Source: Radiobacillus kanasensis
Lineage (GTDB): Bacteria > Bacillota > Bacilli > Bacillales > Amphibacillaceae
Length of the DNA stretch: 64,000 nt
NCBI RefSeq assembly: GCF_021049245.1
Contig: NZ_CP088020.1
Span: 3,292,001 to 3,356,000, forward strand
Reading direction: 5' to 3'
Shown here in pieces: positions 1 through 64,000 of the stretch. Every line of letters begins with the position of its first letter. Within the stretch, counting starts at the first letter, position 1. The notes under the pieces are model-generated. The model was given only the letters and a program-made list of their open reading frames with translations. It searched no databases and was not told where the DNA came from. The position numbers and the translations under genes are program-made.

Positions 1-20
1 ACCATATGGAGGTGTTTTTA

Positions 21-1043
21 GTGAAAATGAAAAAGAAGTGGTTAGTATCTATTCTATTTTTTCTTGCCTTTAGCTTCATGTTCCCAGCATCCTCATTTGC
101 AAAAGAAGCAGAAAAACAAAAGGAAACAGCTTTTATTGATGTCGCAGTTGCTACACTATGGTCTAGCCCCGAAGATATTCGAGAAGGCTTAGATGAACCA
201 GCTCTAGGAAACCCAGTGGACATGTGGCAATGGACAAGGAGCATGTCGGTAGAACAAAAGCGTGACCTTGTAGGAAGATTGCAAACACAGGGACTCTACG
301 GACAAGAGGTTACGATACTAGAAGAACAGGGAGACTGGGCGAGAGTTGCAGTACATGGTCAACCTACACCAAAAAACGAGCTAGGTTACCCCGCTTGGAT
401 GCCAAAGGATCAGTTAACCTATGAAAAGAAATTTGCTCAACAAAAAAACAAAAAATCCTTTGCGCTTGTTACCTCTCCTACAACCTGGCTATATAATGAC
501 CATAAGTTCGAAGCAAAATTTAAAGAAATCAGTTTTAATACACGACTTCCAGTTATAACTCAAAGACATGGTGCCACTTTAGTAGCCACTCCATCAGATG
601 GGAACAAGTGGATTGATTCCGAAGCAGTTTCTGTATATGGATCCAATCAAGATATTCCAAATCCAACTGGTGCAGATCTCGTTCAAACCGGGAAGAAATT
701 CTTAGGTTTACCTTATCTATGGGCAGGGGCATCTGGATTTGGCTTCGACTGTTCTGGATTTACTCACACCATTTATAAAGCTCATGGTATAACTATACCA
801 CGTGATTCTTCCGTTCAAGCGACACATGGGAAACCAGTTGCAAAAGAAAACTTACAAAAAGGAGACCTGTTGTTCTTCGCTTATAATGAAGGAAAAGGAT
901 CTGTTCATCACGTAGGTATGTATATTGGAAATGGGAAGATGATTCATGCGCCAAATTCTTCAAGTACAGTGGAAATTATTGAGGTCTTTGAATCGGAGTA
1001 TTACTCTTCTGAGTTTGCTGGTTCTAGGCGGTATATTGACTAA
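21..1043 (+). CDS. Secreted NlpC/P60 cell-wall endopeptidase, YkfC-like
   Basis: Predicted gamma-D-glutamyl-diamino-acid endopeptidase that cuts muropeptide stems. A signal peptide (KKKW followed by a hydrophobic run ending near ASSFA) leads into two SH3-like segments (roughly residues 35-205) and a C-terminal NlpC/P60 domain. The Cys lies in FDCSGF (about residue 244), the His in HHVGMY (about 297) and the third residue in IHAPN (about 309). SH3 pair plus NlpC/P60 at about 340 residues is the YkfC architecture. I chose the GTG at 21 because GGAGGTG at 8-14 sits six bases before it; the ATG at 6 overlaps that site. Upstream context is cut by the window edge, so I cannot tell whether it belongs to a peptide-recycling operon as ykfC does. 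Family assignment is firm, exact substrate inferred. Confidence 0.88.
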   Translation: MKMKKKWLVSILFFLAFSFMFPASSFAKEAEKQKETAFIDVAVATLWSSPEDIREGLDEPALGNPVDMWQWTRSMSVEQKRDLVGRLQTQGLYGQEVTILEEQGDWARVAVHGQPTPKNELGYPAWMPKDQLTYEKKFAQQKNKKSFALVTSPTTWLYNDHKFEAKFKEISFNTRLPVITQRHGATLVATPSDGNKWIDSEAVSVYGSNQDIPNPTGADLVQTGKKFLGLPYLWAGASGFGFDCSGFTHTIYKAHGITIPRDSSVQATHGKPVAKENLQKGDLLFFAYNEGKGSVHHVGMYIGNGKMIHAPNSSSTVEIIEVFESEYYSSEFAGSRRYID

Positions 1044-1109
1044 GTTTGAGTGATTACCAACCTCCTAGACAATTTGGGGAATAAAGGTAAAAAAAACTAA
1101 CATTAATAA

Positions 1110-1158
1110 GTACCTGGTAGCCTACTATTAAATTATTAGTGGGCTGCTGTACTTTTGG
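1110..1158 (+). terminator. Weak terminator-like hairpin after the YkfC-like gene
   Basis: AGCCTACTA (1119-1127) pairs with TAGTGGGCT (1137-1145) with one G-U, flanked by outer GTAC arms, and is followed by a short ACTTTT. The U tract is poor, so this is only a candidate end of the first transcript. Confidence 0.35.
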
Positions 1159-1291
1159 ACCGCCAGATTGGGAATCTAGTTCTATAGTAATTTGATTAGT
1201 TATGATGGGGAATAGATTTTAAAATAAGAAGAATACCGTGTGTGCTAGCGTATCCTTTGATATCATGTCTGGATATTTAAAATGGTCATTC

Positions 1292-1806
1292 TTATTTTTC
1301 GACGAGCCAAACATTTAAAACTTCAAGCAACATAAATCCATGGGTCTTATCTTCCACAGCACGCATCACTTTTCGGAATTGCTTGGGTCACTTGCATATT
1401 ACTGTAGATAAAGACTACCGTAGACAAAAGTTACATCTTTACAGCTTCTCCATCGCAATGTCGGCAGAGCCTTCAACACATCGTAATTATGAATCAAAGT
1501 TTCAACTCTCTTAAAGAAGGATTTGAGGTTCCCTTCTCGGAAACTCAATCTATTTTTTATATAAATGACCTTCATTAATTTCGTGCCCCGTATATTCAAT
1601 CTCATAATTATCCTCTGACCAATTAACTACTTTCTCACCAATATATTCTTCAAATTTTAGTCTACTCTAATCAATGAAATCTGCAAATTCATTGGAGTAC
1701 CTTGCTCTGTCCAAAACCATTCCATCCACATCATAATTCGTAATCATTTCTTCGGTGATGCTAAATTCAGAGGATTGAAAGTCTTCTCGAATAGGTTTAT
1801 GAAAGT
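1292..1806 (-). pseudogene. Decayed C-terminal part of a YngK/GHL10-type glycosidase
   Basis: No intact gene is present, but three frames read in order on the minus strand give recognisable protein. From about 1803 the frame gives HKPIREDFQ, then NYDVDGMVLDRARYS and ADFID before a TAG; directly after it come RLKFEEYIGEKVVNW and EINEGHLYKK, then another stop. A shifted frame gives FFKRVETLIHNYD and VTFVYGSLY. A last frame ends with QFRKVMRAVEDKTHGFMLL and LNVWLVEK, stop at 1292-1294. The motifs (YDVDGxxLDRxRY, an FEEYIG segment, a Y-V-G-S-W/L-Y strand, a T-x-GFM near the C terminus) recall the GHL10/DUF187 glycoside hydrolase family. The 5' part is missing: recognisable sequence stops just short of the flippase gene. 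I infer a gene lost by stop codons, frameshifts and truncation. Confidence 0.55.
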
Positions 1807-1836
1807 TGAATTATTATGAACAGTCTTTAAAACTCT

Positions 1837-3366
1837 TCATCCTAACCTTTTCATTTTCTTCAAAACATTAGAAATAAGAGCCTCAATTTCACTTACCTTA
1901 ACCAAATAAGTTGGTATTAAATAAAATATTATTGTTACTAATAATATTTTAAATATAAACCAATTTACTGATGTATTAAAAGTTTCATCTAATAGTAATA
2001 ACACACAAAAATAAAATAATGAACAGATTGTTAACTTTTTAATATCTACGGAAAATACATTAAATTTTATATTTGGTAGTGTTCTTCTCATACTTAAAAG
2101 TAGAATTAAAAAGTTCAGGTTCATTGCAATTGAGTTAGCCAATGCCAAACCTTTATATTGAAAGAATTCAGATAATATAATTGCCAACACAATGTTTAAT
2201 GTTGCTGTGAAAAAACTTACTATTAACGTTAAACGCATTTTTTTTAAAGCAAAAAAAACACGCATAAGAATTGTAGATCCAGAAATACCAAATAAACCCA
2301 GGGTATAATAAAAAAGGGCTTCTGAAGTCATTAAGGTCGCTTTTTTTCCAAAAGTTCCTCTTTCAAATGCTAGCTGAATAATTTCCTTATTATATATACC
2401 AAAAAGAATTATACATGGAAGTACAAAAAAAGACATTAATGTAAGGCCCGAGTTCAAAATATTAGATAGTTCTTCATCATCATTTATTGCAATGGTTCTA
2501 CTTAATGAAGGAAATGCTATTGTAGCAACCGCCATAACAAATACCCCTACGGGCAATTGAATAATCTTTAAAGCATAGTTCAGAGCTGCTATACTACCTT
2601 CTTCCAAAGAAGAAGCAAAATATTTATCTGTAAACAGATAAATATTATTAAAAAGATAAATAATCATTATAGGAATTGATAAAAGATAAAGCTCCTTCAA
2701 AACACTAACTTCGCTATCAAATTGGATTGAAGGATTAAATTGTTTTCTAAAAGAATACAAAAAGACGGATATAAACTGTAAAAATGTCCCCAAGAGAGTT
2801 GACCATGCTAAAATTATAACAGAACTGCTGCTTCCCCAAGATAACATTGAGACAACAACTGTTATATTCAACCAAAGAGGGGCCAAAACAGTTATGTTAA
2901 AGTGCCTATGAACGCTTAACCAACTTGCATAAATATGATAAGAACCTAAAAACATCATCGATGGTAAGAGTATCACAATTATTTGTTTTACTTGTTTAAT
3001 TTGTTCTAAATTGAAACCCGGTGCTAACAACTCAATAAGTACATCTAATTTCAAATAAATTATAGTACAAATAACAAGATAGAATAAACTTGATGAAATA
3101 GCAGAATAATTTAATACTTTCCAAGCACTTTTGTAGTCGTTCCGCATAATAATTGGTGTCACTATTGGAACAAATGACATCCCAATTGCTCCACCAATAA
3201 CCGTAGTAACTAATATCGGAAGTGCATTAGAAAGATAAAACATATCTGCATAAATAGAAGTTCCAAACTTTGCGGCTATTACTTGCTCCCTAATAAAGCC
3301 CGAAAACCTGCTTAGTAATGATACTAATATAAAAAGAATCGCAATTAATGAAAAACCTTTCTTCAC
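1837..3366 (-). CDS. MurJ/MviN-family polysaccharide or lipid-linked sugar flippase
   Basis: Polytopic membrane protein of 509 residues with about 13-14 hydrophobic segments, of the MOP superfamily. The N-terminal region with SRFSGFIREQVIAAKFG and ADMFYLSNALP is typical of MurJ/MviN. It is the last gene of exopolysaccharide operon 1, behind a GT4 glycosyltransferase and a Wzy-like polymerase. By context it most likely flips the undecaprenyl-linked repeat unit (a Wzx role), but a lipid II flippase role cannot be excluded from sequence. Start is a GTG at 3366 with a weak purine-rich site upstream. No second flippase occurs in operon 1, which supports the Wzx-like role. Confidence 0.82.
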   Translation of the reverse strand: MKKGFSLIAILFILVSLLSRFSGFIREQVIAAKFGTSIYADMFYLSNALPILVTTVIGGAIGMSFVPIVTPIIMRNDYKSAWKVLNYSAISSSLFYLVICTIIYLKLDVLIELLAPGFNLEQIKQVKQIIVILLPSMMFLGSYHIYASWLSVHRHFNITVLAPLWLNITVVVSMLSWGSSSSVIILAWSTLLGTFLQFISVFLYSFRKQFNPSIQFDSEVSVLKELYLLSIPIMIIYLFNNIYLFTDKYFASSLEEGSIAALNYALKIIQLPVGVFVMAVATIAFPSLSRTIAINDDEELSNILNSGLTLMSFFVLPCIILFGIYNKEIIQLAFERGTFGKKATLMTSEALFYYTLGLFGISGSTILMRVFFALKKMRLTLIVSFFTATLNIVLAIILSEFFQYKGLALANSIAMNLNFLILLLSMRRTLPNIKFNVFSVDIKKLTICSLFYFCVLLLLDETFNTSVNWFIFKILLVTIIFYLIPTYLVKVSEIEALISNVLKKMKRLG

Positions 3367-3386
3367 ACTATCTCTTCTTTCTATTG

Positions 3387-4457
3387 TTATATATTATTAA
3401 TGACACTTTTATAGATTTCGAAAAGTTTCTTCACCTGAAGATCAATAGAATTTTCTTCTACAGTTTTATGAGATGCTTTGATCATTCTTTGAAGTATATC
3501 ATTATTTGTAAAAAGGTAGTCTATTTTTTCACTAATAGCATTTGCATTATTTACATTAACTAGATAACCATTTACGCCATCTTGTATTATTTCAGGAATT
3601 CCCCCAACTCTTGTAGCAATTACTGGGGTCTCACAACTAATGCTTTCTAAAGCTACTAAACCAAAACCTTCATTATAAGATGGCAATACAAATACATCTG
3701 CTATGTTGAACCAGTCAGAAACATCTCTTTTAGGTACTGAACCAATAATTCTTACTCTAGAAGCCAGTCCTTCAGTTAATTTATGAATCTTTTCTCTCTC
3801 TGGCCCATTTCCAACAATAATGAACATAGTATCATGTTTATCTGGGAATATTTTCATTAATTCAACAAAAGTATAAATACCTTTTTTCACCAGAAGATTC
3901 CCAACAAAAAGAATAACTTTTTTATTCATTTGAATATCGTATTTTTGACGTAATTCTTTATTATCTCGTGGATAAAAAAGTTCTCTATTCACACCGCAAT
4001 TTACTGTATTTACCTTTTTAACATTTACTTCATAGTCACTAACGATACTATCCTTTAGATAATAGCTGACAGTCACTATCCTATCAGTATTGTTAAATAT
4101 TCTTTTTAATATCCAATGTCCAACTGATGACTTAATATGTGCATCACTTCCATGAACAGTAATAACTACCTTTTTCCGCGTGAACCATTTAATTGGAAAT
4201 ACTAGTAATCCAGTTGGAAAAGCATAGTGTATATGAACTATATCAATATCTTCTGTAAATATTAGTCTAAGTGATTTTAAATAGAGAAGAACATATTTTA
4301 AGATTTTTTCAATTTTACTACCACCTTGTTTAGTATTAACGCTTAACTTTATAGATGTAGTTAACTTTTTCAGCTGATCTACTTGCTCCTTAACAAAAAT
4401 CCCAAATTGAGGAGAATTCATACTAGGGTACATATTAGAGATTATTAATATCCTCAT
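3387..4457 (-). CDS. GT4-family glycosyltransferase
   Basis: GT-B fold glycosyltransferase of 356 residues. The C-terminal donor-binding half carries VGNLLVKKG, then [19 protein letters not shown] with the E-x7-E pattern of family GT4, then GGIPEI. The N-terminal half starts [11 protein letters not shown] and has an acceptor-side HGSDAH. It probably adds one sugar to the lipid-linked repeat unit of operon 1 at the cytoplasmic face. I start at the ATG at 4457 because GGAGG lies six bases before it; a TTG six bases further upstream overlaps that site. The gene begins two bases after the polymerase stop codon, so the two are probably translationally coupled. Sugar specificity cannot be read from sequence. 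Confidence 0.85.
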
Positions 4458-4459
4458 AC

Positions 4460-5743
4460 TCAACCTCCTCTCGTTGTAACTAAAAATCTAATGAAAAATA
4501 TCAGGAGCAAAAACATAATATGAATCGGATCTAAGAATCCACTATGAATAATATTCAAATTCATCACTAGCAAGTAACTATAAATAAGAATAGAAAATAC
4601 ATCTCGTTTTACCTTAAGGCATTTATAATAATATTGTAATAATGCACCTGTAAGGAACATACCGAAGATAATACCAAGTAATCCAAAATCAACATATAAA
4701 CTTCCGAGGACTGAGGGTGTTATAGTATTTAAGGTTCCGTTAATATAACGAGTCCCAGTTAGTAGTCCCACGTATTGCCTAGCACTTAAATTGTCTCCAG
4801 GTAAAATTGATAAAAATGAAGAACTAATTACTTTTCCATAGTAGAAGTCTTGTAAATCCGGAACTTTACCCCTCAATTCATAAAAAATTTTAGGACCCTC
4901 TTGTACAGTTAATAATGCTGGAATTATAGGCTGAAGCAAGTTCATTTTTATAACAGATCCATACTTTTCTTGGAAAACCTCTGTCCCATCTCGTGCTACA
5001 ATACGAAAGTATGAAAAAGAACCTAATATTATAAATAAAAGCAAGCAAATAATTAATATTTTTTTAATATTTATCCTTTGTATTAAATAATGTCTCATCA
5101 ACAGCAAAATAATCAAAAATGTAAGAAGAGGTGTACGGTACCCTAGTAAAAATAATATGAATGCTGATAATCCAATCATTACATGAACAGTCAATCGATA
5201 TTTACTTAATTTAATTGAACTAGCATAAAAAAGGATAGTACCTAGCCAATTCAAGAGTGCTAGATACATAAAATAAGAGCTTACATTGTGTCTTATTTCA
5301 TTTTCTGCTTCTAGCATTGGTACTCCATAAGAAACAAAGATAACAACCGTAAAAACTAGTCCTACTATAAAAAGAGAAAAACCATACATTGCTAATAAAT
5401 GATAGTTTATTTGTAATTCATTCATTTTTACTTTTATAATTTTCAGATATAGTCCACCTAATAAAAATGAAACTATACCAATTAAATAATACAAACCATT
5501 TTTAAAAAGGTAATCTACTCCTAAAAGTGGAAGAGATCCAATAAAAAAATACGCTAGATATACACCAGAATATGTTATTTCTGGTGAAAAAACATCAAAC
5601 CTACTAAATAGATAGTTGGATGCAATGTTCAACATTAAATACGTTGCAACTAATCCTATACTTATAAGCATACTTTCCGGAAATAACACTGCACTTAAAC
5701 CTATTACTATAGACAAAAAAATAATAACTATAACTGACCTCAT
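4460..5743 (-). CDS. Wzy-like oligosaccharide repeat unit polymerase
   Basis: Integral membrane protein of about 427 residues with 10-12 predicted membrane segments and a central extracytoplasmic loop holding RxxxGTRYINGT-like sequence, as in O-antigen/EPS polymerases. Such proteins are too diverged for confident naming, so the call rests on topology, length and position between a glycosyltransferase and sugar-nucleotide genes. It would join flipped repeat units on the outer face. I use the ATG at 5743, about ten bases after GAAGGGG; a TTG at 5752 lies too close to that site. A 150-base gap upstream separates it from the aminotransferase, so the last three genes could be a partly separate unit. 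Confidence 0.72.
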   Translation of the reverse strand: MRSVIVIIFLSIVIGLSAVLFPESMLISIGLVATYLMLNIASNYLFSRFDVFSPEITYSGVYLAYFFIGSLPLLGVDYLFKNGLYYLIGIVSFLLGGLYLKIIKVKMNELQINYHLLAMYGFSLFIVGLVFTVVIFVSYGVPMLEAENEIRHNVSSYFMYLALLNWLGTILFYASSIKLSKYRLTVHVMIGLSAFILFLLGYRTPLLTFLIILLLMRHYLIQRINIKKILIICLLLFIILGSFSYFRIVARDGTEVFQEKYGSVIKMNLLQPIIPALLTVQEGPKIFYELRGKVPDLQDFYYGKVISSSFLSILPGDNLSARQYVGLLTGTRYINGTLNTITPSVLGSLYVDFGLLGIIFGMFLTGALLQYYYKCLKVKRDVFSILIYSYLLVMNLNIIHSGFLDPIHIMFLLLIFFIRFLVTTRGG

Positions 5744-5847
5744 TACAGGCAAACCCCTTCTACATTAACGTTCTACTAATTTTCCATGGAATCAGCATTT
5801 TAGGGATAGGCAACAAATTATTAAATAGTAATTGTTTACGAATAAGT

Positions 5848-5877
5848 AGAACTATACTCTTATCAGAATATAGTTCT
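5848..5877 (-). other. Hairpin in the gap before the polymerase gene
   Basis: AGAACTATA (5848-5856) and TATAGTTCT (5869-5877) form a perfect 9-bp stem with a 12-base loop between the aminotransferase stop and the polymerase start. No U tract follows on the minus strand, so it reads better as an attenuation or mRNA-processing hairpin than as a terminator. Confidence 0.35.
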
Positions 5878-5908
5878 TTTAACGGTAAAAGGAAAACTTT
5901 TCATAATA

Positions 5909-7018
5909 TTAATAATCTTTATCAAAATTATTGATCGCATTACTGACAAACTTAATTTGTTCCTTTGTTAATTCTGGAAACAAAGGCAAAGATACGATAT
6001 CATTTCCATATTTTTCAGCAACTGGATAAGTACCAATAGGAATCTCAAGTCCTTTATAAGCATTTGATAGATGCACTGGGATTGGGTAATGAATTCCGGT
6101 TTGAATTCCTTTATCATTTAAATAACTTATAAAAGCCTTCCTCCTCTTTGTACGAATCACATATAAATGAAATACATGGAGAGAATATTCAGCTTCTATA
6201 GGTTTAGTAACTTCAGGATTTCTAAGAAGATTATTATAAATCTCTGCATTTTTTCTACGCATCTTCGTCCACTCTTCAATGTACTTTAACTTTATTCGAA
6301 GAATAGCTGCCTGAACCCCGTCTAAACGGCTATTGTAACCAGGTACCTCGTGCACATATTTTTCAATACTACCATGTTGACTTAATAATCGAATTTTAGT
6401 CGCTAGATCTTGATTATGAGTTACAACAGCCCCGCCATCACCATAGGCTCCCAAGTTTTTACCTGGGTAAAAACTAAAACAAGCAATGTCGCCAATTGAA
6501 CCAACTCTTTTACCTTTGTATTCAGCACCGTGCGCTTGTGCAGCATCCTCAACGACTTTTAGATTGTAGTTTTTGGCAATGTTCATGATTGGGTCCATAT
6601 CAGCTGGTTGACCATATAAATGAACTGGTATAACTGCTCTTGTTTTTTCAGTAATTCTCTCTTCTATTTTTGTTACATCAATTGTATAGGTGCTTTTGTC
6701 ACAGTCTACTAAAACTGGTGTTGCACCAACTGCAGAAATTGCTTCAACTGTTGCAATAAAAGTATTTGCTGCAGTTATGACCTCATCACCTTGTCCAACA
6801 CCTAACGCTTTTAGCGCTAACCATAAAGCATCAGTTCCGTTTGCTACTCCCACACAGTATTGTGCTTGAGAGTAATTTGCAAATTCCTCTTCAAACTTTT
6901 GCACTTCGTCTCCACCAATAAATGCTGCTTGGCTAAATACCTTTTTCACCGCCGACATTACTTCATCTTCAATACTTTCATATTGTATTTTCAAATCTAA
7001 AAACGGAACAGTTACCAT
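5909..7018 (-). CDS. DegT/DnrJ/EryC1 sugar aminotransferase, WbpE-like
   Basis: PLP-dependent sugar-nucleotide aminotransferase of 369 residues. Seen: FLDLK near the start, [20 protein letters not shown] and [16 protein letters not shown], whose Lys is the expected Schiff-base residue. Family knowledge: WbpE/WlbC aminate C3 of a 3-keto-UDP-GlcNAcA. The neighbouring Gfo/Idh dehydrogenase, LbH acetyltransferase and UDP-GlcNAc 6-dehydrogenase are the other three enzymes of that route, so I infer formation of UDP-GlcNAc(3NH2)A. Start is the ATG at 7018, five bases after GAGGTGG; the GTG at 7027 lies inside that site. The gene starts 11 bases after the dehydrogenase stop, consistent with a paired oxidation-transamination step. 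Confidence 0.87.
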
Positions 7019-7029
7019 AAAGCCCACCT

Positions 7030-8043
7030 CTATACTAGTGTTGTTGTCTTTTTTTCTTTTTTAAATTTTAATAACTTATCTGTTAATCTTAAGACTTTTA
7101 CAATTTTCAGTCCTTCATACCCATTACTATTTGACAACATTCCAGTATTAATACATTCGACGAAATGTTTTAGTTCAACATATAAAGCTTCTTTTTGATC
7201 TAAATCGATTGCTTTACCACTATCTTGATAATACTCATATTGCGCATGTGCTCGATCGTTTACTTGCATTACAACACTTTTTCTGTATAGTTTAACTTTT
7301 TCTATTGGTTCGACCTCATCATAAACAAGCATTCCATTTCTTCCTATTACTGAGAACTTTCGTACCTTTTCAGGGTGTAGCCAACTCAAATGAATATTTG
7401 CTTTAACGTTATTTTTATATGTTAAGTGTAGATAAGCACTATCCTCGTAATGAGGGTGAATATTGCAGTTTGCTTCTACATCTAGTTTATCAAGTTCAAC
7501 ATCACCCATTAGGTAATTAATAATCGATATATCATGCGGTGCCAAATCCCATATCACATTTGTATCACGTTGAAACAAGCCAAGGTTTAGTCTTTGAGAA
7601 GATACTTGTAAGACATCGCCAATTTCGCCAGAATCAATAATCTCTTTCATTTTACGAACAGCACCAGTATATACAAAAGTATGACCAGTCATTAAAGTTA
7701 ATCCTTTTTGATCTGCTAGTGAACAAAGTACTTTTGATGATTCCACACTGTCAGTTAAAGGCTTTTCAACAAACACATGCTTCCCATGCTCTAGCGCTTC
7801 TTTAGCAAATCTAAAGTGAGTAGTTACAGGAGTAGCAATTAAAATCATGTCTACCTCTTCATCTTTTAAAAGCTGAGTATAATCATCGACTGTTAATACA
7901 TAAGGATATTTATCTCTCATTTTTGCTAGATTAACCGGATCTAAGTCTGCAATATATTTTAACTTTACATCTTTAATAGCATCTAAATTTCTAATTAAAT
8001 TTGGCCCCCAATATCCACACCCAATTACTCCTGCTGTTAACAT
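7030..8043 (-). CDS. Gfo/Idh/MocA dehydrogenase, WbpB/WlbA-like
   Basis: NAD-dependent oxidoreductase of 337 residues. The N-terminal Rossmann motif is [11 protein letters not shown], followed by EKPLTDSVE, the family's EKP loop, and a C-terminal substrate domain containing [14 protein letters not shown] and the WDLAPHD sequence are typical of the WlbA/WbpB branch, which oxidises C3 of UDP-GlcNAcA. Together with the adjacent aminotransferase it would make the 3-amino uronic acid. In characterised systems the two enzymes form a coupled pair that recycles NAD+ using 2-ketoglutarate; this is family knowledge, not visible here. The start at 8043 follows AGGGGGAAATTGG. Confidence 0.88.
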
Positions 8044-8055
8044 CCAATTTCCCCC

Positions 8056-8679
8056 TTAGAAACCATTACCTAAAAACATAGCCAATGGTGTTTTTAATAT
8101 GATTTTTATGTCGAGCCAAACAGATTGATTTCGCAAATAATAATTATCCAATTCTACCATTTCATTAAACGTTAAGGTATTTCTACCAGAGACTTGCCAA
8201 AGCCCTGTAATACCAGGTAAACCCCTTAATCTTTCTTTATGCCAAGCTTTATATTTATCAACTTCGTATTTCAAAGCAGGTCTCGGACCCACAATGCTCA
8301 TTTCACCTTTTAAAACATTTATAAATTGTGGTATTTCATCGATGCTCGTCTTCCGAATTATCTTCCCAATAAAGGGAATAATTCTACTATCATTTGTGAT
8401 TTTATAGACTACTTCGCCAGACTTGATTTGTGTTGTATTCAAAGACTCTCTAATCCAATGTTGTACATATTGTTGATGGAGAGAAGAATCATTATTCACG
8501 TGCATCGATCTAAACTTTAACATTTGGAATGCATTTCCATCTTTACCTATACGTTCTTGTTTAAAAAAAACAGGACCTTTAGACATTATTTTTATCATCA
8601 CTGGTACAATTATGAATAATGGAAAAAAAAGAACAAGAAAAAATATAGAGCAAATTATATCTAACAGTCTTTTAGCCAT
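8056..8679 (-). CDS. Priming phosphoglycosyl transferase (bacterial sugar transferase)
   Basis: Monotopic phosphoglycosyl transferase of about 207 residues that moves a sugar-1-phosphate from UDP-sugar to undecaprenyl phosphate, the first committed step of the repeat unit. Seen: KRLLDI and one hydrophobic N-terminal segment, KGPVFFKQERIGKDG, FKMLKFRSM-like FQMLKFRSM, TSIDEIPQFINVLKGEMS and VGPRP, then LPGITGLWQVSGRN. It lacks the multi-TM N-terminal part of WbaP, so it is the short EpsL/PglC-like form. I prefer the ATG at 8679 (AAAGAGG ten bases upstream). A GTG at 8698-8700 overlapping the stop of the acetyltransferase gene is the alternative start and would add seven residues. The sugar is unknown. 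Confidence 0.88.
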   Translation of the reverse strand: MAKRLLDIICSIFFLVLFFPLFIIVPVMIKIMSKGPVFFKQERIGKDGNAFQMLKFRSMHVNNDSSLHQQYVQHWIRESLNTTQIKSGEVVYKITNDSRIIPFIGKIIRKTSIDEIPQFINVLKGEMSIVGPRPALKYEVDKYKAWHKERLRGLPGITGLWQVSGRNTLTFNEMVELDNYYLRNQSVWLDIKIILKTPLAMFLGNGF

Positions 8680-8696
8680 TGTTAAGAAACCTCTTT

Positions 8697-9164
8697 TCAC
8701 TCAACTTGGCCAACTACCTTTGCCGGATTACCAACAACTATCGCGTTTTGTGGTACATCTCTTGTAACAACACTCCCCGCCCCCACCATTGCATTCTCTC
8801 CAATGTTGATTCCGGGCAATATTGTCACACCAGACCCAATGGAAGCACCTCTTTTTACTGTTGTATATAGAACTTTCCAGTCATTATCCGTTTTAATTTC
8901 CCCACCCTTGGTAGTAGCTCTTGGGTACATATCATTAGTAAAAACAACATGATGCCCTATGAATACATTATCTTCTATAGTAATCCCCTCACAAAGAAAG
9001 GAGTGACTTGATATTTTACAACGGTCACCTATTACTACACCTTTTTGCACTTCTACAAAAGTACCGATTTTCGAATTATTTCCTATACTACAACCATATA
9101 AATTAGTGAAGTCATAAATTTTTACATTATCACCCAACTTAACATCAGGTGCAATATTCTTCAT
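8697..9164 (-). CDS. Left-handed beta-helix N-acetyltransferase, WbpD-like
   Basis: Hexapeptide-repeat acyltransferase of 155 residues. Imperfect [LIV]GxxxxI hexads run through the protein (IGNNSKIG, IGDRCKI, IEDNVFIG, IGSGVTILPG, IGENAMVGAGSVV) and end in VVGNPAKVVG. The family's active-site His is plausible in FIGHHVVFTND. WbpD/WlbB proteins of this size acetylate the 3-amino group of UDP-GlcNAc(3NH2)A, the fourth step after WbpA, WbpB and WbpE. All four are consecutive here apart from the priming transferase inserted between them. Product inferred: UDP-2,3-diacetamido-2,3-dideoxy-glucuronic acid. Confidence 0.87.
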   Translation of the reverse strand: MKNIAPDVKLGDNVKIYDFTNLYGCSIGNNSKIGTFVEVQKGVVIGDRCKISSHSFLCEGITIEDNVFIGHHVVFTNDMYPRATTKGGEIKTDNDWKVLYTTVKRGASIGSGVTILPGINIGENAMVGAGSVVTRDVPQNAIVVGNPAKVVGQVE

Positions 9165-9180
9165 AAATCATTTCCCCTTT

Positions 9181-10455
9181 TTAACGGACACCTATGCCTC
9201 TGTATTTTATTCCATTAGCCTCAATTTTTTCTCGATTTAAAACATTACGACCATCTAAAATAACTTTTGCATTTTTAAGATTTTTAAAATCAAGGTCTTT
9301 ATATTCATTGTGCAAAGCTTGTAAAATGACAACATCCACATTCTTAATCTCATCAAGTGGTAAAGCAGTTACACCATACTTTTCAATTTCTTCATTAGTA
9401 AAAAGTGGGTCATTTACAAATATATTTGCCCCCTTTTCTTTCAAAGCCTTAATCACAAGTAGTGTACTCGACTTCGTAGGCTCCTTCACATTTCCTCGAA
9501 ATGCCAACCCTAGTATCAGTACATTTTGGTTAGAAACCGATCCAATCTCTTTTTCAATCAATTCTATAGCGTATTGTGACATGTTATCATTTACCTCTCG
9601 AGCTAGTGTGATTATTCCTTTACCCAGATCTCTATTAATGAAGAAATAAGGATATATAGGAATACAATGACCACCTACACCTATACCCGGCTCATGAATA
9701 TTAGATAATGGCTCGCTATTTCCAGCGTACCTAACTTCTTTCATGTTAACACCTTTTTTTTCAGCATATATTGCTAATTCATTCGCTAGAGCTATATTAA
9801 CATCGCGGTATACACACTCTGCAACCTTGGTAAACTCTGCTGTTTCCAAACTGCTTACTTTTATAACTTCACATTGAAGTGCTTTTTCATAAAAATCAGC
9901 GGCTAAGTTCAGACTCTTGTCATCAATTCCTCCTACAATTTTAGGGTAAGATTTCAGGTCACTTAATATCCTATTTGACTGCACACGTTCTGGACTATAG
10001 GCTAGTGAAAAGTTAATACCCATTTTCAATCCGGATTCTTCCTCCAACCTTTTACCCAGTCGGTTTCTAGTGTCACCAGTTGACAGTGTTGTTTCAATAA
10101 TAACTAGTGTGTTTTCTTTTAATCCTTTACCAATTGACTCCATTGCAGCATCCATAAATTGATAATCAGTATCATTGTTTTCTTTTATCAAAATCGGAAC
10201 GATTACCACTACAATTTCTGATTGTTGAACAGACTCTACTGTATTGGTGGTCGCCGTTAGAGTATTATTTTTAAAAGTTTGTTCTAAAAGATCTGACAAA
10301 CCTGGTTCATTAACTATTGGTGAAATACCCTTGTTTACACTATCAACAACTGCCTCATTGATATCAACACCTCTTACAAAAAATCCACGATTGGCGAATT
10401 GAGCTGCTAATGTCAGTCCAATCTTCCCTAAACCTACAACTGTAACATTTTGCAT
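9181..10455 (-). CDS. UDP-N-acetylglucosamine/mannosamine 6-dehydrogenase, WbpA-like
   Basis: NAD-dependent UDP-HexNAc 6-dehydrogenase of 424 residues that oxidises C6 twice to give the uronic acid. Seen: Rossmann motif VVGLGKIGLTLA, the SPERV segment, the EFTKVAECVYRDVNIALANE helix and GVGGHCIPIYPYFF holding the catalytic Cys. The HCIPIYPYF form separates UDP-HexNAc dehydrogenases from UDP-glucose dehydrogenases, whose motif (GGSCFPKD) appears in the other dehydrogenase of this window at 53-54 kb. It heads the four-enzyme diacetamido-uronic acid set of operon 1. Start 10455 follows TGGAGGCATTAAT. Confidence 0.87.
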   Translation of the reverse strand: MQNVTVVGLGKIGLTLAAQFANRGFFVRGVDINEAVVDSVNKGISPIVNEPGLSDLLEQTFKNNTLTATTNTVESVQQSEIVVVIVPILIKENNDTDYQFMDAAMESIGKGLKENTLVIIETTLSTGDTRNRLGKRLEEESGLKMGINFSLAYSPERVQSNRILSDLKSYPKIVGGIDDKSLNLAADFYEKALQCEVIKVSSLETAEFTKVAECVYRDVNIALANELAIYAEKKGVNMKEVRYAGNSEPLSNIHEPGIGVGGHCIPIYPYFFINRDLGKGIITLAREVNDNMSQYAIELIEKEIGSVSNQNVLILGLAFRGNVKEPTKSSTLLVIKALKEKGANIFVNDPLFTNEEIEKYGVTALPLDEIKNVDVVILQALHNEYKDLDFKNLKNAKVILDGRNVLNREKIEANGIKYRGIGVR

Positions 10456-10506
10456 ATTAATGCCTCCATGTAATAAATGTATATAAATTCAACTCTGAAT
10501 CCTATT

Positions 10507-11667
10507 TCATGTTAACTTATCGATAACAGCATACTGTTTTTGTTTCATAATTTCCCAGTTATAATCAACAAGAAAACTTTTAGCGTTAACAGCGTACTTC
10601 CTTGTATCTATATTTCCATTGACCACAAGTTTAATTTTGCTTGTTAAGTCTGCTAGGTTCCCTGGTTCGAAATACATTATCATCTCATCTGAGAAATAAG
10701 AGGATAGTGTGGGTAACTTTGAAGATATTATAGGAATTCCTAACGCAACATACTCCACTAATTTTGTTGGGAGTATATGTTTGGTAAAACCATCTAATCT
10801 ATTAGGTACAATTGCTAGGTCTGCATCAGATATGAGTTTGTGGATTTTATCTACTGGGTATCTCTTTCCTTCGCAAAGTACTAAATCATGAACTCTTAGC
10901 TCTTTTATTAACTCTTGTAATTTTGTAACATAGTCGCCGTTACCATAAATATAAAATCTAACATCTCCTAGTTCTTCCCTAATACTAGACAAGGATCTTA
11001 CAACTAAATCTATCCCATACCTTTCTACTACTGAACCATGATATACTATTTTAAATTTTTCTTTATTGTCGTCTAATAATTGCACCGTTGGTGAGGGAAA
11101 TAATTTTGTATCAGGAACATTCATGATAACAGTAACTTTTTCAGGTTTAATTCCACGAGAAATTAAAATCGCCTTATAAGGATCATGCACTGTTATGATA
11201 TGGTCAGAAAAACTCATACTAATTTTTTCTTCTAAATACAATAAAGATAACTTTAATCCTTTACCATTAAACTTAGTAGCAAATAAATCAGTCATTAAAT
11301 CATGCATATCCAAAATAACCTTAGCACCCAATAGTTTAGGTATAATTGCTGTAAAAACCATAAAATTCGGCAATGTATGGACATAGATACAATGGTATCT
11401 TTTTTTACGATAAAGAAGTGTTAGAACTAATAACGCCCTGAAAAAAAAATGTAAATAACTTAAAAAATAACTTACTAGACCCTCTCCTCTATATCTTTTA
11501 ACATTTAGGCCAATTGTATTTACGCCATTAACTTCAGCAATCCCTTCTTTATCCTTTAAACATATAACATCCACTTCATCTCCTCTTTCTACTAAAGCTT
11601 CAGCTTCCCTTCTTACCCTGGGATCAGATAAATAATGCGTGTAAGCAACCATGCATATTTTTTTCAA
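10507..11667 (-). CDS. GT4-family glycosyltransferase
   Basis: GT-B glycosyltransferase of 386 residues with a cytoplasmic role in repeat-unit assembly. Seen: an N-terminal YTHYLSDPRVRREAEAL, common in EPS GT4 enzymes; a YVHTLPNF segment; YHGSVVERYG at the start of the donor domain; NRLDGFTKHILPTKLVEYVALG in place of the classical EGFG-E pattern. The start codon is a TTG at 11667, with AAAGGTAG about seven bases upstream. It lies between galU and the UDP-HexNAc dehydrogenase with short gaps, so it belongs to operon 1. Donor and acceptor are unknown. Confidence 0.82.
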   Translation of the reverse strand: MKKICMVAYTHYLSDPRVRREAEALVERGDEVDVICLKDKEGIAEVNGVNTIGLNVKRYRGEGLVSYFLSYLHFFFRALLVLTLLYRKKRYHCIYVHTLPNFMVFTAIIPKLLGAKVILDMHDLMTDLFATKFNGKGLKLSLLYLEEKISMSFSDHIITVHDPYKAILISRGIKPEKVTVIMNVPDTKLFPSPTVQLLDDNKEKFKIVYHGSVVERYGIDLVVRSLSSIREELGDVRFYIYGNGDYVTKLQELIKELRVHDLVLCEGKRYPVDKIHKLISDADLAIVPNRLDGFTKHILPTKLVEYVALGIPIISSKLPTLSSYFSDEMIMYFEPGNLADLTSKIKLVVNGNIDTRKYAVNAKSFLVDYNWEIMKQKQYAVIDKLT

Positions 11668-11722
11668 AAAAATCTACCTTTCTATACACAAAAATCAAGT
11701 GAACAAGTTTTATTAGTTCTAG

Positions 11723-12604
11723 CTATGATTTTATTATGTTTTTGTTCATTAGGTTCTTGAGATAATCAAAGAATTCAGTATTCATTTCTTCCCTCTGTAG
11801 TGCGAATTCTAAATTAGCCTTTAAAAAACCAATTTTATCCCCTACATCATATCTTCTCCCTATATATTCATATGCGTGCAATTTTCCTTGTAATGCTATC
11901 TCGTTCAGAGCGTCTGCAAGTTGAATCTCTCCACGTTCATCCGGTATTGTTTTATCTAACAAATCAAATATACTTGGCTCTAAGATATATTTTCCAATTA
12001 CCGCTAAATCGGAAGGGGGTGTTTCCCTTGGCTTTTCTACTACTCTGTTTACAGCATAGACATTATCAAATGTTCTATCATATCCGATAACTCCATATTT
12101 TTTCAGATTCTCTGTTTCCACTTTTTGGACAGCTAACAGATTATGTTGGTGTTTATCGTATACACCTATCATTTGACTTAGACAAGGTACATCTGAGTCC
12201 ACTAAATCATCACCAAGTAAAACTGCAAACGGTTCATCCCCAATAAAATTTCGAGCACACCATACAGCATGTCCTAATCCTTTTGGTTCTTTTTGCCTGA
12301 TATAGTGAATGTCAGCTAAATTTGACGAGTATTGAACTCTTGCAAGTAAATCTAGCTTTCCTTTCTCCTCAAGATTACGCTCCAGCTCAGGAGAAGCATC
12401 GAAATGATCCTCAATCGCACGTTTCCCTTTACCAGTGACGATAATAATATCCTCAATACCAGAAGCCACAGCTTCTTCGACAATATATTGAATAGTAGGC
12501 TTGTCTACTATAGGTAACATTTCTTTCGGCATAGCTTTTGTCGCTGGCAAAAAACGGGTTCCTAAACCTGCTGCAGGAATGATTGCTTTTCTGATCTTTT
12601 TCAT
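11723..12604 (-). CDS. galU: UTP-glucose-1-phosphate uridylyltransferase (copy 1)
   Basis: Makes UDP-glucose from UTP and glucose-1-phosphate. Nucleotidyltransferase signature [14 protein letters not shown] with [10 protein letters not shown] close to the N terminus, [42 protein letters not shown] and the GRRYDVGDKIGF near the end; 293 residues is the standard GalU/GtaB length. A second, clearly homologous copy lies at 54452-55345. This copy belongs to operon 1, between the CpsB-type phosphatase and the glycosyltransferases. UDP-glucose here may feed the polymer or the dehydrogenase at 53-54 kb. Confidence 0.93.
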   Translation of the reverse strand: MKKIRKAIIPAAGLGTRFLPATKAMPKEMLPIVDKPTIQYIVEEAVASGIEDIIIVTGKGKRAIEDHFDASPELERNLEEKGKLDLLARVQYSSNLADIHYIRQKEPKGLGHAVWCARNFIGDEPFAVLLGDDLVDSDVPCLSQMIGVYDKHQHNLLAVQKVETENLKKYGVIGYDRTFDNVYAVNRVVEKPRETPPSDLAVIGKYILEPSIFDLLDKTIPDERGEIQLADALNEIALQGKLHAYEYIGRRYDVGDKIGFLKANLEFALQREEMNTEFFDYLKNLMNKNIIKS

Positions 12605-12689
12605 TTAAGACTCCTCCTATATCAAGTAGTGAATAAAATATCTAGTAAAAGAGTGAATCTAATGATTACTTCACAAAATTTATCTTTAA

Positions 12690-13457
12690 TCAAAGCAACC
12701 CCAAAAACTTCTTCTTTTTTAACCTAGTAGGAACGTCTCCAATAACATTCCCACCTTGTATCAAGGTCTGCGCATTTTCCATAAAAAAGTAGACCATATT
12801 ATTACCATAAGTCTTATCTATTTCATTAATTGATTCAGCCATACAAAATCCCCGTGAAGTTGTATTGTGGGCATCCGACGCAAGAAAGTGTGTAAGATTA
12901 TGTTCAATTAGATCCTGAGAGAACCTCTGTATCTTTTTTCCGAATTTTCCGACTATACTAGCCGCTGTAATCTGCGTCAGAGTTCCTTTTTTAACTAACT
13001 CATACAGAATATTTGGATTTTCTATTAATTCCTTATTTCTCTCGGGGTGAACAATGATAGGCTTATATCCTTCTAGCTGTAAATCAAATAATAGTTGCTG
13101 AGTATAACGAGGTACATGATTGGATGGTAATTCCAAAAAGATATAACAACTTGTTTCATTTAAGCAAAGAAGCTGTCCATTCTTTATGCCTTCAACCATA
13201 TCTCCACTTATGCGAGATTCTTGTCCTGATAAGACGGTTAATGGGATATCTTCCTCTTCCAACCTTTTATTTAGGCGATTTACTTCTATTAAAATATTAT
13301 TTTTAGTGTTAGTATATTTTCCATTTTGGTGATGAGGGGTTGCAATTATAGTGTGAATACCATGCAATACGGCTTCTTTAGCCATTTGTACACTGTCAGC
13401 AGTATGTTTTGCACCGTCGTCTAAACCTGGAAGTATATGGCAATGAATATCAATCAT
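12690..13457 (-). CDS. CpsB/YwqE-type PHP tyrosine-protein phosphatase
   Basis: Manganese-dependent protein tyrosine phosphatase of the PHP family (255 residues), expected to dephosphorylate the partner BY-kinase. Seen: MIDIHCHILPGLDDGAK with the first metal-binding motif, TPHHQNGKY, IVHPERNKE, and the late ASDAHN. These are the four metal-ligand regions of CpsB/YwqE/EpsC. It follows the kinase gene after a 258-base gap that holds a candidate regulatory RNA. The start at 13457 follows TAGGAGTG. Phosphatase, kinase and co-polymerase together control chain length and output in such systems (established for CpsBCD). Confidence 0.92.
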   Translation of the reverse strand: MIDIHCHILPGLDDGAKHTADSVQMAKEAVLHGIHTIIATPHHQNGKYTNTKNNILIEVNRLNKRLEEEDIPLTVLSGQESRISGDMVEGIKNGQLLCLNETSCYIFLELPSNHVPRYTQQLLFDLQLEGYKPIIVHPERNKELIENPNILYELVKKGTLTQITAASIVGKFGKKIQRFSQDLIEHNLTHFLASDAHNTTSRGFCMAESINEIDKTYGNNMVYFFMENAQTLIQGGNVIGDVPTRLKKKKFLGLL

Positions 13458-13539
13458 ATGGGTTCACTCCTACTAAAATTTTCGTTTTATCTGGTAAGAT
13501 AGCACTAGTATAGCAGGAAGCTAATGTAGATGAAACGGT

Positions 13540-13680
13540 AAATTTACATAAAATTGGGAAATGATAGAATAACACTATGATTTTGCACTAATTCTTTCTA
13601 TCGCAATTCTTTAGGCAAATCCCGATTTCATTCAATGGCTTTCACCACAGGAATAGGAGTTTTATCTTGATTTCATAATA
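13540..13680 (-). ncRNA. Candidate EAR-like (eps-associated) structured RNA between CpsD and CpsB genes
   Basis: The 258-base gap 13458-13715 separates the second and third genes of operon 1, exactly where the EAR antitermination RNA lies in B. subtilis eps (between epsB and epsC). On the minus strand it contains GGTGAAAGCC, ATCGGGATTTGCC and TTGCGATAGAA, with pairing options: GATAGAA (13597-13603) with TTCTATC (13565-13571), and GATTTGC with GCAAAATC. Boundaries are approximate. I could not compare it with the family model, so identity as EAR is inference from position, purine-rich loops and pairings. If correct, it would help RNA polymerase through the 13-kb operon. Confidence 0.42.
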
Positions 13681-13696
13681 ATTTTGTTCCAAGTAA

Positions 13697-13717
13697 AGAC
13701 TCCTACTCAAGGAGTCT
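13697..13717 (-). other. Perfect hairpin over the stop codon of the CpsD gene
   Basis: AGACTCCT (13697-13704) and AGGAGTCT (13710-13717) form an 8-bp perfect stem with a 5-base loop, overlapping the TAG stop of the kinase gene (13716-13718). On the minus strand only TTTACTTGG follows, so it is a weak terminator or attenuator. It directly precedes the candidate EAR-like element. Confidence 0.5.
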
Positions 13718-14411
13718 AATTCGTACCATAGTAATAGTAGCTAGCTTTCTTCTGCTCACGGTCGTTTAAAACAGCACCTAACAACTTTGCTTTGGCTGGG
13801 TTTAAAAGCTCTTGAGCCTTCTGAGCTGCTTCATACTCTGTTTGCTTACTACGAACAACGAGCAACGCACCATCACATTGGTCAGCTAGTATTTGAGCAT
13901 CCGTTACTGCAAGTACAGGTGGCGTATCGAAAACAATCAGATCGTAAAGCTCAGATGCCTCATTTATTAACATTCCCATCACTTTTGAGCCCAGTAACTC
14001 AGAAGGGTTTGGAGGAATCGGTCCACACGCTAGTAAGTCGAGGTTATCAATATCACTTGGAACAATACTTTGAATCAGTCCCAGTTCCCCTACTAACACA
14101 CTGCTAAGACCTTTACGGTTATCTAACCGAAAAGTATAATGCAAAGTTGGTTTTCTAAGATCTGCATCTACAAGTAGTACTTTTTTTCCTGACTGTGCAA
14201 AAACGATAGCAAGGTTCGCAACTGTTGAGGATTTACCTTCTGAAGGTCCAGACGATGTAACCAAAAGTGTTTTAAGTTGTTCATCAACAGATGCAAATTG
14301 AAGATTTGTTCTTATTGTTCTAAATTGTTCAGATATAGGAGAACGTGGGTTAACCTTTGTAATTAAATATCTCGACGTGTTATTTTTAAACTGTCTTTTT
14401 CTTCTGGCCAT
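13716..14411 (-). CDS. CpsD/YwqD-type bacterial tyrosine kinase (BY-kinase)
   Basis: Cytoplasmic autophosphorylating tyrosine kinase of 231 residues. Walker A is TSSGPSEGKSSTVAN, Walker A' VLLVDADLRKPT and Walker B LIVFDTPPV. The C terminus carries the Tyr cluster KKASYYYYGTN that is phosphorylated in this family. The transmembrane activator is encoded separately by the overlapping upstream gene, the Firmicutes arrangement. I use the ATG at 14411 (AGGGGAG about seven bases upstream) rather than the TTG next to it. It overlaps the co-polymerase gene by 26 bases, implying coupled translation. It should act with the adjacent phosphatase to control polymer synthesis. Confidence 0.93.
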   Translation of the reverse strand: MARRKRQFKNNTSRYLITKVNPRSPISEQFRTIRTNLQFASVDEQLKTLLVTSSGPSEGKSSTVANLAIVFAQSGKKVLLVDADLRKPTLHYTFRLDNRKGLSSVLVGELGLIQSIVPSDIDNLDLLACGPIPPNPSELLGSKVMGMLINEASELYDLIVFDTPPVLAVTDAQILADQCDGALLVVRSKQTEYEAAQKAQELLNPAKAKLLGAVLNDREQKKASYYYYGTN

Positions 14412-15147
14412 CAAATTCTCCCCTTCCTCTGCGAGCCACTTGTTGAGTAAAAGCAGTGTTAATTAAATCATCTTCTCTAATATGTGGTATTACTCCTAAG
14501 ACTGGAATATCTAGTCTTTGCTCAACATCAATTTCTGTCTTTATCGTGTTATCTAAATACTCAAGTAAAAAGGCGAGTCCCACTCCAACCACTATGCCTA
14601 ATACAACAGCAACTGCCATGTTTAATAATGGTTTTGGATTCACTGGACTTGGATCATCTGGAACGAAAGCCTCTGACAGAATGTTTACATTATCTACGTT
14701 CATTAGTGTCGGTATCTTTTCTTTGAACACGCTAACCGTAGTATTTGCGATATCAACTGCCTGTTTCGGACTTTCATCCGTTGCTGTTACTGTAACAACT
14801 TGAGAATTCTGTTCACTAGAAACTTGAATCATTTCTGCTAGCTGATCCGCTGTCAACGATAGATTCAATTCATCTGCCACATCCTGTAGAATAGCAGGGC
14901 TTTTTATAATAACGTTATACGTATTTATAATTTCGATATTAGAGCGAATTTCATTTACATCTACACCCATTTGTGCGGATTCTTTCTGATTGACAATAAA
15001 CTGTGAGCTAGATTGATAGGTTGGTGTCATCACGAAATACGTAACACCTGCACTTACTATTGCTGCACCTATCGTAAGAAGTATGATTAATAGTAACCTC
15101 TTCTTAATTGTTTCGAATATTTCTTTCAACGAAATCGTTTCTCCCAT
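14386..15147 (-). CDS. CpsC/YwqC-type polysaccharide co-polymerase and kinase activator
   Basis: Wzz-family membrane protein of 253 residues, first gene of operon 1. Two transmembrane segments (about residues 20-42, and AVAVVLGIVVGVGLAFLLEY near 170-190) flank an extracytoplasmic domain. The second segment is preceded by the Pro-rich PDDPSPVNPKP typical of chain-length regulators. The C-terminal tail contacts and activates the BY-kinase in studied homologues. I start at the ATG at 15147 because GGGGGGA lies five bases before it; the ATG at 15162 lies upstream of that site and is less likely. A good promoter lies just upstream. Confidence 0.9.
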   Translation of the reverse strand: MGETISLKEIFETIKKRLLLIILLTIGAAIVSAGVTYFVMTPTYQSSSQFIVNQKESAQMGVDVNEIRSNIEIINTYNVIIKSPAILQDVADELNLSLTADQLAEMIQVSSEQNSQVVTVTATDESPKQAVDIANTTVSVFKEKIPTLMNVDNVNILSEAFVPDDPSPVNPKPLLNMAVAVVLGIVVGVGLAFLLEYLDNTIKTEIDVEQRLDIPVLGVIPHIREDDLINTAFTQQVARRGRGEFDGQKKKTV

Positions 15148-15185
15148 CGTGATCCCCCCATACATAACAACCATGTATATTCTCT

Positions 15186-15213
15186 ATTATATGTCCGTTG
15201 CACATTATGTCGA
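15186..15213 (-). promoter_or_regulatory. Predicted sigma-A promoter of exopolysaccharide operon 1
   Basis: Minus strand: -35 TCGACA (15213-15208, five of six to consensus), 16-base spacer, perfect -10 TATAAT (15191-15186). The start point would be near 15179, giving a leader of about 30 bases before the co-polymerase ATG at 15147. It is the only convincing promoter seen in front of the 13-kb gene set. Confidence 0.7.
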
Positions 15214-15350
15214 AATTATAACATAGATTTGAGAAGGGTAACATAAGATACTTTTAATAAGAATTGTCCATTTTTGTTAAATAAAGGTGTTTGATTGGGG
15301 GAGATAATTTAAAATTACAAAAAAGACCGAATAACTTATCAGTTTTTCCT

Positions 15351-15591
15351 CTAATTCGATATGAATTTTTTAAATATCTTTATGTCAGTATCATGCTCAG
15401 CTACTTTAACGGATATTTCCTTAAAGCTTGTTTGTTTTTCTGTTTTCAGCAACTTGTTTTGATAAGCTACCTAACTTTTCAATAATTACTTGCTGGCCCC
15501 CTTCTCTCTATCCTGCCATCCATTCATTTAATGGCTGCAATTTCTCGTCAAATAAAGATGATAACATTTGTGTAATCTCTTTATTAATCAT
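15351..15591 (-). pseudogene. Decayed small coiled-coil protein gene
   Basis: On the minus strand GAGGTGATGAG precedes an ATG at 15591 that gives MINKEITQMLSSLFDEKLQP and then NEWMAG, then a TAG at 15508-15510. The same frame past the stop gives EKLGSLSKQVAENRK and stops again. After a one-base shift another frame gives EKQTSFKEISVKVAEHD, DTDIKIFKKFISN, stop at 15351-15353. Read together this resembles the small Bacillus coiled-coil proteins with KLQPxxxRLD and LSKQVAEN heptads. At least one nonsense mutation and one frameshift break it. Function of the intact family is unknown. Confidence 0.5.
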
Positions 15592-15745
15592 CTCATCACC
15601 TCTTCGTTCTATTATATCAACTATATAAAAGGTTGTGGTGATCATAATAGAAAAGAAATAGCATACCAACAAGTTACAATTTGGCATGCTACCTATCATG
15701 AAATTAAATTTTCTTCCTTAAATAGGACCTACATATTCAAAATCA

Positions 15746-16354
15746 CTATACTAGTTCTTTCCCAAAAGTACCCTCGAACGCAGATTCCTTAACTTTTCTT
15801 CTATCCGAAGGTTTTTCTCTTTCTTGTAGGTTTTCTGGTAGGTTTTCCATAACTCCTTGATACCCAAGCGCAACTAAAGCTTGAACTTCAAAATGATCTG
15901 GGATGTCTAAAACCTCTTTTGCTTTATCTTTATAGATGCCACCCATCGCATGGGTAATCAAACCTTTTTGGGCGGCTTGTAACGATAGAAAACCCCAAGC
16001 GGCTCCAGTATCAAAAGCATGTGTTCCAATTTCATTCCCATCTCTTTCTTTTTCAGATACTAGTAGGATGAGGACAGGTGCTTTTTTCGACCATGCCTGA
16101 TTTCCTTCCATAACAAACGATTGAAACTTTTCACGATTTTCCTCTGTTCTTGCTACAATAAATCTCCACGGTTGTAGGTTCATGGCAGACGGGGCCCAGC
16201 GAGCTGCCTCCAGAACTCCTAGTAATGTTTCCTCAGATACCTTCTTATCACTAAAGGATCTTGGTGACCAGCGATTCACAAATAACGGATCGGCATCATA
16301 TTCTGGCTTACGGTTTTCTTTTACTTCTTGCTTTAACCCGGAAAGAGTTGTCAT
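15746..16354 (-). CDS. Nitroreductase-family FMN oxidoreductase
   Basis: FMN-dependent NAD(P)H oxidoreductase of 202 residues. Seen: NRWSPRSFSDKKVSEE (the FMN-phosphate binding RxSxRxF pattern), ARWAPSAMNLQPWRFIV, the central TGAAWGFLSLQAAQKGL and the VQALVALGYQG strand. This is the YdgI/YodC type of putative NAD(P)H nitroreductase; the physiological substrate is not predictable. I start at the ATG at 16354 (GAGGAGG eight bases upstream) instead of a start ten codons earlier with no ribosome site. It stands alone between a decayed gene and a divergent lipoprotein gene. Confidence 0.87.
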   Translation of the reverse strand: MTTLSGLKQEVKENRKPEYDADPLFVNRWSPRSFSDKKVSEETLLGVLEAARWAPSAMNLQPWRFIVARTEENREKFQSFVMEGNQAWSKKAPVLILLVSEKERDGNEIGTHAFDTGAAWGFLSLQAAQKGLITHAMGGIYKDKAKEVLDIPDHFEVQALVALGYQGVMENLPENLQEREKPSDRRKVKESAFEGTFGKELV

Positions 16355-16539
16355 TAAACATTCCTCCTCTGTTGAATTCACCATTAGTTTCTTATTATAG
16401 AAGGATTACCCTTTTCTTGCCAAAGATACGCTTACTTACAAATAATTGCTTTTTTTCTATCAATCTATTAAATTAGTAGATAATTATCTAAAATTGGTAA
16501 AATTTGTTTTAAATTGAAAGTAATCTAAAGGGGGCACTC

Positions 16540-17643
16540 ATGAAGAAAAGGAAAATTGCATTTATTGTATTAATTTCACTCATTTTGACTGCTTGTGGGC
16601 AGTCTGTAGCAGTTGAAGAAACTAAAGAGAAGGAGAAGTTCAAAGAGTCCAAAGAAGAAATCAAAACAGAAGCATCTTCAAAAACAGTGGAACACATACA
16701 GGAAGTAGACTTAGAACGAAGGGCAGAACAAAAGTTAGAACTATTGACCACTTCAAAGAAGGTTCCATTAGCCTCTACAGCTGCGCTAGAAGAGAAACAA
16801 AAGGAAGGAGCTCCAACCACGGATTACTCAACAACCGAACATGAGCAGACTTATGAGATCACAGTTGCTGAAGCTAACTTACGTAAAGGACCAAGCACCA
16901 AGCACGAAAAAGTATTCTCTCTTTTCTATGATACGAAAGTAGAAGCAAGTCAAAAAGCAAACCTTGGTGATTCGGATTGGTACTATATCTCCGCAAAAGG
17001 GAAAGAAGGATGGATATCCTCCAGTATAGTAGAAGAATTTGAACCAACTAAACAATCTGAATTGAAAGTAATAGTAGATGCTCCACTTATTAATCAGATG
17101 CCTCTGCTACCTAGAGGCTGTGAAGTAACTAGCTTGGCCATGCTATTACAATTCGCGGGAGTAAGTGTAGACAAAATGACATTAGCAGAGGAAGTAATCA
17201 GAGTCCCTTTTGAAGAGAACGGACTAAGAGGGAATCCTTACAATGGCTTCGTTGGAAATATGTACACCTTTGATGAGCCTGGCCTAGGCGTCTACCACGG
17301 ACCGATTGCAGAATTAGGAAAGAAATATTTAAGTAGTATTGTCGATCTTACTGGCCAATCATTCGATGCTGTTATCAATCAACTAAACGCAGGAAAGCCT
17401 GTTTGGGTGATTAATAACACCACATTCAGTCATCTGTCGAATGGCTATTGGGAAACTTGGAATACTTCTAATGGAGAAATTCAGATTACTTATAAGGAAC
17501 ATTCCGTACTAGTAACTGGTTACGATGATCAATACATCTATTTTAATGATCCCCTTGCTATGATTAAAAATAGGAAGGTTTCCAGAGAAGATTTTATCGC
17601 TGGGTGGGAGCAAATTGGCAGTCAAGCTATTTCTTATAATTAA
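16540..17643 (+). CDS. SH3 and C39-like peptidase lipoprotein
   Basis: Membrane-anchored lipoprotein of 367 residues. The lipobox LTAC puts the lipid on Cys19. Residues 20-100 are a charged Glu/Lys-rich linker. An SH3_3 domain follows (about 105-167, with EANLRKGPSTKHEKV and GWISSS). The C-terminal half is a C39_2-type papain-like domain with QMPLLPRGCEVTSLAM (Cys194) and KEHSVLVTGYDD (His321), followed by FNDPL, whose Asp could complete the triad. SH3 plus C39-like proteins are thought to act on the cell wall; a substrate is not established. AAAGGGGGC precedes the ATG. It is followed by two further wall enzymes on the same strand. Confidence 0.83.
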   Translation: MKKRKIAFIVLISLILTACGQSVAVEETKEKEKFKESKEEIKTEASSKTVEHIQEVDLERRAEQKLELLTTSKKVPLASTAALEEKQKEGAPTTDYSTTEHEQTYEITVAEANLRKGPSTKHEKVFSLFYDTKVEASQKANLGDSDWYYISAKGKEGWISSSIVEEFEPTKQSELKVIVDAPLINQMPLLPRGCEVTSLAMLLQFAGVSVDKMTLAEEVIRVPFEENGLRGNPYNGFVGNMYTFDEPGLGVYHGPIAELGKKYLSSIVDLTGQSFDAVINQLNAGKPVWVINNTTFSHLSNGYWETWNTSNGEIQITYKEHSVLVTGYDDQYIYFNDPLAMIKNRKVSREDFIAGWEQIGSQAISYN

Positions 17644-17722
17644 GGAAAATTTTACATCTATATTTTTACAAAACATGCTATAATAATGGAAAATTCGTGG
17701 TCATATTACGAGGTGCGATTAG

Positions 17723-18832
17723 ATGCAGAAAAAGACGATATTATCCGTTGCCGCGACTGCGGTTGTAGCTACTACAATATTTGCTACTCCGATTGATGCT
17801 GCTACTTATAAAGTGAAAAAAGGCGATTCGCTATGGCGGATTGCCCAAAAATATAATACAGGCGTTACACAATTAAAAACACTGAACAAATTAAAAAGTA
17901 CGGTTGTGTTTCCCAACCAGGTTCTTACCGTGGCAACTGCAAAAACTTCTTCTAAAGCTACTAAAAAGCCAACGGTTAAGAAGACAGTAACAAAGTCAAA
18001 AGCAACAGGTACAACATCTACATATAAGGTAAAATCCGGTGATTCCTTAAGCAAAATTGCAGCAAAGCATAAAATAACACTTAAGCAGCTAATTGAATGG
18101 AATAAACTTAAATCCACTGTGATTTATCCTGGAAATGTATTGATAGTTTCAAGTAAGGTCACTACTCCTAAAAAAACTAATACTGCACCAAAACCACAAC
18201 CAAAGCCAGTAGTGAAACCTAAACCAGTCACAAATCCGAAGCCTTCCATTTCTAAACCAATCTCCACTACTGTATATACAGTTAAAGCTGGTGACTCTCT
18301 TTGGAAGATTAGTCAGACCTATAAGATTGGGGTTGAGGACCTTAAAAAATGGAACAAACTGAAAACGGATAGTATTTACGTCGGGCAGAAATTAAAAATT
18401 TCAAAAGTAGCGAAAGAAGTAGCTCTTCCAACACCGCTACCAAATGAAGTTCCTTCGGATCAAGGTGATTATAATGTTACGAAGTTGATAGCTGAAGCAA
18501 CTGCATTATTTGGAACCCCATATCAGTTTGGTGGATCCACACCGGTGGGCTTTGATTGCAGTGGATTTATTTTTCACGTGTTCAATCTAGCTGGTAAAGA
18601 TATAGCAAGATATTCTAGTGAAGGCTATTACAACCGTTCTTTCTATGTAAACAAACCTCAACTTGGTGATTTAGTGTTTTTTGAAAACACGTATAAAAAA
18701 GGAATTTCTCACGTTGGGATTTATGCAGGTAACAATACTTTTATCCATGCGGGTGAAACGGGTGTAACTACATCTAGTTTAACGAATTCTTATTGGAACC
18801 AGCACTTTGATGGATTCAAACGTTTATATTAA
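17723..18832 (+). CDS. D,L-endopeptidase with three LysM domains and NlpC/P60 (LytE/CwlS-like)
   Basis: Secreted autolysin of 369 residues. Signal peptide ending near PIDAA, three LysM domains (about 28-71, 100-143 and 184-227, each with the xYxVKxGDSLxxIA pattern), Ser/Thr/Lys/Pro-rich linkers, and an NlpC/P60 catalytic domain from about 250. The catalytic Cys is in FDCSGF (279), His in ISHVGIY (330) and the third residue in FIHAG (342). The domain order is that of B. subtilis LytE, LytF and CwlS, which cut the D-Glu-meso-DAP bond for cell separation or elongation. GAGGTG lies before the ATG. A strong terminator follows immediately, so it is probably monocistronic. Confidence 0.92.
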   Translation: MQKKTILSVAATAVVATTIFATPIDAATYKVKKGDSLWRIAQKYNTGVTQLKTLNKLKSTVVFPNQVLTVATAKTSSKATKKPTVKKTVTKSKATGTTSTYKVKSGDSLSKIAAKHKITLKQLIEWNKLKSTVIYPGNVLIVSSKVTTPKKTNTAPKPQPKPVVKPKPVTNPKPSISKPISTTVYTVKAGDSLWKISQTYKIGVEDLKKWNKLKTDSIYVGQKLKISKVAKEVALPTPLPNEVPSDQGDYNVTKLIAEATALFGTPYQFGGSTPVGFDCSGFIFHVFNLAGKDIARYSSEGYYNRSFYVNKPQLGDLVFFENTYKKGISHVGIYAGNNTFIHAGETGVTTSSLTNSYWNQHFDGFKRLY

Positions 18833-18866
18833 TAACCTCGGGTTTGTACCCAAGGTTATTTTTTTG
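18831..18866 (+). terminator. Rho-independent terminator after the three-LysM endopeptidase
   Basis: AATAACCT plus GGGT pairs with ACCC plus AGGTTATT around a four-base loop, one C-A mismatch, followed by TTTTTTT. It overlaps the stop codon. Confidence 0.9.
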
Positions 18867-18943
18867 TCCTTGTTTTTCGTACGAATGATACATCTAACTT
18901 GAAGAATAATACAGGTATATATAAGGTTTGGAGGTGTAATAGC

Positions 18944-19654
18944 ATGAGCAGCAAAGCAATAGTTACAATCATTTTATGTGTTCTAATAGCGAGTTCATTC
19001 TTATTGTATAAGTATGGAGGGGTAGAAGCACTAGAAAACGAACCAGATACCAAAAGACTCATTTATATTCCCATCGGCGATAGCTTAGCGGAAGGCTGGC
19101 ATGCTACTACAAAAGATAAAAGTTATATTTCTATTTTATCTCAGTTCATACAAAAGGGGTTGGGATATAACGTTATTACAAAGAACGGTGTTCGAGTAGC
19201 AGGAGCAGGATTAAAAGATGCGGCAATGCCAAATATCTCAAAAATAATAATGGAACACCCTGACCTCATAACTATCGAATTTGGGACCAATGATTCAAAT
19301 AGAAATAAAAAAGCTTATGTTCCACCAGAAGAATTTAAGATGCTCCTCTGGCACTTAGTAGAACGGCTCCAACAAGCTCCAAGCAACCCTAAGATTATAC
19401 TGGTTACAACTTGGAATCGAGGCCAGGATTCTTTGAAGTATGATCATATTATTAAAGCAGTAGCAGAAGAAAGGGATATCGCAGTCGCTAACATACAAAA
19501 TGTGTGGATGAACAGAACGGACACTTGTGGACCAGATAAACTCGTTACATACAATGGATTAAGTGATAACTGGCATCCTAATGATAAAGGCCATCAAGAA
19601 ATTGCTGAAATTATATTTGAACAAGCAAAAAAATTATTAAAGGAACAGAATTAG
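18944..19654 (+). CDS. Secreted or membrane-anchored SGNH/GDSL hydrolase
   Basis: Esterase/lipase-fold hydrolase of 236 residues. An N-terminal hydrophobic segment (IVTIILCVLIASSFLLY) is a signal anchor or signal peptide. Block I is IGDSLAEGW (Ser about 47), block III EFGTNDSN (Asn about 116) and block V DNWHPND (Asp 208, His 211). The exact ester substrate is unknown; homologues include polysaccharide or peptidoglycan O-deacetylases, which would suit this neighbourhood. I chose the ATG at 18944 because TTTGGAGGTG sits seven bases before it. Confidence 0.85.
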   Translation: MSSKAIVTIILCVLIASSFLLYKYGGVEALENEPDTKRLIYIPIGDSLAEGWHATTKDKSYISILSQFIQKGLGYNVITKNGVRVAGAGLKDAAMPNISKIIMEHPDLITIEFGTNDSNRNKKAYVPPEEFKMLLWHLVERLQQAPSNPKIILVTTWNRGQDSLKYDHIIKAVAEERDIAVANIQNVWMNRTDTCGPDKLVTYNGLSDNWHPNDKGHQEIAEIIFEQAKKLLKEQN

Positions 19655-19657
19655 AAA

Positions 19658-19683
19658 GGGACACAGGCTATGTGTTCTTTTTT
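19658..19683 (+). terminator. Rho-independent terminator after the SGNH hydrolase
   Basis: GGGACACA pairs with TGTGTTCT through two G-U pairs around GGCTA, followed by TTTTTT. Confidence 0.7.
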
Positions 19684-19815
19684 ACATTTCTTCAACTATA
19701 ACCCCATGTAATCCTAATCCAGACATTGAAATACTACAAAAAATGAATTGTTCCTCTCATATTTCTACTAACCTACCATTTTTATCTACGATTATGTCCA
19801 TAACACTGTATTATG

Positions 19816-19832
19816 GTTACAAATCGATTACA
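19816..19832 (-). promoter_or_regulatory. Predicted WalR (YycF) binding box upstream of the two-LysM endopeptidase
   Basis: On the minus strand the sequence reads TGTAAT-CGATT-TGTAAC, an exact match to the published WalR consensus TGTWAH-N5-TGTWAH. It sits about 27 bases before a TATACT -10-like hexamer (19860-19865) and about 77 bases before the start codon. WalR boxes of this type control autolysin genes such as lytE, cwlO and yocH in B. subtilis. The other LysM endopeptidase gene at 17.7 kb has a near match with the wrong spacing. Confidence 0.6.
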
Positions 19833-19908
19833 TTCAATATTTTTCGACAAAGCACATGCTATACTCTGGATATCAAAATGACAAACTCAAGGAGTGAACA
19901 AAACATTC

Positions 19909-20700
19909 ATGAAAAAAACAACAAAGACATTGATCACTGTTGCTACTAGTTTTGTTTTATCCACTGGATTTTCAAGTAAAGCGGATGCTGCTACTTATAC
20001 GGTAAAATCTGGTGACAGCCTTTGGAGAATCTCTCAAACTTATAATGTGAGTATTAGTGAATTACAAACTATAAATAATCTTTCTGGATACACTATTTAT
20101 CCTGGTCAAACGCTTGAAACAACAAGAGAAACAACTTCTATTACAAATACAGATGGAAGTGCAAGCACTTATACAGTTAAATCGGGAGATAGCCTTTGGG
20201 CAATCAGCAGAGCTCATAATCTATCTGTCTCTCAATTAAAGTCGTTGAATAACCTAAGCTCTAATACGATTTATGTTGGACAAGTTTTAAAAGTTAGCGG
20301 TTCAGCCACCTCAACACCTGTACCACCGACAACACAACAGTCTTATAAAACAGCCTTAGTTGCAGAAGCAAAAAAACACATCGGCACACCTTACAAGTGG
20401 GCTGGAAATGCTCCTGGTGGATTCGACTGTAGTGGGTTTATTTACTACACACACAACCAGGTTGGGAAGAAAATTTCTCGTCTATCTGCAGCAAGCTATT
20501 ACAACATGGCTACAAAAATCAGCAGTCCAGAACCTGGGGATCTCGTTTTCTTTAAAGACACTTATAAGAGCGGCATCAGTCATATGGGTATCTTTGTAGG
20601 AAACAACTCGTTCGTGCACGCTGCTTCTAGTGGGGTTCAGCTTACAAGCTTGAGTAATACGTATTGGAAAGGTCACTTTGCTGGATACGGTAAATTTTAA
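19909..20700 (+). CDS. D,L-endopeptidase with two LysM domains and NlpC/P60
   Basis: Secreted wall hydrolase of 263 residues: signal peptide cleaved near KADAA, two LysM domains (about 29-70 and 88-130, both with TYTVKSGDSLWxIS), a short Ser/Thr/Pro linker and NlpC/P60 with Cys174 (FDCSGF), His225 (ISHMGIF) and His237 (FVHAA). It is a shorter paralogue of the three-LysM protein at 17.7 kb. I begin at the ATG at 19909, about 12 bases after GGAGTG; a GTG at 19894 lies inside that site. A WalR-like box upstream suggests control by the essential WalKR cell-wall regulon. A bidirectional terminator follows. Confidence 0.9.
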   Translation: MKKTTKTLITVATSFVLSTGFSSKADAATYTVKSGDSLWRISQTYNVSISELQTINNLSGYTIYPGQTLETTRETTSITNTDGSASTYTVKSGDSLWAISRAHNLSVSQLKSLNNLSSNTIYVGQVLKVSGSATSTPVPPTTQQSYKTALVAEAKKHIGTPYKWAGNAPGGFDCSGFIYYTHNQVGKKISRLSAASYYNMATKISSPEPGDLVFFKDTYKSGISHMGIFVGNNSFVHAASSGVQLTSLSNTYWKGHFAGYGKF

Positions 20701-20715
20701 TCATAGAACGATAAC

Positions 20716-20746
20716 AAAAACCAGATGAGTCAGCTCATCTGGTTTT
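20716..20746. terminator. Bidirectional terminator between the endopeptidase and dehydrogenase genes
   Basis: AAAACCAGATGAG (20717-20729) pairs perfectly with CTCATCTGGTTTT (20734-20746), four-base loop, with A and T tracts on either side. The loop contains the stop codon of the minus-strand dehydrogenase, so one structure ends both convergent transcripts. Confidence 0.9.
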
Positions 20747-21758
20747 GCTTTACATTCAGAAGTTCTTCTATGACTTTTAAGGATGTCAATGCATCATCTC
20801 CTGTAATAATTGGCTGTCTATCACGGAGAATACAATCAACAAAATGATCCACTATTCCGGTATTCGTTTGATTATCGTTTGTTTGAATCCCTTCAACCTT
20901 GTACTTCTCCATATCTCCATTACTATGTTCTACGACTAACTGATGCTCCTGTTCATAGTAAATCTTTAATATCCCTTTCTGACAATATATAATGGTACTA
21001 TTATCCTCCGAGCCATAGTATGTCCATGAGAAGGATCCAGTTCCTATTCTTCCTCGTTTTGTTTTCATGATACAAACAACATTATCGCATACCTCAATTG
21101 GTTGTTGATTCTCATCCTTTTTATCTAAAGCACCATGAAAAGCTTGAATATCCTGTATATCATCATCCAGTAAGTAGTGAATTAAGTCTATTTTGTGAAT
21201 GCCTAAATCACCCGCAACTCCTGTATGGGAACGATTCTTTTTAAAGAACCAAGTACTAGACGACTTGTTTATCCCCCAATATTCTGGTCCCCTATGGCCA
21301 AAAGTAGTTTTAAATGTTAATACTTCTCCTAGTTGTTTGGAGGATAGGATTTCTTTCGCTTTTTGATGCGCTTTATTGAATCGTTGGTTGTGATCAACCA
21401 TTAATATTTTGTTGGATTTTTTTTGGGCATCAATGATAAGGTTTGCATGATCAACCGTAATGGCTATAGGCTTTTCACAAAGAACATGTTTACCATATAA
21501 TAATGCTTCTGTAGAGTAAATATGGTGAGAATCATTGGAAGAGCAGTCACTTATTGCTGTTATAGAAGGATTCTGAAAGAGTTCTTCTATTGTTTCAACA
21601 ACCTGACCAGAACAGGTATTAGCAAGCTGTCTCGCTCTTTCGACATTCCGATCGTAAAAATAAATTTGATCTACAAACGGATTGGCCATATATTCAGGAA
21701 CATGTCGAAGTCTTGCAATGGATCCACAACCAATAATCCCTACATTTATCTTCTGCAT
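20730..21758 (-). CDS. Gfo/Idh/MocA sugar dehydrogenase of the ABC transporter operon
   Basis: NAD(P)-dependent oxidoreductase of 342 residues. Rossmann motif IGCGSIARLRH, CEKPIAITVDHA with the EKP loop, then GVAGDLGIHKIDLI, where the Asp and His are the expected catalytic pair. It is the last gene of an operon with the periplasmic-type binding protein, ATPase and permease of a ribose-type sugar transporter (14-base gap to the permease). It probably performs the first oxidation of the imported sugar or polyol; the substrate is not evident. Its start at 21758 follows AGGAGGAAATGCTGC. Confidence 0.84.
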   Translation of the reverse strand: MQKINVGIIGCGSIARLRHVPEYMANPFVDQIYFYDRNVERARQLANTCSGQVVETIEELFQNPSITAISDCSSNDSHHIYSTEALLYGKHVLCEKPIAITVDHANLIIDAQKKSNKILMVDHNQRFNKAHQKAKEILSSKQLGEVLTFKTTFGHRGPEYWGINKSSSTWFFKKNRSHTGVAGDLGIHKIDLIHYLLDDDIQDIQAFHGALDKKDENQQPIEVCDNVVCIMKTKRGRIGTGSFSWTYYGSEDNSTIIYCQKGILKIYYEQEHQLVVEHSNGDMEKYKVEGIQTNDNQTNTGIVDHFVDCILRDRQPIITGDDALTSLKVIEELLNVKQNQMS

Positions 21759-21771
21759 GCAGCATTTCCTC

Positions 21772-22746
21772 CTATTCTCGTTTTTGGAATAGTACCGCTA
21801 TAATAATGATCAATCCTTTAACCAATCCTTGTAAATATGGAGAGATATTCATTAGATTCATCATATTATTTAATACTCCTAGTAGTAATACCCCAAAGAA
21901 GGTTCCTATTACTTTTCCTCGCCCACCAGTCATTCTTGTTCCACCGATGATAACGGCTGCTATGGCGTCTAACTCGTATAAATTTCCCGAACTAGATGAG
22001 GAAATAGAATTTAGTCGAGACGTTTCAATTAAAGCAGCAATTCCAACCATTAAACCGCCTAATGTATAGACTCCTATCTTAATCCGATCTACCCGAATGG
22101 CAGATAACAAAGCAGCCTTTTCATTACTTCCTATCGCATATACATAACGACCAAACCTCGTTTTGTGCATGAGCACATAAATAGCAGCAGTTAATAGTAA
22201 AAAGAATATAATAGGGTAATCAATCATTCCAAGCGAACTGTTCGATATATTCATGAAAGCAGAAACTTCGCTTGTTTGACTCCCCCCATCTGCAATATAA
22301 AGGGCAATCGATCTAGCACCAGCCATCATTCCAAGTGTTGCAATGAAGGAGGCAATCTTTCCTTTTGCGATTAGCATACCGTTCATGAGCCCTATTATCG
22401 TACCTGCTGCTAAGGCAGTCAGTATTCCTACAAAAACATTATCCGTTGCATTCAAAGCCATCACTGTTAGGACACCAATTAATGCTAAGGAAGATCCCAC
22501 CGATAAATCGATACCACCTGAAAGCATTATCACTGTCATACCTAATGCAATAATACCAATGGCTGAAACTTGCATCATGATGTTCAACATATTCTGGATC
22601 TCTAAAAATCTACTATTCATTATGGAAGCAATTATCACAATGATTAAAAAAGCGATTACAACGCTATAATCACTCCGTATCCATGAAAGGCTTCTGAGTC
22701 TATGCTTTGGGGGCATAGTGTTTTCTTCCATCTGTAGATTAACCAA
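21772..22746 (-). CDS. Ribose/sugar ABC transporter permease (RbsC family)
   Basis: Inner-membrane permease of 324 residues with 8-10 hydrophobic segments. Seen: SGGIDLSVGSSLAL, the strongly conserved permease motif of BPD_transp_2 proteins, and GGTRMTGGRGKVIGTFFG near the end. It forms the channel with the ATPase encoded just upstream, overlapping by eight bases. Start taken as the TTG at 22746, preceded by GGGAGGAGAGAGAG; an ATG at 22731 is the alternative. Substrate unknown, likely the same sugar or polyol as the downstream dehydrogenase. Confidence 0.9.
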   Translation of the reverse strand: MVNLQMEENTMPPKHRLRSLSWIRSDYSVVIAFLIIVIIASIMNSRFLEIQNMLNIMMQVSAIGIIALGMTVIMLSGGIDLSVGSSLALIGVLTVMALNATDNVFVGILTALAAGTIIGLMNGMLIAKGKIASFIATLGMMAGARSIALYIADGGSQTSEVSAFMNISNSSLGMIDYPIIFFLLLTAAIYVLMHKTRFGRYVYAIGSNEKAALLSAIRVDRIKIGVYTLGGLMVGIAALIETSRLNSISSSSSGNLYELDAIAAVIIGGTRMTGGRGKVIGTFFGVLLLGVLNNMMNLMNISPYLQGLVKGLIIIIAVLFQKRE

Positions 22747-24250
22747 CTCTCTCTCCTCCCTTCACTGCACCTGTTGCATATTTCATAATTTCTTCTTCAC
22801 TAGTTTCTAAGCCATTAAAAGTCCCTGTTATTTCCCCTTGAAACATGACGTGTACTCGATCACAGATTCTCAGTATCTCTGGCGCTTCTGAGGAAAGAAT
22901 AATGATGGCCTTTCCTAGTTTAGCCAAGTGAATAATGTGCTGATAAATTTCACTTTTCGCCCCGACGTCGATGCCTTGAGTCGGATTATCAAAAATTAAA
23001 ACATCAGAATCCTGTTCTAGCCATTTTGCAATGACGACCTTTTGTTGATTACCTCCACTTAGAGCGTCAATGGGGGCATGAGGATCACTGACTTTAATAT
23101 TTAGCTGTTTTCTATAGTGTAAAAATCGTTCATATTCTTTTTTATCACTGATAAGCCCTCCTTTTTCAAAATGATTCATGGAAGAAAGACTCATATTATG
23201 GATTACGCTTAGGTCTTTTACGATTGCGTTTTCCTTTCGATTTTTTGGAACTAGACCAATTCCTGCTTTCACCGCTTTACTCGGATGAGTTAATTTAACT
23301 GACTTTCCGAATACTTCAACAGAACCTGTGAAATTTTGGCGATACCCAAAAATGCTTTCAAACAATTCTGTCCTTCCATCACCAGCTAGACCAGTAAAAC
23401 CTACTATTTCTCCTTTAGATACAGAGAAGTTTATTTGGCGGAAGGAGGAACTTGTTAAGTTTTGGACCGTCAATACAGCTTCTCCATGCTTCTTAGTTTG
23501 TTGCAAGGCATCCGTTGAAACCGATTTTCCGACCATGAGTTGTGTTATCTCATCAATTGTAGTTTTCTTCATCTCGCCACTTTTAATAAATTCTCCATCT
23601 CGCAAAATCGTGTATCGATCACAAACAGACTGAATTTCTTTTAATTTGTGGGAAATGTATATGATAGAAACCCCGGATTCCTTCAGTGAACGCATTAATT
23701 CGAATAGCTTTTCGATTTCATGATCCGTTAGTGAGGTTGTTGGTTCATCCATGATTATAATATTGGAATTTTTTAATAATGCTTTTCCAATCTCAATCAA
23801 TTGCTTATACGAAGTTTCTAAGTCGCGGACATACGTTTTTGGATTCACAGAGACACCTAGCTTTTTTAAAACTTCATTAGTTCGTTCACACATTTGTTTT
23901 ACATTTACAATCCCAAATTTATTACGAAGCTCTGATCCTAGAAACATATTTTCATAAACCGTTAAATCCGTTACCACATTCAGTTCCTGATGGATAAAGC
24001 TAATTCCCCGTTGCTGTGAATTGCGAGGAGTATCCATGGAAACCTTTTGTCCATCCATATATATGGACCCCTCGTCCGGTGTTAATACCCCACCAAGAAT
24101 ATTCATCAAGGTTGATTTGCCAGCACCATTCTCTCCGAGTAAAGCGTGTATCTCACCCTTTTTTACATGGAAATCAACACCATGTAGTACTTCCACCTGA
24201 TTAAATGATTTCCTAATACTGCTCATTTGAAGTAGTAATTCCTGATTCAC
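22739..24250 (-). CDS. Ribose/sugar ABC transporter ATPase with two nucleotide-binding domains (RbsA family)
   Basis: Cytoplasmic ATPase of 503 residues, made of two ABC domains in tandem. The first has Walker A GENGAGKSTL (about 37-46) and an IIMDEPTTSLT Walker B. The second has a diverged P-loop GLAGDGRTEL, the LSGGNQQKV signature and FDNPTQGIDVGAKSE. A degenerate second P-loop is normal for RbsA/MglA proteins. The gene starts with GTG at 24250, seven bases after AAGGAG. It lies between the binding-protein and permease genes. Confidence 0.92.
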   Translation of the reverse strand: MNQELLLQMSSIRKSFNQVEVLHGVDFHVKKGEIHALLGENGAGKSTLMNILGGVLTPDEGSIYMDGQKVSMDTPRNSQQRGISFIHQELNVVTDLTVYENMFLGSELRNKFGIVNVKQMCERTNEVLKKLGVSVNPKTYVRDLETSYKQLIEIGKALLKNSNIIIMDEPTTSLTDHEIEKLFELMRSLKESGVSIIYISHKLKEIQSVCDRYTILRDGEFIKSGEMKKTTIDEITQLMVGKSVSTDALQQTKKHGEAVLTVQNLTSSSFRQINFSVSKGEIVGFTGLAGDGRTELFESIFGYRQNFTGSVEVFGKSVKLTHPSKAVKAGIGLVPKNRKENAIVKDLSVIHNMSLSSMNHFEKGGLISDKKEYERFLHYRKQLNIKVSDPHAPIDALSGGNQQKVVIAKWLEQDSDVLIFDNPTQGIDVGAKSEIYQHIIHLAKLGKAIIILSSEAPEILRICDRVHVMFQGEITGTFNGLETSEEEIMKYATGAVKGGERVG

Positions 24251-24313
24251 TTTTCTACTCCTTCCTTAGGGGAATGGGGGAAGGCTATGTTTTCCTTTCC
24301 CCATTTGTTTGTT

Positions 24314-25279
24314 CTAATAATTTGCATCTGGATTATAATGGTCTGCCACATTTTCTTCCGTAATTTGAGTTGCTTCAAGAACAACCTCTTCTTCCTCCGG
24401 CTCCTCACCATTAGCAAGCTTAGCCCCAACCTTTACCCCATCTTTGACCATTAGAGGTGAATACAGAAAAGTAGCTTTTAATAAACCACCGTCTTGGATT
24501 ATTTCATATGCTTCTTTATGACCACCTGCACCTGTAACAAATTGAATATCTGTGCGATTAGCCTCATTTATAGCTTGTATGACACCTAGGGCCATCTCAT
24601 CATCATGTGTGTACACAGCATCAATTTCTGGGTTAGCTTGTAAAATGTTTTCCATTACCTTTAAAGAAGCCTCCGTTTGGAAGTCCCCTGATTGAGTCGA
24701 GATGATTTCAATATCTGAACCTTCTATAGACTCATAAAACCCTTCACTCCGTAGTGTCGTTACAGAGCTTGGGGATCCTGTGATCTCAACAATCTTTCCA
24801 CTACCGCCAAGATGTTCCACAAAATACTTACCTGCGTTGGCACCAATTCCTTTGTTATCCCCTTTAACTAGAACTGTAGCTGTGTCATTTGTTAGTTCAC
24901 GATCCACAATTACAAGAGGAATCCCTGCTTCCTTAATTTTTGTCCCAACTGGAGATAACGCCTCTGATTCAATGGGAAGCATAACAATCGCGTCCACTTC
25001 CTGTGTAAGTAAGTCATCCACATTATTTGCTTGTGTCGTTGGATCCGCAGCAGTTGTAAACACATAGTCATCAATTGTCCCATCTTCCACTAGAGCCTTC
25101 GCTTGATCTTCAGCATTTTGAATTAATGCCCCCAGCCATCCATGATCCGCGGAAGGCATTGCAAGGCCTAATACAACCTTGTCATCCCCATCACCAGAAC
25201 TTCCGCTTGATGAGTTTGAACATCCGATTAATCCAAAAACCAAAACAATTGCGAGAAGTAAAAATAACAAACGTTTCAT
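24314..25279 (-). CDS. Sugar-binding lipoprotein of a ribose-type ABC transporter
   Basis: Extracellular substrate-binding lipoprotein of 321 residues (type I periplasmic-binding fold). Signal peptide with lipobox LIGC, then a Ser/Gly-rich linker, LGLAMPSADHGWLGAL, LTQEVDAIVMLPIES, VIVDRELTND, and DAVYTHDDEMALGV near the hinge. It should deliver the sugar to the RbsC/RbsA-like pair. I use the ATG at 25279 (GGGGTGG seven bases upstream) because the ATG at 25297 has no ribosome site and abuts the operator. It is the first gene of the operon and is preceded by a 230-base leader with two operators and a hairpin. Confidence 0.9.
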   Translation of the reverse strand: MKRLLFLLLAIVLVFGLIGCSNSSSGSSGDGDDKVVLGLAMPSADHGWLGALIQNAEDQAKALVEDGTIDDYVFTTAADPTTQANNVDDLLTQEVDAIVMLPIESEALSPVGTKIKEAGIPLVIVDRELTNDTATVLVKGDNKGIGANAGKYFVEHLGGSGKIVEITGSPSSVTTLRSEGFYESIEGSDIEIISTQSGDFQTEASLKVMENILQANPEIDAVYTHDDEMALGVIQAINEANRTDIQFVTGAGGHKEAYEIIQDGGLLKATFLYSPLMVKDGVKVGAKLANGEEPEEEEVVLEATQITEENVADHYNPDANY

Positions 25280-25302
25280 TTCATTCCACCCCTTCATTTT
25301 AA

Positions 25303-25316
25303 TGTAAACGATTACA
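25303..25316. promoter_or_regulatory. Downstream cre/LacI-family operator (site 2)
   Basis: TGTAAACGATTACA matches the CcpA cre consensus TGWNANCGNTNWCA at every defined base. It is the exact inverse of the operator at 25510-25523 and lies just before the ribosome site of the binding-protein gene. It could act as a roadblock or form a loop with site 1. Confidence 0.75.
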
Positions 25317-25331
25317 TTTCAGAGGTAAAAT

Positions 25332-25362
25332 ATACGACATTAAATACCCAATAATGTCGTAT
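25332..25362. other. Perfect inverted repeat in the sugar operon leader
   Basis: ATACGACATTA (25332-25342) and TAATGTCGTAT (25352-25362) form an 11-bp perfect dyad with a nine-base spacer, between the two operators. T-rich sequence follows on the plus strand, but no plus-strand gene ends here. In the minus-strand leader RNA it would be a weak hairpin; it may instead be a protein-binding dyad. Confidence 0.6.
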
Positions 25363-25509
25363 TATTTTTTTGTTCAAAGATGTTGTTTCTTCTATTATAG
25401 ACTGCGAGATTTTGTTGTAGGTAAGGATAAGAATTACTTTTGAGATGTATTTCAGAAGATAAATCTTGAAGTGGTTTCTAAAATGATAAACTAGTGATGC
25501 GAACCTTTT

Positions 25510-25523
25510 TGTAATCGTTTACA
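25510..25523. promoter_or_regulatory. Upstream cre/LacI-family operator (site 1), over the start point
   Basis: TGTAATCGTTTACA fits the cre consensus at every defined base. It lies directly downstream of the predicted -10 hexamer (25529-25534), so bound protein would block transcription initiation. CcpA or a local LacI-family regulator could bind; none is encoded in this window. Confidence 0.78.
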
Positions 25524-25528
25524 TTTTT

Positions 25529-25557
25529 ATATTAGTTTAACTTACACTATTTGTCAA
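25529..25557 (-). promoter_or_regulatory. Predicted sigma-A promoter of the sugar transporter operon
   Basis: Minus strand: perfect -35 TTGACA (25557-25552), 17-base spacer, -10 TAATAT (25534-25529). The inferred start point near 25522 falls inside operator site 1. The transcript leader of about 240 bases carries the dyad and operator site 2. Confidence 0.72.
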
Positions 25558-25607
25558 CAATAATTTTTGTAGTTACAAATTAAAAACCATGGAATTATCC
25601 ATGGCTT

Positions 25608-26741
25608 TTACATATTTCTTTTAATTGCCTCCGCCAACAATGCAGCACGATAAGGTAGGTTCCCAAGAATAATATGTTCATTCTCAGCATGAGCTCCGTC
25701 TCCCTTAGGACCTAGTCCATCAATAGTTGGAACCTCTAAGGCAGCTGTTAAGTTCCCGTCACTTCCGCCACCGGATGCACCCTCTTCCAGATTATAGCCG
25801 TGACTTGCAGCAATTTCCTTTAGCTGTTGATATAACTCTTCTACTTCTTCCGTACGCTCCAATGGAAAACGATTAATTCGTCCTTCTACCGTTACTGACG
25901 TTCCTTCTACAAAAGTAGGTCGATCCAGAATTGCTTGTTCAAGAGCCTTTGCCTGCTCTTCTGTATCAAAACGAACATCGACTTCCGCTTCTGCATATGC
26001 CGCAACAACATTACGTCTCGTTCCACCTTTGATTTTCCCAATATTTATGGAAATTCCCTGTTCACAGTCATCTAAATTTTTCAAGTCCGTAATCTGCAGT
26101 GCAAGCTCCTCAATAGCACTGGCCCCATCCCAAGGGTTGATTCCAGCATGAGAAGATTTCCCCTTAATCTTTAGTTTAAATATACCGATACCTTTTCTTG
26201 CTGTTTTTACTGCTCCTGATTTGGCAATACTACATTCTGGAACGAAAACAATGGAGCTTTTCTGTGCTTCCTCTTCGATTAAATCACGGGAGTGTTGACT
26301 TCCAATTTCTTCATCAGAGGTCGCAAGAAATACAACTTTTCTATTTCCAATATGACCTAATTCCTTTAAAGCTTTCAACGCCCACAAGGTAATCGTAAGA
26401 CCACCCTTCATATCAAACACACCTGGACCATAAAGCTTCCCTTTTTCTTTCCTTATTGGAATAGCACCCTTGTCCCAAACCGTGTCATAATGGCCAATGA
26501 TTAGTATTTGATCCTGTGCTTCTTCATTTCCGAAGGTGAATTTATATTGATTTCCCACTTTTTCCTTCTTAATCATTTCAATTTTTCCGTGAACGAGTCG
26601 CTTGAACTCATCCTTTAAAACCAAACCACATTGGTCCGATAGTTCTTTATTTTTCGACGGAGATTCTGCTTCTACAAGATGTAATAACGTCTCCTCGATT
26701 TCTGTTTGGTGTTGCTTTAGGTAATCCACAATCGATGACAT
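25608..26741 (-). CDS. M20 family metallopeptidase (carboxypeptidase G2-like)
   Basis: Zinc-dependent peptidase/deacylase of 377 residues. Seen: LIIGHYDTVWDKG (first metal His and catalytic Asp), GPGVFDMKGG (bridging Asp), ATSDEEIGS (catalytic Glu and metal Glu), the central dimerisation segment with GKSSHAG, and GLGPKGDGAHAENE with the last metal His. This pattern is the CPG2/ArgE-type M20A family. The natural substrate, an acylated amino acid or dipeptide, cannot be set from sequence. There is no operon partner: the upstream neighbour is divergent. Confidence 0.88.
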   Translation of the reverse strand: MSSIVDYLKQHQTEIEETLLHLVEAESPSKNKELSDQCGLVLKDEFKRLVHGKIEMIKKEKVGNQYKFTFGNEEAQDQILIIGHYDTVWDKGAIPIRKEKGKLYGPGVFDMKGGLTITLWALKALKELGHIGNRKVVFLATSDEEIGSQHSRDLIEEEAQKSSIVFVPECSIAKSGAVKTARKGIGIFKLKIKGKSSHAGINPWDGASAIEELALQITDLKNLDDCEQGISINIGKIKGGTRRNVVAAYAEAEVDVRFDTEEQAKALEQAILDRPTFVEGTSVTVEGRINRFPLERTEEVEELYQQLKEIAASHGYNLEEGASGGGSDGNLTAALEVPTIDGLGPKGDGAHAENEHIILGNLPYRAALLAEAIKRNM

Positions 26742-26950
26742 TGTGTTCCTCTCCTGTTGTCGGATATTCCCGATTTTTATATAGATAAACTGATTATAGC
26801 ATAATCATTCAGACAAATTCGTTGGATGATTTTGTAATTAAAGTTAGTTTCTACTCACCCTATACCCTTTTTTCCATGAAATATTCCTCTTCCTTATGCA
26901 TGATAACAACGATTACGCGGCAATCTATTGTTATAGGAGGTGTGCTAACC

Positions 26951-27106
26951 ATGGCTCAAGATGTACTATGTGAAGTAAGCAACTGTAAATACTGGGCAAA
27001 TGGCAACAAGTGTGCCGCAGAAGCTATTTATGTTGTAAGCCATAGAGGGAAAGAGGCGTCCAAGCAAGAAGAAACGGATTGCCAAACCTTCGAGCCTCAA
27101 GTGTAA
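26951..27106 (+). CDS. DUF1540 small cysteine-rich protein
   Basis: Protein of 51 residues beginning AQDVLCEVSNCKYW after the start Met. Four Cys (LCEVSNC, GNKC, TDC) are spaced as in DUF1540 and are likely to bind a metal. The function is not established. The real start is the ATG at 26951, eight bases after GGAGGTG; a longer frame beginning at 26822 has no ribosome site and its extra part resembles no protein. It is divergent from the M20 peptidase gene and upstream of corA. Confidence 0.85.
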   Translation: MAQDVLCEVSNCKYWANGNKCAAEAIYVVSHRGKEASKQEETDCQTFEPQV

Positions 27107-27236
27107 GCCACAAAGCCTTCTTTCATATAGCCTAGCTTCCTCGACGAGGAGGTTAGGCTTATTTGAATAGGGCGATTGAATGTTAGCATTTAAGGGAAAG
27201 AGTAAGGATAGGAACTTATTCAGAGGAGAATATCAT

Positions 27237-28184
27237 ATGATACAGGTCATTGCCATTACAAAAGAGAACAAAACAATATCTGGGATTACCATTGAACAGC
27301 TTAAGGAGATGGATTATAAATGGTTTTGGATAGACTTTAATCAGCCAGAAGAACACGAAATAAGAGAGTTAGATAAAGCCCTTCGATTCCATCCACTTGC
27401 CATTGAAGACTGCATACATAGCTTGCAACGACCGAAGCTTGATTATTATGACAGTTATACCTTTTATGTAACCCACGCAATCATGAAAGAGGACCTAGGT
27501 CGAAATGAAATAAACTTCTTTATCGGAAAAGATTACATTGTTTCCTTTCATCATCAAGATGCGAAAGAAGTAAATGCAGTTTGGAATCGAGTCCTTTCTC
27601 TTGAAAATTTAGAAAAATGGGATGAGTATCGTTGTTTTTATGAAATTCTAGATAAAATCGTTGATAATTATTTCCCTATCGTTTATGAATTAGAGGATGC
27701 TTTAAATGAGATAGAGGAGAATGATGAAGAAAAGCCAATGGATGAGTTGTTGGATCGTCTGTTTGATATTCGGCACCAGTTACTAGCCTTAAGACATACG
27801 ATTAACCCTGTAAGAGATTTGTTGTATCGAATGTTAAACTCTCACCATCTTTCCTTAGTTTTAGATCGGCGTGAATATTTTGTCGATATTTACGACCATT
27901 TATTGAAGCTATCTGAAATGGTAAGCTCAAATCGCGAAATCGCGAACGACATACGTGATAATTATATTTCCATTAACTCTCATCAGCAGAATCAAGTTAT
28001 TCAAGTATTAACGGTGATTACGTCTATTTTCGCACCATTAACATTTATTGCTGGGATCTATGGGATGAATTTTCAGCGTATGCCTGAGTTGATGTGGGAT
28101 TATGGATATTTTATCGTACTGGGTTTGATGGGTGTTATTGCAGTGCTGATGTTTATTTGGTTTAAAAGGAAGGGCTGGTTTTAG
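27237..28184 (+). CDS. corA: CorA-family divalent cation (magnesium/cobalt) transporter
   Basis: Channel-like magnesium uptake protein of 315 residues. A long cytoplasmic domain with FHPLAIEDC and IEDC-helix features is followed by two C-terminal membrane segments. The YGMNF signature (GMN at about 276-278) lies in the loop between them and the tail FKRKGWF is basic. I start at the ATG at 27237, seven bases after GAGGAGA; an upstream ATG at 27180 lacks a ribosome site. It is probably monocistronic; no strong terminator of its own was seen, only the convergent one of the 45-residue gene. Confidence 0.92.
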   Translation: MIQVIAITKENKTISGITIEQLKEMDYKWFWIDFNQPEEHEIRELDKALRFHPLAIEDCIHSLQRPKLDYYDSYTFYVTHAIMKEDLGRNEINFFIGKDYIVSFHHQDAKEVNAVWNRVLSLENLEKWDEYRCFYEILDKIVDNYFPIVYELEDALNEIEENDEEKPMDELLDRLFDIRHQLLALRHTINPVRDLLYRMLNSHHLSLVLDRREYFVDIYDHLLKLSEMVSSNREIANDIRDNYISINSHQQNQVIQVLTVITSIFAPLTFIAGIYGMNFQRMPELMWDYGYFIVLGLMGVIAVLMFIWFKRKGWF

Positions 28185-28196
28185 ATGCGAAAAAAA

Positions 28197-28214
28197 GAGC
28201 AGAAAATCCTGCTC
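28197..28214 (-). terminator. Terminator of the 45-residue gene
   Basis: GAGCAG pairs with CTGCTC around a six-base loop; on the minus strand TTTTTTT follows directly. It overlaps the stop codon of the small gene and is convergent with corA. Confidence 0.8.
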
Positions 28215-28350
28215 ATTTAGTAGTCATTTTTAAAAGTGCTTTTTCTAAGTCTGTCATGACTTCTTTTAATGTAGCTCCATTTGTTCCTTTTTCATAAACA
28301 CTCATTAAAAGATCTTTTAATTGATCCTTTTCACTTGCTACCGTTTTCAT
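28213..28350 (-). CDS. Small uncharacterised protein of 45 residues
   Basis: Minus-strand gene beginning MKTVASEKDQLKDLL and ending ALLKMTTK. GGAGG lies seven bases before the ATG at 28350 and a clean terminator overlaps the stop codon, so it is a real expressed unit despite its size. The sequence is charged, with no membrane segment or signal peptide, and looks helical (LKDLLMSVYEK, LKEVMTDLEKALLK). I do not recognise the family. It is convergent with corA and lies downstream of the YvrJ/DUF2922/DUF1659 group, but is separated from it by about 150 bases. Confidence 0.72.
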   Translation of the reverse strand: MKTVASEKDQLKDLLMSVYEKGTNGATLKEVMTDLEKALLKMTTK

Positions 28351-28500
28351 TGCATATCCTCCAACATATAATGATCGATGCATTATATCATTCTATAGTT
28401 ATATTTGCTGTATGGCTGTTGTAAATAAATTGTAAAATTTTCACGATAAAAATATAATATCATAAACTAATAGAATATGTAACCACTTGGGAAAAAATAA

Positions 28501-28530
28501 CGATAAGGAGCCAAAAATGACTCCTTATCG
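28501..28530 (-). terminator. Terminator after the YvrJ-family gene
   Basis: CGATAAGGAG (28501-28510) and CTCCTTATCG (28521-28530) form a perfect 10-bp stem with a 10-base loop. On the minus strand TTATTTTTT follows. The YvrJ stop codon ends one base before the stem. Confidence 0.88.
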
Positions 28531-28671
28531 TTATTTTAGCTTATCTGGTAAAGAAATGATAGATTCTATGAGAATGTTTAGTTTCCCTTCAATTCGATGC
28601 ATTAAGTAAAAGGTCACAGCGATTGGAAAACCAACATCCTTAATAAAGGACAACCATGTCTCTCCCACCAT
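28531..28671 (-). CDS. YvrJ-family small protein
   Basis: Protein of 46 residues with one hydrophobic helix: VGFPIAVTFYLMHRIEGKL is the typical YvrJ core, followed by a short helical tail (LIESIISLPDKLK). Likely a small membrane protein; function not established. GGGGAGG lies four to five bases before the ATG. It follows DUF1659 and DUF2922 genes, a combination common in Bacillus, but a strong terminator lies between the DUF2922 stop and this gene's ribosome site, so expression may depend on read-through or a promoter I cannot see. Confidence 0.82.
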   Translation of the reverse strand: MVGETWLSFIKDVGFPIAVTFYLMHRIEGKLNILIESIISLPDKLK

Positions 28672-28690
28672 TTTGCCTCCCCTCTATAAA

Positions 28691-28715
28691 AAGGGAGTGA
28701 AAAAATCACTCCCTT
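28691..28715 (-). terminator. Strong hairpin terminator between the DUF2922 and YvrJ genes
   Basis: AAGGGAGTGA (28691-28700) and TCACTCCCTT (28706-28715), perfect 10-bp stem, five-base loop; the minus strand continues with TTT. It lies just after the DUF2922 stop codon and about 20 bases before the YvrJ start. Confidence 0.82.
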
Positions 28716-28721
28716 CATGCA

Positions 28722-28934
28722 TTAGATCTCAATATCAAATACGTTACGTTCTACAATACGCGCCTCTTTCTTCTCTACAAGGTCTCCACCGGAAGAATAA
28801 AGTGCGTTCTGAGCAATGATGGTATCCATCGCTGTGTTTACGGCTGCTGGGTCAGCAGGTTCAACTGGAGCATCTAGAGAAATTGTCACAGTCTTCCCTT
28901 CCGTGTTAAAGAATTTGAGTTCTAATTTCTTCAT
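28722..28934 (-). CDS. DUF2922 protein
   Basis: Small protein of 70 residues starting MKKLELKFFNTEGKTVTI and ending VERNVFDIEI, matching the DUF2922 pattern of a short beta-rich domain. Function not established. The start at 28934 is set by GGGAGGTG six bases upstream; a GTG three codons earlier lies within that site. It follows the DUF1659 gene by about 37 bases, so the two are probably co-transcribed. Confidence 0.85.
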   Translation of the reverse strand: MKKLELKFFNTEGKTVTISLDAPVEPADPAAVNTAMDTIIAQNALYSSGGDLVEKKEARIVERNVFDIEI

Positions 28935-28971
28935 CCTTTTCACCTCCCACTTTTCAACCTTGACCTAGAAT

Positions 28972-29196
28972 TTACGATTCCGTAATCAATAGGTCATCTT
29001 TTTGCTGAATGGAGTTTAACGTCTTTTGTTGTAATGGTACAAGTGCGCTAGCAATGGCGAAAAGTTGATCTGCAGTTGCTGTTGTTTTTACATTGTTGAA
29101 TGATTTTCTTCTTAAGATTGTTTCACCCGTTTCTGGATTCACCCCATCCTCAAATACAAGCTGTAGACCGGAGTCTACTTTTTGTGCGACTGCCAT
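28972..29196 (-). CDS. DUF1659 protein
   Basis: Small protein of 74 residues starting MAVAQKVDSGLQLVFEDG, containing NPETGETILRRKSFNNV and ending in a helical LxxLQQKTLNSI stretch, typical of DUF1659. Function not established; it is usually encoded next to DUF2922, as here. The ATG at 29196 is eight bases after GGAGGTG. A longer frame upstream reaching 29253 has no ribosome site. Confidence 0.85.
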   Translation of the reverse strand: MAVAQKVDSGLQLVFEDGVNPETGETILRRKSFNNVKTTATADQLFAIASALVPLQQKTLNSIQQKDDLLITES

Positions 29197-29263
29197 AGCA
29201 AAAACACCTCCTTTCACTTCAATAATGGTTTGGAAGTGATAGGGAGGTGTCATATAAAAGAAT

Positions 29264-30319
29264 TTATTTATTAATTTTAAGTTTTTCCTCTTGGAGTAAT
29301 TTTAGTAATGGTCTATAATTCTTATCTATTAAACCAGTAGACTCAACTATTAACTCAGTCAAAATTAACAATACTACTATTGTGATTGTTGAACCCCACA
29401 TTGTTGTCCTAGAGAAGATAATTGCAGCTACACTGAACAATCCACTTATAGCATATATAAGTAATACCGTTTGTCTGTGACTATACCCTAGACCTAATAA
29501 ACAGTGGTGGAGGTGCAATTTATCTGGCGCTGAAAGTGGTTTTCTTTGAATAATTCTCCTTATAATTGCAAAAAATGTATCTAGAAGCGGTACTCCAAGA
29601 ATTATAACAGGTATTAATAATGAGAAGAACGTTACATTTTTATATAAGCCCATTAGTGATAGTACACTAATCATGTACCCCAACAATAAAGAACCCGTGT
29701 CTCCCATAAAAATTTTTGCTGGGTAAAAATTATATACCAGGAAGCCTAGAGTACTACTTAACAACATTATCCCCAATAACGCAACGAAAGTATTTCCAAG
29801 GGATATGGCCATGCCTGATATAGTTAATAAAGCTATTGAGGATACCCCTGCAGCAAGCCCATCTAAGCCATCAATTAGATTAATAGCATTAGTGACTCCA
29901 ACAATCCAAAGAATTGTTATTGGAATACTTAAATAGCCAAATTCAATACGATCTAAAAACGGTATAGTAATAAATTCAATCTGAATCCCACCAATTACTG
30001 TTATTATAGCTACCAATAATTGAACTCCAAATTTTATCTTTGCTGGGAGTTCAAATTTGTCATCTAAAACACCTAGCAGTGTAATGATGAATAAGCCTAT
30101 AATAATTGGAATCCAATTGAAATTTTTCTCAGAGAATAACACAAACCCTATTATAAAGCTGCTAAATATTGCAAGCCCACCTAGCCGCGGCATAAGCTTA
30201 ACATGAACCTTGCGTTGGCTTGGCTTATCTGTAGCACCAATCCTAAGTGCAACTTTTTTCACAAAAGGTGTTATAATCAATGACAAAATAAAGCAAGCTA
30301 AACCTGCTACAAATATCAT
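29264..30319 (-). CDS. TagO/WecA-family undecaprenyl-phosphate GlcNAc-1-phosphate transferase (copy 1)
   Basis: Polytopic membrane enzyme of 351 residues that loads a HexNAc-1-phosphate onto undecaprenyl phosphate and so starts a wall polymer. Seen: KVHVKLMPRLGG, the DDK motif (86-88), TNAINLIDGLDGLA (NLID about 147-150), MGDTGS (205-210) and HLHHCLLGLGYSH. These are the Asp-rich and HxHH motifs of the MraY/WecA superfamily. A second homologue lies at 55.5 kb. Here it follows a Wzz-like gene, so it may prime the polymer of locus 2, which otherwise lacks an initiating transferase. Confidence 0.9.
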   Translation of the reverse strand: MIFVAGLACFILSLIITPFVKKVALRIGATDKPSQRKVHVKLMPRLGGLAIFSSFIIGFVLFSEKNFNWIPIIIGLFIITLLGVLDDKFELPAKIKFGVQLLVAIITVIGGIQIEFITIPFLDRIEFGYLSIPITILWIVGVTNAINLIDGLDGLAAGVSSIALLTISGMAISLGNTFVALLGIMLLSSTLGFLVYNFYPAKIFMGDTGSLLLGYMISVLSLMGLYKNVTFFSLLIPVIILGVPLLDTFFAIIRRIIQRKPLSAPDKLHLHHCLLGLGYSHRQTVLLIYAISGLFSVAAIIFSRTTMWGSTITIVVLLILTELIVESTGLIDKNYRPLLKLLQEEKLKINK

Positions 30320-30439
30320 TTTTGACCTCCTAAAAGCACATCTTTGCTTTTAATCTATAATATTGTTAGTTTATCAAGTTTAAGTACTACGTTATTATAA
30401 TAAAAATTCAATCTAAATTCCAATTTAAATTTTTTTGAC

Positions 30440-30469
30440 ACTAGAGTGGGATATAAATTCCACTCTAGT
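30440..30469 (-). other. Hairpin over the end of the Wzz-like gene
   Basis: ACTAGAGTGG (30440-30449) pairs perfectly with CCACTCTAGT (30460-30469). It overlaps the Wzz stop codon; on the minus strand an A tract, not a U tract, follows. It is therefore more likely a 3' stabilising or attenuating structure than a terminator, and leaves read-through into the TagO-like gene possible. Confidence 0.5.
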
Positions 30470-31388
30470 CTCTAATTATCTTTTTGTAATAATCCAAAAA
30501 TAGTACAAGGAAAATACTTAGTAAAAGTCCCAGCATTAGTGCTGCAAAATAATTAAATGATTCATTTGGACCGGTTTTAACTGACTCTGTATCAGAATCT
30601 AATTGCTCAATAGATAATTCATTAAATATATTTTCATTATCTTTACTAATTGAACTGATCTCCTCATATTGTGCAAGATAATCATTGTAATTTTTCACAG
30701 AATTCTGTATCTCGGAACTAGTTTGAACTACATTGACCATTTCCTCTGGAGTAAGTCCATCAATGGTATCTGTAATTTCCTCATTTATATCAATAATTTT
30801 GTTTGGACCGAACAAGTTTTCAACTACCAAAACGGAAGGCAACTTCACATTCACTTTCTTTAAATCACTTATAGCTTGGCGTACTTTACTTATCTCTTCG
30901 TCCATCTTCTCATTATAATAGCTTGCTCTATCATCTGTTTGTTCCTTCAATAGTAAGGATAATTCTTTATCTGTATTGGAAACTATACTTTGAATCACTT
31001 CTTTGTTTAATTGTTCATTGGAACCAGTTTTATTAATTAAGATACCGTTATCTGCACTTGATACTTGAAAGCTAATCATCGCTTTTAGCTCGTCTAGAGA
31101 GCTATTAAGATTCATTTCATTAATTACACTCTCCAAGACTTCATCTGAATTCATTACTTCTATAATTCCGTTTGAAGAAAATAATCGTGTAATTTGTGGG
31201 TCTAAATCTTGAACAAGTTCTTCATAACTACCTAATTCAATCTTTGTTGTAGCTCTATATGTATCGTTTAAGATAAATTTGTTAAAAACAAAGCCTAGAG
31301 CTAGAAAAAATAACGTGATTAGAACTATTAATAACTTTCCTTTCCACAAAGTGAACAGAAAATTCTTTACTTGATTACGTTCTTCCAT
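30465..31388 (-). CDS. Wzz-family chain-length regulator without kinase domain
   Basis: Membrane protein of 307 residues: first membrane segment at about 21-40 (LLIVLITLFFLALGFVF), a long charged and probably coiled-coil extracytoplasmic region, and a second membrane segment near the C terminus (AALMLGLLLSIFLVLFLDYYK). This is the Wzz topology, but neither a fused nor an adjacent tyrosine kinase is present, unlike operon 1. It may set chain length for the locus 2 polymer. GGAGG precedes the ATG. It shares a transcription unit with the TagO-like gene. Confidence 0.72.
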   Translation of the reverse strand: MEERNQVKNFLFTLWKGKLLIVLITLFFLALGFVFNKFILNDTYRATTKIELGSYEELVQDLDPQITRLFSSNGIIEVMNSDEVLESVINEMNLNSSLDELKAMISFQVSSADNGILINKTGSNEQLNKEVIQSIVSNTDKELSLLLKEQTDDRASYYNEKMDEEISKVRQAISDLKKVNVKLPSVLVVENLFGPNKIIDINEEITDTIDGLTPEEMVNVVQTSSEIQNSVKNYNDYLAQYEEISSISKDNENIFNELSIEQLDSDTESVKTGPNESFNYFAALMLGLLLSIFLVLFLDYYKKIIRD

Positions 31389-31639
31389 TATTAAGCCTCC
31401 ATTTTCTAAGATTCAAGTTTATGAAATCTTAGATATCAATAATACTACAGTTATTATATCAATCATAATGACATTATTTACACTTTAATTCAAGATTATA
31501 AGTTATTTTTCAAAAGAACTAAATATTTCGAAAAGTACACATAAATTTAATATCTAACTAAATTCTCAATAGGTTAACAACATCAACAAAGATACCTTGA
31601 TACCAATATGTTACTCCCTTTAGCGATAAAAAAGTAATT

Positions 31640-31675
31640 CACCTCAATTGAAAGATTTATCTACCAATTGAGGTG
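31640..31675 (-). terminator. Terminator after the repeat-bearing amidase
   Basis: CACCTCAATTG (31640-31650) and CAATTGAGGTG (31665-31675) form a perfect 11-bp stem; the minus strand continues AATTACTTTTTT. It separates the amidase/SpoIID unit from the Wzz/TagO unit. The remaining 31389-31639 holds the AT-rich upstream region of the Wzz gene with no gene seen. Confidence 0.82.
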
Positions 31676-31693
31676 TTTTATATCTATAGAGGG

Positions 31694-33967
31694 TTAATTT
31701 ATATTAAAATTCATGTACTCATAGGTGTCGTATGATGCCTGTGATGTACTTTCCTTAATATGAACGACCAACTTATATTTCCCAGATGCAGAAGGTAACC
31801 ACTCAACGTTGGTATCTGCATTATAATTCTGCAAGAGTCTCCATTTCTTAGTTCCGTAATTATATTCCCAAAACTTATATTCTATACTCTCTGAGCCTCT
31901 AGCAGATGCATTTACAATAACACTTGTTCCTATAGGTTGTGGGCTCACTTTATCTGCATTAAACTGGTCTACTATAATTTTCTTGACCGTATAATTGATA
32001 TATTGGTAATCATCGTAGCTTTTTAATGACCCCTCATTCTTTGCATGAACAACAAGTTTATACTCGCCTGGTTCTACAGGTGACCATATTACATTACTAT
32101 CTGGACCATAGTCCTGTAAAAGGGACCATTGATTAGTTTTTTTGTTGAATAACCAGAACTTATAATTTGCTGTTTCAGAAATATTACTTGTAGCACTTAT
32201 CTGGATATCCGTTGCATACGGTTGCGGACTTGGTTTATCCACATTAACACTTGAAATTGTTAATGGATTTGGTTCTAAGACATAGTTTATTGCTTTATAC
32301 GTGTCATAGCTATTAACAGAGTCACTTTCTTTTACATGCACTACAATTTTATATTTGTCAGCTTTTGATGACGTCCAAGTTATATTTGTATCAACGCTGT
32401 AATCTTGTAAAAGCTTCCATTCACCTGTAGTAAGGTTTTGTTCCCAGAACTTGTATAATAAACCTTCACCATTAACTGCTTTTGCATTTACAATAACCTG
32501 TGTCCCTTCAAGTTGTGGACTTGGTTTATCTGACGTGAATTGCTGTATCTCTACTAAACTATTTTTCACAAGGTAATCCATCACTTTATATGTGTCGTAG
32601 CTTCTAGAAGATGCAGCTTCTTTAACATGAACAACTAATTGGTACTTACCTGCTCTGTCCGGGGTCCATCCTATGTTTGTATCTGTGCTGTAATCTTGAA
32701 GTAACTTCCATTCGTCTGTATCCATATTGTGTTGCCAGAATTTATATTGTAACTCTTCCCCGTTGATTGCATTGGCATTTATTATTACTCTAGTTTCTTT
32801 TGCTTGGGGACTTGGTAAATCACTAGTATAGCTCTGAATTGATACTGGCTTTGGTTTTACTTGATATTGCATCACCTTATACGTATCATAACTGTTCGTA
32901 GAACTTCCTTCACGAACATGCACAACCAGCTCGTAATTTCCAGATTTGTCCGGAGTCCAACCAATATTAGTATCTGCACTATAATCTTGCAGTAATTTCC
33001 ATTCATCTGTATCTAGATTATGCTGCCAAAACTTATATTGTAAATTATCCCCATTACTTGCTCTTGCATACAATATTACTCTTGTTCCTTCCACTTGTGG
33101 ACTTGCCTTGTCAACAGTGTAGGTCGTAATAACTGGTTTACCTAATCCATAATGATTAATAACAGTGTCAGCAATCTTTTTAGCCATTTTGTCTTGAAAT
33201 GACGGACTAGATACTTTATTAGCTTCTGTAACATTTGAAGTAAAACCATTCTCTATTAGAACTGAAGCCATATTAGTATGACGAGTAACATAAAGATTAT
33301 GATCCTTTGTTCCTGTTGAAGTGTACATTTTATTGAATCCTAAACTAGCTAAGGAATTCGCTAATTCTAAAGAAAGTTCTTTACTATCAGTAGCTGCTTG
33401 ACCTGGAGTAGAATCATAAACCATACAGTCATTAATACTCGCTCTTTTTGTTACCCCTCTATCCGTGTAATAAATATAGGTGGACCCATTTATTTTCCTC
33501 TCATCCACATAATCATATATTCCACCGTTGTGGACAACGTAATAACCAGATTGATCTAAATTAGCTCTATAAGAGCTATAATGAGTACTAATTCCATTAG
33601 CATAAGGATTTACACTTGAATCGAAGTGTATGCTAAAAAAAAGATCTGCATCCAAAGAATTTGCGAAATTTGCTCGTTGTTCTAGTGAAAGATATTTATC
33701 AGTTTCTCTAGTTAATGTTACATCCGCATATGGGCTTAGATATTTTTCTATTCTCTTCGATAATTGTAAAGTTAAATCTTTTTCTCTTAAACCATTATTT
33801 ACCGCCCCCGGATCACTTCCCCCATGTCCAGGATCAATCACTATTTTCATAGATTCAGCATGTACTTGTGTGTTAAACAAGCTTCCAACACCAAAAAGTA
33901 AGGCAAATGAACAAATTATTTTACTTAATAGCTTCAATCTATTTCCTCCCCAATTGAAAAGAAGCAA
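31694..33967 (-). CDS. N-acetylmuramoyl-L-alanine amidase with five C-terminal repeats (LytC-like)
   Basis: Secreted peptidoglycan amidase of 757 residues. A signal peptide precedes an Amidase_3 domain with MKIVIDPGHGGSDPG (metal His), NNGLREKDL (metal Glu), FFSIHFDSS (metal His) and LIENGFTSN (catalytic Glu). An insert of about 60 residues follows SIHFD. From about residue 282 come five repeats of about 97 residues, each with SPQ, YKFW, LLQDY and YxLVVHVKExxSxxSYDxY motifs, as in triple-tyrosine domains. The SpoIID-like protein 15 bases upstream has six repeats of the same family. I infer co-targeting of both enzymes; B. subtilis LytC and LytB likewise share CWB2 repeats. Confidence 0.88.
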   Translation of the reverse strand: MLLFNWGGNRLKLLSKIICSFALLFGVGSLFNTQVHAESMKIVIDPGHGGSDPGAVNNGLREKDLTLQLSKRIEKYLSPYADVTLTRETDKYLSLEQRANFANSLDADLFFSIHFDSSVNPYANGISTHYSSYRANLDQSGYYVVHNGGIYDYVDERKINGSTYIYYTDRGVTKRASINDCMVYDSTPGQAATDSKELSLELANSLASLGFNKMYTSTGTKDHNLYVTRHTNMASVLIENGFTSNVTEANKVSSPSFQDKMAKKIADTVINHYGLGKPVITTYTVDKASPQVEGTRVILYARASNGDNLQYKFWQHNLDTDEWKLLQDYSADTNIGWTPDKSGNYELVVHVREGSSTNSYDTYKVMQYQVKPKPVSIQSYTSDLPSPQAKETRVIINANAINGEELQYKFWQHNMDTDEWKLLQDYSTDTNIGWTPDRAGKYQLVVHVKEAASSRSYDTYKVMDYLVKNSLVEIQQFTSDKPSPQLEGTQVIVNAKAVNGEGLLYKFWEQNLTTGEWKLLQDYSVDTNITWTSSKADKYKIVVHVKESDSVNSYDTYKAINYVLEPNPLTISSVNVDKPSPQPYATDIQISATSNISETANYKFWLFNKKTNQWSLLQDYGPDSNVIWSPVEPGEYKLVVHAKNEGSLKSYDDYQYINYTVKKIIVDQFNADKVSPQPIGTSVIVNASARGSESIEYKFWEYNYGTKKWRLLQNYNADTNVEWLPSASGKYKLVVHIKESTSQASYDTYEYMNFNIN

Positions 33968-33982
33968 TCTTTAAGACCGCTT

Positions 33983-36900
33983 CTATTCTTTAATCTCGAA
34001 CATTAAAGTATTGTAGCTGTCATAACTTCTAGTTGAATTTATATCTCTTACATGAACAACCAACTTATAAGTTCCAACTTGATTTGGAAGCCAGTTAGTT
34101 GAAGAACTGGCTCCATAATCACGTATCAATGTCCATTCACCTGTCTCAGTGTTTTCTACCCAGAATTTATACTCCAAGCTAGTTCCTCCGCTTGCTTCTG
34201 CACTTACATTTATACTAGTTCCTATCACTTGTGGACTACTCTTATCAGCCGTAACTTTATTTACTGTTACTTTTCCTGGCTGAGAAATTACATAGGTTAA
34301 AGTTTGGTATGCTTCATAGCTCTTGGTTGAACCTACATTCCTAACATGCACTACTAGCTTGTAGTTTGCCGCTTCACTTGGTGTCCAACTAGTAGTTGCA
34401 CTGCTTCCATAATTTCGTATGAGTGTCCATTTTCCTGTATCCGTATTTTCCGCCCAGAATTTATACTCCAAGCTAGTTCCTCCGCTTGCTTCTGCACTTA
34501 CATTTATACTAGTTCCTGTAACTTGTGGACTGCTCTTATCAGTTGTAACTTTATTTATTGTTATTTTTCCTGGTTGAGAAATTACATAGGATAAAGTTTG
34601 GTATGCTTCATAGCTCTTGGTTGAACCTACATTCCTAACATGCACTACCAGCTTGTAGTTTGCCGCTTCACTTGGTGTCCAACTAGTAGTTGCACTGCTT
34701 CCGTAATTTCGTATGAGTGTCCATTTTCCTGTATCCGTATTTTCCGCCCAGAATTTATACTCCAAGCTAGTTCCTCCGCTTGCTTCTGCACTTACATTTA
34801 TATTGGTTCCTGCTTCTTGCGGACTAGCTTTGTCCACCGTTAGATTACTTACATTGATTTTTGGCGGCTCTGATATTTTATAATTTAGTGTCCGATAGGC
34901 ATCATAGCTTTTGGAAGATCCAACTTCTCTCGCATGTACTACTAATTTATAGTCACCTGCTACGTTTGGTGTCCAATTAGCTGTAGCACTACTTCCATAA
35001 TTTCTAATTAATGTCCATTTACCAGTACTCGTGTTTTCTGCCCAGAACTTATACTCTAATGTTGTTTCACCAGTGGCCACTGCGGTTACATTTATATTGC
35101 TTCCTGTTACTTGCGGACTAACCTTGTCCACCGTTATTTCACTTATATTGACTCTTGGTGGCTCTGATATTTTATAATCCAGAGTTCGATAGGCATCATA
35201 ACTTTTTGTTGAACCTACTTCTCTCACATGCACTACTAGCTTATAGTTACCTGATTCACTAGGTAGCCAACTTATTGTGGAGCTAGAACTATAGTCATTG
35301 AGTAATATCCATTGGTTTGTATCAATGTTTTGTGCCCAGAATTTATATTCTAGTGAAGTGCTACCACTTGCTGATGCACTGATATTAATTGTTTGGCCCA
35401 ACTCTTGTGGACTAGTTTTTGACGTTGATAATCCATCTACTTTAATCGGCTCATTAATGACGAACTCTTTCGTAATGTAATCATCATAATCTTTCGATGA
35501 ATATTTATCTTTCACATGAACATTCAAGGTGTAATTACCACTAGTATCTGGTGTCCAATCAACATAACTTTTCCCAGAGTAGTTTTGAATCAGCTTCCAT
35601 TCTCCTTGATATCCAACCCAAAATTGATAGATTAATTGAGAACCGCCACTAGCATTTGCAGTGACCCTAATCGTATCTTTAGCGTTTTGCGGGGAAGATA
35701 AATCCGTTGTAATACTGCTAACCGATGCTTCAGCTGGAATTTTTCCTGTTAAATTGATTGTTGTACCTTGATAATAAAAGCCAAGAATATCTCGATAATT
35801 CTTTCCATGGTTTTGAGCCATATTTTGTGCTCCATGTTGACTCATTCCAACCGCGTGCCCAAAACCACTTCCCTCTATTTTATATTGACTCCCCGTATCT
35901 GTAACACTATTAATATTGATACTCTTCATTTTGGCCCAACCAAACATAGACCTAAAAGTAGTCATATTGAACGTAAAAATATTTTGAAAACGTGCTATAT
36001 CGTTTGAAGAATTTTTTCGATACTCTCCAGTTACCTTGTTTCTCAACATATATTGTATTTCAATATTTCCTTTATAAACAATATCTGATTGCATTGTGTT
36101 GTTAATAAGGTCTAAGCCGAATATTTTTGTGATTTTCAGTTCATAATCTTTACTAATGCCATTAGTGTATAAATTTGATTTTAAATTGTTTATGAAACTT
36201 GAATCAGCTTCACTAACTGAACTCCACCAATCCTGAGGTCTTTTAAGGTCCTTAGTAGATACGTCAATTTGTGTTTCTGCTAGATAAAAACTCCAATTGT
36301 TATATGAATTACCACTAAAACTATCGTACGGATCTAGTTTAGTAGTTAGATAGGGATGGTATTCATCATTACTCCATCCATAATTCTCATTTGAAATAAT
36401 CTTGCCACCGTTTGAGGATGAGTAAACCGCTGAAATCGGGTTACCATTATAATTTATAATTTGACCTCTTGTTGATTCAACGGCTTTAATAACATTTTGA
36501 TAAGTAGAACCAGTTACTATACCAGCATATACTTGATCATTCTGCGAATCTATAATAGTTTTAGTTGATGAATCGACAAAAGGCAAAGCATGGGTTCGTG
36601 CTGCCAAAGTTTGTGCTTTAAGTGCTTCAATATCCCAACTTGGATACATTTCAAAACCAACTACGCCCTTTAAGTAGTCCTCGATAAATAATTTGTTGTA
36701 AGGACGTACATAGCTTCCTTCTTTTTTAAAATTCATTTCTCCATAATAAGACAAAATTTTACCCTGTCTTACTGAATCATGAACGGTAACAAAGCTACTA
36801 TCACTGTACAGGGTTGGATAAATGTTAATACCTGATGTTGACTTAGTAATGGTAGTAGAACCATCCATAAGAATAACATCACCACTTTGAATTTTTACTG

Positions 36901-37105
36901 TGTATATCCTTCCTTCTTTTAACGCATAATTCAAGCCTGTTATTTTATATGTTCCAGAAACTTCAAAGTCAATACTGCTTTTATTTCCAATATGGTTATA
37001 GAGCTTTACTGAGATAAGACCAGGGCTTGCTGCCGACACTTTTTCTGAGTTTGTAAATACTAGAAATACAAATAGCACAGAAAAAAACACTATTATTTTT
37101 TTCAT
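33983..37105 (-). CDS. SpoIID/LytB-domain protein with six C-terminal repeats
   Basis: Secreted protein of 1040 residues. After the signal peptide, residues about 100-455 form a SpoIID/LytB domain: EDYLKGVVGFEMYPSWDIEAL (with the Glu known as catalytic in SpoIID), KAQTLAARTHA, NDQVYAGI, and GSGFGHAVGMSQHGAQNMA near its end. Family knowledge: SpoIID is a lytic transglycosylase acting after an amidase, LytB a LytC modifier. Six repeats of 93-98 residues follow (from about 461) with SPQ, LEYKFWAEN, WTLIRNYGSS and YKLVVHVR motifs, the same family as in the amidase. Repeats 4 and 5 are almost identical even in DNA. A GGGGGG site precedes the ATG. Confidence 0.88.
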   Translation of the reverse strand: MKKIIVFFSVLFVFLVFTNSEKVSAASPGLISVKLYNHIGNKSSIDFEVSGTYKITGLNYALKEGRIYTVKIQSGDVILMDGSTTITKSTSGINIYPTLYSDSSFVTVHDSVRQGKILSYYGEMNFKKEGSYVRPYNKLFIEDYLKGVVGFEMYPSWDIEALKAQTLAARTHALPFVDSSTKTIIDSQNDQVYAGIVTGSTYQNVIKAVESTRGQIINYNGNPISAVYSSSNGGKIISNENYGWSNDEYHPYLTTKLDPYDSFSGNSYNNWSFYLAETQIDVSTKDLKRPQDWWSSVSEADSSFINNLKSNLYTNGISKDYELKITKIFGLDLINNTMQSDIVYKGNIEIQYMLRNKVTGEYRKNSSNDIARFQNIFTFNMTTFRSMFGWAKMKSININSVTDTGSQYKIEGSGFGHAVGMSQHGAQNMAQNHGKNYRDILGFYYQGTTINLTGKIPAEASVSSITTDLSSPQNAKDTIRVTANASGGSQLIYQFWVGYQGEWKLIQNYSGKSYVDWTPDTSGNYTLNVHVKDKYSSKDYDDYITKEFVINEPIKVDGLSTSKTSPQELGQTINISASASGSTSLEYKFWAQNIDTNQWILLNDYSSSSTISWLPSESGNYKLVVHVREVGSTKSYDAYRTLDYKISEPPRVNISEITVDKVSPQVTGSNINVTAVATGETTLEYKFWAENTSTGKWTLIRNYGSSATANWTPNVAGDYKLVVHAREVGSSKSYDAYRTLNYKISEPPKINVSNLTVDKASPQEAGTNINVSAEASGGTSLEYKFWAENTDTGKWTLIRNYGSSATTSWTPSEAANYKLVVHVRNVGSTKSYEAYQTLSYVISQPGKITINKVTTDKSSPQVTGTSINVSAEASGGTSLEYKFWAENTDTGKWTLIRNYGSSATTSWTPSEAANYKLVVHVRNVGSTKSYEAYQTLTYVISQPGKVTVNKVTADKSSPQVIGTSINVSAEASGGTSLEYKFWVENTETGEWTLIRDYGASSSTNWLPNQVGTYKLVVHVRDINSTRSYDSYNTLMFEIKE
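34265..34852 (-). repeat. Near-identical 294-bp tandem coding repeat inside the SpoIID-like gene
   Basis: Repeats 4 and 5 of the protein are offset by exactly 294 bases (98 codons). Across a stretch of roughly 200 bases I count only two differences, both silent. Part of repeat 6 (34159-34217) is also identical to the matching part of repeat 5. Other repeats of the gene are much more diverged, so this indicates recent duplication or gene conversion. Confidence 0.88.
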
Positions 37106-37229
37106 AATTAACCCCCCTGTATCATTTTACAATAATCTACAAAATACTATTTATTATATTAAACTATCATTCATTATTTTAAAACCCCTAAAAAAGTCTT
37201 ATTTATTTGTAAATATTCTAAAGATAACC

Positions 37230-37268
37230 AAAAAAGATAGTAGGAAATTACATCCTACTATCTTTTGG
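37230..37268 (-). terminator. Terminator at the end of the 13-gene legionaminic/glycosylation unit
   Basis: GATAGTAGGA (37236-37245) and TCCTACTATC (37253-37262) with outer A/T pairs make a long stem; TTTTTT follows on the minus strand. It isolates the SpoIID/amidase unit from the genes upstream. The AT-rich 37106-37229 must hold the SpoIID promoter; a TATAAT lies at 37158-37153 but no good -35 was found. Confidence 0.85.
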
Positions 37269-37272
37269 TTAA

Positions 37273-38829
37273 TTATAACTTTTTAACATGTAATTCTAAT
37301 AAATTTTGTATTTTAGAGTTAAATTTCTTCTGATCGAATTTCTCGTAATAGAGTAATTTTAATATATCTAGATGAGAGTAATTGGTCTGTCTAGCATCTA
37401 TTGAAATCATATATTCTGGTCTTTCCTCAAATTCATATTCATAAAAATGATAATTATGAAATTCCTTGAAATCCTTAAATTTATTTATGGTATCTTCAGG
37501 TCTAATAGCTAACTTATCCGGATTTCCATATGCTTGTTTTAATATATAGTTAAATTCATAAAACTTGTATGTCCTATTTTTAGCATTTAATTCTGTTGCA
37601 TTGTCAACTACAATAAAGGTATTGTTATTAGCTACATTTTTATTATTTTTCATTTCATAAATGAGAGCCAATTGTTTATAGTGATCCAGCTGATATTCTA
37701 GAAAGAAGGATAAATTCAAGAATGAAAACCCCGTTATAAGATAGGTTAAAATAAGGGTCTGAACCTTTATATTTATCCTTATAATGCTCGCTATTAATTT
37801 TATACCATAATATATAGTAATACTTGCCCCCAACGGAATTAATAACTGCCACCTTCCGTACATGCCAATATGTTGAGGTATCTTTCCAACTGCACAATAC
37901 GGAAAAACAGCCGCAAAGATAGTAAGGATTCCATATATAAACAATAAAACACTTTTATTTGTTTGTTCATCATTGTGTTTTTTTAGTATGATTAAACTTA
38001 TCACAATCGTTATTATCCAAACAACACCATACATATAAATTCCATTCATTGGTGTTGCGACTTGTATAATTACATTTAAAAAAGAATCATTAAGAGAATG
38101 TATAGAGTATCCTATGCCTTTAAATAACGAATCAATTGTGATTTCATTATATCCTTTATATAACCCATAAGAATCAAATTGTGTTTGAATGAACCTCGCA
38201 ACTATCGGAATGATTAAAAAATCTAAATACTTGTATAGTAATTTCAAGTATGTTTTTATATTAGTTAATTTCTCTCTCTCGTAATAAATAATATCAATTA
38301 ATACGATACCATAAAAAAACAATAAAGAATTATGGGCAAACGATAAGAAAAATACTAAAAGTGATAGGATCCTATATATTTTTTGCTTTTTCCTATAGTA
38401 CTCCGTTAATAGATACCATCCCAAGAAAAATAACAAATAAGGAATTGTGTACCATCCAATTATCACCAATAGTCTTTCCGTGAAGACTGGAAAAACAGAA
38501 AAAATAGCTACTATATAAAATCGATCCCATTTATTAAATAACTCTTTGTGATTATTTAAAATCAAATAAACGAATACACTACAAAGTAGAAAAACAAAAA
38601 AAGACAGTATTCGATAGCCGACAGCTCCAAGATTGCTTAAAGCAACAATTAACCATCCGATATAAGGCATACCTGCCATATTGTGCCATTCGAGTATAGT
38701 CTCACTATCCATCCCTACCACACCAACATCGTCCCAAAAAACACTGTCATTAAATAAAGTGATTCCATACGAAACAAAGTAAAAGAATATAATAGTTATT
38801 AGTAAGGTGGTAGATTTTTTTTTCACCAT
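37273..38829 (-). CDS. Multi-membrane-span GT-C-like glycosyltransferase (GtrII-like)
   Basis: Membrane protein of 518 residues with about 10-11 hydrophobic segments and a C-terminal non-membrane part of about 130 residues. The first loop after segment one contains FWDDVGVVG, with adjacent acidic residues as in GT-C enzymes that use polyprenyl-phosphate sugars. I recognise no closer family; GtrII-like transferases have a similar layout. It is the last gene of the 13-gene unit, next to YfhO-, CsbB- and GtrA-like genes, so it may transfer a second sugar from the same lipid carrier. This function is inferred from topology and context. Confidence 0.62.
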   Translation of the reverse strand: MVKKKSTTLLITIIFFYFVSYGITLFNDSVFWDDVGVVGMDSETILEWHNMAGMPYIGWLIVALSNLGAVGYRILSFFVFLLCSVFVYLILNNHKELFNKWDRFYIVAIFSVFPVFTERLLVIIGWYTIPYLLFFLGWYLLTEYYRKKQKIYRILSLLVFFLSFAHNSLLFFYGIVLIDIIYYEREKLTNIKTYLKLLYKYLDFLIIPIVARFIQTQFDSYGLYKGYNEITIDSLFKGIGYSIHSLNDSFLNVIIQVATPMNGIYMYGVVWIITIVISLIILKKHNDEQTNKSVLLFIYGILTIFAAVFPYCAVGKIPQHIGMYGRWQLLIPLGASITIYYGIKLIASIIRINIKVQTLILTYLITGFSFLNLSFFLEYQLDHYKQLALIYEMKNNKNVANNNTFIVVDNATELNAKNRTYKFYEFNYILKQAYGNPDKLAIRPEDTINKFKDFKEFHNYHFYEYEFEERPEYMISIDARQTNYSHLDILKLLYYEKFDQKKFNSKIQNLLELHVKKL

Positions 38830-38876
38830 TCACAACCTCTCTTCTTCCTGACTACAACAAGAAAAATTAATTATTA

Positions 38877-41486
38877 TTATAATTTTCTATGGAAAAGTAC
38901 ATGAATGCCCTTCTCTCTAAGGAAAATATAAAAAAATATTATCAAACTAATAATTGATGTAAGCATACCCCAAATAAATCCAGGAGATGTATATTGCATC
39001 TTAACATGATTATTACCTTTCGAAAGGTCTATAGATACAAATGCACCCATAACTTGGTTTGGAGTTACTTTTTTGTTATTTACAAATACTGTCCACCCTT
39101 TGTCATAAGGTATTGATAAAAATAATTCTCCACTTTTCTTTACATCAATATTTCCTTCAATTGTATTACCAGACCACTTTGTTAGATTAAGCCGATTATC
39201 TTTTAACATACCCAGCTGTCGATTCAATTTATGAATATCAAGCTCATAAAATAAATCTCTATAAATTAAAAGCTCTGGCTCATGAAAGACAAAATCAACT
39301 GTTACAATTTCTTCTTTATAACCTCCCAAATCAATAATGTTATTATTATATGTTGTAGGATAGTTATCAATTAGTTTTCCATTAACAAATACCTTTGATT
39401 CTCCAAATACGGATGGCCGAATTAAAGCATATAATTCCTTCATTCCTCTAATATCAAATTTGTAAGATACCTCTCCTACTTTTTTCTCGCTTTTTTTTAT
39501 TAATCGATACTCTCCATTTTGTTGATTTAAAGTCACATTCTTGTAGGAAATAGAAACCGGCTTCAGTGATTTGAATACTCCATTCTGTCCCGATCGAACA
39601 CCTAACATCTTATTTATTATGTTATTTTGGAGTTTAAAAGGATTATTATTCTCCATTTTTAATTCCTTGAAATTGTCATTCACCATGAATCCTATCGGTA
39701 AATAGTTTTTGTTCTTTTGCACTTCTAATGTATCAATTTGCAAATATTTGTCATATCCATGCTTCTCAACATTATCAAGTCCAATAAAATATTTAATACC
39801 TAAAATAGAGTCTGTTACTAAGGTCCCGCCGATTGGGGAAGTCCATTTTTGTGAAAACGTAGTATATCCTAGTTTATTCATTGCATCAACCATATTAGAA
39901 TTTGTCATAGAACTAAAATGCCTTAGACCCTTATAATCTAAACGAAATGGAGAATTAAAGCTTCGTGGTATGTCTGTTTCTATTCGGTAGAATACTGGAT
40001 CAACATCTTCAATTTTTTGAATTACTTTACGGTAGTTAGAGTCATGATATTCCGATCTTGACGGAATTTTATAATCGCTTTCTATATTAGATAATAGCAC
40101 AAAAGCATTTAACCCTAAATCTACTACAATAATAAGTATTAACAAAAATTTTGCTACTACATCTTTCCTTCTAATAAGGGATAAATATAATAAGCTTAAT
40201 AAGCTAACGATTAAAGTTAGATTAGTTATAATACTTACCATATGGAATGTTCTTTCTCTAAAAATAAAAAGTATTGTTACCATAGTAACCGCTTGAAGAA
40301 TAAGAAACCTGCTTTTAACACGCGATCCACTGCACATCTCCATAAAAACTTTAGATGATATTAATATCATTAGAAAAGAAAATAAAAATGAATACCTAAA
40401 TGGGAACATATTAGGTGAGTCAAAACCATGCCACGCACTGTTAATTATAGGAATTTCAAAACTTAAAAATACTACTAATAGTAGGATGCCGAAAGTTATC
40501 TTTTCTCTCTTAGTTATCTCCTTCATCGTAAAATAGACTGGAAGTAGCAATGTTGGGAAGATACCTATATATATATTTGGCAAACCTGTTGATAGAAGGG
40601 AATCATACGCGCCATTATAAAATTTACTCATAAAATCCAATATACTAAATAATGGCTTAACATCCATTAGTAACTGAGTTGGTGAACTACTTGCATTTAC
40701 TAAAGCAAAAACCACCGGAAGGGTATTAATAAATGACAGACAGATCCCTAATACTGTCGAACCCAAAAATAAGCTTACCTTTTTTATGATTTCCTTTAAA
40801 GTAATATTTTTGTTTTCAATAATTAATCTTGCCCAAAAATACATAAAACTAAAAATCCCGACCATATATGATATATAAAAATTGGAAACAAACATTAAAG
40901 CCAGAAAAAAAGATAGAAACAATACTTTATTACTTTTTATTAAGTATTCAACTCCCAGTAAGATTACTGGTAAAAGGACAACACCATCTAACCACATAAT
41001 ATTTTGTGCATAAACTATAGAATAGGCCATTAAAGCATAGCTCACTGAAAAAATAATCTGACCATAACTGTTTATTCCAATTACTTTTTTCAAATATATG
41101 GAGGAGGTTAATCCAGCAGATCCTACTTTTAACAAAGTCATTAATACGATCGATTCAGGAATACTTTCTCTTTCGAATAAAATGATTAATGGAGAAAAAA
41201 TACTAGAGAGATAATAACCATACACACCAAAAAAGTTCATCCCTAGACTTGCTTTCCAACTATAAAACAAACTATCCGAAGTGGTTAAAACATCATAAAA
41301 ATAATTATAAAATTCAATATACTGTCCAAACATATCCTTTATAAGAAAAGATTTTGATCCAAAAGGATAAATATTGAAACAAATCAAAACGATGCCAAAT
41401 ACTAACATAGGTATAATAAAACAAAGCAAATAAATTATAATGTTACTATTTTTGATAGTTTCTAACCCAGACCTTAAATTGAACAT
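38877..41486 (-). CDS. YfhO-family membrane glycosyltransferase (GT-C)
   Basis: Protein of 869 residues with 12 or more membrane segments in the first 470 residues, an extracytoplasmic region of about 350 residues and a last membrane segment near the C terminus (GMLTSIISLIIFFYIFL). The KDMFGQYIEFYNYFYDVL after the first segment and NIMWLDGVVLLPVILLG are typical of YfhO. Family knowledge: YfhO in Bacillus and Listeria transfers GlcNAc from undecaprenyl phosphate, loaded by CsbB-type GT2, onto lipoteichoic acid. The neighbouring GT2 and GtrA-like genes complete that three-part system. Confidence 0.87.
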   Translation of the reverse strand: MFNLRSGLETIKNSNIIIYLLCFIIPMLVFGIVLICFNIYPFGSKSFLIKDMFGQYIEFYNYFYDVLTTSDSLFYSWKASLGMNFFGVYGYYLSSIFSPLIILFERESIPESIVLMTLLKVGSAGLTSSIYLKKVIGINSYGQIIFSVSYALMAYSIVYAQNIMWLDGVVLLPVILLGVEYLIKSNKVLFLSFFLALMFVSNFYISYMVGIFSFMYFWARLIIENKNITLKEIIKKVSLFLGSTVLGICLSFINTLPVVFALVNASSSPTQLLMDVKPLFSILDFMSKFYNGAYDSLLSTGLPNIYIGIFPTLLLPVYFTMKEITKREKITFGILLLVVFLSFEIPIINSAWHGFDSPNMFPFRYSFLFSFLMILISSKVFMEMCSGSRVKSRFLILQAVTMVTILFIFRERTFHMVSIITNLTLIVSLLSLLYLSLIRRKDVVAKFLLILIIVVDLGLNAFVLLSNIESDYKIPSRSEYHDSNYRKVIQKIEDVDPVFYRIETDIPRSFNSPFRLDYKGLRHFSSMTNSNMVDAMNKLGYTTFSQKWTSPIGGTLVTDSILGIKYFIGLDNVEKHGYDKYLQIDTLEVQKNKNYLPIGFMVNDNFKELKMENNNPFKLQNNIINKMLGVRSGQNGVFKSLKPVSISYKNVTLNQQNGEYRLIKKSEKKVGEVSYKFDIRGMKELYALIRPSVFGESKVFVNGKLIDNYPTTYNNNIIDLGGYKEEIVTVDFVFHEPELLIYRDLFYELDIHKLNRQLGMLKDNRLNLTKWSGNTIEGNIDVKKSGELFLSIPYDKGWTVFVNNKKVTPNQVMGAFVSIDLSKGNNHVKMQYTSPGFIWGMLTSIISLIIFFYIFLREKGIHVLFHRKL

Positions 41487-41521
41487 TTGAGTACCTCACT
41501 TAATGAACGTCTTACATCTAA

Positions 41522-41899
41522 TTACTTTGTTAAAATTTTCTTCGATAATAAGAAGGTAAATGGTATGGCAATTACTGACGCTAATAACGGTGAAATATTT
41601 TCATCAAATTTCATCAAATCCACTAGAATAAATACAGCTAAAGAAGAAACGCTAATATTTACTACATATGTTAATGGGAACTGAAAAAATTTCTTGAAGG
41701 TGGGCTTTGTTTTATACGTAAACAATGAATTCATAAAAAAAGAACCCACCATGCTTATTAAAAATGCAAGAATATGTGAAATCATGTAATGAAAATGTAC
41801 CAAGTTAAAAAGGAGCAAATATAATACATAATAATTGAATGTATTAATAAACCCCACTATGATGAATCTGACTATTTGTGATGAGAATAAATAATTCAT
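41522..41899 (-). CDS. GtrA-like small membrane protein (putative lipid-sugar flippase)
   Basis: Protein of 125 residues with four hydrophobic segments and FIIVGFINTFNYYVLYLLLF at the N terminus, matching the GtrA/GtcA family (RFxxVGxxNTxxxY). It is thought to flip undecaprenyl-phosphate-linked sugars made by the adjacent GT2. Start is the ATG at 41899, six bases after AAGGTG; a GTG at 41908 overlaps that site. It lies between the GT2 and YfhO genes. Confidence 0.85.
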   Translation of the reverse strand: MNYLFSSQIVRFIIVGFINTFNYYVLYLLLFNLVHFHYMISHILAFLISMVGSFFMNSLFTYKTKPTFKKFFQFPLTYVVNISVSSLAVFILVDLMKFDENISPLLASVIAIPFTFLLSKKILTK

Positions 41900-41909
41900 G
41901 AAAAGCACC

Positions 41910-42836
41910 TTATTCCCTTTCTATACTTTGGTCCTCAATAATAAAGTGAGGGCGTCTTTTAGTTTCATAGTAGATTCTCCCAATATACTCTCCTATTACT
42001 CCAAGAGATATAAGCTGTATTCCTCCTAAAATTAATACAGAAGAAATAGTAGTAAAATAACCTGGAACATCAATTCCATATATTACTTTCTGAAAGAAGG
42101 AGAATATGACATATAGAACAGCCAGTAGGGTAACAAAGAATCCCAAATATATTGTTACTCGCAAAGGCTTATTATTAAAAGATATTATCCCGTCAATACC
42201 GTAGCTGAGTAGTTTAGAAAAAGTCCATTTACTTTCCCCTTCACCACGGATAATATTATCGTATTCAATTACTTTCTCCTCGAATCCAATCCATGAAAAT
42301 AGCCCTTTAGAAAATCTGTTATATTCCTGCATTTTTACAATAGCGTTTGCTGCGCGTTTACTTAATAATCGAAAGTCTCCGATACCATCAGTTAACTCTA
42401 CATCAACAAATTTATTAATCAGCCTATAATATAATTTTGATACCGATGATCTACTTACTGATTCTCCTTTTCTGGTTCTTCTTGCAATTACTTGATCGAA
42501 TCCTTCCTTATACCCCTTAACCATTTCAGGAATCAGGGATGGTGGATGTTGTAAATCTGCATCCATAATGATGTATGCATCCCCTGAAGCAAAAGTTAAT
42601 CCAGCGAGCATAGCAGCTTCTTTTCCAAAGTTTCTACTAAACGAAGCAAACTTCACCTTTTTATCATTACTTGAAAGATCTTTAATAATATTTTTGGTGT
42701 TATCCTTACTCCCATCATTTACAAAGATAATTTCATAATTGTAATTGTTTTGTGTCAAAATTTCAGTCGTTATATTATAGAATTTCTTAAGTACCTTTTC
42801 TTCTTCATAGCATGGAACTATTATGGATAGCTTCAA
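41910..42836 (-). CDS. GT2 undecaprenyl-phosphate sugar synthase (GtrB/CsbB-like)
   Basis: Membrane-linked GT-A glycosyltransferase of 308 residues. The N-terminal domain has VPCYEEEKVL, FVNDGSKDNT and MDADLQHPPSLIPEM with the DxD motif. Two membrane helices lie near residues 230-290 (VTIYLGFFVTLLAVLYVIFSFF and SVLILGGIQLISLGVIGEYIGR). It would charge undecaprenyl phosphate with a hexose or HexNAc; the GtrA-like protein would flip it and the YfhO-like protein use it. It sits 47 bases after the sialyltransferase-like gene. Confidence 0.9.
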   Translation of the reverse strand: MKLSIIVPCYEEEKVLKKFYNITTEILTQNNYNYEIIFVNDGSKDNTKNIIKDLSSNDKKVKFASFSRNFGKEAAMLAGLTFASGDAYIIMDADLQHPPSLIPEMVKGYKEGFDQVIARRTRKGESVSRSSVSKLYYRLINKFVDVELTDGIGDFRLLSKRAANAIVKMQEYNRFSKGLFSWIGFEEKVIEYDNIIRGEGESKWTFSKLLSYGIDGIISFNNKPLRVTIYLGFFVTLLAVLYVIFSFFQKVIYGIDVPGYFTTISSVLILGGIQLISLGVIGEYIGRIYYETKRRPHFIIEDQSIERE

Positions 42837-42883
42837 TTTTTATCACCCTAGATTATTTTATCTTTACCCTTTTAAACTCTATG

Positions 42884-43903
42884 TTACAATGGAATTGTGT
42901 TAACTAACCGTGAATAGTAGTCATAAATATTAATAATTTCTGCTTTACTTTTTTCAGGTAGTTGCTCCTTAGGAATTATAAAGGAGTCTATCTGTATTTG
43001 CTCTCCAAAAATGTTATAGATATTTCCTAAAGCCGATGAATAAAAAGAAGCGACTACATTAGGAATTTCCTTTTTTATCATTAAATAAAGTTCAATAGAG
43101 GCATCTGGTCTTAATATTTCAAATCCGAGTTTATCATATACTTTAATCCATTCTTCATTTTCTGCTCTATGTGGAACATACACTATTTTCTTAACTTCAG
43201 AGTAATGTTTTTTTATCTTACTTAAACAATCTATATAGACCTCAGCACTCTCTAAAATTCCTTTTTCAACTAATGGACTTCCTAAAAGCCAAACTTCCTG
43301 TAGTTTTTCCCTTTCTGAACTAATTGATTTCATATAAAGGTAATTATTTTTAGTAACCAGTAAGTTTTCACTACTTGGTAAATCGTAGACAGTGAAGAGA
43401 ACTAAATTATCCACATGTTTCTGAATGGGAACATTTCCAAGATAAACCATAGACTTAATTAGTTTTTTCAAACGATCCTTACTATCGCCATTCAAAAATT
43501 TTCGCCTTTCATTTTCAGATGTAAGCACTCTATGTATTCTCAACGAAACAGTACCATCATCTATTAACACAGTTTGTCTTGGATTAACTTTATTCACAAA
43601 ATCTCTCATCAAATCAGATCTATAGTCACCGATAAAAACTAAATCGGGATCTTTATATGTCTTATACTCTTTTTTGAGTTTTATCATTCTTGTGATCCAG
43701 CTAATTTTCCCATTACCGAACCCAATAATTTTTATCGAGTTCCAATCTGACCGATTAACCATTTTAACTATTTGTTTAACAGAATTTGGATTATCTCCAT
43801 TTAATACTAATAAATCGCACTCTGCACTTTCTAATTTATAATAGTATTTTGCTTCTAGAGAATTTAACAATTGTAGTGGAGATTCAATTATAAAAACATT
43901 CAT
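42884..43903 (-). CDS. Sialyltransferase-like enzyme (GT52/GT38-related), candidate nonulosonic acid transferase
   Basis: Protein of 339 residues starting MNVFIIESPLQLLNSLEA, a start common among GT52-type enzymes and polysialyltransferases. Bacterial sialyltransferases share a D/E-D/E-G motif, an HP motif and a Ser/Thr pair. Here I see LIDDGT (Asp115-Asp116-Gly117), YVPHRAE (His245-Arg246, so HR instead of HP) and FYSSALGN (Ser289-Ser290). It lies directly after the complete nonulosonic acid gene set. I infer that it moves legionaminic acid from CMP to the repeat unit. No signal peptide or membrane segment is visible, so it should act in the cytoplasm. Confidence 0.7.
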   Translation of the reverse strand: MNVFIIESPLQLLNSLEAKYYYKLESAECDLLVLNGDNPNSVKQIVKMVNRSDWNSIKIIGFGNGKISWITRMIKLKKEYKTYKDPDLVFIGDYRSDLMRDFVNKVNPRQTVLIDDGTVSLRIHRVLTSENERRKFLNGDSKDRLKKLIKSMVYLGNVPIQKHVDNLVLFTVYDLPSSENLLVTKNNYLYMKSISSEREKLQEVWLLGSPLVEKGILESAEVYIDCLSKIKKHYSEVKKIVYVPHRAENEEWIKVYDKLGFEILRPDASIELYLMIKKEIPNVVASFYSSALGNIYNIFGEQIQIDSFIIPKEQLPEKSKAEIINIYDYYSRLVNTIPL

Positions 43904-43938
43904 TATAAATTACTCCTTTATTAAAAAATAAAGTGTGA

Positions 43939-45087
43939 CTAGCACACTTTATTTTTTAGCACTGTATTTAGTGTATTAATCACTTTATCTTGTTGTTCTT
44001 CTGTCATGCTTGAACCAGATGGTAAACAAACTCCATTTTCAAATAAGAAATCAGAAACACTTATGTCGGAATGTTTATAATATTTAACTCCATCAAATAG
44101 GGGTTGCAAATGTAACGGTTTCCACACCGGTCTACCCTCGATGTTGTGTTTGTTTAATTCATCTAAAACAGTTTTTGAATCAGCAATTGCTTCTTTTGGA
44201 TTAATAACTAACGTCGTTAACCACCTTGTTGAAAAGTATCCCTCGGGCTCTGGCATAAACTCTACTCCAGGTAGATGGGATAAAGATCGACTGTATTTAT
44301 CAAAGATTTCTCTTCTTCTTGCGACTCTTTCATCTAACACTTCTAACTGAGCTCTACCAACTCCAGCTAAGATATTACTTAAACGATAATTATATCCGGT
44401 GGTGCTATGTTGATAGTGGGGTGCTTCGTCTCTTGCTTGTGTTGCTAAAAAACGAGCTTTGTTCATAAGCTCTTCATCGTCAGAAACTATCATACCACCT
44501 CCAGAAGTAGTGATGATTTTATTTCCGTTAAACGAAAAGATACTTATTTTACCAAACGAACCACTTCTTCTACCATTATATTTTGCACCAAGTGATTCAG
44601 CCGCATCTTCGATCATAGGTACATTATAAATGTCGCATAACTCCATAATCCGATCCATATCTGCACTTTGTCCGTATAAGTTTACAACAACTATGGCTTT
44701 TGGGAGTGAGTTATTAGCTTTCGCTTCTTCCAGAGCTCTTTCAAGTGCATTTGGAGACATATTCCACGTTTCAGGATTTGAATCTATAAATACGGGTGTT
44801 GCACCTGCATATAATATAGGATTAGCGCTTGCAACAAATGTCAAGCTTGAGCAAAAAACTATATCTCCCTGTTTAATACCTAATAGTTGTAACGCAAGGT
44901 GAATACCAGCCGTACCTGAACTCACAGCTGCAGCACTTTTAACTCCTACATATTCAGCAACTTGTTTCTCAAACGCATCTACGTTTGGACCTAATGGTGC
45001 AATCCAGTTCGTTTCAAAAGCGTGATTAATATACTTTTGTTCATTTCCACTCATATGTGGGGGAGATAATAATATTCTTTCTGTCAT
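43939..45087 (-). CDS. UDP-4-keto-6-deoxy-GlcNAc aminotransferase (LegC/EpsN/PglE-like)
   Basis: PLP-dependent DegT-family aminotransferase of 382 residues. From memory it is strikingly like B. subtilis EpsN: LLSPPHMSGNEQKYI, NWIAPLGPNVDAFE, VSSGTAGIHLAL, IEDAAESLGA, then SFNGNKIITTSGGGM with the PLP-binding Lys, and LPSGSSMTEEQQ near the end. EpsN/PglE aminate the 4-keto sugar to UDP-4-amino-4,6-dideoxy-GlcNAc. Here this is step two of legionaminic acid synthesis, between the 4,6-dehydratase and the adjacent acetyltransferase. Only one base separates it from the acetyltransferase gene. Confidence 0.9.
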   Translation of the reverse strand: MTERILLSPPHMSGNEQKYINHAFETNWIAPLGPNVDAFEKQVAEYVGVKSAAAVSSGTAGIHLALQLLGIKQGDIVFCSSLTFVASANPILYAGATPVFIDSNPETWNMSPNALERALEEAKANNSLPKAIVVVNLYGQSADMDRIMELCDIYNVPMIEDAAESLGAKYNGRRSGSFGKISIFSFNGNKIITTSGGGMIVSDDEELMNKARFLATQARDEAPHYQHSTTGYNYRLSNILAGVGRAQLEVLDERVARRREIFDKYSRSLSHLPGVEFMPEPEGYFSTRWLTTLVINPKEAIADSKTVLDELNKHNIEGRPVWKPLHLQPLFDGVKYYKHSDISVSDFLFENGVCLPSGSSMTEEQQDKVINTLNTVLKNKVC

Positions 45088-45088
45088 C

Positions 45089-45715
45089 TTAAATCAGCCT
45101 CTTTTTAATTATTTTAACAGGAACACCGACTGCTACCACATGGTCATCGATATTTCTTATAACTACAGAACCTCCACCTACTACTGTTCTTTCACCAATC
45201 ACAATGCCTTGGATGACATTACTTCCAATACCAATGTGTGTTCCCATCCTGATTTTCACATTCCCCGCAAGATGAACACCCGGGGAAATATGTACATAAT
45301 CTCCAATATCACAATCATGATCTACTGTAGAACCCGTATTTAAAATCGCATGATTTCCTATTTTAGAAGAATGATTTACAACTACACTCGGCATAATTAC
45401 GGTCCCAACTCCTACTTGAACATTAGAACCTAATTGTGCAGATGGATGGATGGCTTCCCCAAAACTTATATTAAATGGATATAAGTTTTTAAGTATTTTT
45501 TCGCGTAACTCATTATTGCCAATTGTAATTAAGTATTTGGCTGAAGGATGTGCCTTATTTATCCTGTCCATATCTTCAATTTTACCTAATATAGGATAAT
45601 TCAAAAAGGAATCCTCAGCGTTATCATCAACAAATCCAATTATAGATTTGTTTTGTGCAATCAATATATCTACCACTACTTTTGAATGTCCACCCGCACC
45701 AATCAGAATATACAC
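45089..45715 (-). CDS. NeuD/LegH/EpsM-family sugar O/N-acetyltransferase
   Basis: Acetyltransferase of 208 residues. N-terminal Rossmann-like IGAGGHSKVVVDIL binds the nucleotide sugar; the C-terminal half is a left-handed beta-helix with hexads such as LGSNVQVG, IGNHAILN, IGDYVHISPG and IGERTVVGGGSVV. DHDCDIGDYVHI holds the catalytic His of the PglD family. Adjacent to an EpsN-like aminotransferase it most likely N-acetylates the 4-amino group to give UDP-diacetylbacillosamine (step three). A NeuD-type O-acetyltransferase role is the alternative. Confidence 0.86.
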   Translation of the reverse strand: MYILIGAGGHSKVVVDILIAQNKSIIGFVDDNAEDSFLNYPILGKIEDMDRINKAHPSAKYLITIGNNELREKILKNLYPFNISFGEAIHPSAQLGSNVQVGVGTVIMPSVVVNHSSKIGNHAILNTGSTVDHDCDIGDYVHISPGVHLAGNVKIRMGTHIGIGSNVIQGIVIGERTVVGGGSVVIRNIDDHVVAVGVPVKIIKKRLI

Positions 45716-45726
45716 TTTTAAAACCC

Positions 45727-46893
45727 CTAATAAGTAATTACTTTTTTTATCAATCTGTCTGAATAACTAGTTTCTAAAAGCACCTGCACAATTTTTTCAC
45801 TGGCTGTACCGTTACCATAAATATTAGAAACTTCGAGAAGCTCTTCCCGAAATTCTGATGATAGGGCCTTTTCCATTCCACTTTTAATATCCGATTTATT
45901 TAGTGAAACGTCTATTACATTCTGTGGCTTCTCCCTACCATTTTGTCTATCCCCAATATTCACCACAGGGATATGAAACGAAGCTGCTTCAATTATTCCA
46001 GATGAGGAATTGCCGACAAGGGCCAAAGAGTTCTTTAATACCGTTAAATATTCTAAAGGGCTAAAGTTTGTCACAATTGTAAATTTATCATTTTCCCTAA
46101 AACTGTTATTATATTGTTCTATAATTTTATCTGTGCCTGCATCCGAATTAGGCAAAATAATGATTACATTTTTATTTGATTCCTTCAACACTTCTATACA
46201 TGTGTGAATTTGACTTTCAATGTTGTTGAACTCGGTAGATACAGGATGGAACACAAAAAGGATATATCCTTCATCTGAATTGAAATTTATCTGATATTGA
46301 TGGAATACATTGTTAATATCAGGCAATTTGGTTTTTAGGATTGTATCAATTCTAGGTGCTCCTACTTCATGAATTCTCCATGCATCCTCGCCTAATTTAT
46401 GAATACGCTCTGCACTCTTTTGTGTGGAAGCGAAATGAATATGAGAAAGCTTAGTAATAGAGTGTCTAACTGATTCATCAATAGAACCAGAAACTTCACC
46501 TCCATGAAGATGACAAATAGGTATATTTAAATGTGAAGCTGCAATTGCAGCAGCCAACATTTCTCCTCTATCACCTAGCACCAATATTATATCAGGTGTA
46601 GATTGTTCAAAAGCCTGTGTCATCCCCATTATTGCCAAAGCAATTGATCTAGCCATATTTCCACCGGTCGCACCTTGTATTAAGTTATCTACTTTGGCCA
46701 TAATTTTAAATCCATCTTTCTCAATTTCTTTATATGTACTACCATAAGTAGGAGAAAGATGCATTCCCGTTACCAATAGTTCCAGATCTAAATTATCAGA
46801 TGCTCCGATTTCCTTAAGAACCGGAAGGTATATTCCATAATCCGCTCTTGTACCTGTTACTACGCATATTTTCTTTCGGACTTTGTTCTTCAT
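45727..46893 (-). CDS. neuC: NeuC/LegG-type hydrolysing UDP-sugar 2-epimerase
   Basis: Enzyme of 388 residues with the GT-B-like UDP-GlcNAc 2-epimerase fold. Seen: VTGTRADYGIYLPVL, GMHLSPTYG, VLGDRGEMLAAAIA, HLHGGEVSGSIDESVRH and GNSSSGIIEA near the end. The TGTRADYG and HGGE(V/R)xGxxDExxRH sequences mark the hydrolysing branch (NeuC, LegG), which releases free ManNAc-type sugar and UDP. The presence of LegG rather than the unrelated PseG hydrolase favours legionaminic over pseudaminic acid. ATGA overlap with the upstream synthase gene (46890-46893). Confidence 0.91.
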   Translation of the reverse strand: MKNKVRKKICVVTGTRADYGIYLPVLKEIGASDNLDLELLVTGMHLSPTYGSTYKEIEKDGFKIMAKVDNLIQGATGGNMARSIALAIMGMTQAFEQSTPDIILVLGDRGEMLAAAIAASHLNIPICHLHGGEVSGSIDESVRHSITKLSHIHFASTQKSAERIHKLGEDAWRIHEVGAPRIDTILKTKLPDINNVFHQYQINFNSDEGYILFVFHPVSTEFNNIESQIHTCIEVLKESNKNVIIILPNSDAGTDKIIEQYNNSFRENDKFTIVTNFSPLEYLTVLKNSLALVGNSSSGIIEAASFHIPVVNIGDRQNGREKPQNVIDVSLNKSDIKSGMEKALSSEFREELLEVSNIYGNGTASEKIVQVLLETSYSDRLIKKVITY

Positions 46894-47924
46894 AGTACGT
46901 CATCCCATTCAATGACATTATCTTCGTTCACATGATTTTTAACAGCTTTCCCTAACAACTTTTCATAATGTTTAGGCTCTATTCCATTACCTGGCCTTTT
47001 TATCCCTAAATTTCCCTCTGTTAAAATGGTCCCTCGTTGCAGTTCTGTTAAAGCTACCAAGCTCTTCCTTGCAACGTTCTTCGTATCTACTTCAGAAGGT
47101 GTACATCTTTTTATGCCGTCTCCCATACTTTTCTCTACTCTTCTAATTGCAGTCACTAGATTAGATAATTCTGAAGGTATTATAGAAGCAGCATGATCTG
47201 GTCCGGGTAATTTCCTGTCCAAGGTAAAATGTTTCTCAATTATTTTGGCACCTAAAGCGACAGAACTGATTGTAATTTCATCACCTTCTGTGTGATCGGA
47301 GTAACCAACAATTTTGCCAAATGCTTTTGCCATTGTTTCCATTGCTTTTAGGTTTACTTCTTCTACTGGTGCAGGATAATTAGACGTACAGTGCAATAAA
47401 GCAAACTCACTGTGTTCTAATACATGAACCGCTTCCTCTATTTCTCCAAGGTTTGCCATACCAGTGGAAAGTAGTATTGGTACATTAAATTTAGCAATCT
47501 TTTTCAGTAAGGGTAAATTAGTCAGATCACCAGAACCAATTTTAAATGCATGAACTCCAATTTCCTTTAAAAAGTCAGCACTCTCTTCGTCAAATGGAGT
47601 AGATAAGAACTCAATATCTTGTTCATCACAATATTTTTTCAAGTATTTAAATTCCTCATGCGAAAACTCTAATTTTTTCAGCATCTCTAGCTGTGTTTCA
47701 ACTTCATCTGTGTTAACAGTCTGATACTTTGCTTTCTTAGCAGACTTTGAAACAAGCTTTTCACTTTTAAACGTTTGAAATTTTACTGCGTCTGCTCCAG
47801 ATTGTTTTGCGACTTCAATTAGTTTCTCAGCCATCTCAAGACTTCCATTGTGATTAACTCCTACTTCTGCAATAATATACGTTGGAGAATCATAACTAAT
47901 TATTTTGCTTCCAATTCTAAACAT
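46890..47924 (-). CDS. neuB: NeuB/LegI-type nonulosonic acid synthase
   Basis: Condenses phosphoenolpyruvate with a ManNAc-type sugar to form a nine-carbon acid. Protein of 344 residues: TIM-barrel part with IIAEVGVNHNGSLEMA, AVKFQTFKSEKLVS, STPFDEESADFL, LSTGMANLGEIEEA and HCTSNYPAP; C-terminal SAF (antifreeze-like) domain with ARKSLVAL and NLGIKRPGNGI. I use the ATG at 47924 (GGGGGA eight bases upstream); a GTG one codon earlier is possible. It overlaps the cytidylyltransferase gene by eight bases. In this operon the sugar is inferred to be 2,4-diacetamido-2,4,6-trideoxymannose. Confidence 0.93.
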   Translation of the reverse strand: MFRIGSKIISYDSPTYIIAEVGVNHNGSLEMAEKLIEVAKQSGADAVKFQTFKSEKLVSKSAKKAKYQTVNTDEVETQLEMLKKLEFSHEEFKYLKKYCDEQDIEFLSTPFDEESADFLKEIGVHAFKIGSGDLTNLPLLKKIAKFNVPILLSTGMANLGEIEEAVHVLEHSEFALLHCTSNYPAPVEEVNLKAMETMAKAFGKIVGYSDHTEGDEITISSVALGAKIIEKHFTLDRKLPGPDHAASIIPSELSNLVTAIRRVEKSMGDGIKRCTPSEVDTKNVARKSLVALTELQRGTILTEGNLGIKRPGNGIEPKHYEKLLGKAVKNHVNEDNVIEWDDVL

Positions 47925-48624
47925 CACTATATTCCCCCGTTATTTTTTTCATAAGAGCATCTGCAAAGAGAAAGTCCAATTCATCATCAATATCAACAGA
48001 TGTTAATTTATCCATGAAGTAAGAATAAACTTCTTTATCATAAATCTTATTATCTTTCATAATCATATCTCTTGTTGATATGTAAATAGCGCCATTAAGC
48101 TGATACAGCTTTTCAAAATCTTGCCTCCTAGTTACTTCTGTTGGAGTATCCAAAAAATCAACTAGTCTACCCTCATTAATTCTTTTTATAATATTCGGGT
48201 GGGTTTGAACTTCTGTGACACTTACGACGGGCTTTCTACCAAGATCAAGGTACTTTTGAATTGCTTCATCAATCTGCTTATTATTTCTTAATGGTGAAGT
48301 TGGTTGAAGAAGTACAACATTACTAACTTCGGCTTCATACCTGTTTTCAACATAAGAAACGGCATGAGATAAGACATCAATTGACTTCGCTGTGTCATTC
48401 GATAAATGAACTGGCCTAATGAACGGAACTTCTGCACCATATACCTTAGAGATATCCGCTATTTCTTTATCATCTGTAGATACAAACACTTTATCGATAA
48501 GTTTAGATTGTAATGCACTTTTTATTGTATATGCAATTAATGGGTAACCGTTTATTTCAAGTACATTCTTTCTCTTTAGCCCTTTGGATCCGCCTCTTGC
48601 TGGGATAATAGCAATTGTTTTCAT
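47917..48624 (-). CDS. neuA: NeuA/LegF-type CMP-nonulosonic acid cytidylyltransferase
   Basis: Activates the nine-carbon acid with CTP to the CMP donor. Protein of 235 residues: AIIPARGGSKGLKRKN at the N terminus (nucleotide-binding loop), VSTDDKEIADI, LLQPTSPLR and the late DIDDELDF with the metal-binding Asp residues, as in CMP-sialate and CMP-legionaminate synthetases. No extra C-terminal domain is present. It overlaps the synthase gene and lies 13 bases after the dehydratase gene. Confidence 0.92.
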   Translation of the reverse strand: MKTIAIIPARGGSKGLKRKNVLEINGYPLIAYTIKSALQSKLIDKVFVSTDDKEIADISKVYGAEVPFIRPVHLSNDTAKSIDVLSHAVSYVENRYEAEVSNVVLLQPTSPLRNNKQIDEAIQKYLDLGRKPVVSVTEVQTHPNIIKRINEGRLVDFLDTPTEVTRRQDFEKLYQLNGAIYISTRDMIMKDNKIYDKEVYSYFMDKLTSVDIDDELDFLFADALMKKITGEYSDV

Positions 48625-48637
48625 GTAATAAAACTCC

Positions 48638-49651
48638 TTAATTAAAAAGAAGACCAGAATTCTCTAGTAGTTTAAAAATTTCTTGTTTAGTTAATGGCTT
48701 TTCATCTTTAGAAGAGTATGCATTTCTTTCAGCTTTCTTAAATCCTTTTGGAATACTATGTTGAGTATTGTCAGATAAGTGTGAAAAGATAGCGTACATT
48801 TTATCATTATCATAAGCACGTTCAGACTCTTCGATTGTCATTAGCTCTTCGTAGATTTTTTCACCAGGTCTAATTCCTGTTTCAACAATAGAGCTACTTG
48901 ATTTGCTTTTCCGTTTATTATTAAAATCTTCAAGTAAAGTCTCAGCTAACTCGGTAATATATAACACTGGCATTTTTAACACATATATCTCTCCACCAGA
49001 TGAAAGTTCGGCGGCTTTTAAGACTAATTTAGATGCCTGTGGTATCGACATCATAAATCTGGTCATTCTCTTATCTGTAAGTGTTACGTCTCTACCTTCC
49101 TCAATTTGCCTTTTGAAGAGTGGTATAACAGATCCTCTAGAGCCCATTACGTTACCAAAACGCACACAAGAAAAAACTGTCTTTGCATTTCCTTTGTAAT
49201 GCTCTGCAGCGGATATTAGTCTTTCTGATAATAACTTGGTAGCTCCCATGGTATTTGTTGGATTCACAACTTTGTCCGTACTTATTGCAACCACTTTTTC
49301 TACATTATTATTAATTGCTGCCTCTATTACATTTTGAACACCAATGACATTTGTTTTTACAGCTTCAAAGGGGTTATATTCGCTTGACGGAACATGCTTT
49401 AGTGCAGCTGCATGAAAAATAATATCCACATCTTTTGTTGCATAATTAATTCTTTCTTTATCCCTAATATCACCGACTAAGAATCGAACATTTTTATATT
49501 CACTTAACTCTTGCTGAAATTCAAAATGCTTAGATTCATCCCTGCTAAATATTCTTATTACTTTTGGATTATGATTCAATAACTGTCTAACAATTTCACT
49601 TCCAATGGAACCTGTACCACCAGTTACCAAAATAGTCTTGTCTTTAAACAT
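48638..49651 (-). CDS. UDP-GlcNAc 4,6-dehydratase (soluble PglF/FlaA1-type SDR)
   Basis: NAD(P)-dependent extended SDR of 337 residues: ILVTGGTGSIGSEIVRQLL, VGDIRDKERI, HAAALKHVP, STDKVVNPTNTMGATK and VRFGNVMGSRGSVIP. STDKxVNPTNxMGATK is closer to the C5-retaining PglF/WbpM/LegB-like enzymes than to the inverting PseB pattern STDKACNPVNLYGATK. I therefore infer step one of the legionaminic acid route. Soluble form, without the membrane part of PglF. Start is the ATG at 49651, five bases after GAGGTGG; the GTG at 49660 lies within that site. Confidence 0.88.
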   Translation of the reverse strand: MFKDKTILVTGGTGSIGSEIVRQLLNHNPKVIRIFSRDESKHFEFQQELSEYKNVRFLVGDIRDKERINYATKDVDIIFHAAALKHVPSSEYNPFEAVKTNVIGVQNVIEAAINNNVEKVVAISTDKVVNPTNTMGATKLLSERLISAAEHYKGNAKTVFSCVRFGNVMGSRGSVIPLFKRQIEEGRDVTLTDKRMTRFMMSIPQASKLVLKAAELSSGGEIYVLKMPVLYITELAETLLEDFNNKRKSKSSSSIVETGIRPGEKIYEELMTIEESERAYDNDKMYAIFSHLSDNTQHSIPKGFKKAERNAYSSKDEKPLTKQEIFKLLENSGLLFN

Positions 49652-49668
49652 AAAAACCACCTCATCCG

Positions 49669-50859
49669 CTATTTATTTTTGTCTACTTTAAATCCTTTTA
49701 AAGAACTGAAGTTGGAGACCACGAAACCATGGATATTTTTAATGTTCTCCAATGATAAAATGATAGCTATATTTAGAAACACAGCGATAATTCGGCAAAA
49801 TGCCGGGAAGTCTAGGCTTCCCATTCCTAAAATATAAATAGACGCAGTAAATCCCCATAGAATAAAAAGTCTATTTGAAAATAACACATCAATATATTTT
49901 GAAAGCCAGAAGAAAATAGAAATAATAAATATCATGATTATCGTACCGAGTAAATATCCATACATAATCATAAAATCACCAACAAAAAAACTTGGTCCAC
50001 TGCCACCTGAATAGCCATACATGTATTCGAAAACTTGGGTGTTTATTTTATTGAAGTCAAACGGAAATTCATTGTGCATCATATCAAATCTCACTACTAA
50101 AGCAGCACCTTGTGTAGCAAAAAAACGTCTTATTCCTGAAGCAACCGCACTACCTGTTATAAATAGGTAAGCTGAAAAAGCAATAACTACCATAATCAAA
50201 AGCTTATAATTAATTTTCAATTTAAATATAAATATCCACACAAAAATATAAAAGTAAACTAAAACACCTTTATTTCCTCCTAGTATTAGTAAACCACTTA
50301 AAATAACAAAACCTACTACCTTTAAAAGATTCGAATTAATTCGCTCATAGTAGTACAAAAAGTAACTAGGTAAGACAAAGAAAATAAAAGTCGATACAGT
50401 AAAGTAAAGTGGGATAGCACCTGACATATCAGGTCGTTCAATTCTAACTCCGTTCACAAGTAAGCTATATAATGGAAAACGGTCAATAAATATTAATATA
50501 TATCCTAATATACCTAGGGTCATATAGGTTATATATAAATGAACTAGGTTGTTTGGTTCGTTTGTTAATTTTATATTCCCACCAACGACCATCATGTTTT
50601 TGAAAATAAGAAACATACTTAACAATAAAAATAGTATGGTTGAGTAAATGATATATTGTAAATAGGAATGTTCAGCAAACACCCTATAAGCTGTCCCACT
50701 AAAAACTGTGTAATAAACAGCAGGAGTATAAAATATTATAGTTGTAATAATAAAGAAAACAGAAAGAGAACGTTTTTGTTCTCCATAATATAGAATTGTT
50801 AAAACAAAAAATGTAAAAGAAATTGTTAGAATGAAAAATAAAGCAAACTCAGATAGCAT
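49669..50859 (-). CDS. Wzy-like polysaccharide polymerase of locus 2
   Basis: Integral membrane protein of about 396 residues with roughly 10-12 hydrophobic segments, a large central loop (FDFNKINTQVFEYMYGYSGG) and low sequence conservation, as expected for O-antigen/EPS polymerases. The call rests on topology and on its place between the flippase and the nonulosonic acid genes. I start at the ATG at 50859, seven bases after AAGGAG and one base after the flippase stop; a longer start 19 codons upstream overlaps the flippase gene. Confidence 0.75.
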   Translation of the reverse strand: MLSEFALFFILTISFTFFVLTILYYGEQKRSLSVFFIITTIIFYTPAVYYTVFSGTAYRVFAEHSYLQYIIYSTILFLLLSMFLIFKNMMVVGGNIKLTNEPNNLVHLYITYMTLGILGYILIFIDRFPLYSLLVNGVRIERPDMSGAIPLYFTVSTFIFFVLPSYFLYYYERINSNLLKVVGFVILSGLLILGGNKGVLVYFYIFVWIFIFKLKINYKLLIMVVIAFSAYLFITGSAVASGIRRFFATQGAALVVRFDMMHNEFPFDFNKINTQVFEYMYGYSGGSGPSFFVGDFMIMYGYLLGTIIMIFIISIFFWLSKYIDVLFSNRLFILWGFTASIYILGMGSLDFPAFCRIIAVFLNIAIILSLENIKNIHGFVVSNFSSLKGFKVDKNK

Positions 50860-50860
50860 T

Positions 50861-52159
50861 TTATTTCTCCTTAATTGTTTTATTAGTTTTAGGGGCAAAT
50901 TTCTCTGCTTTAGCAAAAGTAAACCATGGCATATAGTAGACTTTAGATGAAAGTACCCACATTGACAAAAATGCTACTAGAAAAGATATTGCCGTTGATT
51001 GAGATGCTCCAATTGGGCCATTGAATTTAATTAAAAAGTAATTAAGAATAAGGTTAATCGGAACAGCAATTAACATAACATTAAAATTCAAATGAGTTTT
51101 TTGAGCAAAGTGGACATAATTCGTCATCATTTTATACATTCCATTGAAAGCATACCCTAATGAAATCCAGAAAACAAATATGCTAGCACTAATAAATTCC
51201 GGACTTACATAGAAAGAGATTATAAAAGGAGAACATATTCCAAGTATTACAGCTCCCACAAAAACGATTATAAAATAATAGTAAGTAAATTTGACAATTT
51301 TAGCTTTTTCTCTGATTTGATCCAATTTTAGTTTATCAAATAACCATGGAACCCATGCTTTATTAAAAGCAGTAATTATAATCATTAAAATCATAGATAT
51401 TTGATATCCTACAGTATATATACCAACAGCTTCTAATCCAACCATGTTTTTAATAAAAATTCTATCGGACATATTCATTAACGCCATCCCTAGAGAAACC
51501 GGTATGAGTGGAACCCCGAACTTCAATGCATGGATAAAATAGTCCCTAGAAACTTTTCTCTTAATAAAGCCTCCATTCCCTATTATGAACAAACCAATGA
51601 TACCATATGTAATATAGGAGGTGCTTAACCCAATTACAGCTCCGTGCCATCCCAAATCAAAAAACACAACCAAGATAATAGAAAGTCCACCATTTAAAAT
51701 GGACTGGGTAATTAGAAAAATCCCAAATTTAACTGCTTTTAGCTGAACTTGGAATAAAACTAGTACGACCTGGAAGATAAATTGACTTAAACATACTAAT
51801 ATCGATAGTTGGACCCATACCCACTGTAAATCGGTAAGGAAATATATCGTATTATGAAAAAGAGCAATAAGAACACTAGTTATCCCACCACTTAACAATA
51901 GAATAGTTAATGATGTTGTTACATAAGTAGGGAAATCAATAGAATCCTTTTCATAATACTGCCTTGTTATTGCTCCATGAATGCTCAATCCTACAATTGG
52001 TCCAAAAACTAAAAGAACCATCTGAAACATAGAAAAAAGACCATATTCAGATGTTGACATATTTCTTGTGAAGATTGGTATTAATAGGAACGGGACCGCT
52101 GCATTTAGAATGCTAGAAAAAACATATATGCCTGCTGATTTAAATAACCTTTTGAACAT
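50861..52159 (-). CDS. Wzx-like polysaccharide flippase (MOP family)
   Basis: Membrane protein of 432 residues with about 12 hydrophobic segments. The N-terminal LFKSAGIYVFSSILNAAVPFL and PIFTRNMSTSEYGLF are typical of PST/Wzx exporters. It is the first gene of a 13-gene unit reaching 37.3 kb and would flip the completed repeat unit for the polymerase encoded next. AAGGTGA precedes the ATG. It differs in subfamily from the MurJ-like flippase of operon 1, which suggests separate polymers. Confidence 0.86.
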   Translation of the reverse strand: MFKRLFKSAGIYVFSSILNAAVPFLLIPIFTRNMSTSEYGLFSMFQMVLLVFGPIVGLSIHGAITRQYYEKDSIDFPTYVTTSLTILLLSGGITSVLIALFHNTIYFLTDLQWVWVQLSILVCLSQFIFQVVLVLFQVQLKAVKFGIFLITQSILNGGLSIILVVFFDLGWHGAVIGLSTSYITYGIIGLFIIGNGGFIKRKVSRDYFIHALKFGVPLIPVSLGMALMNMSDRIFIKNMVGLEAVGIYTVGYQISMILMIIITAFNKAWVPWLFDKLKLDQIREKAKIVKFTYYYFIIVFVGAVILGICSPFIISFYVSPEFISASIFVFWISLGYAFNGMYKMMTNYVHFAQKTHLNFNVMLIAVPINLILNYFLIKFNGPIGASQSTAISFLVAFLSMWVLSSKVYYMPWFTFAKAEKFAPKTNKTIKEK

Positions 52160-52306
52160 CGTTTATCACCTTATCTAATGTTGTTTTAACGATCCCTTAA
52201 TAAAAAGTTGTTATAAAAACACTTGTACGTTATCATATCAATGTCAGTTTTAAACAAAGCTATATTATAAAAATCAATTACAAATTCATTTTAAAGGAGT
52301 ATATAC

Positions 52307-53065
52307 ATGAGTACGCCAACTGTAACAATCATCACACCAACCTACAATTCCTCAAAATTCATTCTAGAAACAATTAGATCTGTAAAGTCTCAAACGTATA
52401 ATGACTGGGAAATGATTATCATTGACGATTGTTCTATAGATAATACCGTCCAAATTGTTGAAGAACAAACTAAACAAGACAATAGAATTAAATTGATGAG
52501 GTTAGAAAAAAACTCTGGTGCCGCAGTAGCAAGGAATTCAGGAATTAAGAAAGCTAAAGGTAAATACCTTGCCTTTCTAGACAGTGATGATATGTGGCAA
52601 CCAGATAAGTTGAGCAATCAAATTACTTTTATGAAAGATAATAATTATTTATTCTCGTATAGTACCTATTCCATAATTAACGAAAATGGAAACTTTTTAA
52701 ATAAAACTATAAGAGCAACTAATTTCGTCGATTATAGAACATTACTAAAAAAGCCTGGAACTATAGGTTGTCTAACTGTTATTTTAGATCGAGAGCAAAT
52801 TGGTGATGTACTTATGCCAAATATAAAAACAAGACAGGACTTCGCTTTATGGCTAAAAATATTAAAAACAGGTATTAACGCATATGGCCTTGATGAAGAT
52901 TTAGCTCTTTATCGAAAAGTCCCTGGTTCTATATCAAGTAATAAAATTAAAGCTGCTAAAAAGAATTGGTATGTTTACCGTAATATTGAAAAATTAAATT
53001 TAATTAAATCCCTATGGTATTTTTGTAATTATGCAATCAGAGCTGTAATAAAAACATACTTCTAG
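52307..53065 (+). CDS. GT2-family glycosyltransferase on the opposite strand
   Basis: GT-A glycosyltransferase of 252 residues: VTIITPTYNSSKFI, IIDDCSIDNTVQIV, GAAVARNSGIKKAKGKYLAF and LDSDDMWQPDKL with the DxD motif, then RQDFALWLKI, the probable catalytic base region. No membrane segment. It belongs to the EPS/capsule GT2 group; donor unknown. It is the only plus-strand gene among minus-strand genes of locus 2 and has its own AAAGGAG ribosome site and a terminator. It probably contributes one sugar to the locus 2 repeat unit. Confidence 0.87.
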   Translation: MSTPTVTIITPTYNSSKFILETIRSVKSQTYNDWEMIIIDDCSIDNTVQIVEEQTKQDNRIKLMRLEKNSGAAVARNSGIKKAKGKYLAFLDSDDMWQPDKLSNQITFMKDNNYLFSYSTYSIINENGNFLNKTIRATNFVDYRTLLKKPGTIGCLTVILDREQIGDVLMPNIKTRQDFALWLKILKTGINAYGLDEDLALYRKVPGSISSNKIKAAKKNWYVYRNIEKLNLIKSLWYFCNYAIRAVIKTYF

Positions 53066-53077
53066 AGTGCATTTGAG

Positions 53078-53119
53078 GAATCCCCCTTTTTACCTTTCAT
53101 TAAAGTAAAAGGGGGATTC
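53078..53119. terminator. Convergent terminator between the GT2 and UDP-glucose dehydrogenase genes
   Basis: GAATCCCCCTTTT (53078-53090) pairs perfectly with AAAAGGGGGATTC (53107-53119). It is the best plus-strand terminator here and may also end the minus-strand transcript, whose U tract lies within the stem. Confidence 0.85.
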
Positions 53120-53126
53120 TTATAAT

Positions 53127-54440
53127 TCATTTTTTCTCCTTAATCGAAGGTCTTCCGATTGAATAATACTCAATGCCATTTTTCTTGGCTTCTTCTAAAC
53201 TAAAACAGTTTCTACCATCAAATATTATTGGATTCTTTAATTTCTTTTTATACTCCTCTAACTTATATTCTTTTATTATTTTCCAGTCTGTTAAAATGAC
53301 TGCACAATCTGCATCATTTATCGCACTTTCAATTGAATCAACAAATGTTATATCTTTAGTCAAGATCTTTCTTGCATTCTCTAAACCCACAGGATCGTAA
53401 CCGAAAACCTTTGCACCAGACTTAACTAGCTCCTCTGAGACTTGGATAGAAGGCGATTCACGCATGTCATCGGTATCAGGTTTGAATGTTAATCCTAATA
53501 AGGCAATTTTCAAACCTCTTAATCCACCAAATCGATTTATTATTTTATCTACAATTACCCTTCTTTGGTTTTTATTTACTTCTACAACACTTTGTAGAAT
53601 AGGCATTGAAAAATCTACATTTTTACCTATTGATATTAAGGCATTCGTATCTTTTGGAAAGCAGGAACCACCATATCCTATGCCTGCATTCAGAAAGCTA
53701 TTACCTATCCTCTTATCTGTTCCAATCCCACTAGCAACATCTTCTATATTCGCACCTAATTTTTCAGATAAATTCGCTATTTCATTAATAAAGCTTATTT
53801 TTGTAGCTAGAAAAGCATTCGCTGCGTATTTTATCATTTCAGCACTTCTTAGATTTGTTTTAACAATTGGAATTCCAAATGGCTTATTTATTTCTTCTAA
53901 AAGATTTAGTGCTTCCTCGCTTTCCGAGCCAATAACAATCCTGTCGCCATTAAACGTATCATATACTGCAGTACCTTGCCTTAAAAATTCTGGATTAGAT
54001 ACTACCTCAATCCTAACATCATTGACCAATTCATTATTAATTTTGTTTTTAATATACTCATTTGTACCTACTGGAACAGTACTTTTTGTAACAACAATCA
54101 CATCATTCTTTATAGTTTTTGCAATACTTTCACATGCACTATTTATAAATCTCAGGTCTGCAGAACCATCATCACCTTGTGGTGTTCCAACTCCAAGATA
54201 GATAAAATCTTTGTTAGCCAAACCTTCTTCATAACTTGTAGTGAAATTCAATCTTTGTTTTTCTAAATTTTTTTGTAGTAATTCTTCAAGACCTTCTTCG
54301 TATATTGGAGAATTACCCTTTCTTAACATATCTATCTTGTTTGGGTCAACATCTACACATGTAACTTCATGGCCAATTTCTGACAGACATACACCTGTAA
54401 CGAGCCCTACATAACCTGTACCTATTACTGCTATTTTCAT
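53127..54440 (-). CDS. UDP-glucose 6-dehydrogenase (TuaD/Ugd type)
   Basis: Converts UDP-glucose to UDP-glucuronate using NAD+. Protein of 437 residues: IAVIGTGYVGLVTGVCLSE, VSNPEFLRQGTAV, SAEMIKYAANAFLATKISFINE and GIGYGGSCFPKDTNAL with the catalytic Cys. The GGSCFPKD form is that of UDP-glucose dehydrogenases, unlike the HCIPIYPYF enzyme at 9-10 kb. It is co-transcribed with the galU copy just upstream (11-base gap), which supplies its substrate. The glucuronic acid could enter either polymer or a teichuronic acid. Confidence 0.92.
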   Translation of the reverse strand: MKIAVIGTGYVGLVTGVCLSEIGHEVTCVDVDPNKIDMLRKGNSPIYEEGLEELLQKNLEKQRLNFTTSYEEGLANKDFIYLGVGTPQGDDGSADLRFINSACESIAKTIKNDVIVVTKSTVPVGTNEYIKNKINNELVNDVRIEVVSNPEFLRQGTAVYDTFNGDRIVIGSESEEALNLLEEINKPFGIPIVKTNLRSAEMIKYAANAFLATKISFINEIANLSEKLGANIEDVASGIGTDKRIGNSFLNAGIGYGGSCFPKDTNALISIGKNVDFSMPILQSVVEVNKNQRRVIVDKIINRFGGLRGLKIALLGLTFKPDTDDMRESPSIQVSEELVKSGAKVFGYDPVGLENARKILTKDITFVDSIESAINDADCAVILTDWKIIKEYKLEEYKKKLKNPIIFDGRNCFSLEEAKKNGIEYYSIGRPSIKEKK

Positions 54441-54451
54441 GCTAAAACCAC

Positions 54452-55345
54452 CTAATTTGATAAGTTTCTTATTGTATTTTTCATATAATCCTTTAATTCT
54501 TCTTTTAAATCTTCTCTCTGTAATGCAAAGTCAATTGTCGCTTTGATGAACCCAAGTTTATTTCCAATATCGTATCTTTCACCAGTAAAGTTATAAGCCA
54601 AAACATTCTCACGTTCATTTAAAATCTTTATCGCATCTGTTAGTTGAATTTCTCCTCCTTTTCCAGGCTCGAGCTGTTCAAGAATTGAAAAGATTTCAGG
54701 AGATAGAATGTATCTACCCATAATAGCTAATTTTGATGGAGCTGCTTCTCTGCTAGGTTTTTCTACAAAATCACTCACTTTAATTATTTCTTTCGTAAAT
54801 TCCTTAGAATAATCCGGCTTTATTATTCCGTAGTTAGATACTAATTCATCTGGTACATCTTGTACTCCTACAACAGAGGATTGATATTCAGAATATACTC
54901 TTATGAGTTGAGACAAACAAGGTTCCGGTGCCTTCACAATATCGTCTCCAAGGAGTACAGCAAATGGTTCATTTCCAATAAACCTATTAGCACAATAAAT
55001 AGCATGTCCCAGTCCCTTTGGCTCTTTTTGACGGATATAGTGAATGTTAGCCAAATTCGATATGTCTTGCACTACCTTTAAAACGTCATCTTTTCCCTTT
55101 TTTGCTAAAGTTTCTTCTAATTCAAAAGAAGTATCAAAATGATCTTCTATTGCCCTTTTTCCTCGTCCCGATACAATTATTATGTCCTCAATTCCTGATG
55201 AAACTGCTTCCTCAACTATATATTGAATGGTTGGCTTATCTACAATAGGTAACATTTCTTTTGGTTGGGCTTTAGTTGCTGGTAAGAACCTTGTTCCTAA
55301 ACCTGCTGCAGGAATAATAGCCTTTCTTACAACATTATTATGCAT
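54452..55345 (-). CDS. galU: UTP-glucose-1-phosphate uridylyltransferase (copy 2)
   Basis: Second GalU/GtaB homologue, 297 residues: [67 protein letters not shown] and [14 protein letters not shown]. It is clearly paralogous to the copy at 11.7-12.6 kb. Paired with the UDP-glucose dehydrogenase gene it forms a two-gene UDP-glucuronate supply unit. A dyad AGAATTC-N10-GAATTCT (55433-55456) lies upstream; its role is unknown. Confidence 0.92.
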
Positions 55346-55492
55346 TTAAAACTACTCTCCTTATGTAATAGATGAAATCATTTATTTTTCATTATGCGAC
55401 AATAATTTTACCATATGTTAATTAAAACTTACAGAATTCATAAATTACCGAATTCTACATATTTCTAACAATTGACGCTTAATAAACTTATA

Positions 55493-55521
55493 AAGCAGTT
55501 CCGAATTAATTGGAACTGCTT
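55493..55521 (-). terminator. Probable terminator after TagO-like gene copy 2
   Basis: AAGCAGTTCC (55493-55502) and GGAACTGCTT (55512-55521) form a perfect 10-bp stem whose loop contains the stop codon of the TagO-like gene. The U tract on the minus strand is poor (TATAAGTTTATT). Confidence 0.6.
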
Positions 55522-56603
55522 TTCACTTGTTTTTTATTTTTTATTTTCATAACAGATTTCCTTGTCAATTGAACAATTGGTCTTTTTCCTTTTCCAACTA
55601 TACCAACCACCTCAGCAATTATATGAAGAAGTAGAAGAATAACGAAAGAAATCAATATGGAGACAACTAAAGATGCATTAGAAAAAACTATAGCCGAAAT
55701 ACCAAATACCGCACTAAATCCATAAATAATCAAAACTGTGGCGCGGTGGCTAAAACCTGCAGCCAATAAATTATGATGAAAATGCTTTTTATCGGGCATC
55801 ATAATACTTTCGCCATTGATAAATCTTCTTAACATGGCAAAAAGTGTATCAAAAATTGGTACTGCCAGTACGATTATGGGTATAACAAAGCTGAATAGGG
55901 TTATATTTTTAAACAGGCCCATAATCGAAATAACAGCTATCGAGTACCCGAGAAACATGGATCCTGTATCACCCATGTAGATTTTGGCGGGATGGAAATT
56001 GTGAAATAAAAATCCCAAGTTACTAGCAATTAGTACGATACAAAAATAAATAACAGTCATTCGATAATCCATAAATGCCATGACAGTAATGCTCATTAAT
56101 GCTATTGTTGATACTCCGGCAGCTAAGCCATCTAAACCGTCTATAAGATTTATGGCATTTGTTATTCCAATAATCCAGAAAAAAGTAACGATAATACTCC
56201 AACCGTGGAGTTCAATTACACCTAATAACGGAATAGTAATACGATCAATAATTAAACCCGAGCTTATTACAATTATCGTTGCTGCAATTTGGCCAGAAAG
56301 CTTTAGGATTGGTTTAAGCTGATATTTATCATCAAGCAGACCCGTTATTACAATAATGAATGCTCCAAGAACTATTTCTAATAACTGTGGATGTTCAGGT
56401 CTTATATAAAGTAATCCAATTACAACACCTAAGAAAATAGCTAAGCCACCTAGCCTAGGAGTTGCTTTGGTATGAACTTTTCTATAATTAGGGTGGTCAA
56501 TAGCTCCAATTTTCATGGCTAATTTTTTTATTGGATAGACAAGTATCAGGGTAGATAAAAGTGAAATACAAAAAGCTACAACCAGTTCTGGTATATGATA
56601 CAT
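55506..56603 (-). CDS. TagO/WecA-family undecaprenyl-phosphate HexNAc-1-phosphate transferase (copy 2)
   Basis: Polytopic enzyme of 365 residues: HTKATPRLGGLAIFLG, GLLDDKYQLKP, TNAINLIDGLDGLAAG, YMGDTGSMFLGYS and KKHFHHNLLAAGFSHRATV, all the catalytic motifs of the family. It is a paralogue of the enzyme at 29.3-30.3 kb. One of the two is probably the housekeeping TagO that starts wall teichoic acid; I cannot tell which. It stands alone, with a terminator-like hairpin after it and the RND operon upstream. Confidence 0.9.
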   Translation of the reverse strand: MYHIPELVVAFCISLLSTLILVYPIKKLAMKIGAIDHPNYRKVHTKATPRLGGLAIFLGVVIGLLYIRPEHPQLLEIVLGAFIIVITGLLDDKYQLKPILKLSGQIAATIIVISSGLIIDRITIPLLGVIELHGWSIIVTFFWIIGITNAINLIDGLDGLAAGVSTIALMSITVMAFMDYRMTVIYFCIVLIASNLGFLFHNFHPAKIYMGDTGSMFLGYSIAVISIMGLFKNITLFSFVIPIIVLAVPIFDTLFAMLRRFINGESIMMPDKKHFHHNLLAAGFSHRATVLIIYGFSAVFGISAIVFSNASLVVSILISFVILLLLHIIAEVVGIVGKGKRPIVQLTRKSVMKIKNKKQVKSSSN

Positions 56604-56792
56604 AAAACACCCCTTCCTTTAAAAACTTGTCCTTTTTAATATTGTTCAATTCTTGTTTGTTATGACACAAAATATATACCAACTATATGTTAGAAATTGC
56701 TACCCATATTTAACTTGCTGTTTCGACATAAAATTCATGCGCACTGTAAATAATATTAAACCAATATATTTATTTCTTCAATAATTTCCTTA

Positions 56793-56830
56793 AAAATAGT
56801 GGGAACACCTTTTGATGTTCCCGCTATTTT
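56793..56830 (-). terminator. Terminator after the RND pump operon
   Basis: AAAATAGTGGGAACA pairs with TGTTCCCGCTATTTT (one G-T) around an eight-base loop; the minus strand continues with a T tract. The rest of 56604-56792 shows no gene and must contain the promoter of the TagO-like copy 2. Confidence 0.88.
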
Positions 56831-59800
56831 CTATTCTTGCACTACTTTCTTCCTCCTACCAAATAACCCTTTCACTCTCTCCGACAACCCATCAAAATAC
56901 GTATAAACAACAGGTATCAGGAAAAGAGTAAAGATACTTGATATCGTCAAACCAAAAATAACAGTTATGGCTAGAGGTTGCTGAGTTTCAGCTCCTTCTC
57001 CATATCCTAAAGCTAATGGAAGCATTCCAAGAATCGTCGTTAAGGTCGTCATTAAAATCGGTCGCATTCGGCTGACACCCGCTTCGAGGATAGCTTCTTT
57101 TCGATCCATTCCTCTCGAACGGAGGATGTTAATGTAATCAACCAGCACTATCGCATTATTCACGACGATCCCCGCTAGCATAATGACCCCAATAAATGCT
57201 GTAATACTTAGTGGTTTACCGGTTATAAATAAACCAGCTAACACGCCAACTACTGTTGCTGGCATCGAAAACATGATAACGAATGGCGTTAGGAAGTTCT
57301 CGAATTGGACAGCCATTACAGCATAAACGAGGAAAATGGATACGACCAAAGCGATGGCTAAGTCTGAAAAGGCTTCTGCCATGTCCTGTGCTTCTCCGCC
57401 AATCGAGTAGGAATACTCTTCTGGGAAGTCCATTTGCTCAAGCGTCTGTTTAACATCTTCACTTACGCTACCCAAATCACGATTCAGAATTTCACTCGAT
57501 ACGTTCACTTGTGGCTGCTGGTTTTCTCTTGTTAGCTCTGCAGGGCTTTGTACTTGTTCAAAGCTTGCGACAGATGCTAATGGAATAAAGTTGCCGTTGG
57601 CAGTTTGTATTTTTAGATTTTCCACATCACTAATTGTGCTTCGAGATTCCTCTGGGAAAATCATATTTACATTACGATCTTCTCCACCCTCACGGTAGCT
57701 CATCACCGTTTGTCCCGTCATTGCCAACTGAGTCTGACTCATGACATCCTGGTAGCTTAAACCGAATTGAGCTGCTTTCTCTCGGTCAACCTCAATTTCC
57801 AGCTCTGGCCTCGTTTCCGAGATGGAGGACTGTGGGTTATGGATCCCGTCGATATCCGATATGGCAAGAACGACCTGATCCGCTAACTCTCTTAGAACCT
57901 CGTGTTCTGGTCCAGATACTTGAATTTGGATTGGAGTACCACCGCTCATACCACCTCCACTAGCATTAATGGTCATTTCGGCTCCAGCAATTGTTTGTAG
58001 ATCTTTGTCCAGGTCTGCAACGACTTGATCGGTCGTTTGATCTCTATCCGATTGTGGAACGAGTTGAAGGGTGTAGGATGCTTCATTCGTGCTGCCCTGC
58101 CCCATTCCTCCAGACATACTTCCGCTGCTTGCAACGGTTACGTAATTCGTTTCAATGATGTCTTCATACTGTTTTAATTTTTCATTTACTTGCTCTGAAA
58201 CTTTTAAAGTTTCCTCTTGGGTCGTTCCTTCAGCTGTTCTTACCGAGATGCTAATTTGCCCTTGGTCCCCTTCTGGGATAAATGCGGTTCCGATGAGCGG
58301 GATAAGCGCTAAGCTTCCTGCAATGGCTAGAACAGTAACCAAGATCGTTGTTTTTCTGAAGACTAATACTTTTTTCAATGCCGCTTCGTATCGATTGTTA
58401 AAGGCGGTTAAAAAGCGGTCAAACCAATACCTACGTCCATTGTCCTTCATTGCTTTCGTTAATAGCTTAGAGGAGAGCATCGGAACAAGCGTGACTGCGA
58501 CTACTAGCGATGCAACGAGTGAAAAGGTCACCGTTAAGGCTAGTGGGGTAAATAACTCGGATGCTATCCCTTCTACAAACACGATAGGTAAGAAAACGAC
58601 TAGCGTTGTCGTTGTCGATGCGATAACCGCCGGTGCTAATTCGGATGCACCTTTTTTCGCAGATTCCATAACACTATAGCCTTTCTGTCGATAAGAGATG
58701 ATATTTTCTAATATGACAATAGAACTGTCTACCATCATCCCGATTCCTAGTGCGAGTCCTCCCATCGTTAGGACGTTAAGCGTTTCGCCAGTAAAGTATA
58801 AGAGAACAAACGTTGATATAATCGCAATCGGAATGGATAATCCGACTACTAATGTGGCGCGAACGCTTTTCAGGAATAACAGAAGGATAAGTAAAGCAAA
58901 AAATCCTCCGATTATCATGTTTTGTACGACAGACTTCATAGAAGATGTGATGAAGGTGGATGTATCCAATACAACCTCTAGATTAACACCCTCAGGTAAG
59001 TCTTCTTTCAGTTCATCAACCGCTGTTTTTATATGATTCGAAACTTCTACTGTGTTTCCGTCTGTTTTTTTCATGATTGGTAAAACGACAGCTGGTTCTC
59101 CGTTTACTCTTGTAATGCCTGTTTGGTTATACGTTTCCTTTACCTCTGCCACATCTTCTACATGGATGGTAGCGCCTTGCGGGGTTTGTACAATCGTTTG
59201 AGCAATATCATCTACGGAGCTAAAGGAACCATCTATCCGGATTTGCAGTTCCTTATCTCCTTTAGTAACGACTCCGGCTGATCCTGATGTATTGGCTCCT
59301 TGAAGAGCTTGCATGATTATTTGCGACTGGAGACCATACTGAGCCATTTTAGCTTGGTCAAGCTCTAATTCTATGACACGCTCCCTTCCACCCTCAACGG
59401 AGACGGAAGCTACGCCACCTTGTCTTTCCAAATGTGGGACGATGCGGTCACCCGCCAACCCTTGTAATTGTTCTAGGTTATCACCTGTTAAGCCGACCCA
59501 CATAACTGGGATTTGCTGTGGGTTAAAACGAAGCACGCTTGGGTCTCCTGCCGAATCAGGAAGCATGCCCTTTACTTGATCGACACTTTCCCGAACTTCT
59601 AGAAGCGCATTATCCAAGTTGACGCCTGTATCAAACATCATAATGACGAGCGAGGATCCAGACTGAGATTGGGCTTGAATCGTTTGGACTCCTTCTATGG
59701 AACTTACCGCTGATTCGATTGGCTGACTTATTTGTTTTTCAACTTCTTGAGGAGCTGCATCTGGGTAGCTTGTTGCGACGACTGCGATTGGTAAGTCAAT

Positions 59801-59917
59801 TTCTGGAAATAAATCGATCGTTAAATTGCGTAGTGACATCGCACCGAGAGCTAATATAGCGAGAACAATCATGATGACGCCGACTGGTCGTTTAACGGAG
59901 GTTTCGACGATTTTCAC
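56831..59917 (-). CDS. RND-family efflux pump (AcrB/SwrC-like)
   Basis: Inner-membrane transporter of 1028 residues with the two-fold repeated RND plan: a membrane helix, a large extracytoplasmic loop and six helices, twice. Seen: [20 protein letters not shown] at the start, [31 protein letters not shown] in the first helix bundle and [19 protein letters not shown] in the second. Gly- and Met-rich loop [10 protein letters not shown] lies in the second porter region. B. subtilis SwrC (YerP) is the closest known type, exporting surfactin-like or membrane-active compounds. Start GTG overlaps the adaptor gene by four bases (59914-59917). Confidence 0.9.
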
Positions 59918-60777
59918 GATGCTTCCTCCTCCTCTTGGATGGTTACTTCTTTTCCATCTGAAAGGACTAATTGACCTTTAGTAACAACTTGATCGCCTTC
60001 TTTCATATCCCCTTCGACTGCTGTCTGTTCAGTTAAAGAACGAAGGACGTTTACTTTTGTTTCGATTGCTTTGTAATCTTTGATAACGTAGACAAAGTTA
60101 GACCCACCTTCTTCTACCAGCGCTTCTGTAGGGATGACAAGGCTATCTGCAATCTCTTCTTTTGTAACACGAAGGATTGCGGTCATTCCTGGTAAAATAG
60201 ACTCCTCAGGGTCCTCTAGTGTTGCTTCAATGTCATAAAGACCTGTCTGCTGATTCGGAACTTTTGATACGTAATCTATGGTTGCTGTCTGATCTTTTTC
60301 ATTAATGATGACGGTTATGTTTTCTAATCCTTCAAAAAGCTGTCTATTTTCCGTTGTTACGGCAGCTTGAATATGTATATCCCCGATGTTACTAATCGTC
60401 GCAAATGGCTCTGTGTTGGATACGAAGCCACCTTCTGTTGCATTAAAAGTTGTAATCTGACCGTCTGCTGACGCCTCTATGTCCATTGCTCCGCTACTGG
60501 GAGAGGATATCGTAATTAAGGCATCCCCTTCTTCTACCGATTCCCCTTTATCTACATGCACTTCGGTTACTTCTGCTGCAACTGGTGCCATAACCGGTAT
60601 AGAGGATTCCGGAGCTGTTTTACCGTATATAGATTTTTGAATCGTTAATGTGTCTTTTGTTACGTTTTTCACTTGAACCGATACAGGCAGATCTTCTGAT
60701 TGGTTTGTATCGTCTTGGTTTGAGCACCCGATAAGTGCTATGGATAGTAAGACAAGGCTAAAGAACATTTTTTTCAA
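59914..60777 (-). CDS. RND pump membrane-fusion adaptor, lipoprotein form (HlyD/AcrA family)
   Basis: Lipid-anchored adaptor of 287 residues. Signal peptide with lipobox LIGC, then a biotinyl-lipoyl-like hybrid (VAAEVTEVHVDKGESVEEGDAL), a beta-barrel part (GLYDIEATLEDPEESILPGM) and a membrane-proximal domain (ALVEEGGSNFVYVI, GQLVLSDGKEV). Typical of adaptors for Firmicutes RND pumps, with a short hairpin. I choose the TTG at 60777, six bases after AAGGAGGAG, because it puts KKM directly before the signal peptide; longer frames upstream lack a ribosome site. Coupled to the pump gene. Confidence 0.86.
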   Translation of the reverse strand: MKKMFFSLVLLSIALIGCSNQDDTNQSEDLPVSVQVKNVTKDTLTIQKSIYGKTAPESSIPVMAPVAAEVTEVHVDKGESVEEGDALITISSPSSGAMDIEASADGQITTFNATEGGFVSNTEPFATISNIGDIHIQAAVTTENRQLFEGLENITVIINEKDQTATIDYVSKVPNQQTGLYDIEATLEDPEESILPGMTAILRVTKEEIADSLVIPTEALVEEGGSNFVYVIKDYKAIETKVNVLRSLTEQTAVEGDMKEGDQVVTKGQLVLSDGKEVTIQEEEEAS

Positions 60778-60901
60778 TTTCTTCTCCTCCTTCGATTTTG
60801 TATCCCCATGTTTCTGTACGAATAACTTTTGATTTCGATTCATTTTGATTAGACATGTTCTACTATATCGTCTGTGAAGAAGAAATCCAAATACTCGGCA
60901 T

Positions 60902-60929
60902 GAAAAAACCCTGCTCATTCGAGCAGGGT
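60902..60929 (-). terminator. Terminator after the acidic lipoprotein gene
   Basis: ACCCTGCTC (60908-60916) and GAGCAGGGT (60921-60929), perfect 9-bp stem, four-base loop, followed on the minus strand by TTTTTT. Confidence 0.92.
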
Positions 60930-60940
60930 CCCATTAGATG

Positions 60941-61303
60941 TTATTCGTCTTTGTTTTCATCCATGGTATCGGTGTTTTCGTCAGTAGGACCAGTTTGTCC
61001 ACCTTCACCGTTGGCATCTGTACCATTACCTTCTGTTTGGCCGTTTTCACCATTTTCGTTGTCCATGATATCATTTGTTTCTTCTTGGATTTCATCTCCA
61101 GCGTCCTCCGCTTCGTCTTGAAGCTCATCTACTGGACCTTCACCGTTGCCATTGTCTCCGTTATCACCGTTATTTTCTCCACCGTCTTGTTCTAGGGGAG
61201 CTTCTTCGTCTTCTGGTGGTGGGTTTTCATCCCCGCCACACGCAGTGACTAATGAAAGAGCAAGAGCAGGAGCAGTAAGTTTAATTAACCAATTGGTTTT
61301 CAT
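60941..61303 (-). CDS. Small acidic lipoprotein
   Basis: Lipoprotein of 120 residues: signal peptide with lipobox LVTAC, then an almost entirely Asp/Glu/Asn/Gly/Gln tail with no hydrophobic core, so probably disordered. Function unknown. AAGGAGG precedes the ATG at 61303 and a clean terminator follows, so it is a real monocistronic gene. The acidic, Gly-Asn-rich tail could bind cations or act as a wall-spanning linker; this is speculation. Confidence 0.8.
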   Translation of the reverse strand: MKTNWLIKLTAPALALSLVTACGGDENPPPEDEEAPLEQDGGENNGDNGDNGNGEGPVDELQDEAEDAGDEIQEETNDIMDNENGENGQTEGNGTDANGEGGQTGPTDENTDTMDENKDE

Positions 61304-61443
61304 TCGAAAGTCCTCCTTTTCTTTTATTCGGTATTAGCTTTCCCAAAAAATAAGGATAACTTACACATAAACATTTCCAACCCGAATAGGGAAACCGTTT
61401 TTAACGGTCTTTTATAGACTTCTACCAGATAGAGAAAATATAC

Positions 61444-61487
61444 AAAAAAGAAGCGATTCTCCATGAATGATACATGAGAAAATCGCT
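61444..61487. terminator. Bidirectional terminator after fabZ
   Basis: AAGAAGCGATT pairs with AATCGCTTCTT around a long loop, with A/T tracts on both sides. Confidence 0.85.
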
Positions 61488-61494
61488 TCTTTTT

Positions 61495-61917
61495 TTATTT
61501 TATCGCAAAAGTAATTTCAGCCTCACAAGCAAGCTCACCATCAACCGTTGCAACAGCTTTTCCTTTTCCAATCGGTCCTTTTATACGAATGATCTCTACT
61601 TCGAGTTTTAACTGGTCACCGGGTTTAACTTGTCTTTTAAATCGGCATTTATCAATTCCAGCTAGAAATCCGATTTTGCCTTTATTATCTGGCTTGTTCA
61701 AAATTGCAACCGCGCCAACTTGCGCAAGAGCTTCTACGATAAGCACCCCTGGCATTACAGGGTAATCCGGGAAGTGACCTTGGAAGAATGGTTCATTAAT
61801 CGTTACATTCTTTTTCCCAACAACGCGCGTCCCTTCCTCGTATTCCGTAATTTGGTCGACTAATAAAAAAGGATATCGATGGGGAATAATATTTTTGATT
61901 TCTTGACTATCGAACAT
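61495..61917 (-). CDS. fabZ: 3-hydroxyacyl-ACP dehydratase FabZ
   Basis: Fatty-acid elongation dehydratase of 140 residues. [40 protein letters not shown] with the catalytic His and Glu, and [17 protein letters not shown] are diagnostic for FabZ. The length is standard. AAAGGAG precedes the start. It stands alone between the acidic lipoprotein and the rsgI gene; 61918-62196 holds no gene that I can support. Confidence 0.95.
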
Positions 61918-62196
61918 ATATAGGATGGCTCCTTTCGGGATTTTCTTTTGTAAGTATATCAGATGTTGTGGGCTTGGGGTAGATTTGTACTGCTGGCCTG
62001 CATTCAGTGGGAACTAACATTGCAAGAACCAAATTTTTATCGCTCAAGCTCTTTTTATTAGCTCCTACCCGTAAAAAATAACCTCCCAGAATTCTAGAAG
62101 GTTTGTTCAGGTAAAAAAGAATGGTACCTAAAAGTCAAAAAGTTCTCATACTTAATGGGTTGCAAATTCATCAGTTTCCATCTATACTCCGTATTT

Positions 62197-63438
62197 CTAC
62201 GGTTTAGTTGTAGATGAAGGCTGTTGTTCATTTCCTTTATTGTCAACAGAGCCAAGATTCCTATCTTCACGTTGAGGCTCACTCTTGGATGAAGGTTCAT
62301 TTTCCTCTTCAACAGCAGATTCCTTTTTCGGTTGATTCTCCGCACTAGGTATTTGCTCTGGAATGTTTTCTTCAGTATTTGTTTGGTTTCCCTCCCTTTC
62401 CGTCATGTTATTCGCTCCTTCATTTCTACTATTTCCGCTATCAGAACTAGTTGGGTTATTCTTTAAAGAATTTGAATTTGTCGGAGTTTCATCCTGTTTT
62501 TTAGTATCCCTACCTTTTTGTGGGACACCTTTATTAATCGGTGATTCTTGTCTATCATCAAGGGAAGGATTATCCTCCTCTGAATCTTTGTTAGGCTGTG
62601 GCTTTTCCTGACCCTGACCTGACTCTGAATTCAATTTAGAATTATCTTTCGTAGAATCTCCCTGCCCCATCTTCCCTTGTTCCTCCGTAACATCTTCCGC
62701 CATCATATCCTCTAATTGTCTAACTGATTTATCTTTCACTTCTTCAATATTTTGAACAAGTCCTCTTTCTTTTAATGCTTTATAATGTCTATATTTATTC
62801 ACAGATACATGTACACGTTCTGCTTGATCATAAAACTCCTTTGTTTCATTAAATATCTTTACATCTGCAACTATGTTCTGATGTTGAAGTTGAGAACGAA
62901 TCCCTTCTGTTATATCTTGTTCAGAAGGTTTTTGACCGTTATCCTTAACCTTCACAATGGTCGTCTCGATTCTCCCTTTTTCTTCTTCCGTTAAATAACC
63001 CTTGGAAATCGCTTCGGATACGATAAGGTTAACCACCTGATAGATGTTTAGATCTTTTGATTCAATGGAGTCGACGATTTTCTCTCCATCGGTATTCAAA
63101 GGCGATAGCTTCACCACGTTTAAATCCTGGTCTAAATGCGCCTCAATACTTGGATTAATGTCAATAGTTGCAATATAATGAGTTTCGGAGTGAACATTAA
63201 GCATCCCATAAGAAAAAAAGGCAATAAATAAAACAGCCACCATCGCTATTGTTGATACAACAACCTTGAAGGGAAATGGGTTTGGGTTCGATTTCGCTGA
63301 ATACGTCACCCTTTCACCCATCATTGGCAGGTCACTTTCGTTTCGTGCGATATTTTTAAACGTGCCATCATCACAAAGAAGAACATATTCGTTCTCCGTC
63401 ACCTTGGTCACGATTCCTTCAATTGTATGTTTTTTCAT
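62197..63438 (-). CDS. rsgI: Anti-sigma-I factor RsgI
   Basis: Membrane-spanning anti-sigma factor of 413 residues. The N-terminal RsgI_N domain (MKKHTIEGIVTKVTENEYVL, residues 1-50) binds SigI; one membrane segment lies at about 58-78 (VVVSTIAMVAVLFIAFFSYG). The extracytoplasmic part begins YIATIDINPSIEAHLDQDLNV, typical of RsgI. After about residue 245 comes a low-complexity Ser/Asn/Glu/Gln-rich tail that probably reaches into the wall. It overlaps the sigI stop by four bases, the usual sigI-rsgI operon. Confidence 0.93.
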   Translation of the reverse strand: MKKHTIEGIVTKVTENEYVLLCDDGTFKNIARNESDLPMMGERVTYSAKSNPNPFPFKVVVSTIAMVAVLFIAFFSYGMLNVHSETHYIATIDINPSIEAHLDQDLNVVKLSPLNTDGEKIVDSIESKDLNIYQVVNLIVSEAISKGYLTEEEKGRIETTIVKVKDNGQKPSEQDITEGIRSQLQHQNIVADVKIFNETKEFYDQAERVHVSVNKYRHYKALKERGLVQNIEEVKDKSVRQLEDMMAEDVTEEQGKMGQGDSTKDNSKLNSESGQGQEKPQPNKDSEEDNPSLDDRQESPINKGVPQKGRDTKKQDETPTNSNSLKNNPTSSDSGNSRNEGANNMTEREGNQTNTEENIPEQIPSAENQPKKESAVEEENEPSSKSEPQREDRNLGSVDNKGNEQQPSSTTKP

Positions 63439-64000
63439 ATTTTCTCACTCCTAGGACCGACTTGAACAAACGTTGAAAGCTGACTCCATTCCGGATTTAA
63501 TTGAATCATAATGATTGTAATCAGGTACTTGCGGTGTCGCTCGATTGATTTGGGTCGGTAGCCTGTCCTTTTTGAAAAAGAAGATATAGGAAATATACAT
63601 TTCTCAATTAATTCATTTACTAGATCGTGATATTTAATAAATTCAGTAGCCATTTCCATGACTTTAATTTGGGTCTTACGATGTTTCGGGCTATGACTTT
63701 CCAACTCTTCAAAAGAAATATTAAAATTCCCCAACTTTTCGTCAAGTTCTAGAATTTCCTCAACGAGAGCCGTAGTGCTGGTTGATTGGTGGTATGACTC
63801 CAATGAGGCTTTCATTTCGGCTTTACTATGTTCTAATTGATCATCATCCGAAGTGATGTGCAAATGACGCTTCTCTTTTCGAAAATAATCAATTAAATCT
63901 CGTTTTATTAAAAGATATACATAATTTAAAAAAGTGCGTCCACTATCATATTCAAACGTGTCTACAGCACGGTTAAAAGCGATCAGGCCAATACTTGTCT
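63435..64000 (-). CDS. sigI: RNA polymerase sigma factor SigI (partial, 5' end outside window)
   Basis: Minus-strand gene open to the window edge. The readable part starts TSIGLIAFNRAVDTFEYDSG, followed by RTFLNYVYLLIKRDLIDY and FRKEKRHLHI (sigma region 2), and ends with a helix-turn-helix-like TGYRPKSIERHRKYLITI. This is SigI, a sigma-70-like factor for heat and cell-wall stress whose B. subtilis regulon includes wall hydrolase genes. About 188 residues are visible; roughly 50-60 N-terminal residues should lie beyond position 64000. Confidence 0.9.
   Translation of the reverse strand, partial: TSIGLIAFNRAVDTFEYDSGRTFLNYVYLLIKRDLIDYFRKEKRHLHITSDDDQLEHSKAEMKASLESYHQSTSTTALVEEILELDEKLGNFNISFEELESHSPKHRKTQIKVMEMATEFIKYHDLVNELIEKCIFPISSFSKRTGYRPKSIERHRKYLITIIMIQLNPEWSQLSTFVQVGPRSEKI

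Follow-up and report, generated by a model that had tools for sequence, protein, structure and literature searches.

In Campylobacter jejuni, CMP-legionaminic acid (CMP-Leg) is produced by a GDP-linked pathway made up of LegB, LegC, LegH, LegG, LegI, LegF and PtmE. In Bacillus subtilis, spsM is located apart from the sps genes, and the tua teichuronic-acid and lytABC loci of the same organism offer a comparison set for wall polymers and the enzymes that act on the wall. Legionaminic acid (Leg) is described on B. subtilis spores, made through the UDP-linked sps/spsM route (PMC7439481), whereas a report on Enterococcus faecium Tx16 places it in a heteropolysaccharide (PMC12413058). A Gram-positive setting for Leg is therefore already known, and the pathway discussed here is itself of a known kind.

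In this work, we have analysed a 64,000-nucleotide stretch of the Radiobacillus kanasensis genome (contig NZ_CP088020.1, positions 3,292,001 to 3,356,000; hereafter, the window), which holds a compact, probable UDP-route legionaminate cassette in a relative of Bacillus. Judging from its sequence, this operon likely leads to CMP-Leg through a UDP-linked route, with a transferase and Wzx/Wzy proteins that would deliver the sugar to a surface or wall polymer, and with a pool probably shared with flagellin. The cassette has in common with sps/spsM the UDP-linked route, a Met-type dehydratase and a Bacillota host. However, the B. subtilis pathway serves the spore crust, while the six Radiobacillus genes lie in a single run that also encodes Wzx, Wzy and a sialyltransferase-like enzyme, and rely on a NeuC-type epimerase. 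From the 4-keto sugar on, the predicted chemistry is the same as in C. jejuni, with homologous synthase and cytidylyltransferase, but no PtmE-like gene occurs within the cassette. E. faecium Tx16 would share the presence of Leg in a Gram-positive surface polysaccharide and differs in host and locus. As in tua/lytABC, genes for TuaD-like, TuaG-like, Wzx, Wzz, LytB-like and LytC-like proteins occur together; the differences are the missed TuaD and TuaG cut-offs (both proteins are similar to these families, not members by the curated thresholds), the Y_Y_Y repeats on the wall enzymes and the added Leg genes.

Organisation and conservation of the cassette

The six pathway genes and the transferase gene are intact open reading frames on the minus strand (42884-49660), separated by gaps of -11 to +35 bp, and together with the Wzx and Wzy-like genes they constitute a single run (Table 1). 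A preliminary description of this DNA had proposed six consecutive genes for the six nonulosonate steps, which is borne out by the intact frames, the family matches and the repetition of the gene order in other genera. Its list was right in content and followed the pathway, whereas the order on the map is dehydratase, cytidylyltransferase, synthase, epimerase, acetyltransferase, aminotransferase and transferase. The start given for the span, 42884, stands; its end, 49651, corresponds to an ATG inside the dehydratase frame, which begins at a GTG and reaches 49660.

Table 1. Annotated features in the window, with strand and supporting evidence
Feature	Position	Strand	Evidence
TagO/WecA-type initiating phosphotransferase	29264..30319	-	PF00953 145.5 bits; NCBIfam WecA 156.6, cut-off 326.05 missed
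Wzz-type chain-length protein	30465..31388	-	PF02706 46.7 bits
LytC-like amidase with Y_Y_Y repeats	31694..33967	-	Pfam Amidase_3 162.1 bits; Y_Y_Y 5 stretches
LytB-like SpoIID protein with Y_Y_Y repeats	33983..37105	-	Pfam SpoIID 71.6 bits; Y_Y_Y 6 stretches
GT-B nonulosonate transferase, sialyl/polysialyltransferase-like, candidate legionaminyltransferase	42884..43903	-	PF07922 (Glyco_transf_52) 32.4 bits, cut-off 26.1 passed; model; motifs
Terminator-like palindrome between aminotransferase and transferase genes	43921..43959	.	17-pair stem
PglE/LegC-type PLP aminotransferase	43939..45087	-	nearest PDB chains; TIGR04181 (LegC) 396.3, cut-off 420 just missed
NeuD/PglD-type sugar N-acetyltransferase, putative LegH role	45089..45715	-	TIGR03570 (NeuD/PglD) 218.1 bits, cut-off 160.8 passed; PglD_N 71.4 bits
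Hydrolysing NDP-sugar 2-epimerase, putative LegG role, NeuC family	45727..46893	-	TIGR03568 (NeuC) 463.4 bits, cut-off 235.9 passed; tree
Nonulosonate synthase, putative LegI role	46890..47927	-	TIGR03569 (NeuB_NnaB) 482 bits, cut-off 399.65 passed; tree
CMP-nonulosonate cytidylyltransferase, putative LegF role	47917..48624	-	PF02348 (CTP_transf_3) 104.2 bits
UDP-GlcNAc 4,6-dehydratase, Met (T-x9-M-x3-K) type, putative LegB role	48638..49660	-	PF02719 371.7 bits
Wzy-like polymerase	49669..50916	-	12 hydrophobic segments, position, counterparts
Wzx-type flippase	50861..52159	-	PF01943 81.3 bits
TuaG-like GT2 glycosyltransferase	52307..53065	+	NCBIfam TuaG 368.7 bits, cut-off 400 missed
TuaD-like UDP-glucose 6-dehydrogenase	53127..54440	-	NCBIfam TuaD 560.5 bits, cut-off 700 missed
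TagO/WecA-type initiating phosphotransferase, second copy	55506-56603		

The same six-gene order was found in Gracilibacillus kekensis and in three Fictibacillus species, which indicates that the cassette is more than a chance arrangement. Wzx, Wzy and the dedicated transferase accompany the pathway genes in other cassettes, where the counterparts of the Wzy-like protein show 57% (G. kekensis) and 26% identity; the G. kekensis Wzx is 69% identical. The TuaG-like gene, divergent from the cassette, also adjoins that of G. kekensis (62% identity). The acetyltransferase gene of G. kekensis is split across two reading frames, which may reflect either a damaged copy or a sequencing error. Close relatives of the dehydratase include Enterococcus proteins (61-64%), and a tblastn search of phages and plasmids gave no dehydratase match of at least 60% identity. 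Sixteen related clusters that we fetched look like the GDP-linked Leg type, and the LegB of two relatives scores 522.4 and 542 with TIGR04180 (cut-off 475).

The palindrome that stands between the transferase gene and the six pathway genes has a folding energy of -16.0 kcal/mol on the coding strand; a clean stem of this kind was not found in the G. kekensis counterpart. Terminator scanning gave 8 candidates against 5.1 expected, and promoter scanning remained at chance level (60 against 60.5).

The pathway and its product

According to the enzyme families, UDP-GlcNAc would be dehydrated to a 4-keto-6-deoxy sugar with C5 retained, then aminated at C4 and N-acetylated to UDP-diacetylbacillosamine; a hydrolysing 2-epimerisation, condensation with phosphoenolpyruvate and activation with CMP would complete the route. 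The dehydratase (Polysacc_synt_2, PF02719, 371.7-372.1 bits) has no second strong homologue in the genome, where the next match reaches 68.6 bits versus 372.1. Its triad residues are T128, M138 and K142, and Met occupies the central position in 125/125 rows scanned (123 distinct), compared with Tyr in all five PseB rows scanned. This motif resembles those of SpsM and PglF, suggesting a LegB role and, at the level of the motif, a kinship with SpsM. A dehydratase of the GDP-type Leg pathway of Campylobacter was discarded, since TIGR04180 (LegB) gives only 82.4 bits against its cut-off of 475.

The preliminary description had also taken the dehydratase motif as a sign of C5 retention, a reading for which the motif by itself is insufficient: the Met form also occurs in PDB chains named CapE/Cap8E and 4,6-dehydratase/5-epimerase, and therefore the C5 stereochemistry is left unproven by the motif. 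CapE and WbjB are C5-epimerising as described in a 2020 paper, and the cassette enzyme falls outside both CapE/WbjB and PseB in our tree. The nearest solved structure is Pen (6bwc, 329.8 bits), presented in its source as a 5,6-dehydratase with Tyr that requires the partner Pal; no Pal-like gene was seen in the cassette. In B. subtilis, Leg is described as not fully restored by pen alone.

Among the remaining enzymes, the synthase combines a Pfam NeuB match (332.8 bits) with a SAF domain, and a search of its own genome returned no other nonulosonate synthase. The other NeuB match in the genome was rejected as a nonulosonate synthase, since it scores as a DAHP synthase (295.7 bits) with chorismate mutase (74.8 bits), against 30.6 for NeuB. 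The nearest PDB chains of the epimerase are 5xvs/5zlr (279 bits), followed by human GNE (218), and in the 2-epimerase tree it lies on the NeuC/GNE side, split from a group of mostly GDP-Leg epimerases, a position that would stay compatible with UDP-GlcNAc as its substrate. The VDHDC stretch of the acetyltransferase lines up with perosamine N-acetyltransferase. For the aminotransferase, the best chains are 1o61 (338 bits) and 4ztc (335), which we take to be PglE, versus 109 bits for 2fn6, presumably PseC. The cytidylyltransferase is nearest to the CMP-Neu5Ac synthetases 6ifd and 1eyr.

Pseudaminic acid as the product could be argued from Pen, which its source assigns to the pseudaminic pathway of B. 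thuringiensis, and from the score with the PseB model. We nevertheless reject it as extremely improbable: the cut-offs for PseB (357.8/407.75), PseC (282.7/423.5) and PseI (288.5/340.25) are all missed, the aminotransferase is far closer to PglE than to PseC, a NeuC-type epimerase stands in place of PseG, and the cassette has no second SDR gene. The phylogenetic placement that had been suggested as a check agrees, with the dehydratase outside PseB and the synthase outside the PseI clade, so the original preference for legionaminic over pseudaminic acid is sustained. A different split of the genes would have the dehydratase, aminotransferase and acetyltransferase supplying UDP-diacetylbacillosamine to a phosphoglycosyl transferase, and the epimerase, synthase and cytidylyltransferase making ordinary CMP-Neu5Ac. 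The epimerase is indeed a NeuC equivalog that falls on the same side of the tree as NeuC/GNE, and a PF02397 phosphoglycosyl transferase is encoded at window positions 8056-8700, with no second one found elsewhere in the genome. Yet this enzyme matches best with EPS/WbaP/WcaJ-type models and belongs to another polysaccharide locus, the genes of the two supposed pathways are intermingled, in an order shared by 5/5 cassettes examined, and the synthase falls outside the clade of Neisseria meningitidis NeuB (one anchor), in a tree that gave it no firm sister group. Two parallel pathways are thus very unlikely, and a single route to CMP-Leg is preferred.

A candidate legionaminyltransferase

The gene previously called sialyltransferase-like and dedicated to the pathway keeps that assignment through its PF07922 match, a structure model with a GT-B fold (pLDDT 90.6) and its motifs. 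GT-B sialyltransferases are described as sharing D/E-D/E-G, His and S/T-S/T motifs, and the cassette enzyme carries DDG, His and S/T motifs, with D115, D116, G117, H245 and E271 present in 29/29 aligned rows. Fold and motifs are common to the bacterial polysialyltransferases (GT38), the lipooligosaccharide sialyltransferases (GT52) and GT80; the differences are an HR where that group has HP, and an identity of about 19% with the polysialyltransferase.

The family comprises 13 proteins at E <= 0.001, query included. Scanning genome contigs with the single sequence found nothing, while a profile scan recovered 28 loci, 23 of them with a nonulosonate synthase close by. Through this indirect association, the donor would be a CMP-nonulosonate, presumed to be CMP-Leg. 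The 13 proteins form a small set of candidate nonulosonate transferases that can be put to the test.

Could the enzyme be processive, building oligo- or poly-legionaminic acid? Among the best 50 entries listed, its top fold match is the bacterial polysialyltransferase 5wc6/5wcn, well above the mono-sialyltransferases, although families absent from those 50, GT52 structures included, may match as well; the cassette holds few further transferase genes. Processivity, however, is not shown by a fold, Wzx/Wzy implies short repeats polymerised as blocks, and relatives also accompany Pse-type clusters (L092, L097, L102, L108), which makes this idea quite unlikely.

Surface polymer and flagella

The transferase would add legionaminate to an undecaprenyl-linked repeat begun by a TagO-type enzyme, and the repeat would be exported by Wzx and polymerised by Wzy, giving an anionic polymer of the teichuronic-acid type at the surface or in the wall, as position and families suggest. 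The envelope context already pointed out for these genes is retained, with Wzx recognised by Pfam; the Wzy-like protein matched no Pfam or NCBIfam model, and its putative assignment comes from its hydrophobic segments, its position and its counterparts in other cassettes.

The accompanying exclusion of flagellin glycosylation has to be withdrawn. Outside the window, a 602-aa protein of the Maf type (PF01973, used here for Maf and titled MptE-like in Pfam; 143.4 bits, cut-off 34.6) is encoded between flagellin and flaG, its neighbours being Flagellin_C and FlaG genes. Because a single nonulosonate synthase was found in the genome and this gene lies beside flagellin, the CMP-Leg pool probably also serves flagellin glycosylation. 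One could go further and regard flagellin, or an S-layer or spore, as the main destination, leaving the Wzx/Wzy neighbours for another polymer. The congener G118 fits that picture: it has no NeuB match, four other glycosyltransferase genes lie between its flagellin and flaG together with a methyltransferase gene, and no Maf match appeared in the 400 kb searched. Against a mainly flagellar use, Wzx, Wzy and the transferase sit in the same tight run and recur alongside the six pathway genes in the other cassettes, and Maf is not known to use Wzx/Wzy; we consider it unlikely. Polymer and flagellin uses are mutually compatible, and one CMP-Leg pool may serve both in the same cell.

Wall enzymes with Y_Y_Y repeats

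In three genera (effectively three lineages), the cassette adjoins LytB-like and LytC-like wall enzymes with Y_Y_Y repeats, a pairing that looks new; among the papers searched, none used the phrase Y_Y_Y domain together with amidase. This vicinity suggests a matched polymer-hydrolase module, which we put forward as a tentative, rather doubtful proposal: the Leg polymer would replace the usual phosphate-free wall polymer, while Y_Y_Y repeats would replace the usual wall-binding repeats and recognise the polymer, with the result that the type of polymer and the targeting of autolysins would move together between genera. The locus provides a natural example in which to ask whether the chemistry of wall polymers and the repeats by which autolysins bind evolve as one unit.

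Organization of the cassette

The pathway itself is of an already known type, since legionaminic acid (Leg) has been published on B. subtilis spores by the UDP route (PMC7439481), in Leg-type flagellin glycans of Clostridium botulinum (PMC13317340) and in a polysaccharide of E. faecium (PMC12413058). The variant part lies in the transferase family and in the pairing with hydrolases that carry Y_Y_Y repeats. A literature search over titles and abstract openings, covering few subscription papers, found no description of such a locus among papers on legionaminic acid and cell wall polymers or on nonulosonic acid and teichoic polymers.

The preliminary description was right about the coordinates and identities of the genes, although it listed them in pathway order and not in map order. 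They belong to a minus-strand cassette of nine genes that starts with Wzx and is transcribed from 52159 to 42884, with neighbours overlapping or separated by at most 35 bp. The G+C content is about 0.29 to 0.37 in this region, against 0.37 to 0.44 rightward from 56 kb on. A long, terminator-like palindrome with T-rich arms separates the aminotransferase and transferase genes and may reduce transferase expression relative to that of the pathway genes.

Features of the window (order, position in cassette transcription)
Feature	Coordinates	Strand	Order
Wzx	50861-52159	-	1
Wzy-like protein	49669-50916	-	2
Dehydratase	48638-49660	-	3
Cytidylyltransferase	47917-48624	-	4
Synthase	46890-47927	-	5
Hydrolysing 2-epimerase	45727-46893	-	6
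Acetyltransferase	45089-45715	-	7
Aminotransferase	43939-45087	-	8
Sialyltransferase-like enzyme (transferase)	42884-43903	-	last
Palindrome	43921-43959		
csbB-gtcA-yfhO-like genes	38877-42836	-	
518-aa membrane protein	37273-38829	-	
Nucleotidyltransferase	54452-55345		
RND pump and partner	56831-60918	-	
Second polysaccharide locus	1837-15174	-	
Phosphoglycosyl transferase	8056-8700		

Nature of the sugar

Among the family models, the synthase passed NeuB_NnaB (482, cut-off 399.65) but did not reach the cut-off of PseI, the epimerase passed NeuC (463.4 against 235.9) and the acetyltransferase NeuD/PglD (218.1 against 160.8). The aminotransferase fell narrowly short for LegC (396.3 against 420), and the dehydratase remained below the cut-off for PseB (357.8 against 407.75) and far below that for LegB (82.4 against 475). 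Solved structures agree with these curated models, as the closest chains to the aminotransferase (338 and 335 bits) are what we take to be PglE, and 2fn6, presumably PseC, is distant (109). The epimerase is closest to 5xvs/5zlr (279 bits; human GNE, 218), whose molecule name includes diacetylbacillosamine; this carries little weight, because the title of 5xvs gives UDP-GlcNAc 2-epimerase NeuC.

The preference for legionaminic over pseudaminic acid (Pse) had partly relied on a dehydratase motif taken to indicate C5 retention. This argument is refined by the triad T128-x9-M138-x3-K142, whose Met occurs in all 125 dehydratase rows scanned (the window's, four cassette relatives and 120 database proteins among the matches listed, two of which duplicate the enzymes of the window and of Gracilibacillus kekensis, leaving 123 distinct), against Tyr in 5 of 5 PseB rows. 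It is nevertheless incomplete, because the chains of CapE and 4j2o have Met as well, and C5 epimerisation is attributed to CapE and WbjB (PMC7439481). The best solved chain for the dehydratase is 6bwc (329.8 bits), followed by 2gn4 (262.2), 4j2o (253.1), CapE (238.6) and WlaL/PglF (176.1); a review assigns 6bwc to Pen from B. thuringiensis, a Tyr-bearing 5,6-dehydratase, and reports the catalytic Tyr as replaced by Met in WbpM and PglF. In a tree of 31 rows the window's dehydratase, together with 19 close relatives, is placed outside the PseB clade (100/100), as the preliminary preference for Leg anticipated, and also outside that of CapE/WbjB (100/100); the mutual branching of the relatives is mostly without resolution, and the branches to Pen and to a WbpM-like row are long. 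The Met-type SpsM functions as a UDP-GlcNAc 4,6-dehydratase in the B. subtilis Leg pathway according to mutation and complementation, being fully replaced by pglF or by pen plus pal, and partially or not at all by pen, pal, legB or pseB singly (PMC7439481).

The synthase tree (47 rows) unites the window, G. kekensis and three Fictibacillus rows in one clade (98/98), separate from the PseI clade, again as anticipated, and from that with N. meningitidis NeuB; the closest outside row by path comes from a Leg-type cluster, and the deeper fork is without resolution. In the epimerase tree (29 rows) the five cassette rows group at only 88/65 (84/86 once the long row L051 is included), split from 20 rows, mostly of GDP-Leg-type clusters (100/99), and share a side with GNE and two Neu-like clusters. 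This position fits a UDP-linked substrate, possibly UDP-GlcNAc.

Distribution

A synthase (E <= 1e-30) occurs in 59 of 159 genomes of the family, and 20 of these loci were fetched for comparison. Sixteen (L039-L054) carry GDP-type Leg genes, namely a LegB-like SDR (confirmed by the LegB model in two) and a PtmE-kind nucleotidyltransferase (by BLAST in 15, by Pfam in L046), and L041 has an additional, Pse-like cluster. L057 (PseB and PseI confirmed by model) and L058 (PseI only) look like Pse loci; the gene sets of L055 and L056 are mixed or incomplete.

Just two of the 159 have the transferase, the window's own genome and G. kekensis; in the latter the order from Wzx through transferase is identical and the five intact pathway proteins show 54-73% identity. 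The acetyltransferase gene of G. kekensis is broken or mis-sequenced, since its match is divided between two frames near residue 23 (residues 1-23 in one and 23-208 in the other; locus L007, 1858-2474). Among 397 genomes sampled evenly across the order, two had the transferase, the window's own and Fictibacillus phosphorivorans (G. kekensis, in neither match list, was presumably undrawn). In three Fictibacillus species the six pathway genes follow one another in this order too, preceded there by Wzx, transferase and Wzy. The congener G118 retains the right flank (RND pump, 90%; FabZ, 89%) as well as the two TagO genes (70% and 64%), with no match to the cassette in the TagO-to-pump interval. 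In Fictibacillus locus L089 (4317-8452) an SbsC C-terminal-domain protein and a SecA-type protein border the cassette, a hint of a connection with an S-layer or with accessory secretion.

Wall enzymes with Y_Y_Y repeats

Adjoining the window's cassette are a SpoIID and an Amidase_3 protein, both with Y_Y_Y repeats, whose G. kekensis counterparts (48% and 52%) also give Y_Y_Y matches. Both architectures flank the cassette in L089, with the amidase domain at the opposite protein end, and BLAST alone gives the same layout in the other two Fictibacillus loci. Within the family, the SpoIID protein has full-length matches in the two cassette genomes only; in 25 others (E <= 1e-30) the match covers at most its first 457 residues. 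The same two are the only ones of 159 with at least 10 Y_Y_Y matches, the next highest count being 3. The Amidase_3 protein of the G118 locus has no Y_Y_Y by Pfam.

The repeats are not restricted to cassette genomes, since they also occur in genomes without a transferase match. Of the 397 genomes sampled from the order, 37 had Y_Y_Y at E <= 1e-5, led by the window's own (12), F. phosphorivorans (11) and G161 (9, without transferase match); two congeners of F. phosphorivorans each show a single Y_Y_Y match and, likewise, none to the transferase. Twenty Y_Y_Y loci were fetched, one from the window's genome (outside the window), one from F. phosphorivorans and the remaining 18 from 17 of the 35 further genomes; none of these 18 contained a synthase or gave a BLAST match (E <= 1e-6) to the SpoIID or amidase domains encoded in the window. 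Among the loci examined, the Y_Y_Y fusion to SpoIID or amidase was thus seen only next to the cassette, which amounts in effect to three lineages. A further Y_Y_Y region of the window's genome (L171, 7615-10415) reads as two ORFs (484 and 449 aa), with a TAA reported within the search match.

Envelope neighbourhood and flagellin

The cassette neighbours support a predicted anionic polymer that lacks phosphate and belongs to the wall or the surface: TuaG-like transferase and TuaD-like dehydrogenase (both below cut-off, 368.7 against 400 and 560.5 against 700), two TagO-type enzymes, Wzz, a nucleotidyltransferase and, directly after the transferase, csbB-gtcA-yfhO-like genes resembling Streptococcus PgfS/PgfM. 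None of the latter lies beside the transferase in G. kekensis.

The preliminary exclusion of flagellin glycosylation is not supported: the genome has one PF01973 (Maf-type) gene between flagellin and FlaG (C1:2925 kb; locus L176, 8934-10742; 602 aa). Since the cassette synthase is the only nonulosonate synthase found in the genome, flagellin is likely a second use of the nonulosonate. The comparison with a flagellin locus lacking Maf is one genome pair: G118 gave no synthase match in the family search and no Maf match in the 400 kb fetched, and of the five ORFs in its hag-flaG interval, four carry glycosyltransferase domains and the fifth is an FkbM methyltransferase.

A 518-aa membrane protein has no family match over cut-off, and its counterpart (28% identical) sits between the two TagO genes of G. 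kekensis. An AcrB-type RND pump with a HlyD-type partner, here in a Gram-positive, is the same neighbour in G. kekensis and G118. The second Wzx/Wzy-type locus comprises MurJ/Wzx, GT4 genes, an O-antigen polymerase, a DegT aminotransferase, a GFO/IDH oxidoreductase, a nucleotide-sugar dehydrogenase, a Cps4B-like protein, Wzz and an EPS-type phosphoglycosyl transferase, the single PF02397 gene that the genome search gave; the product of the locus is possibly a diamino-uronic acid polymer.
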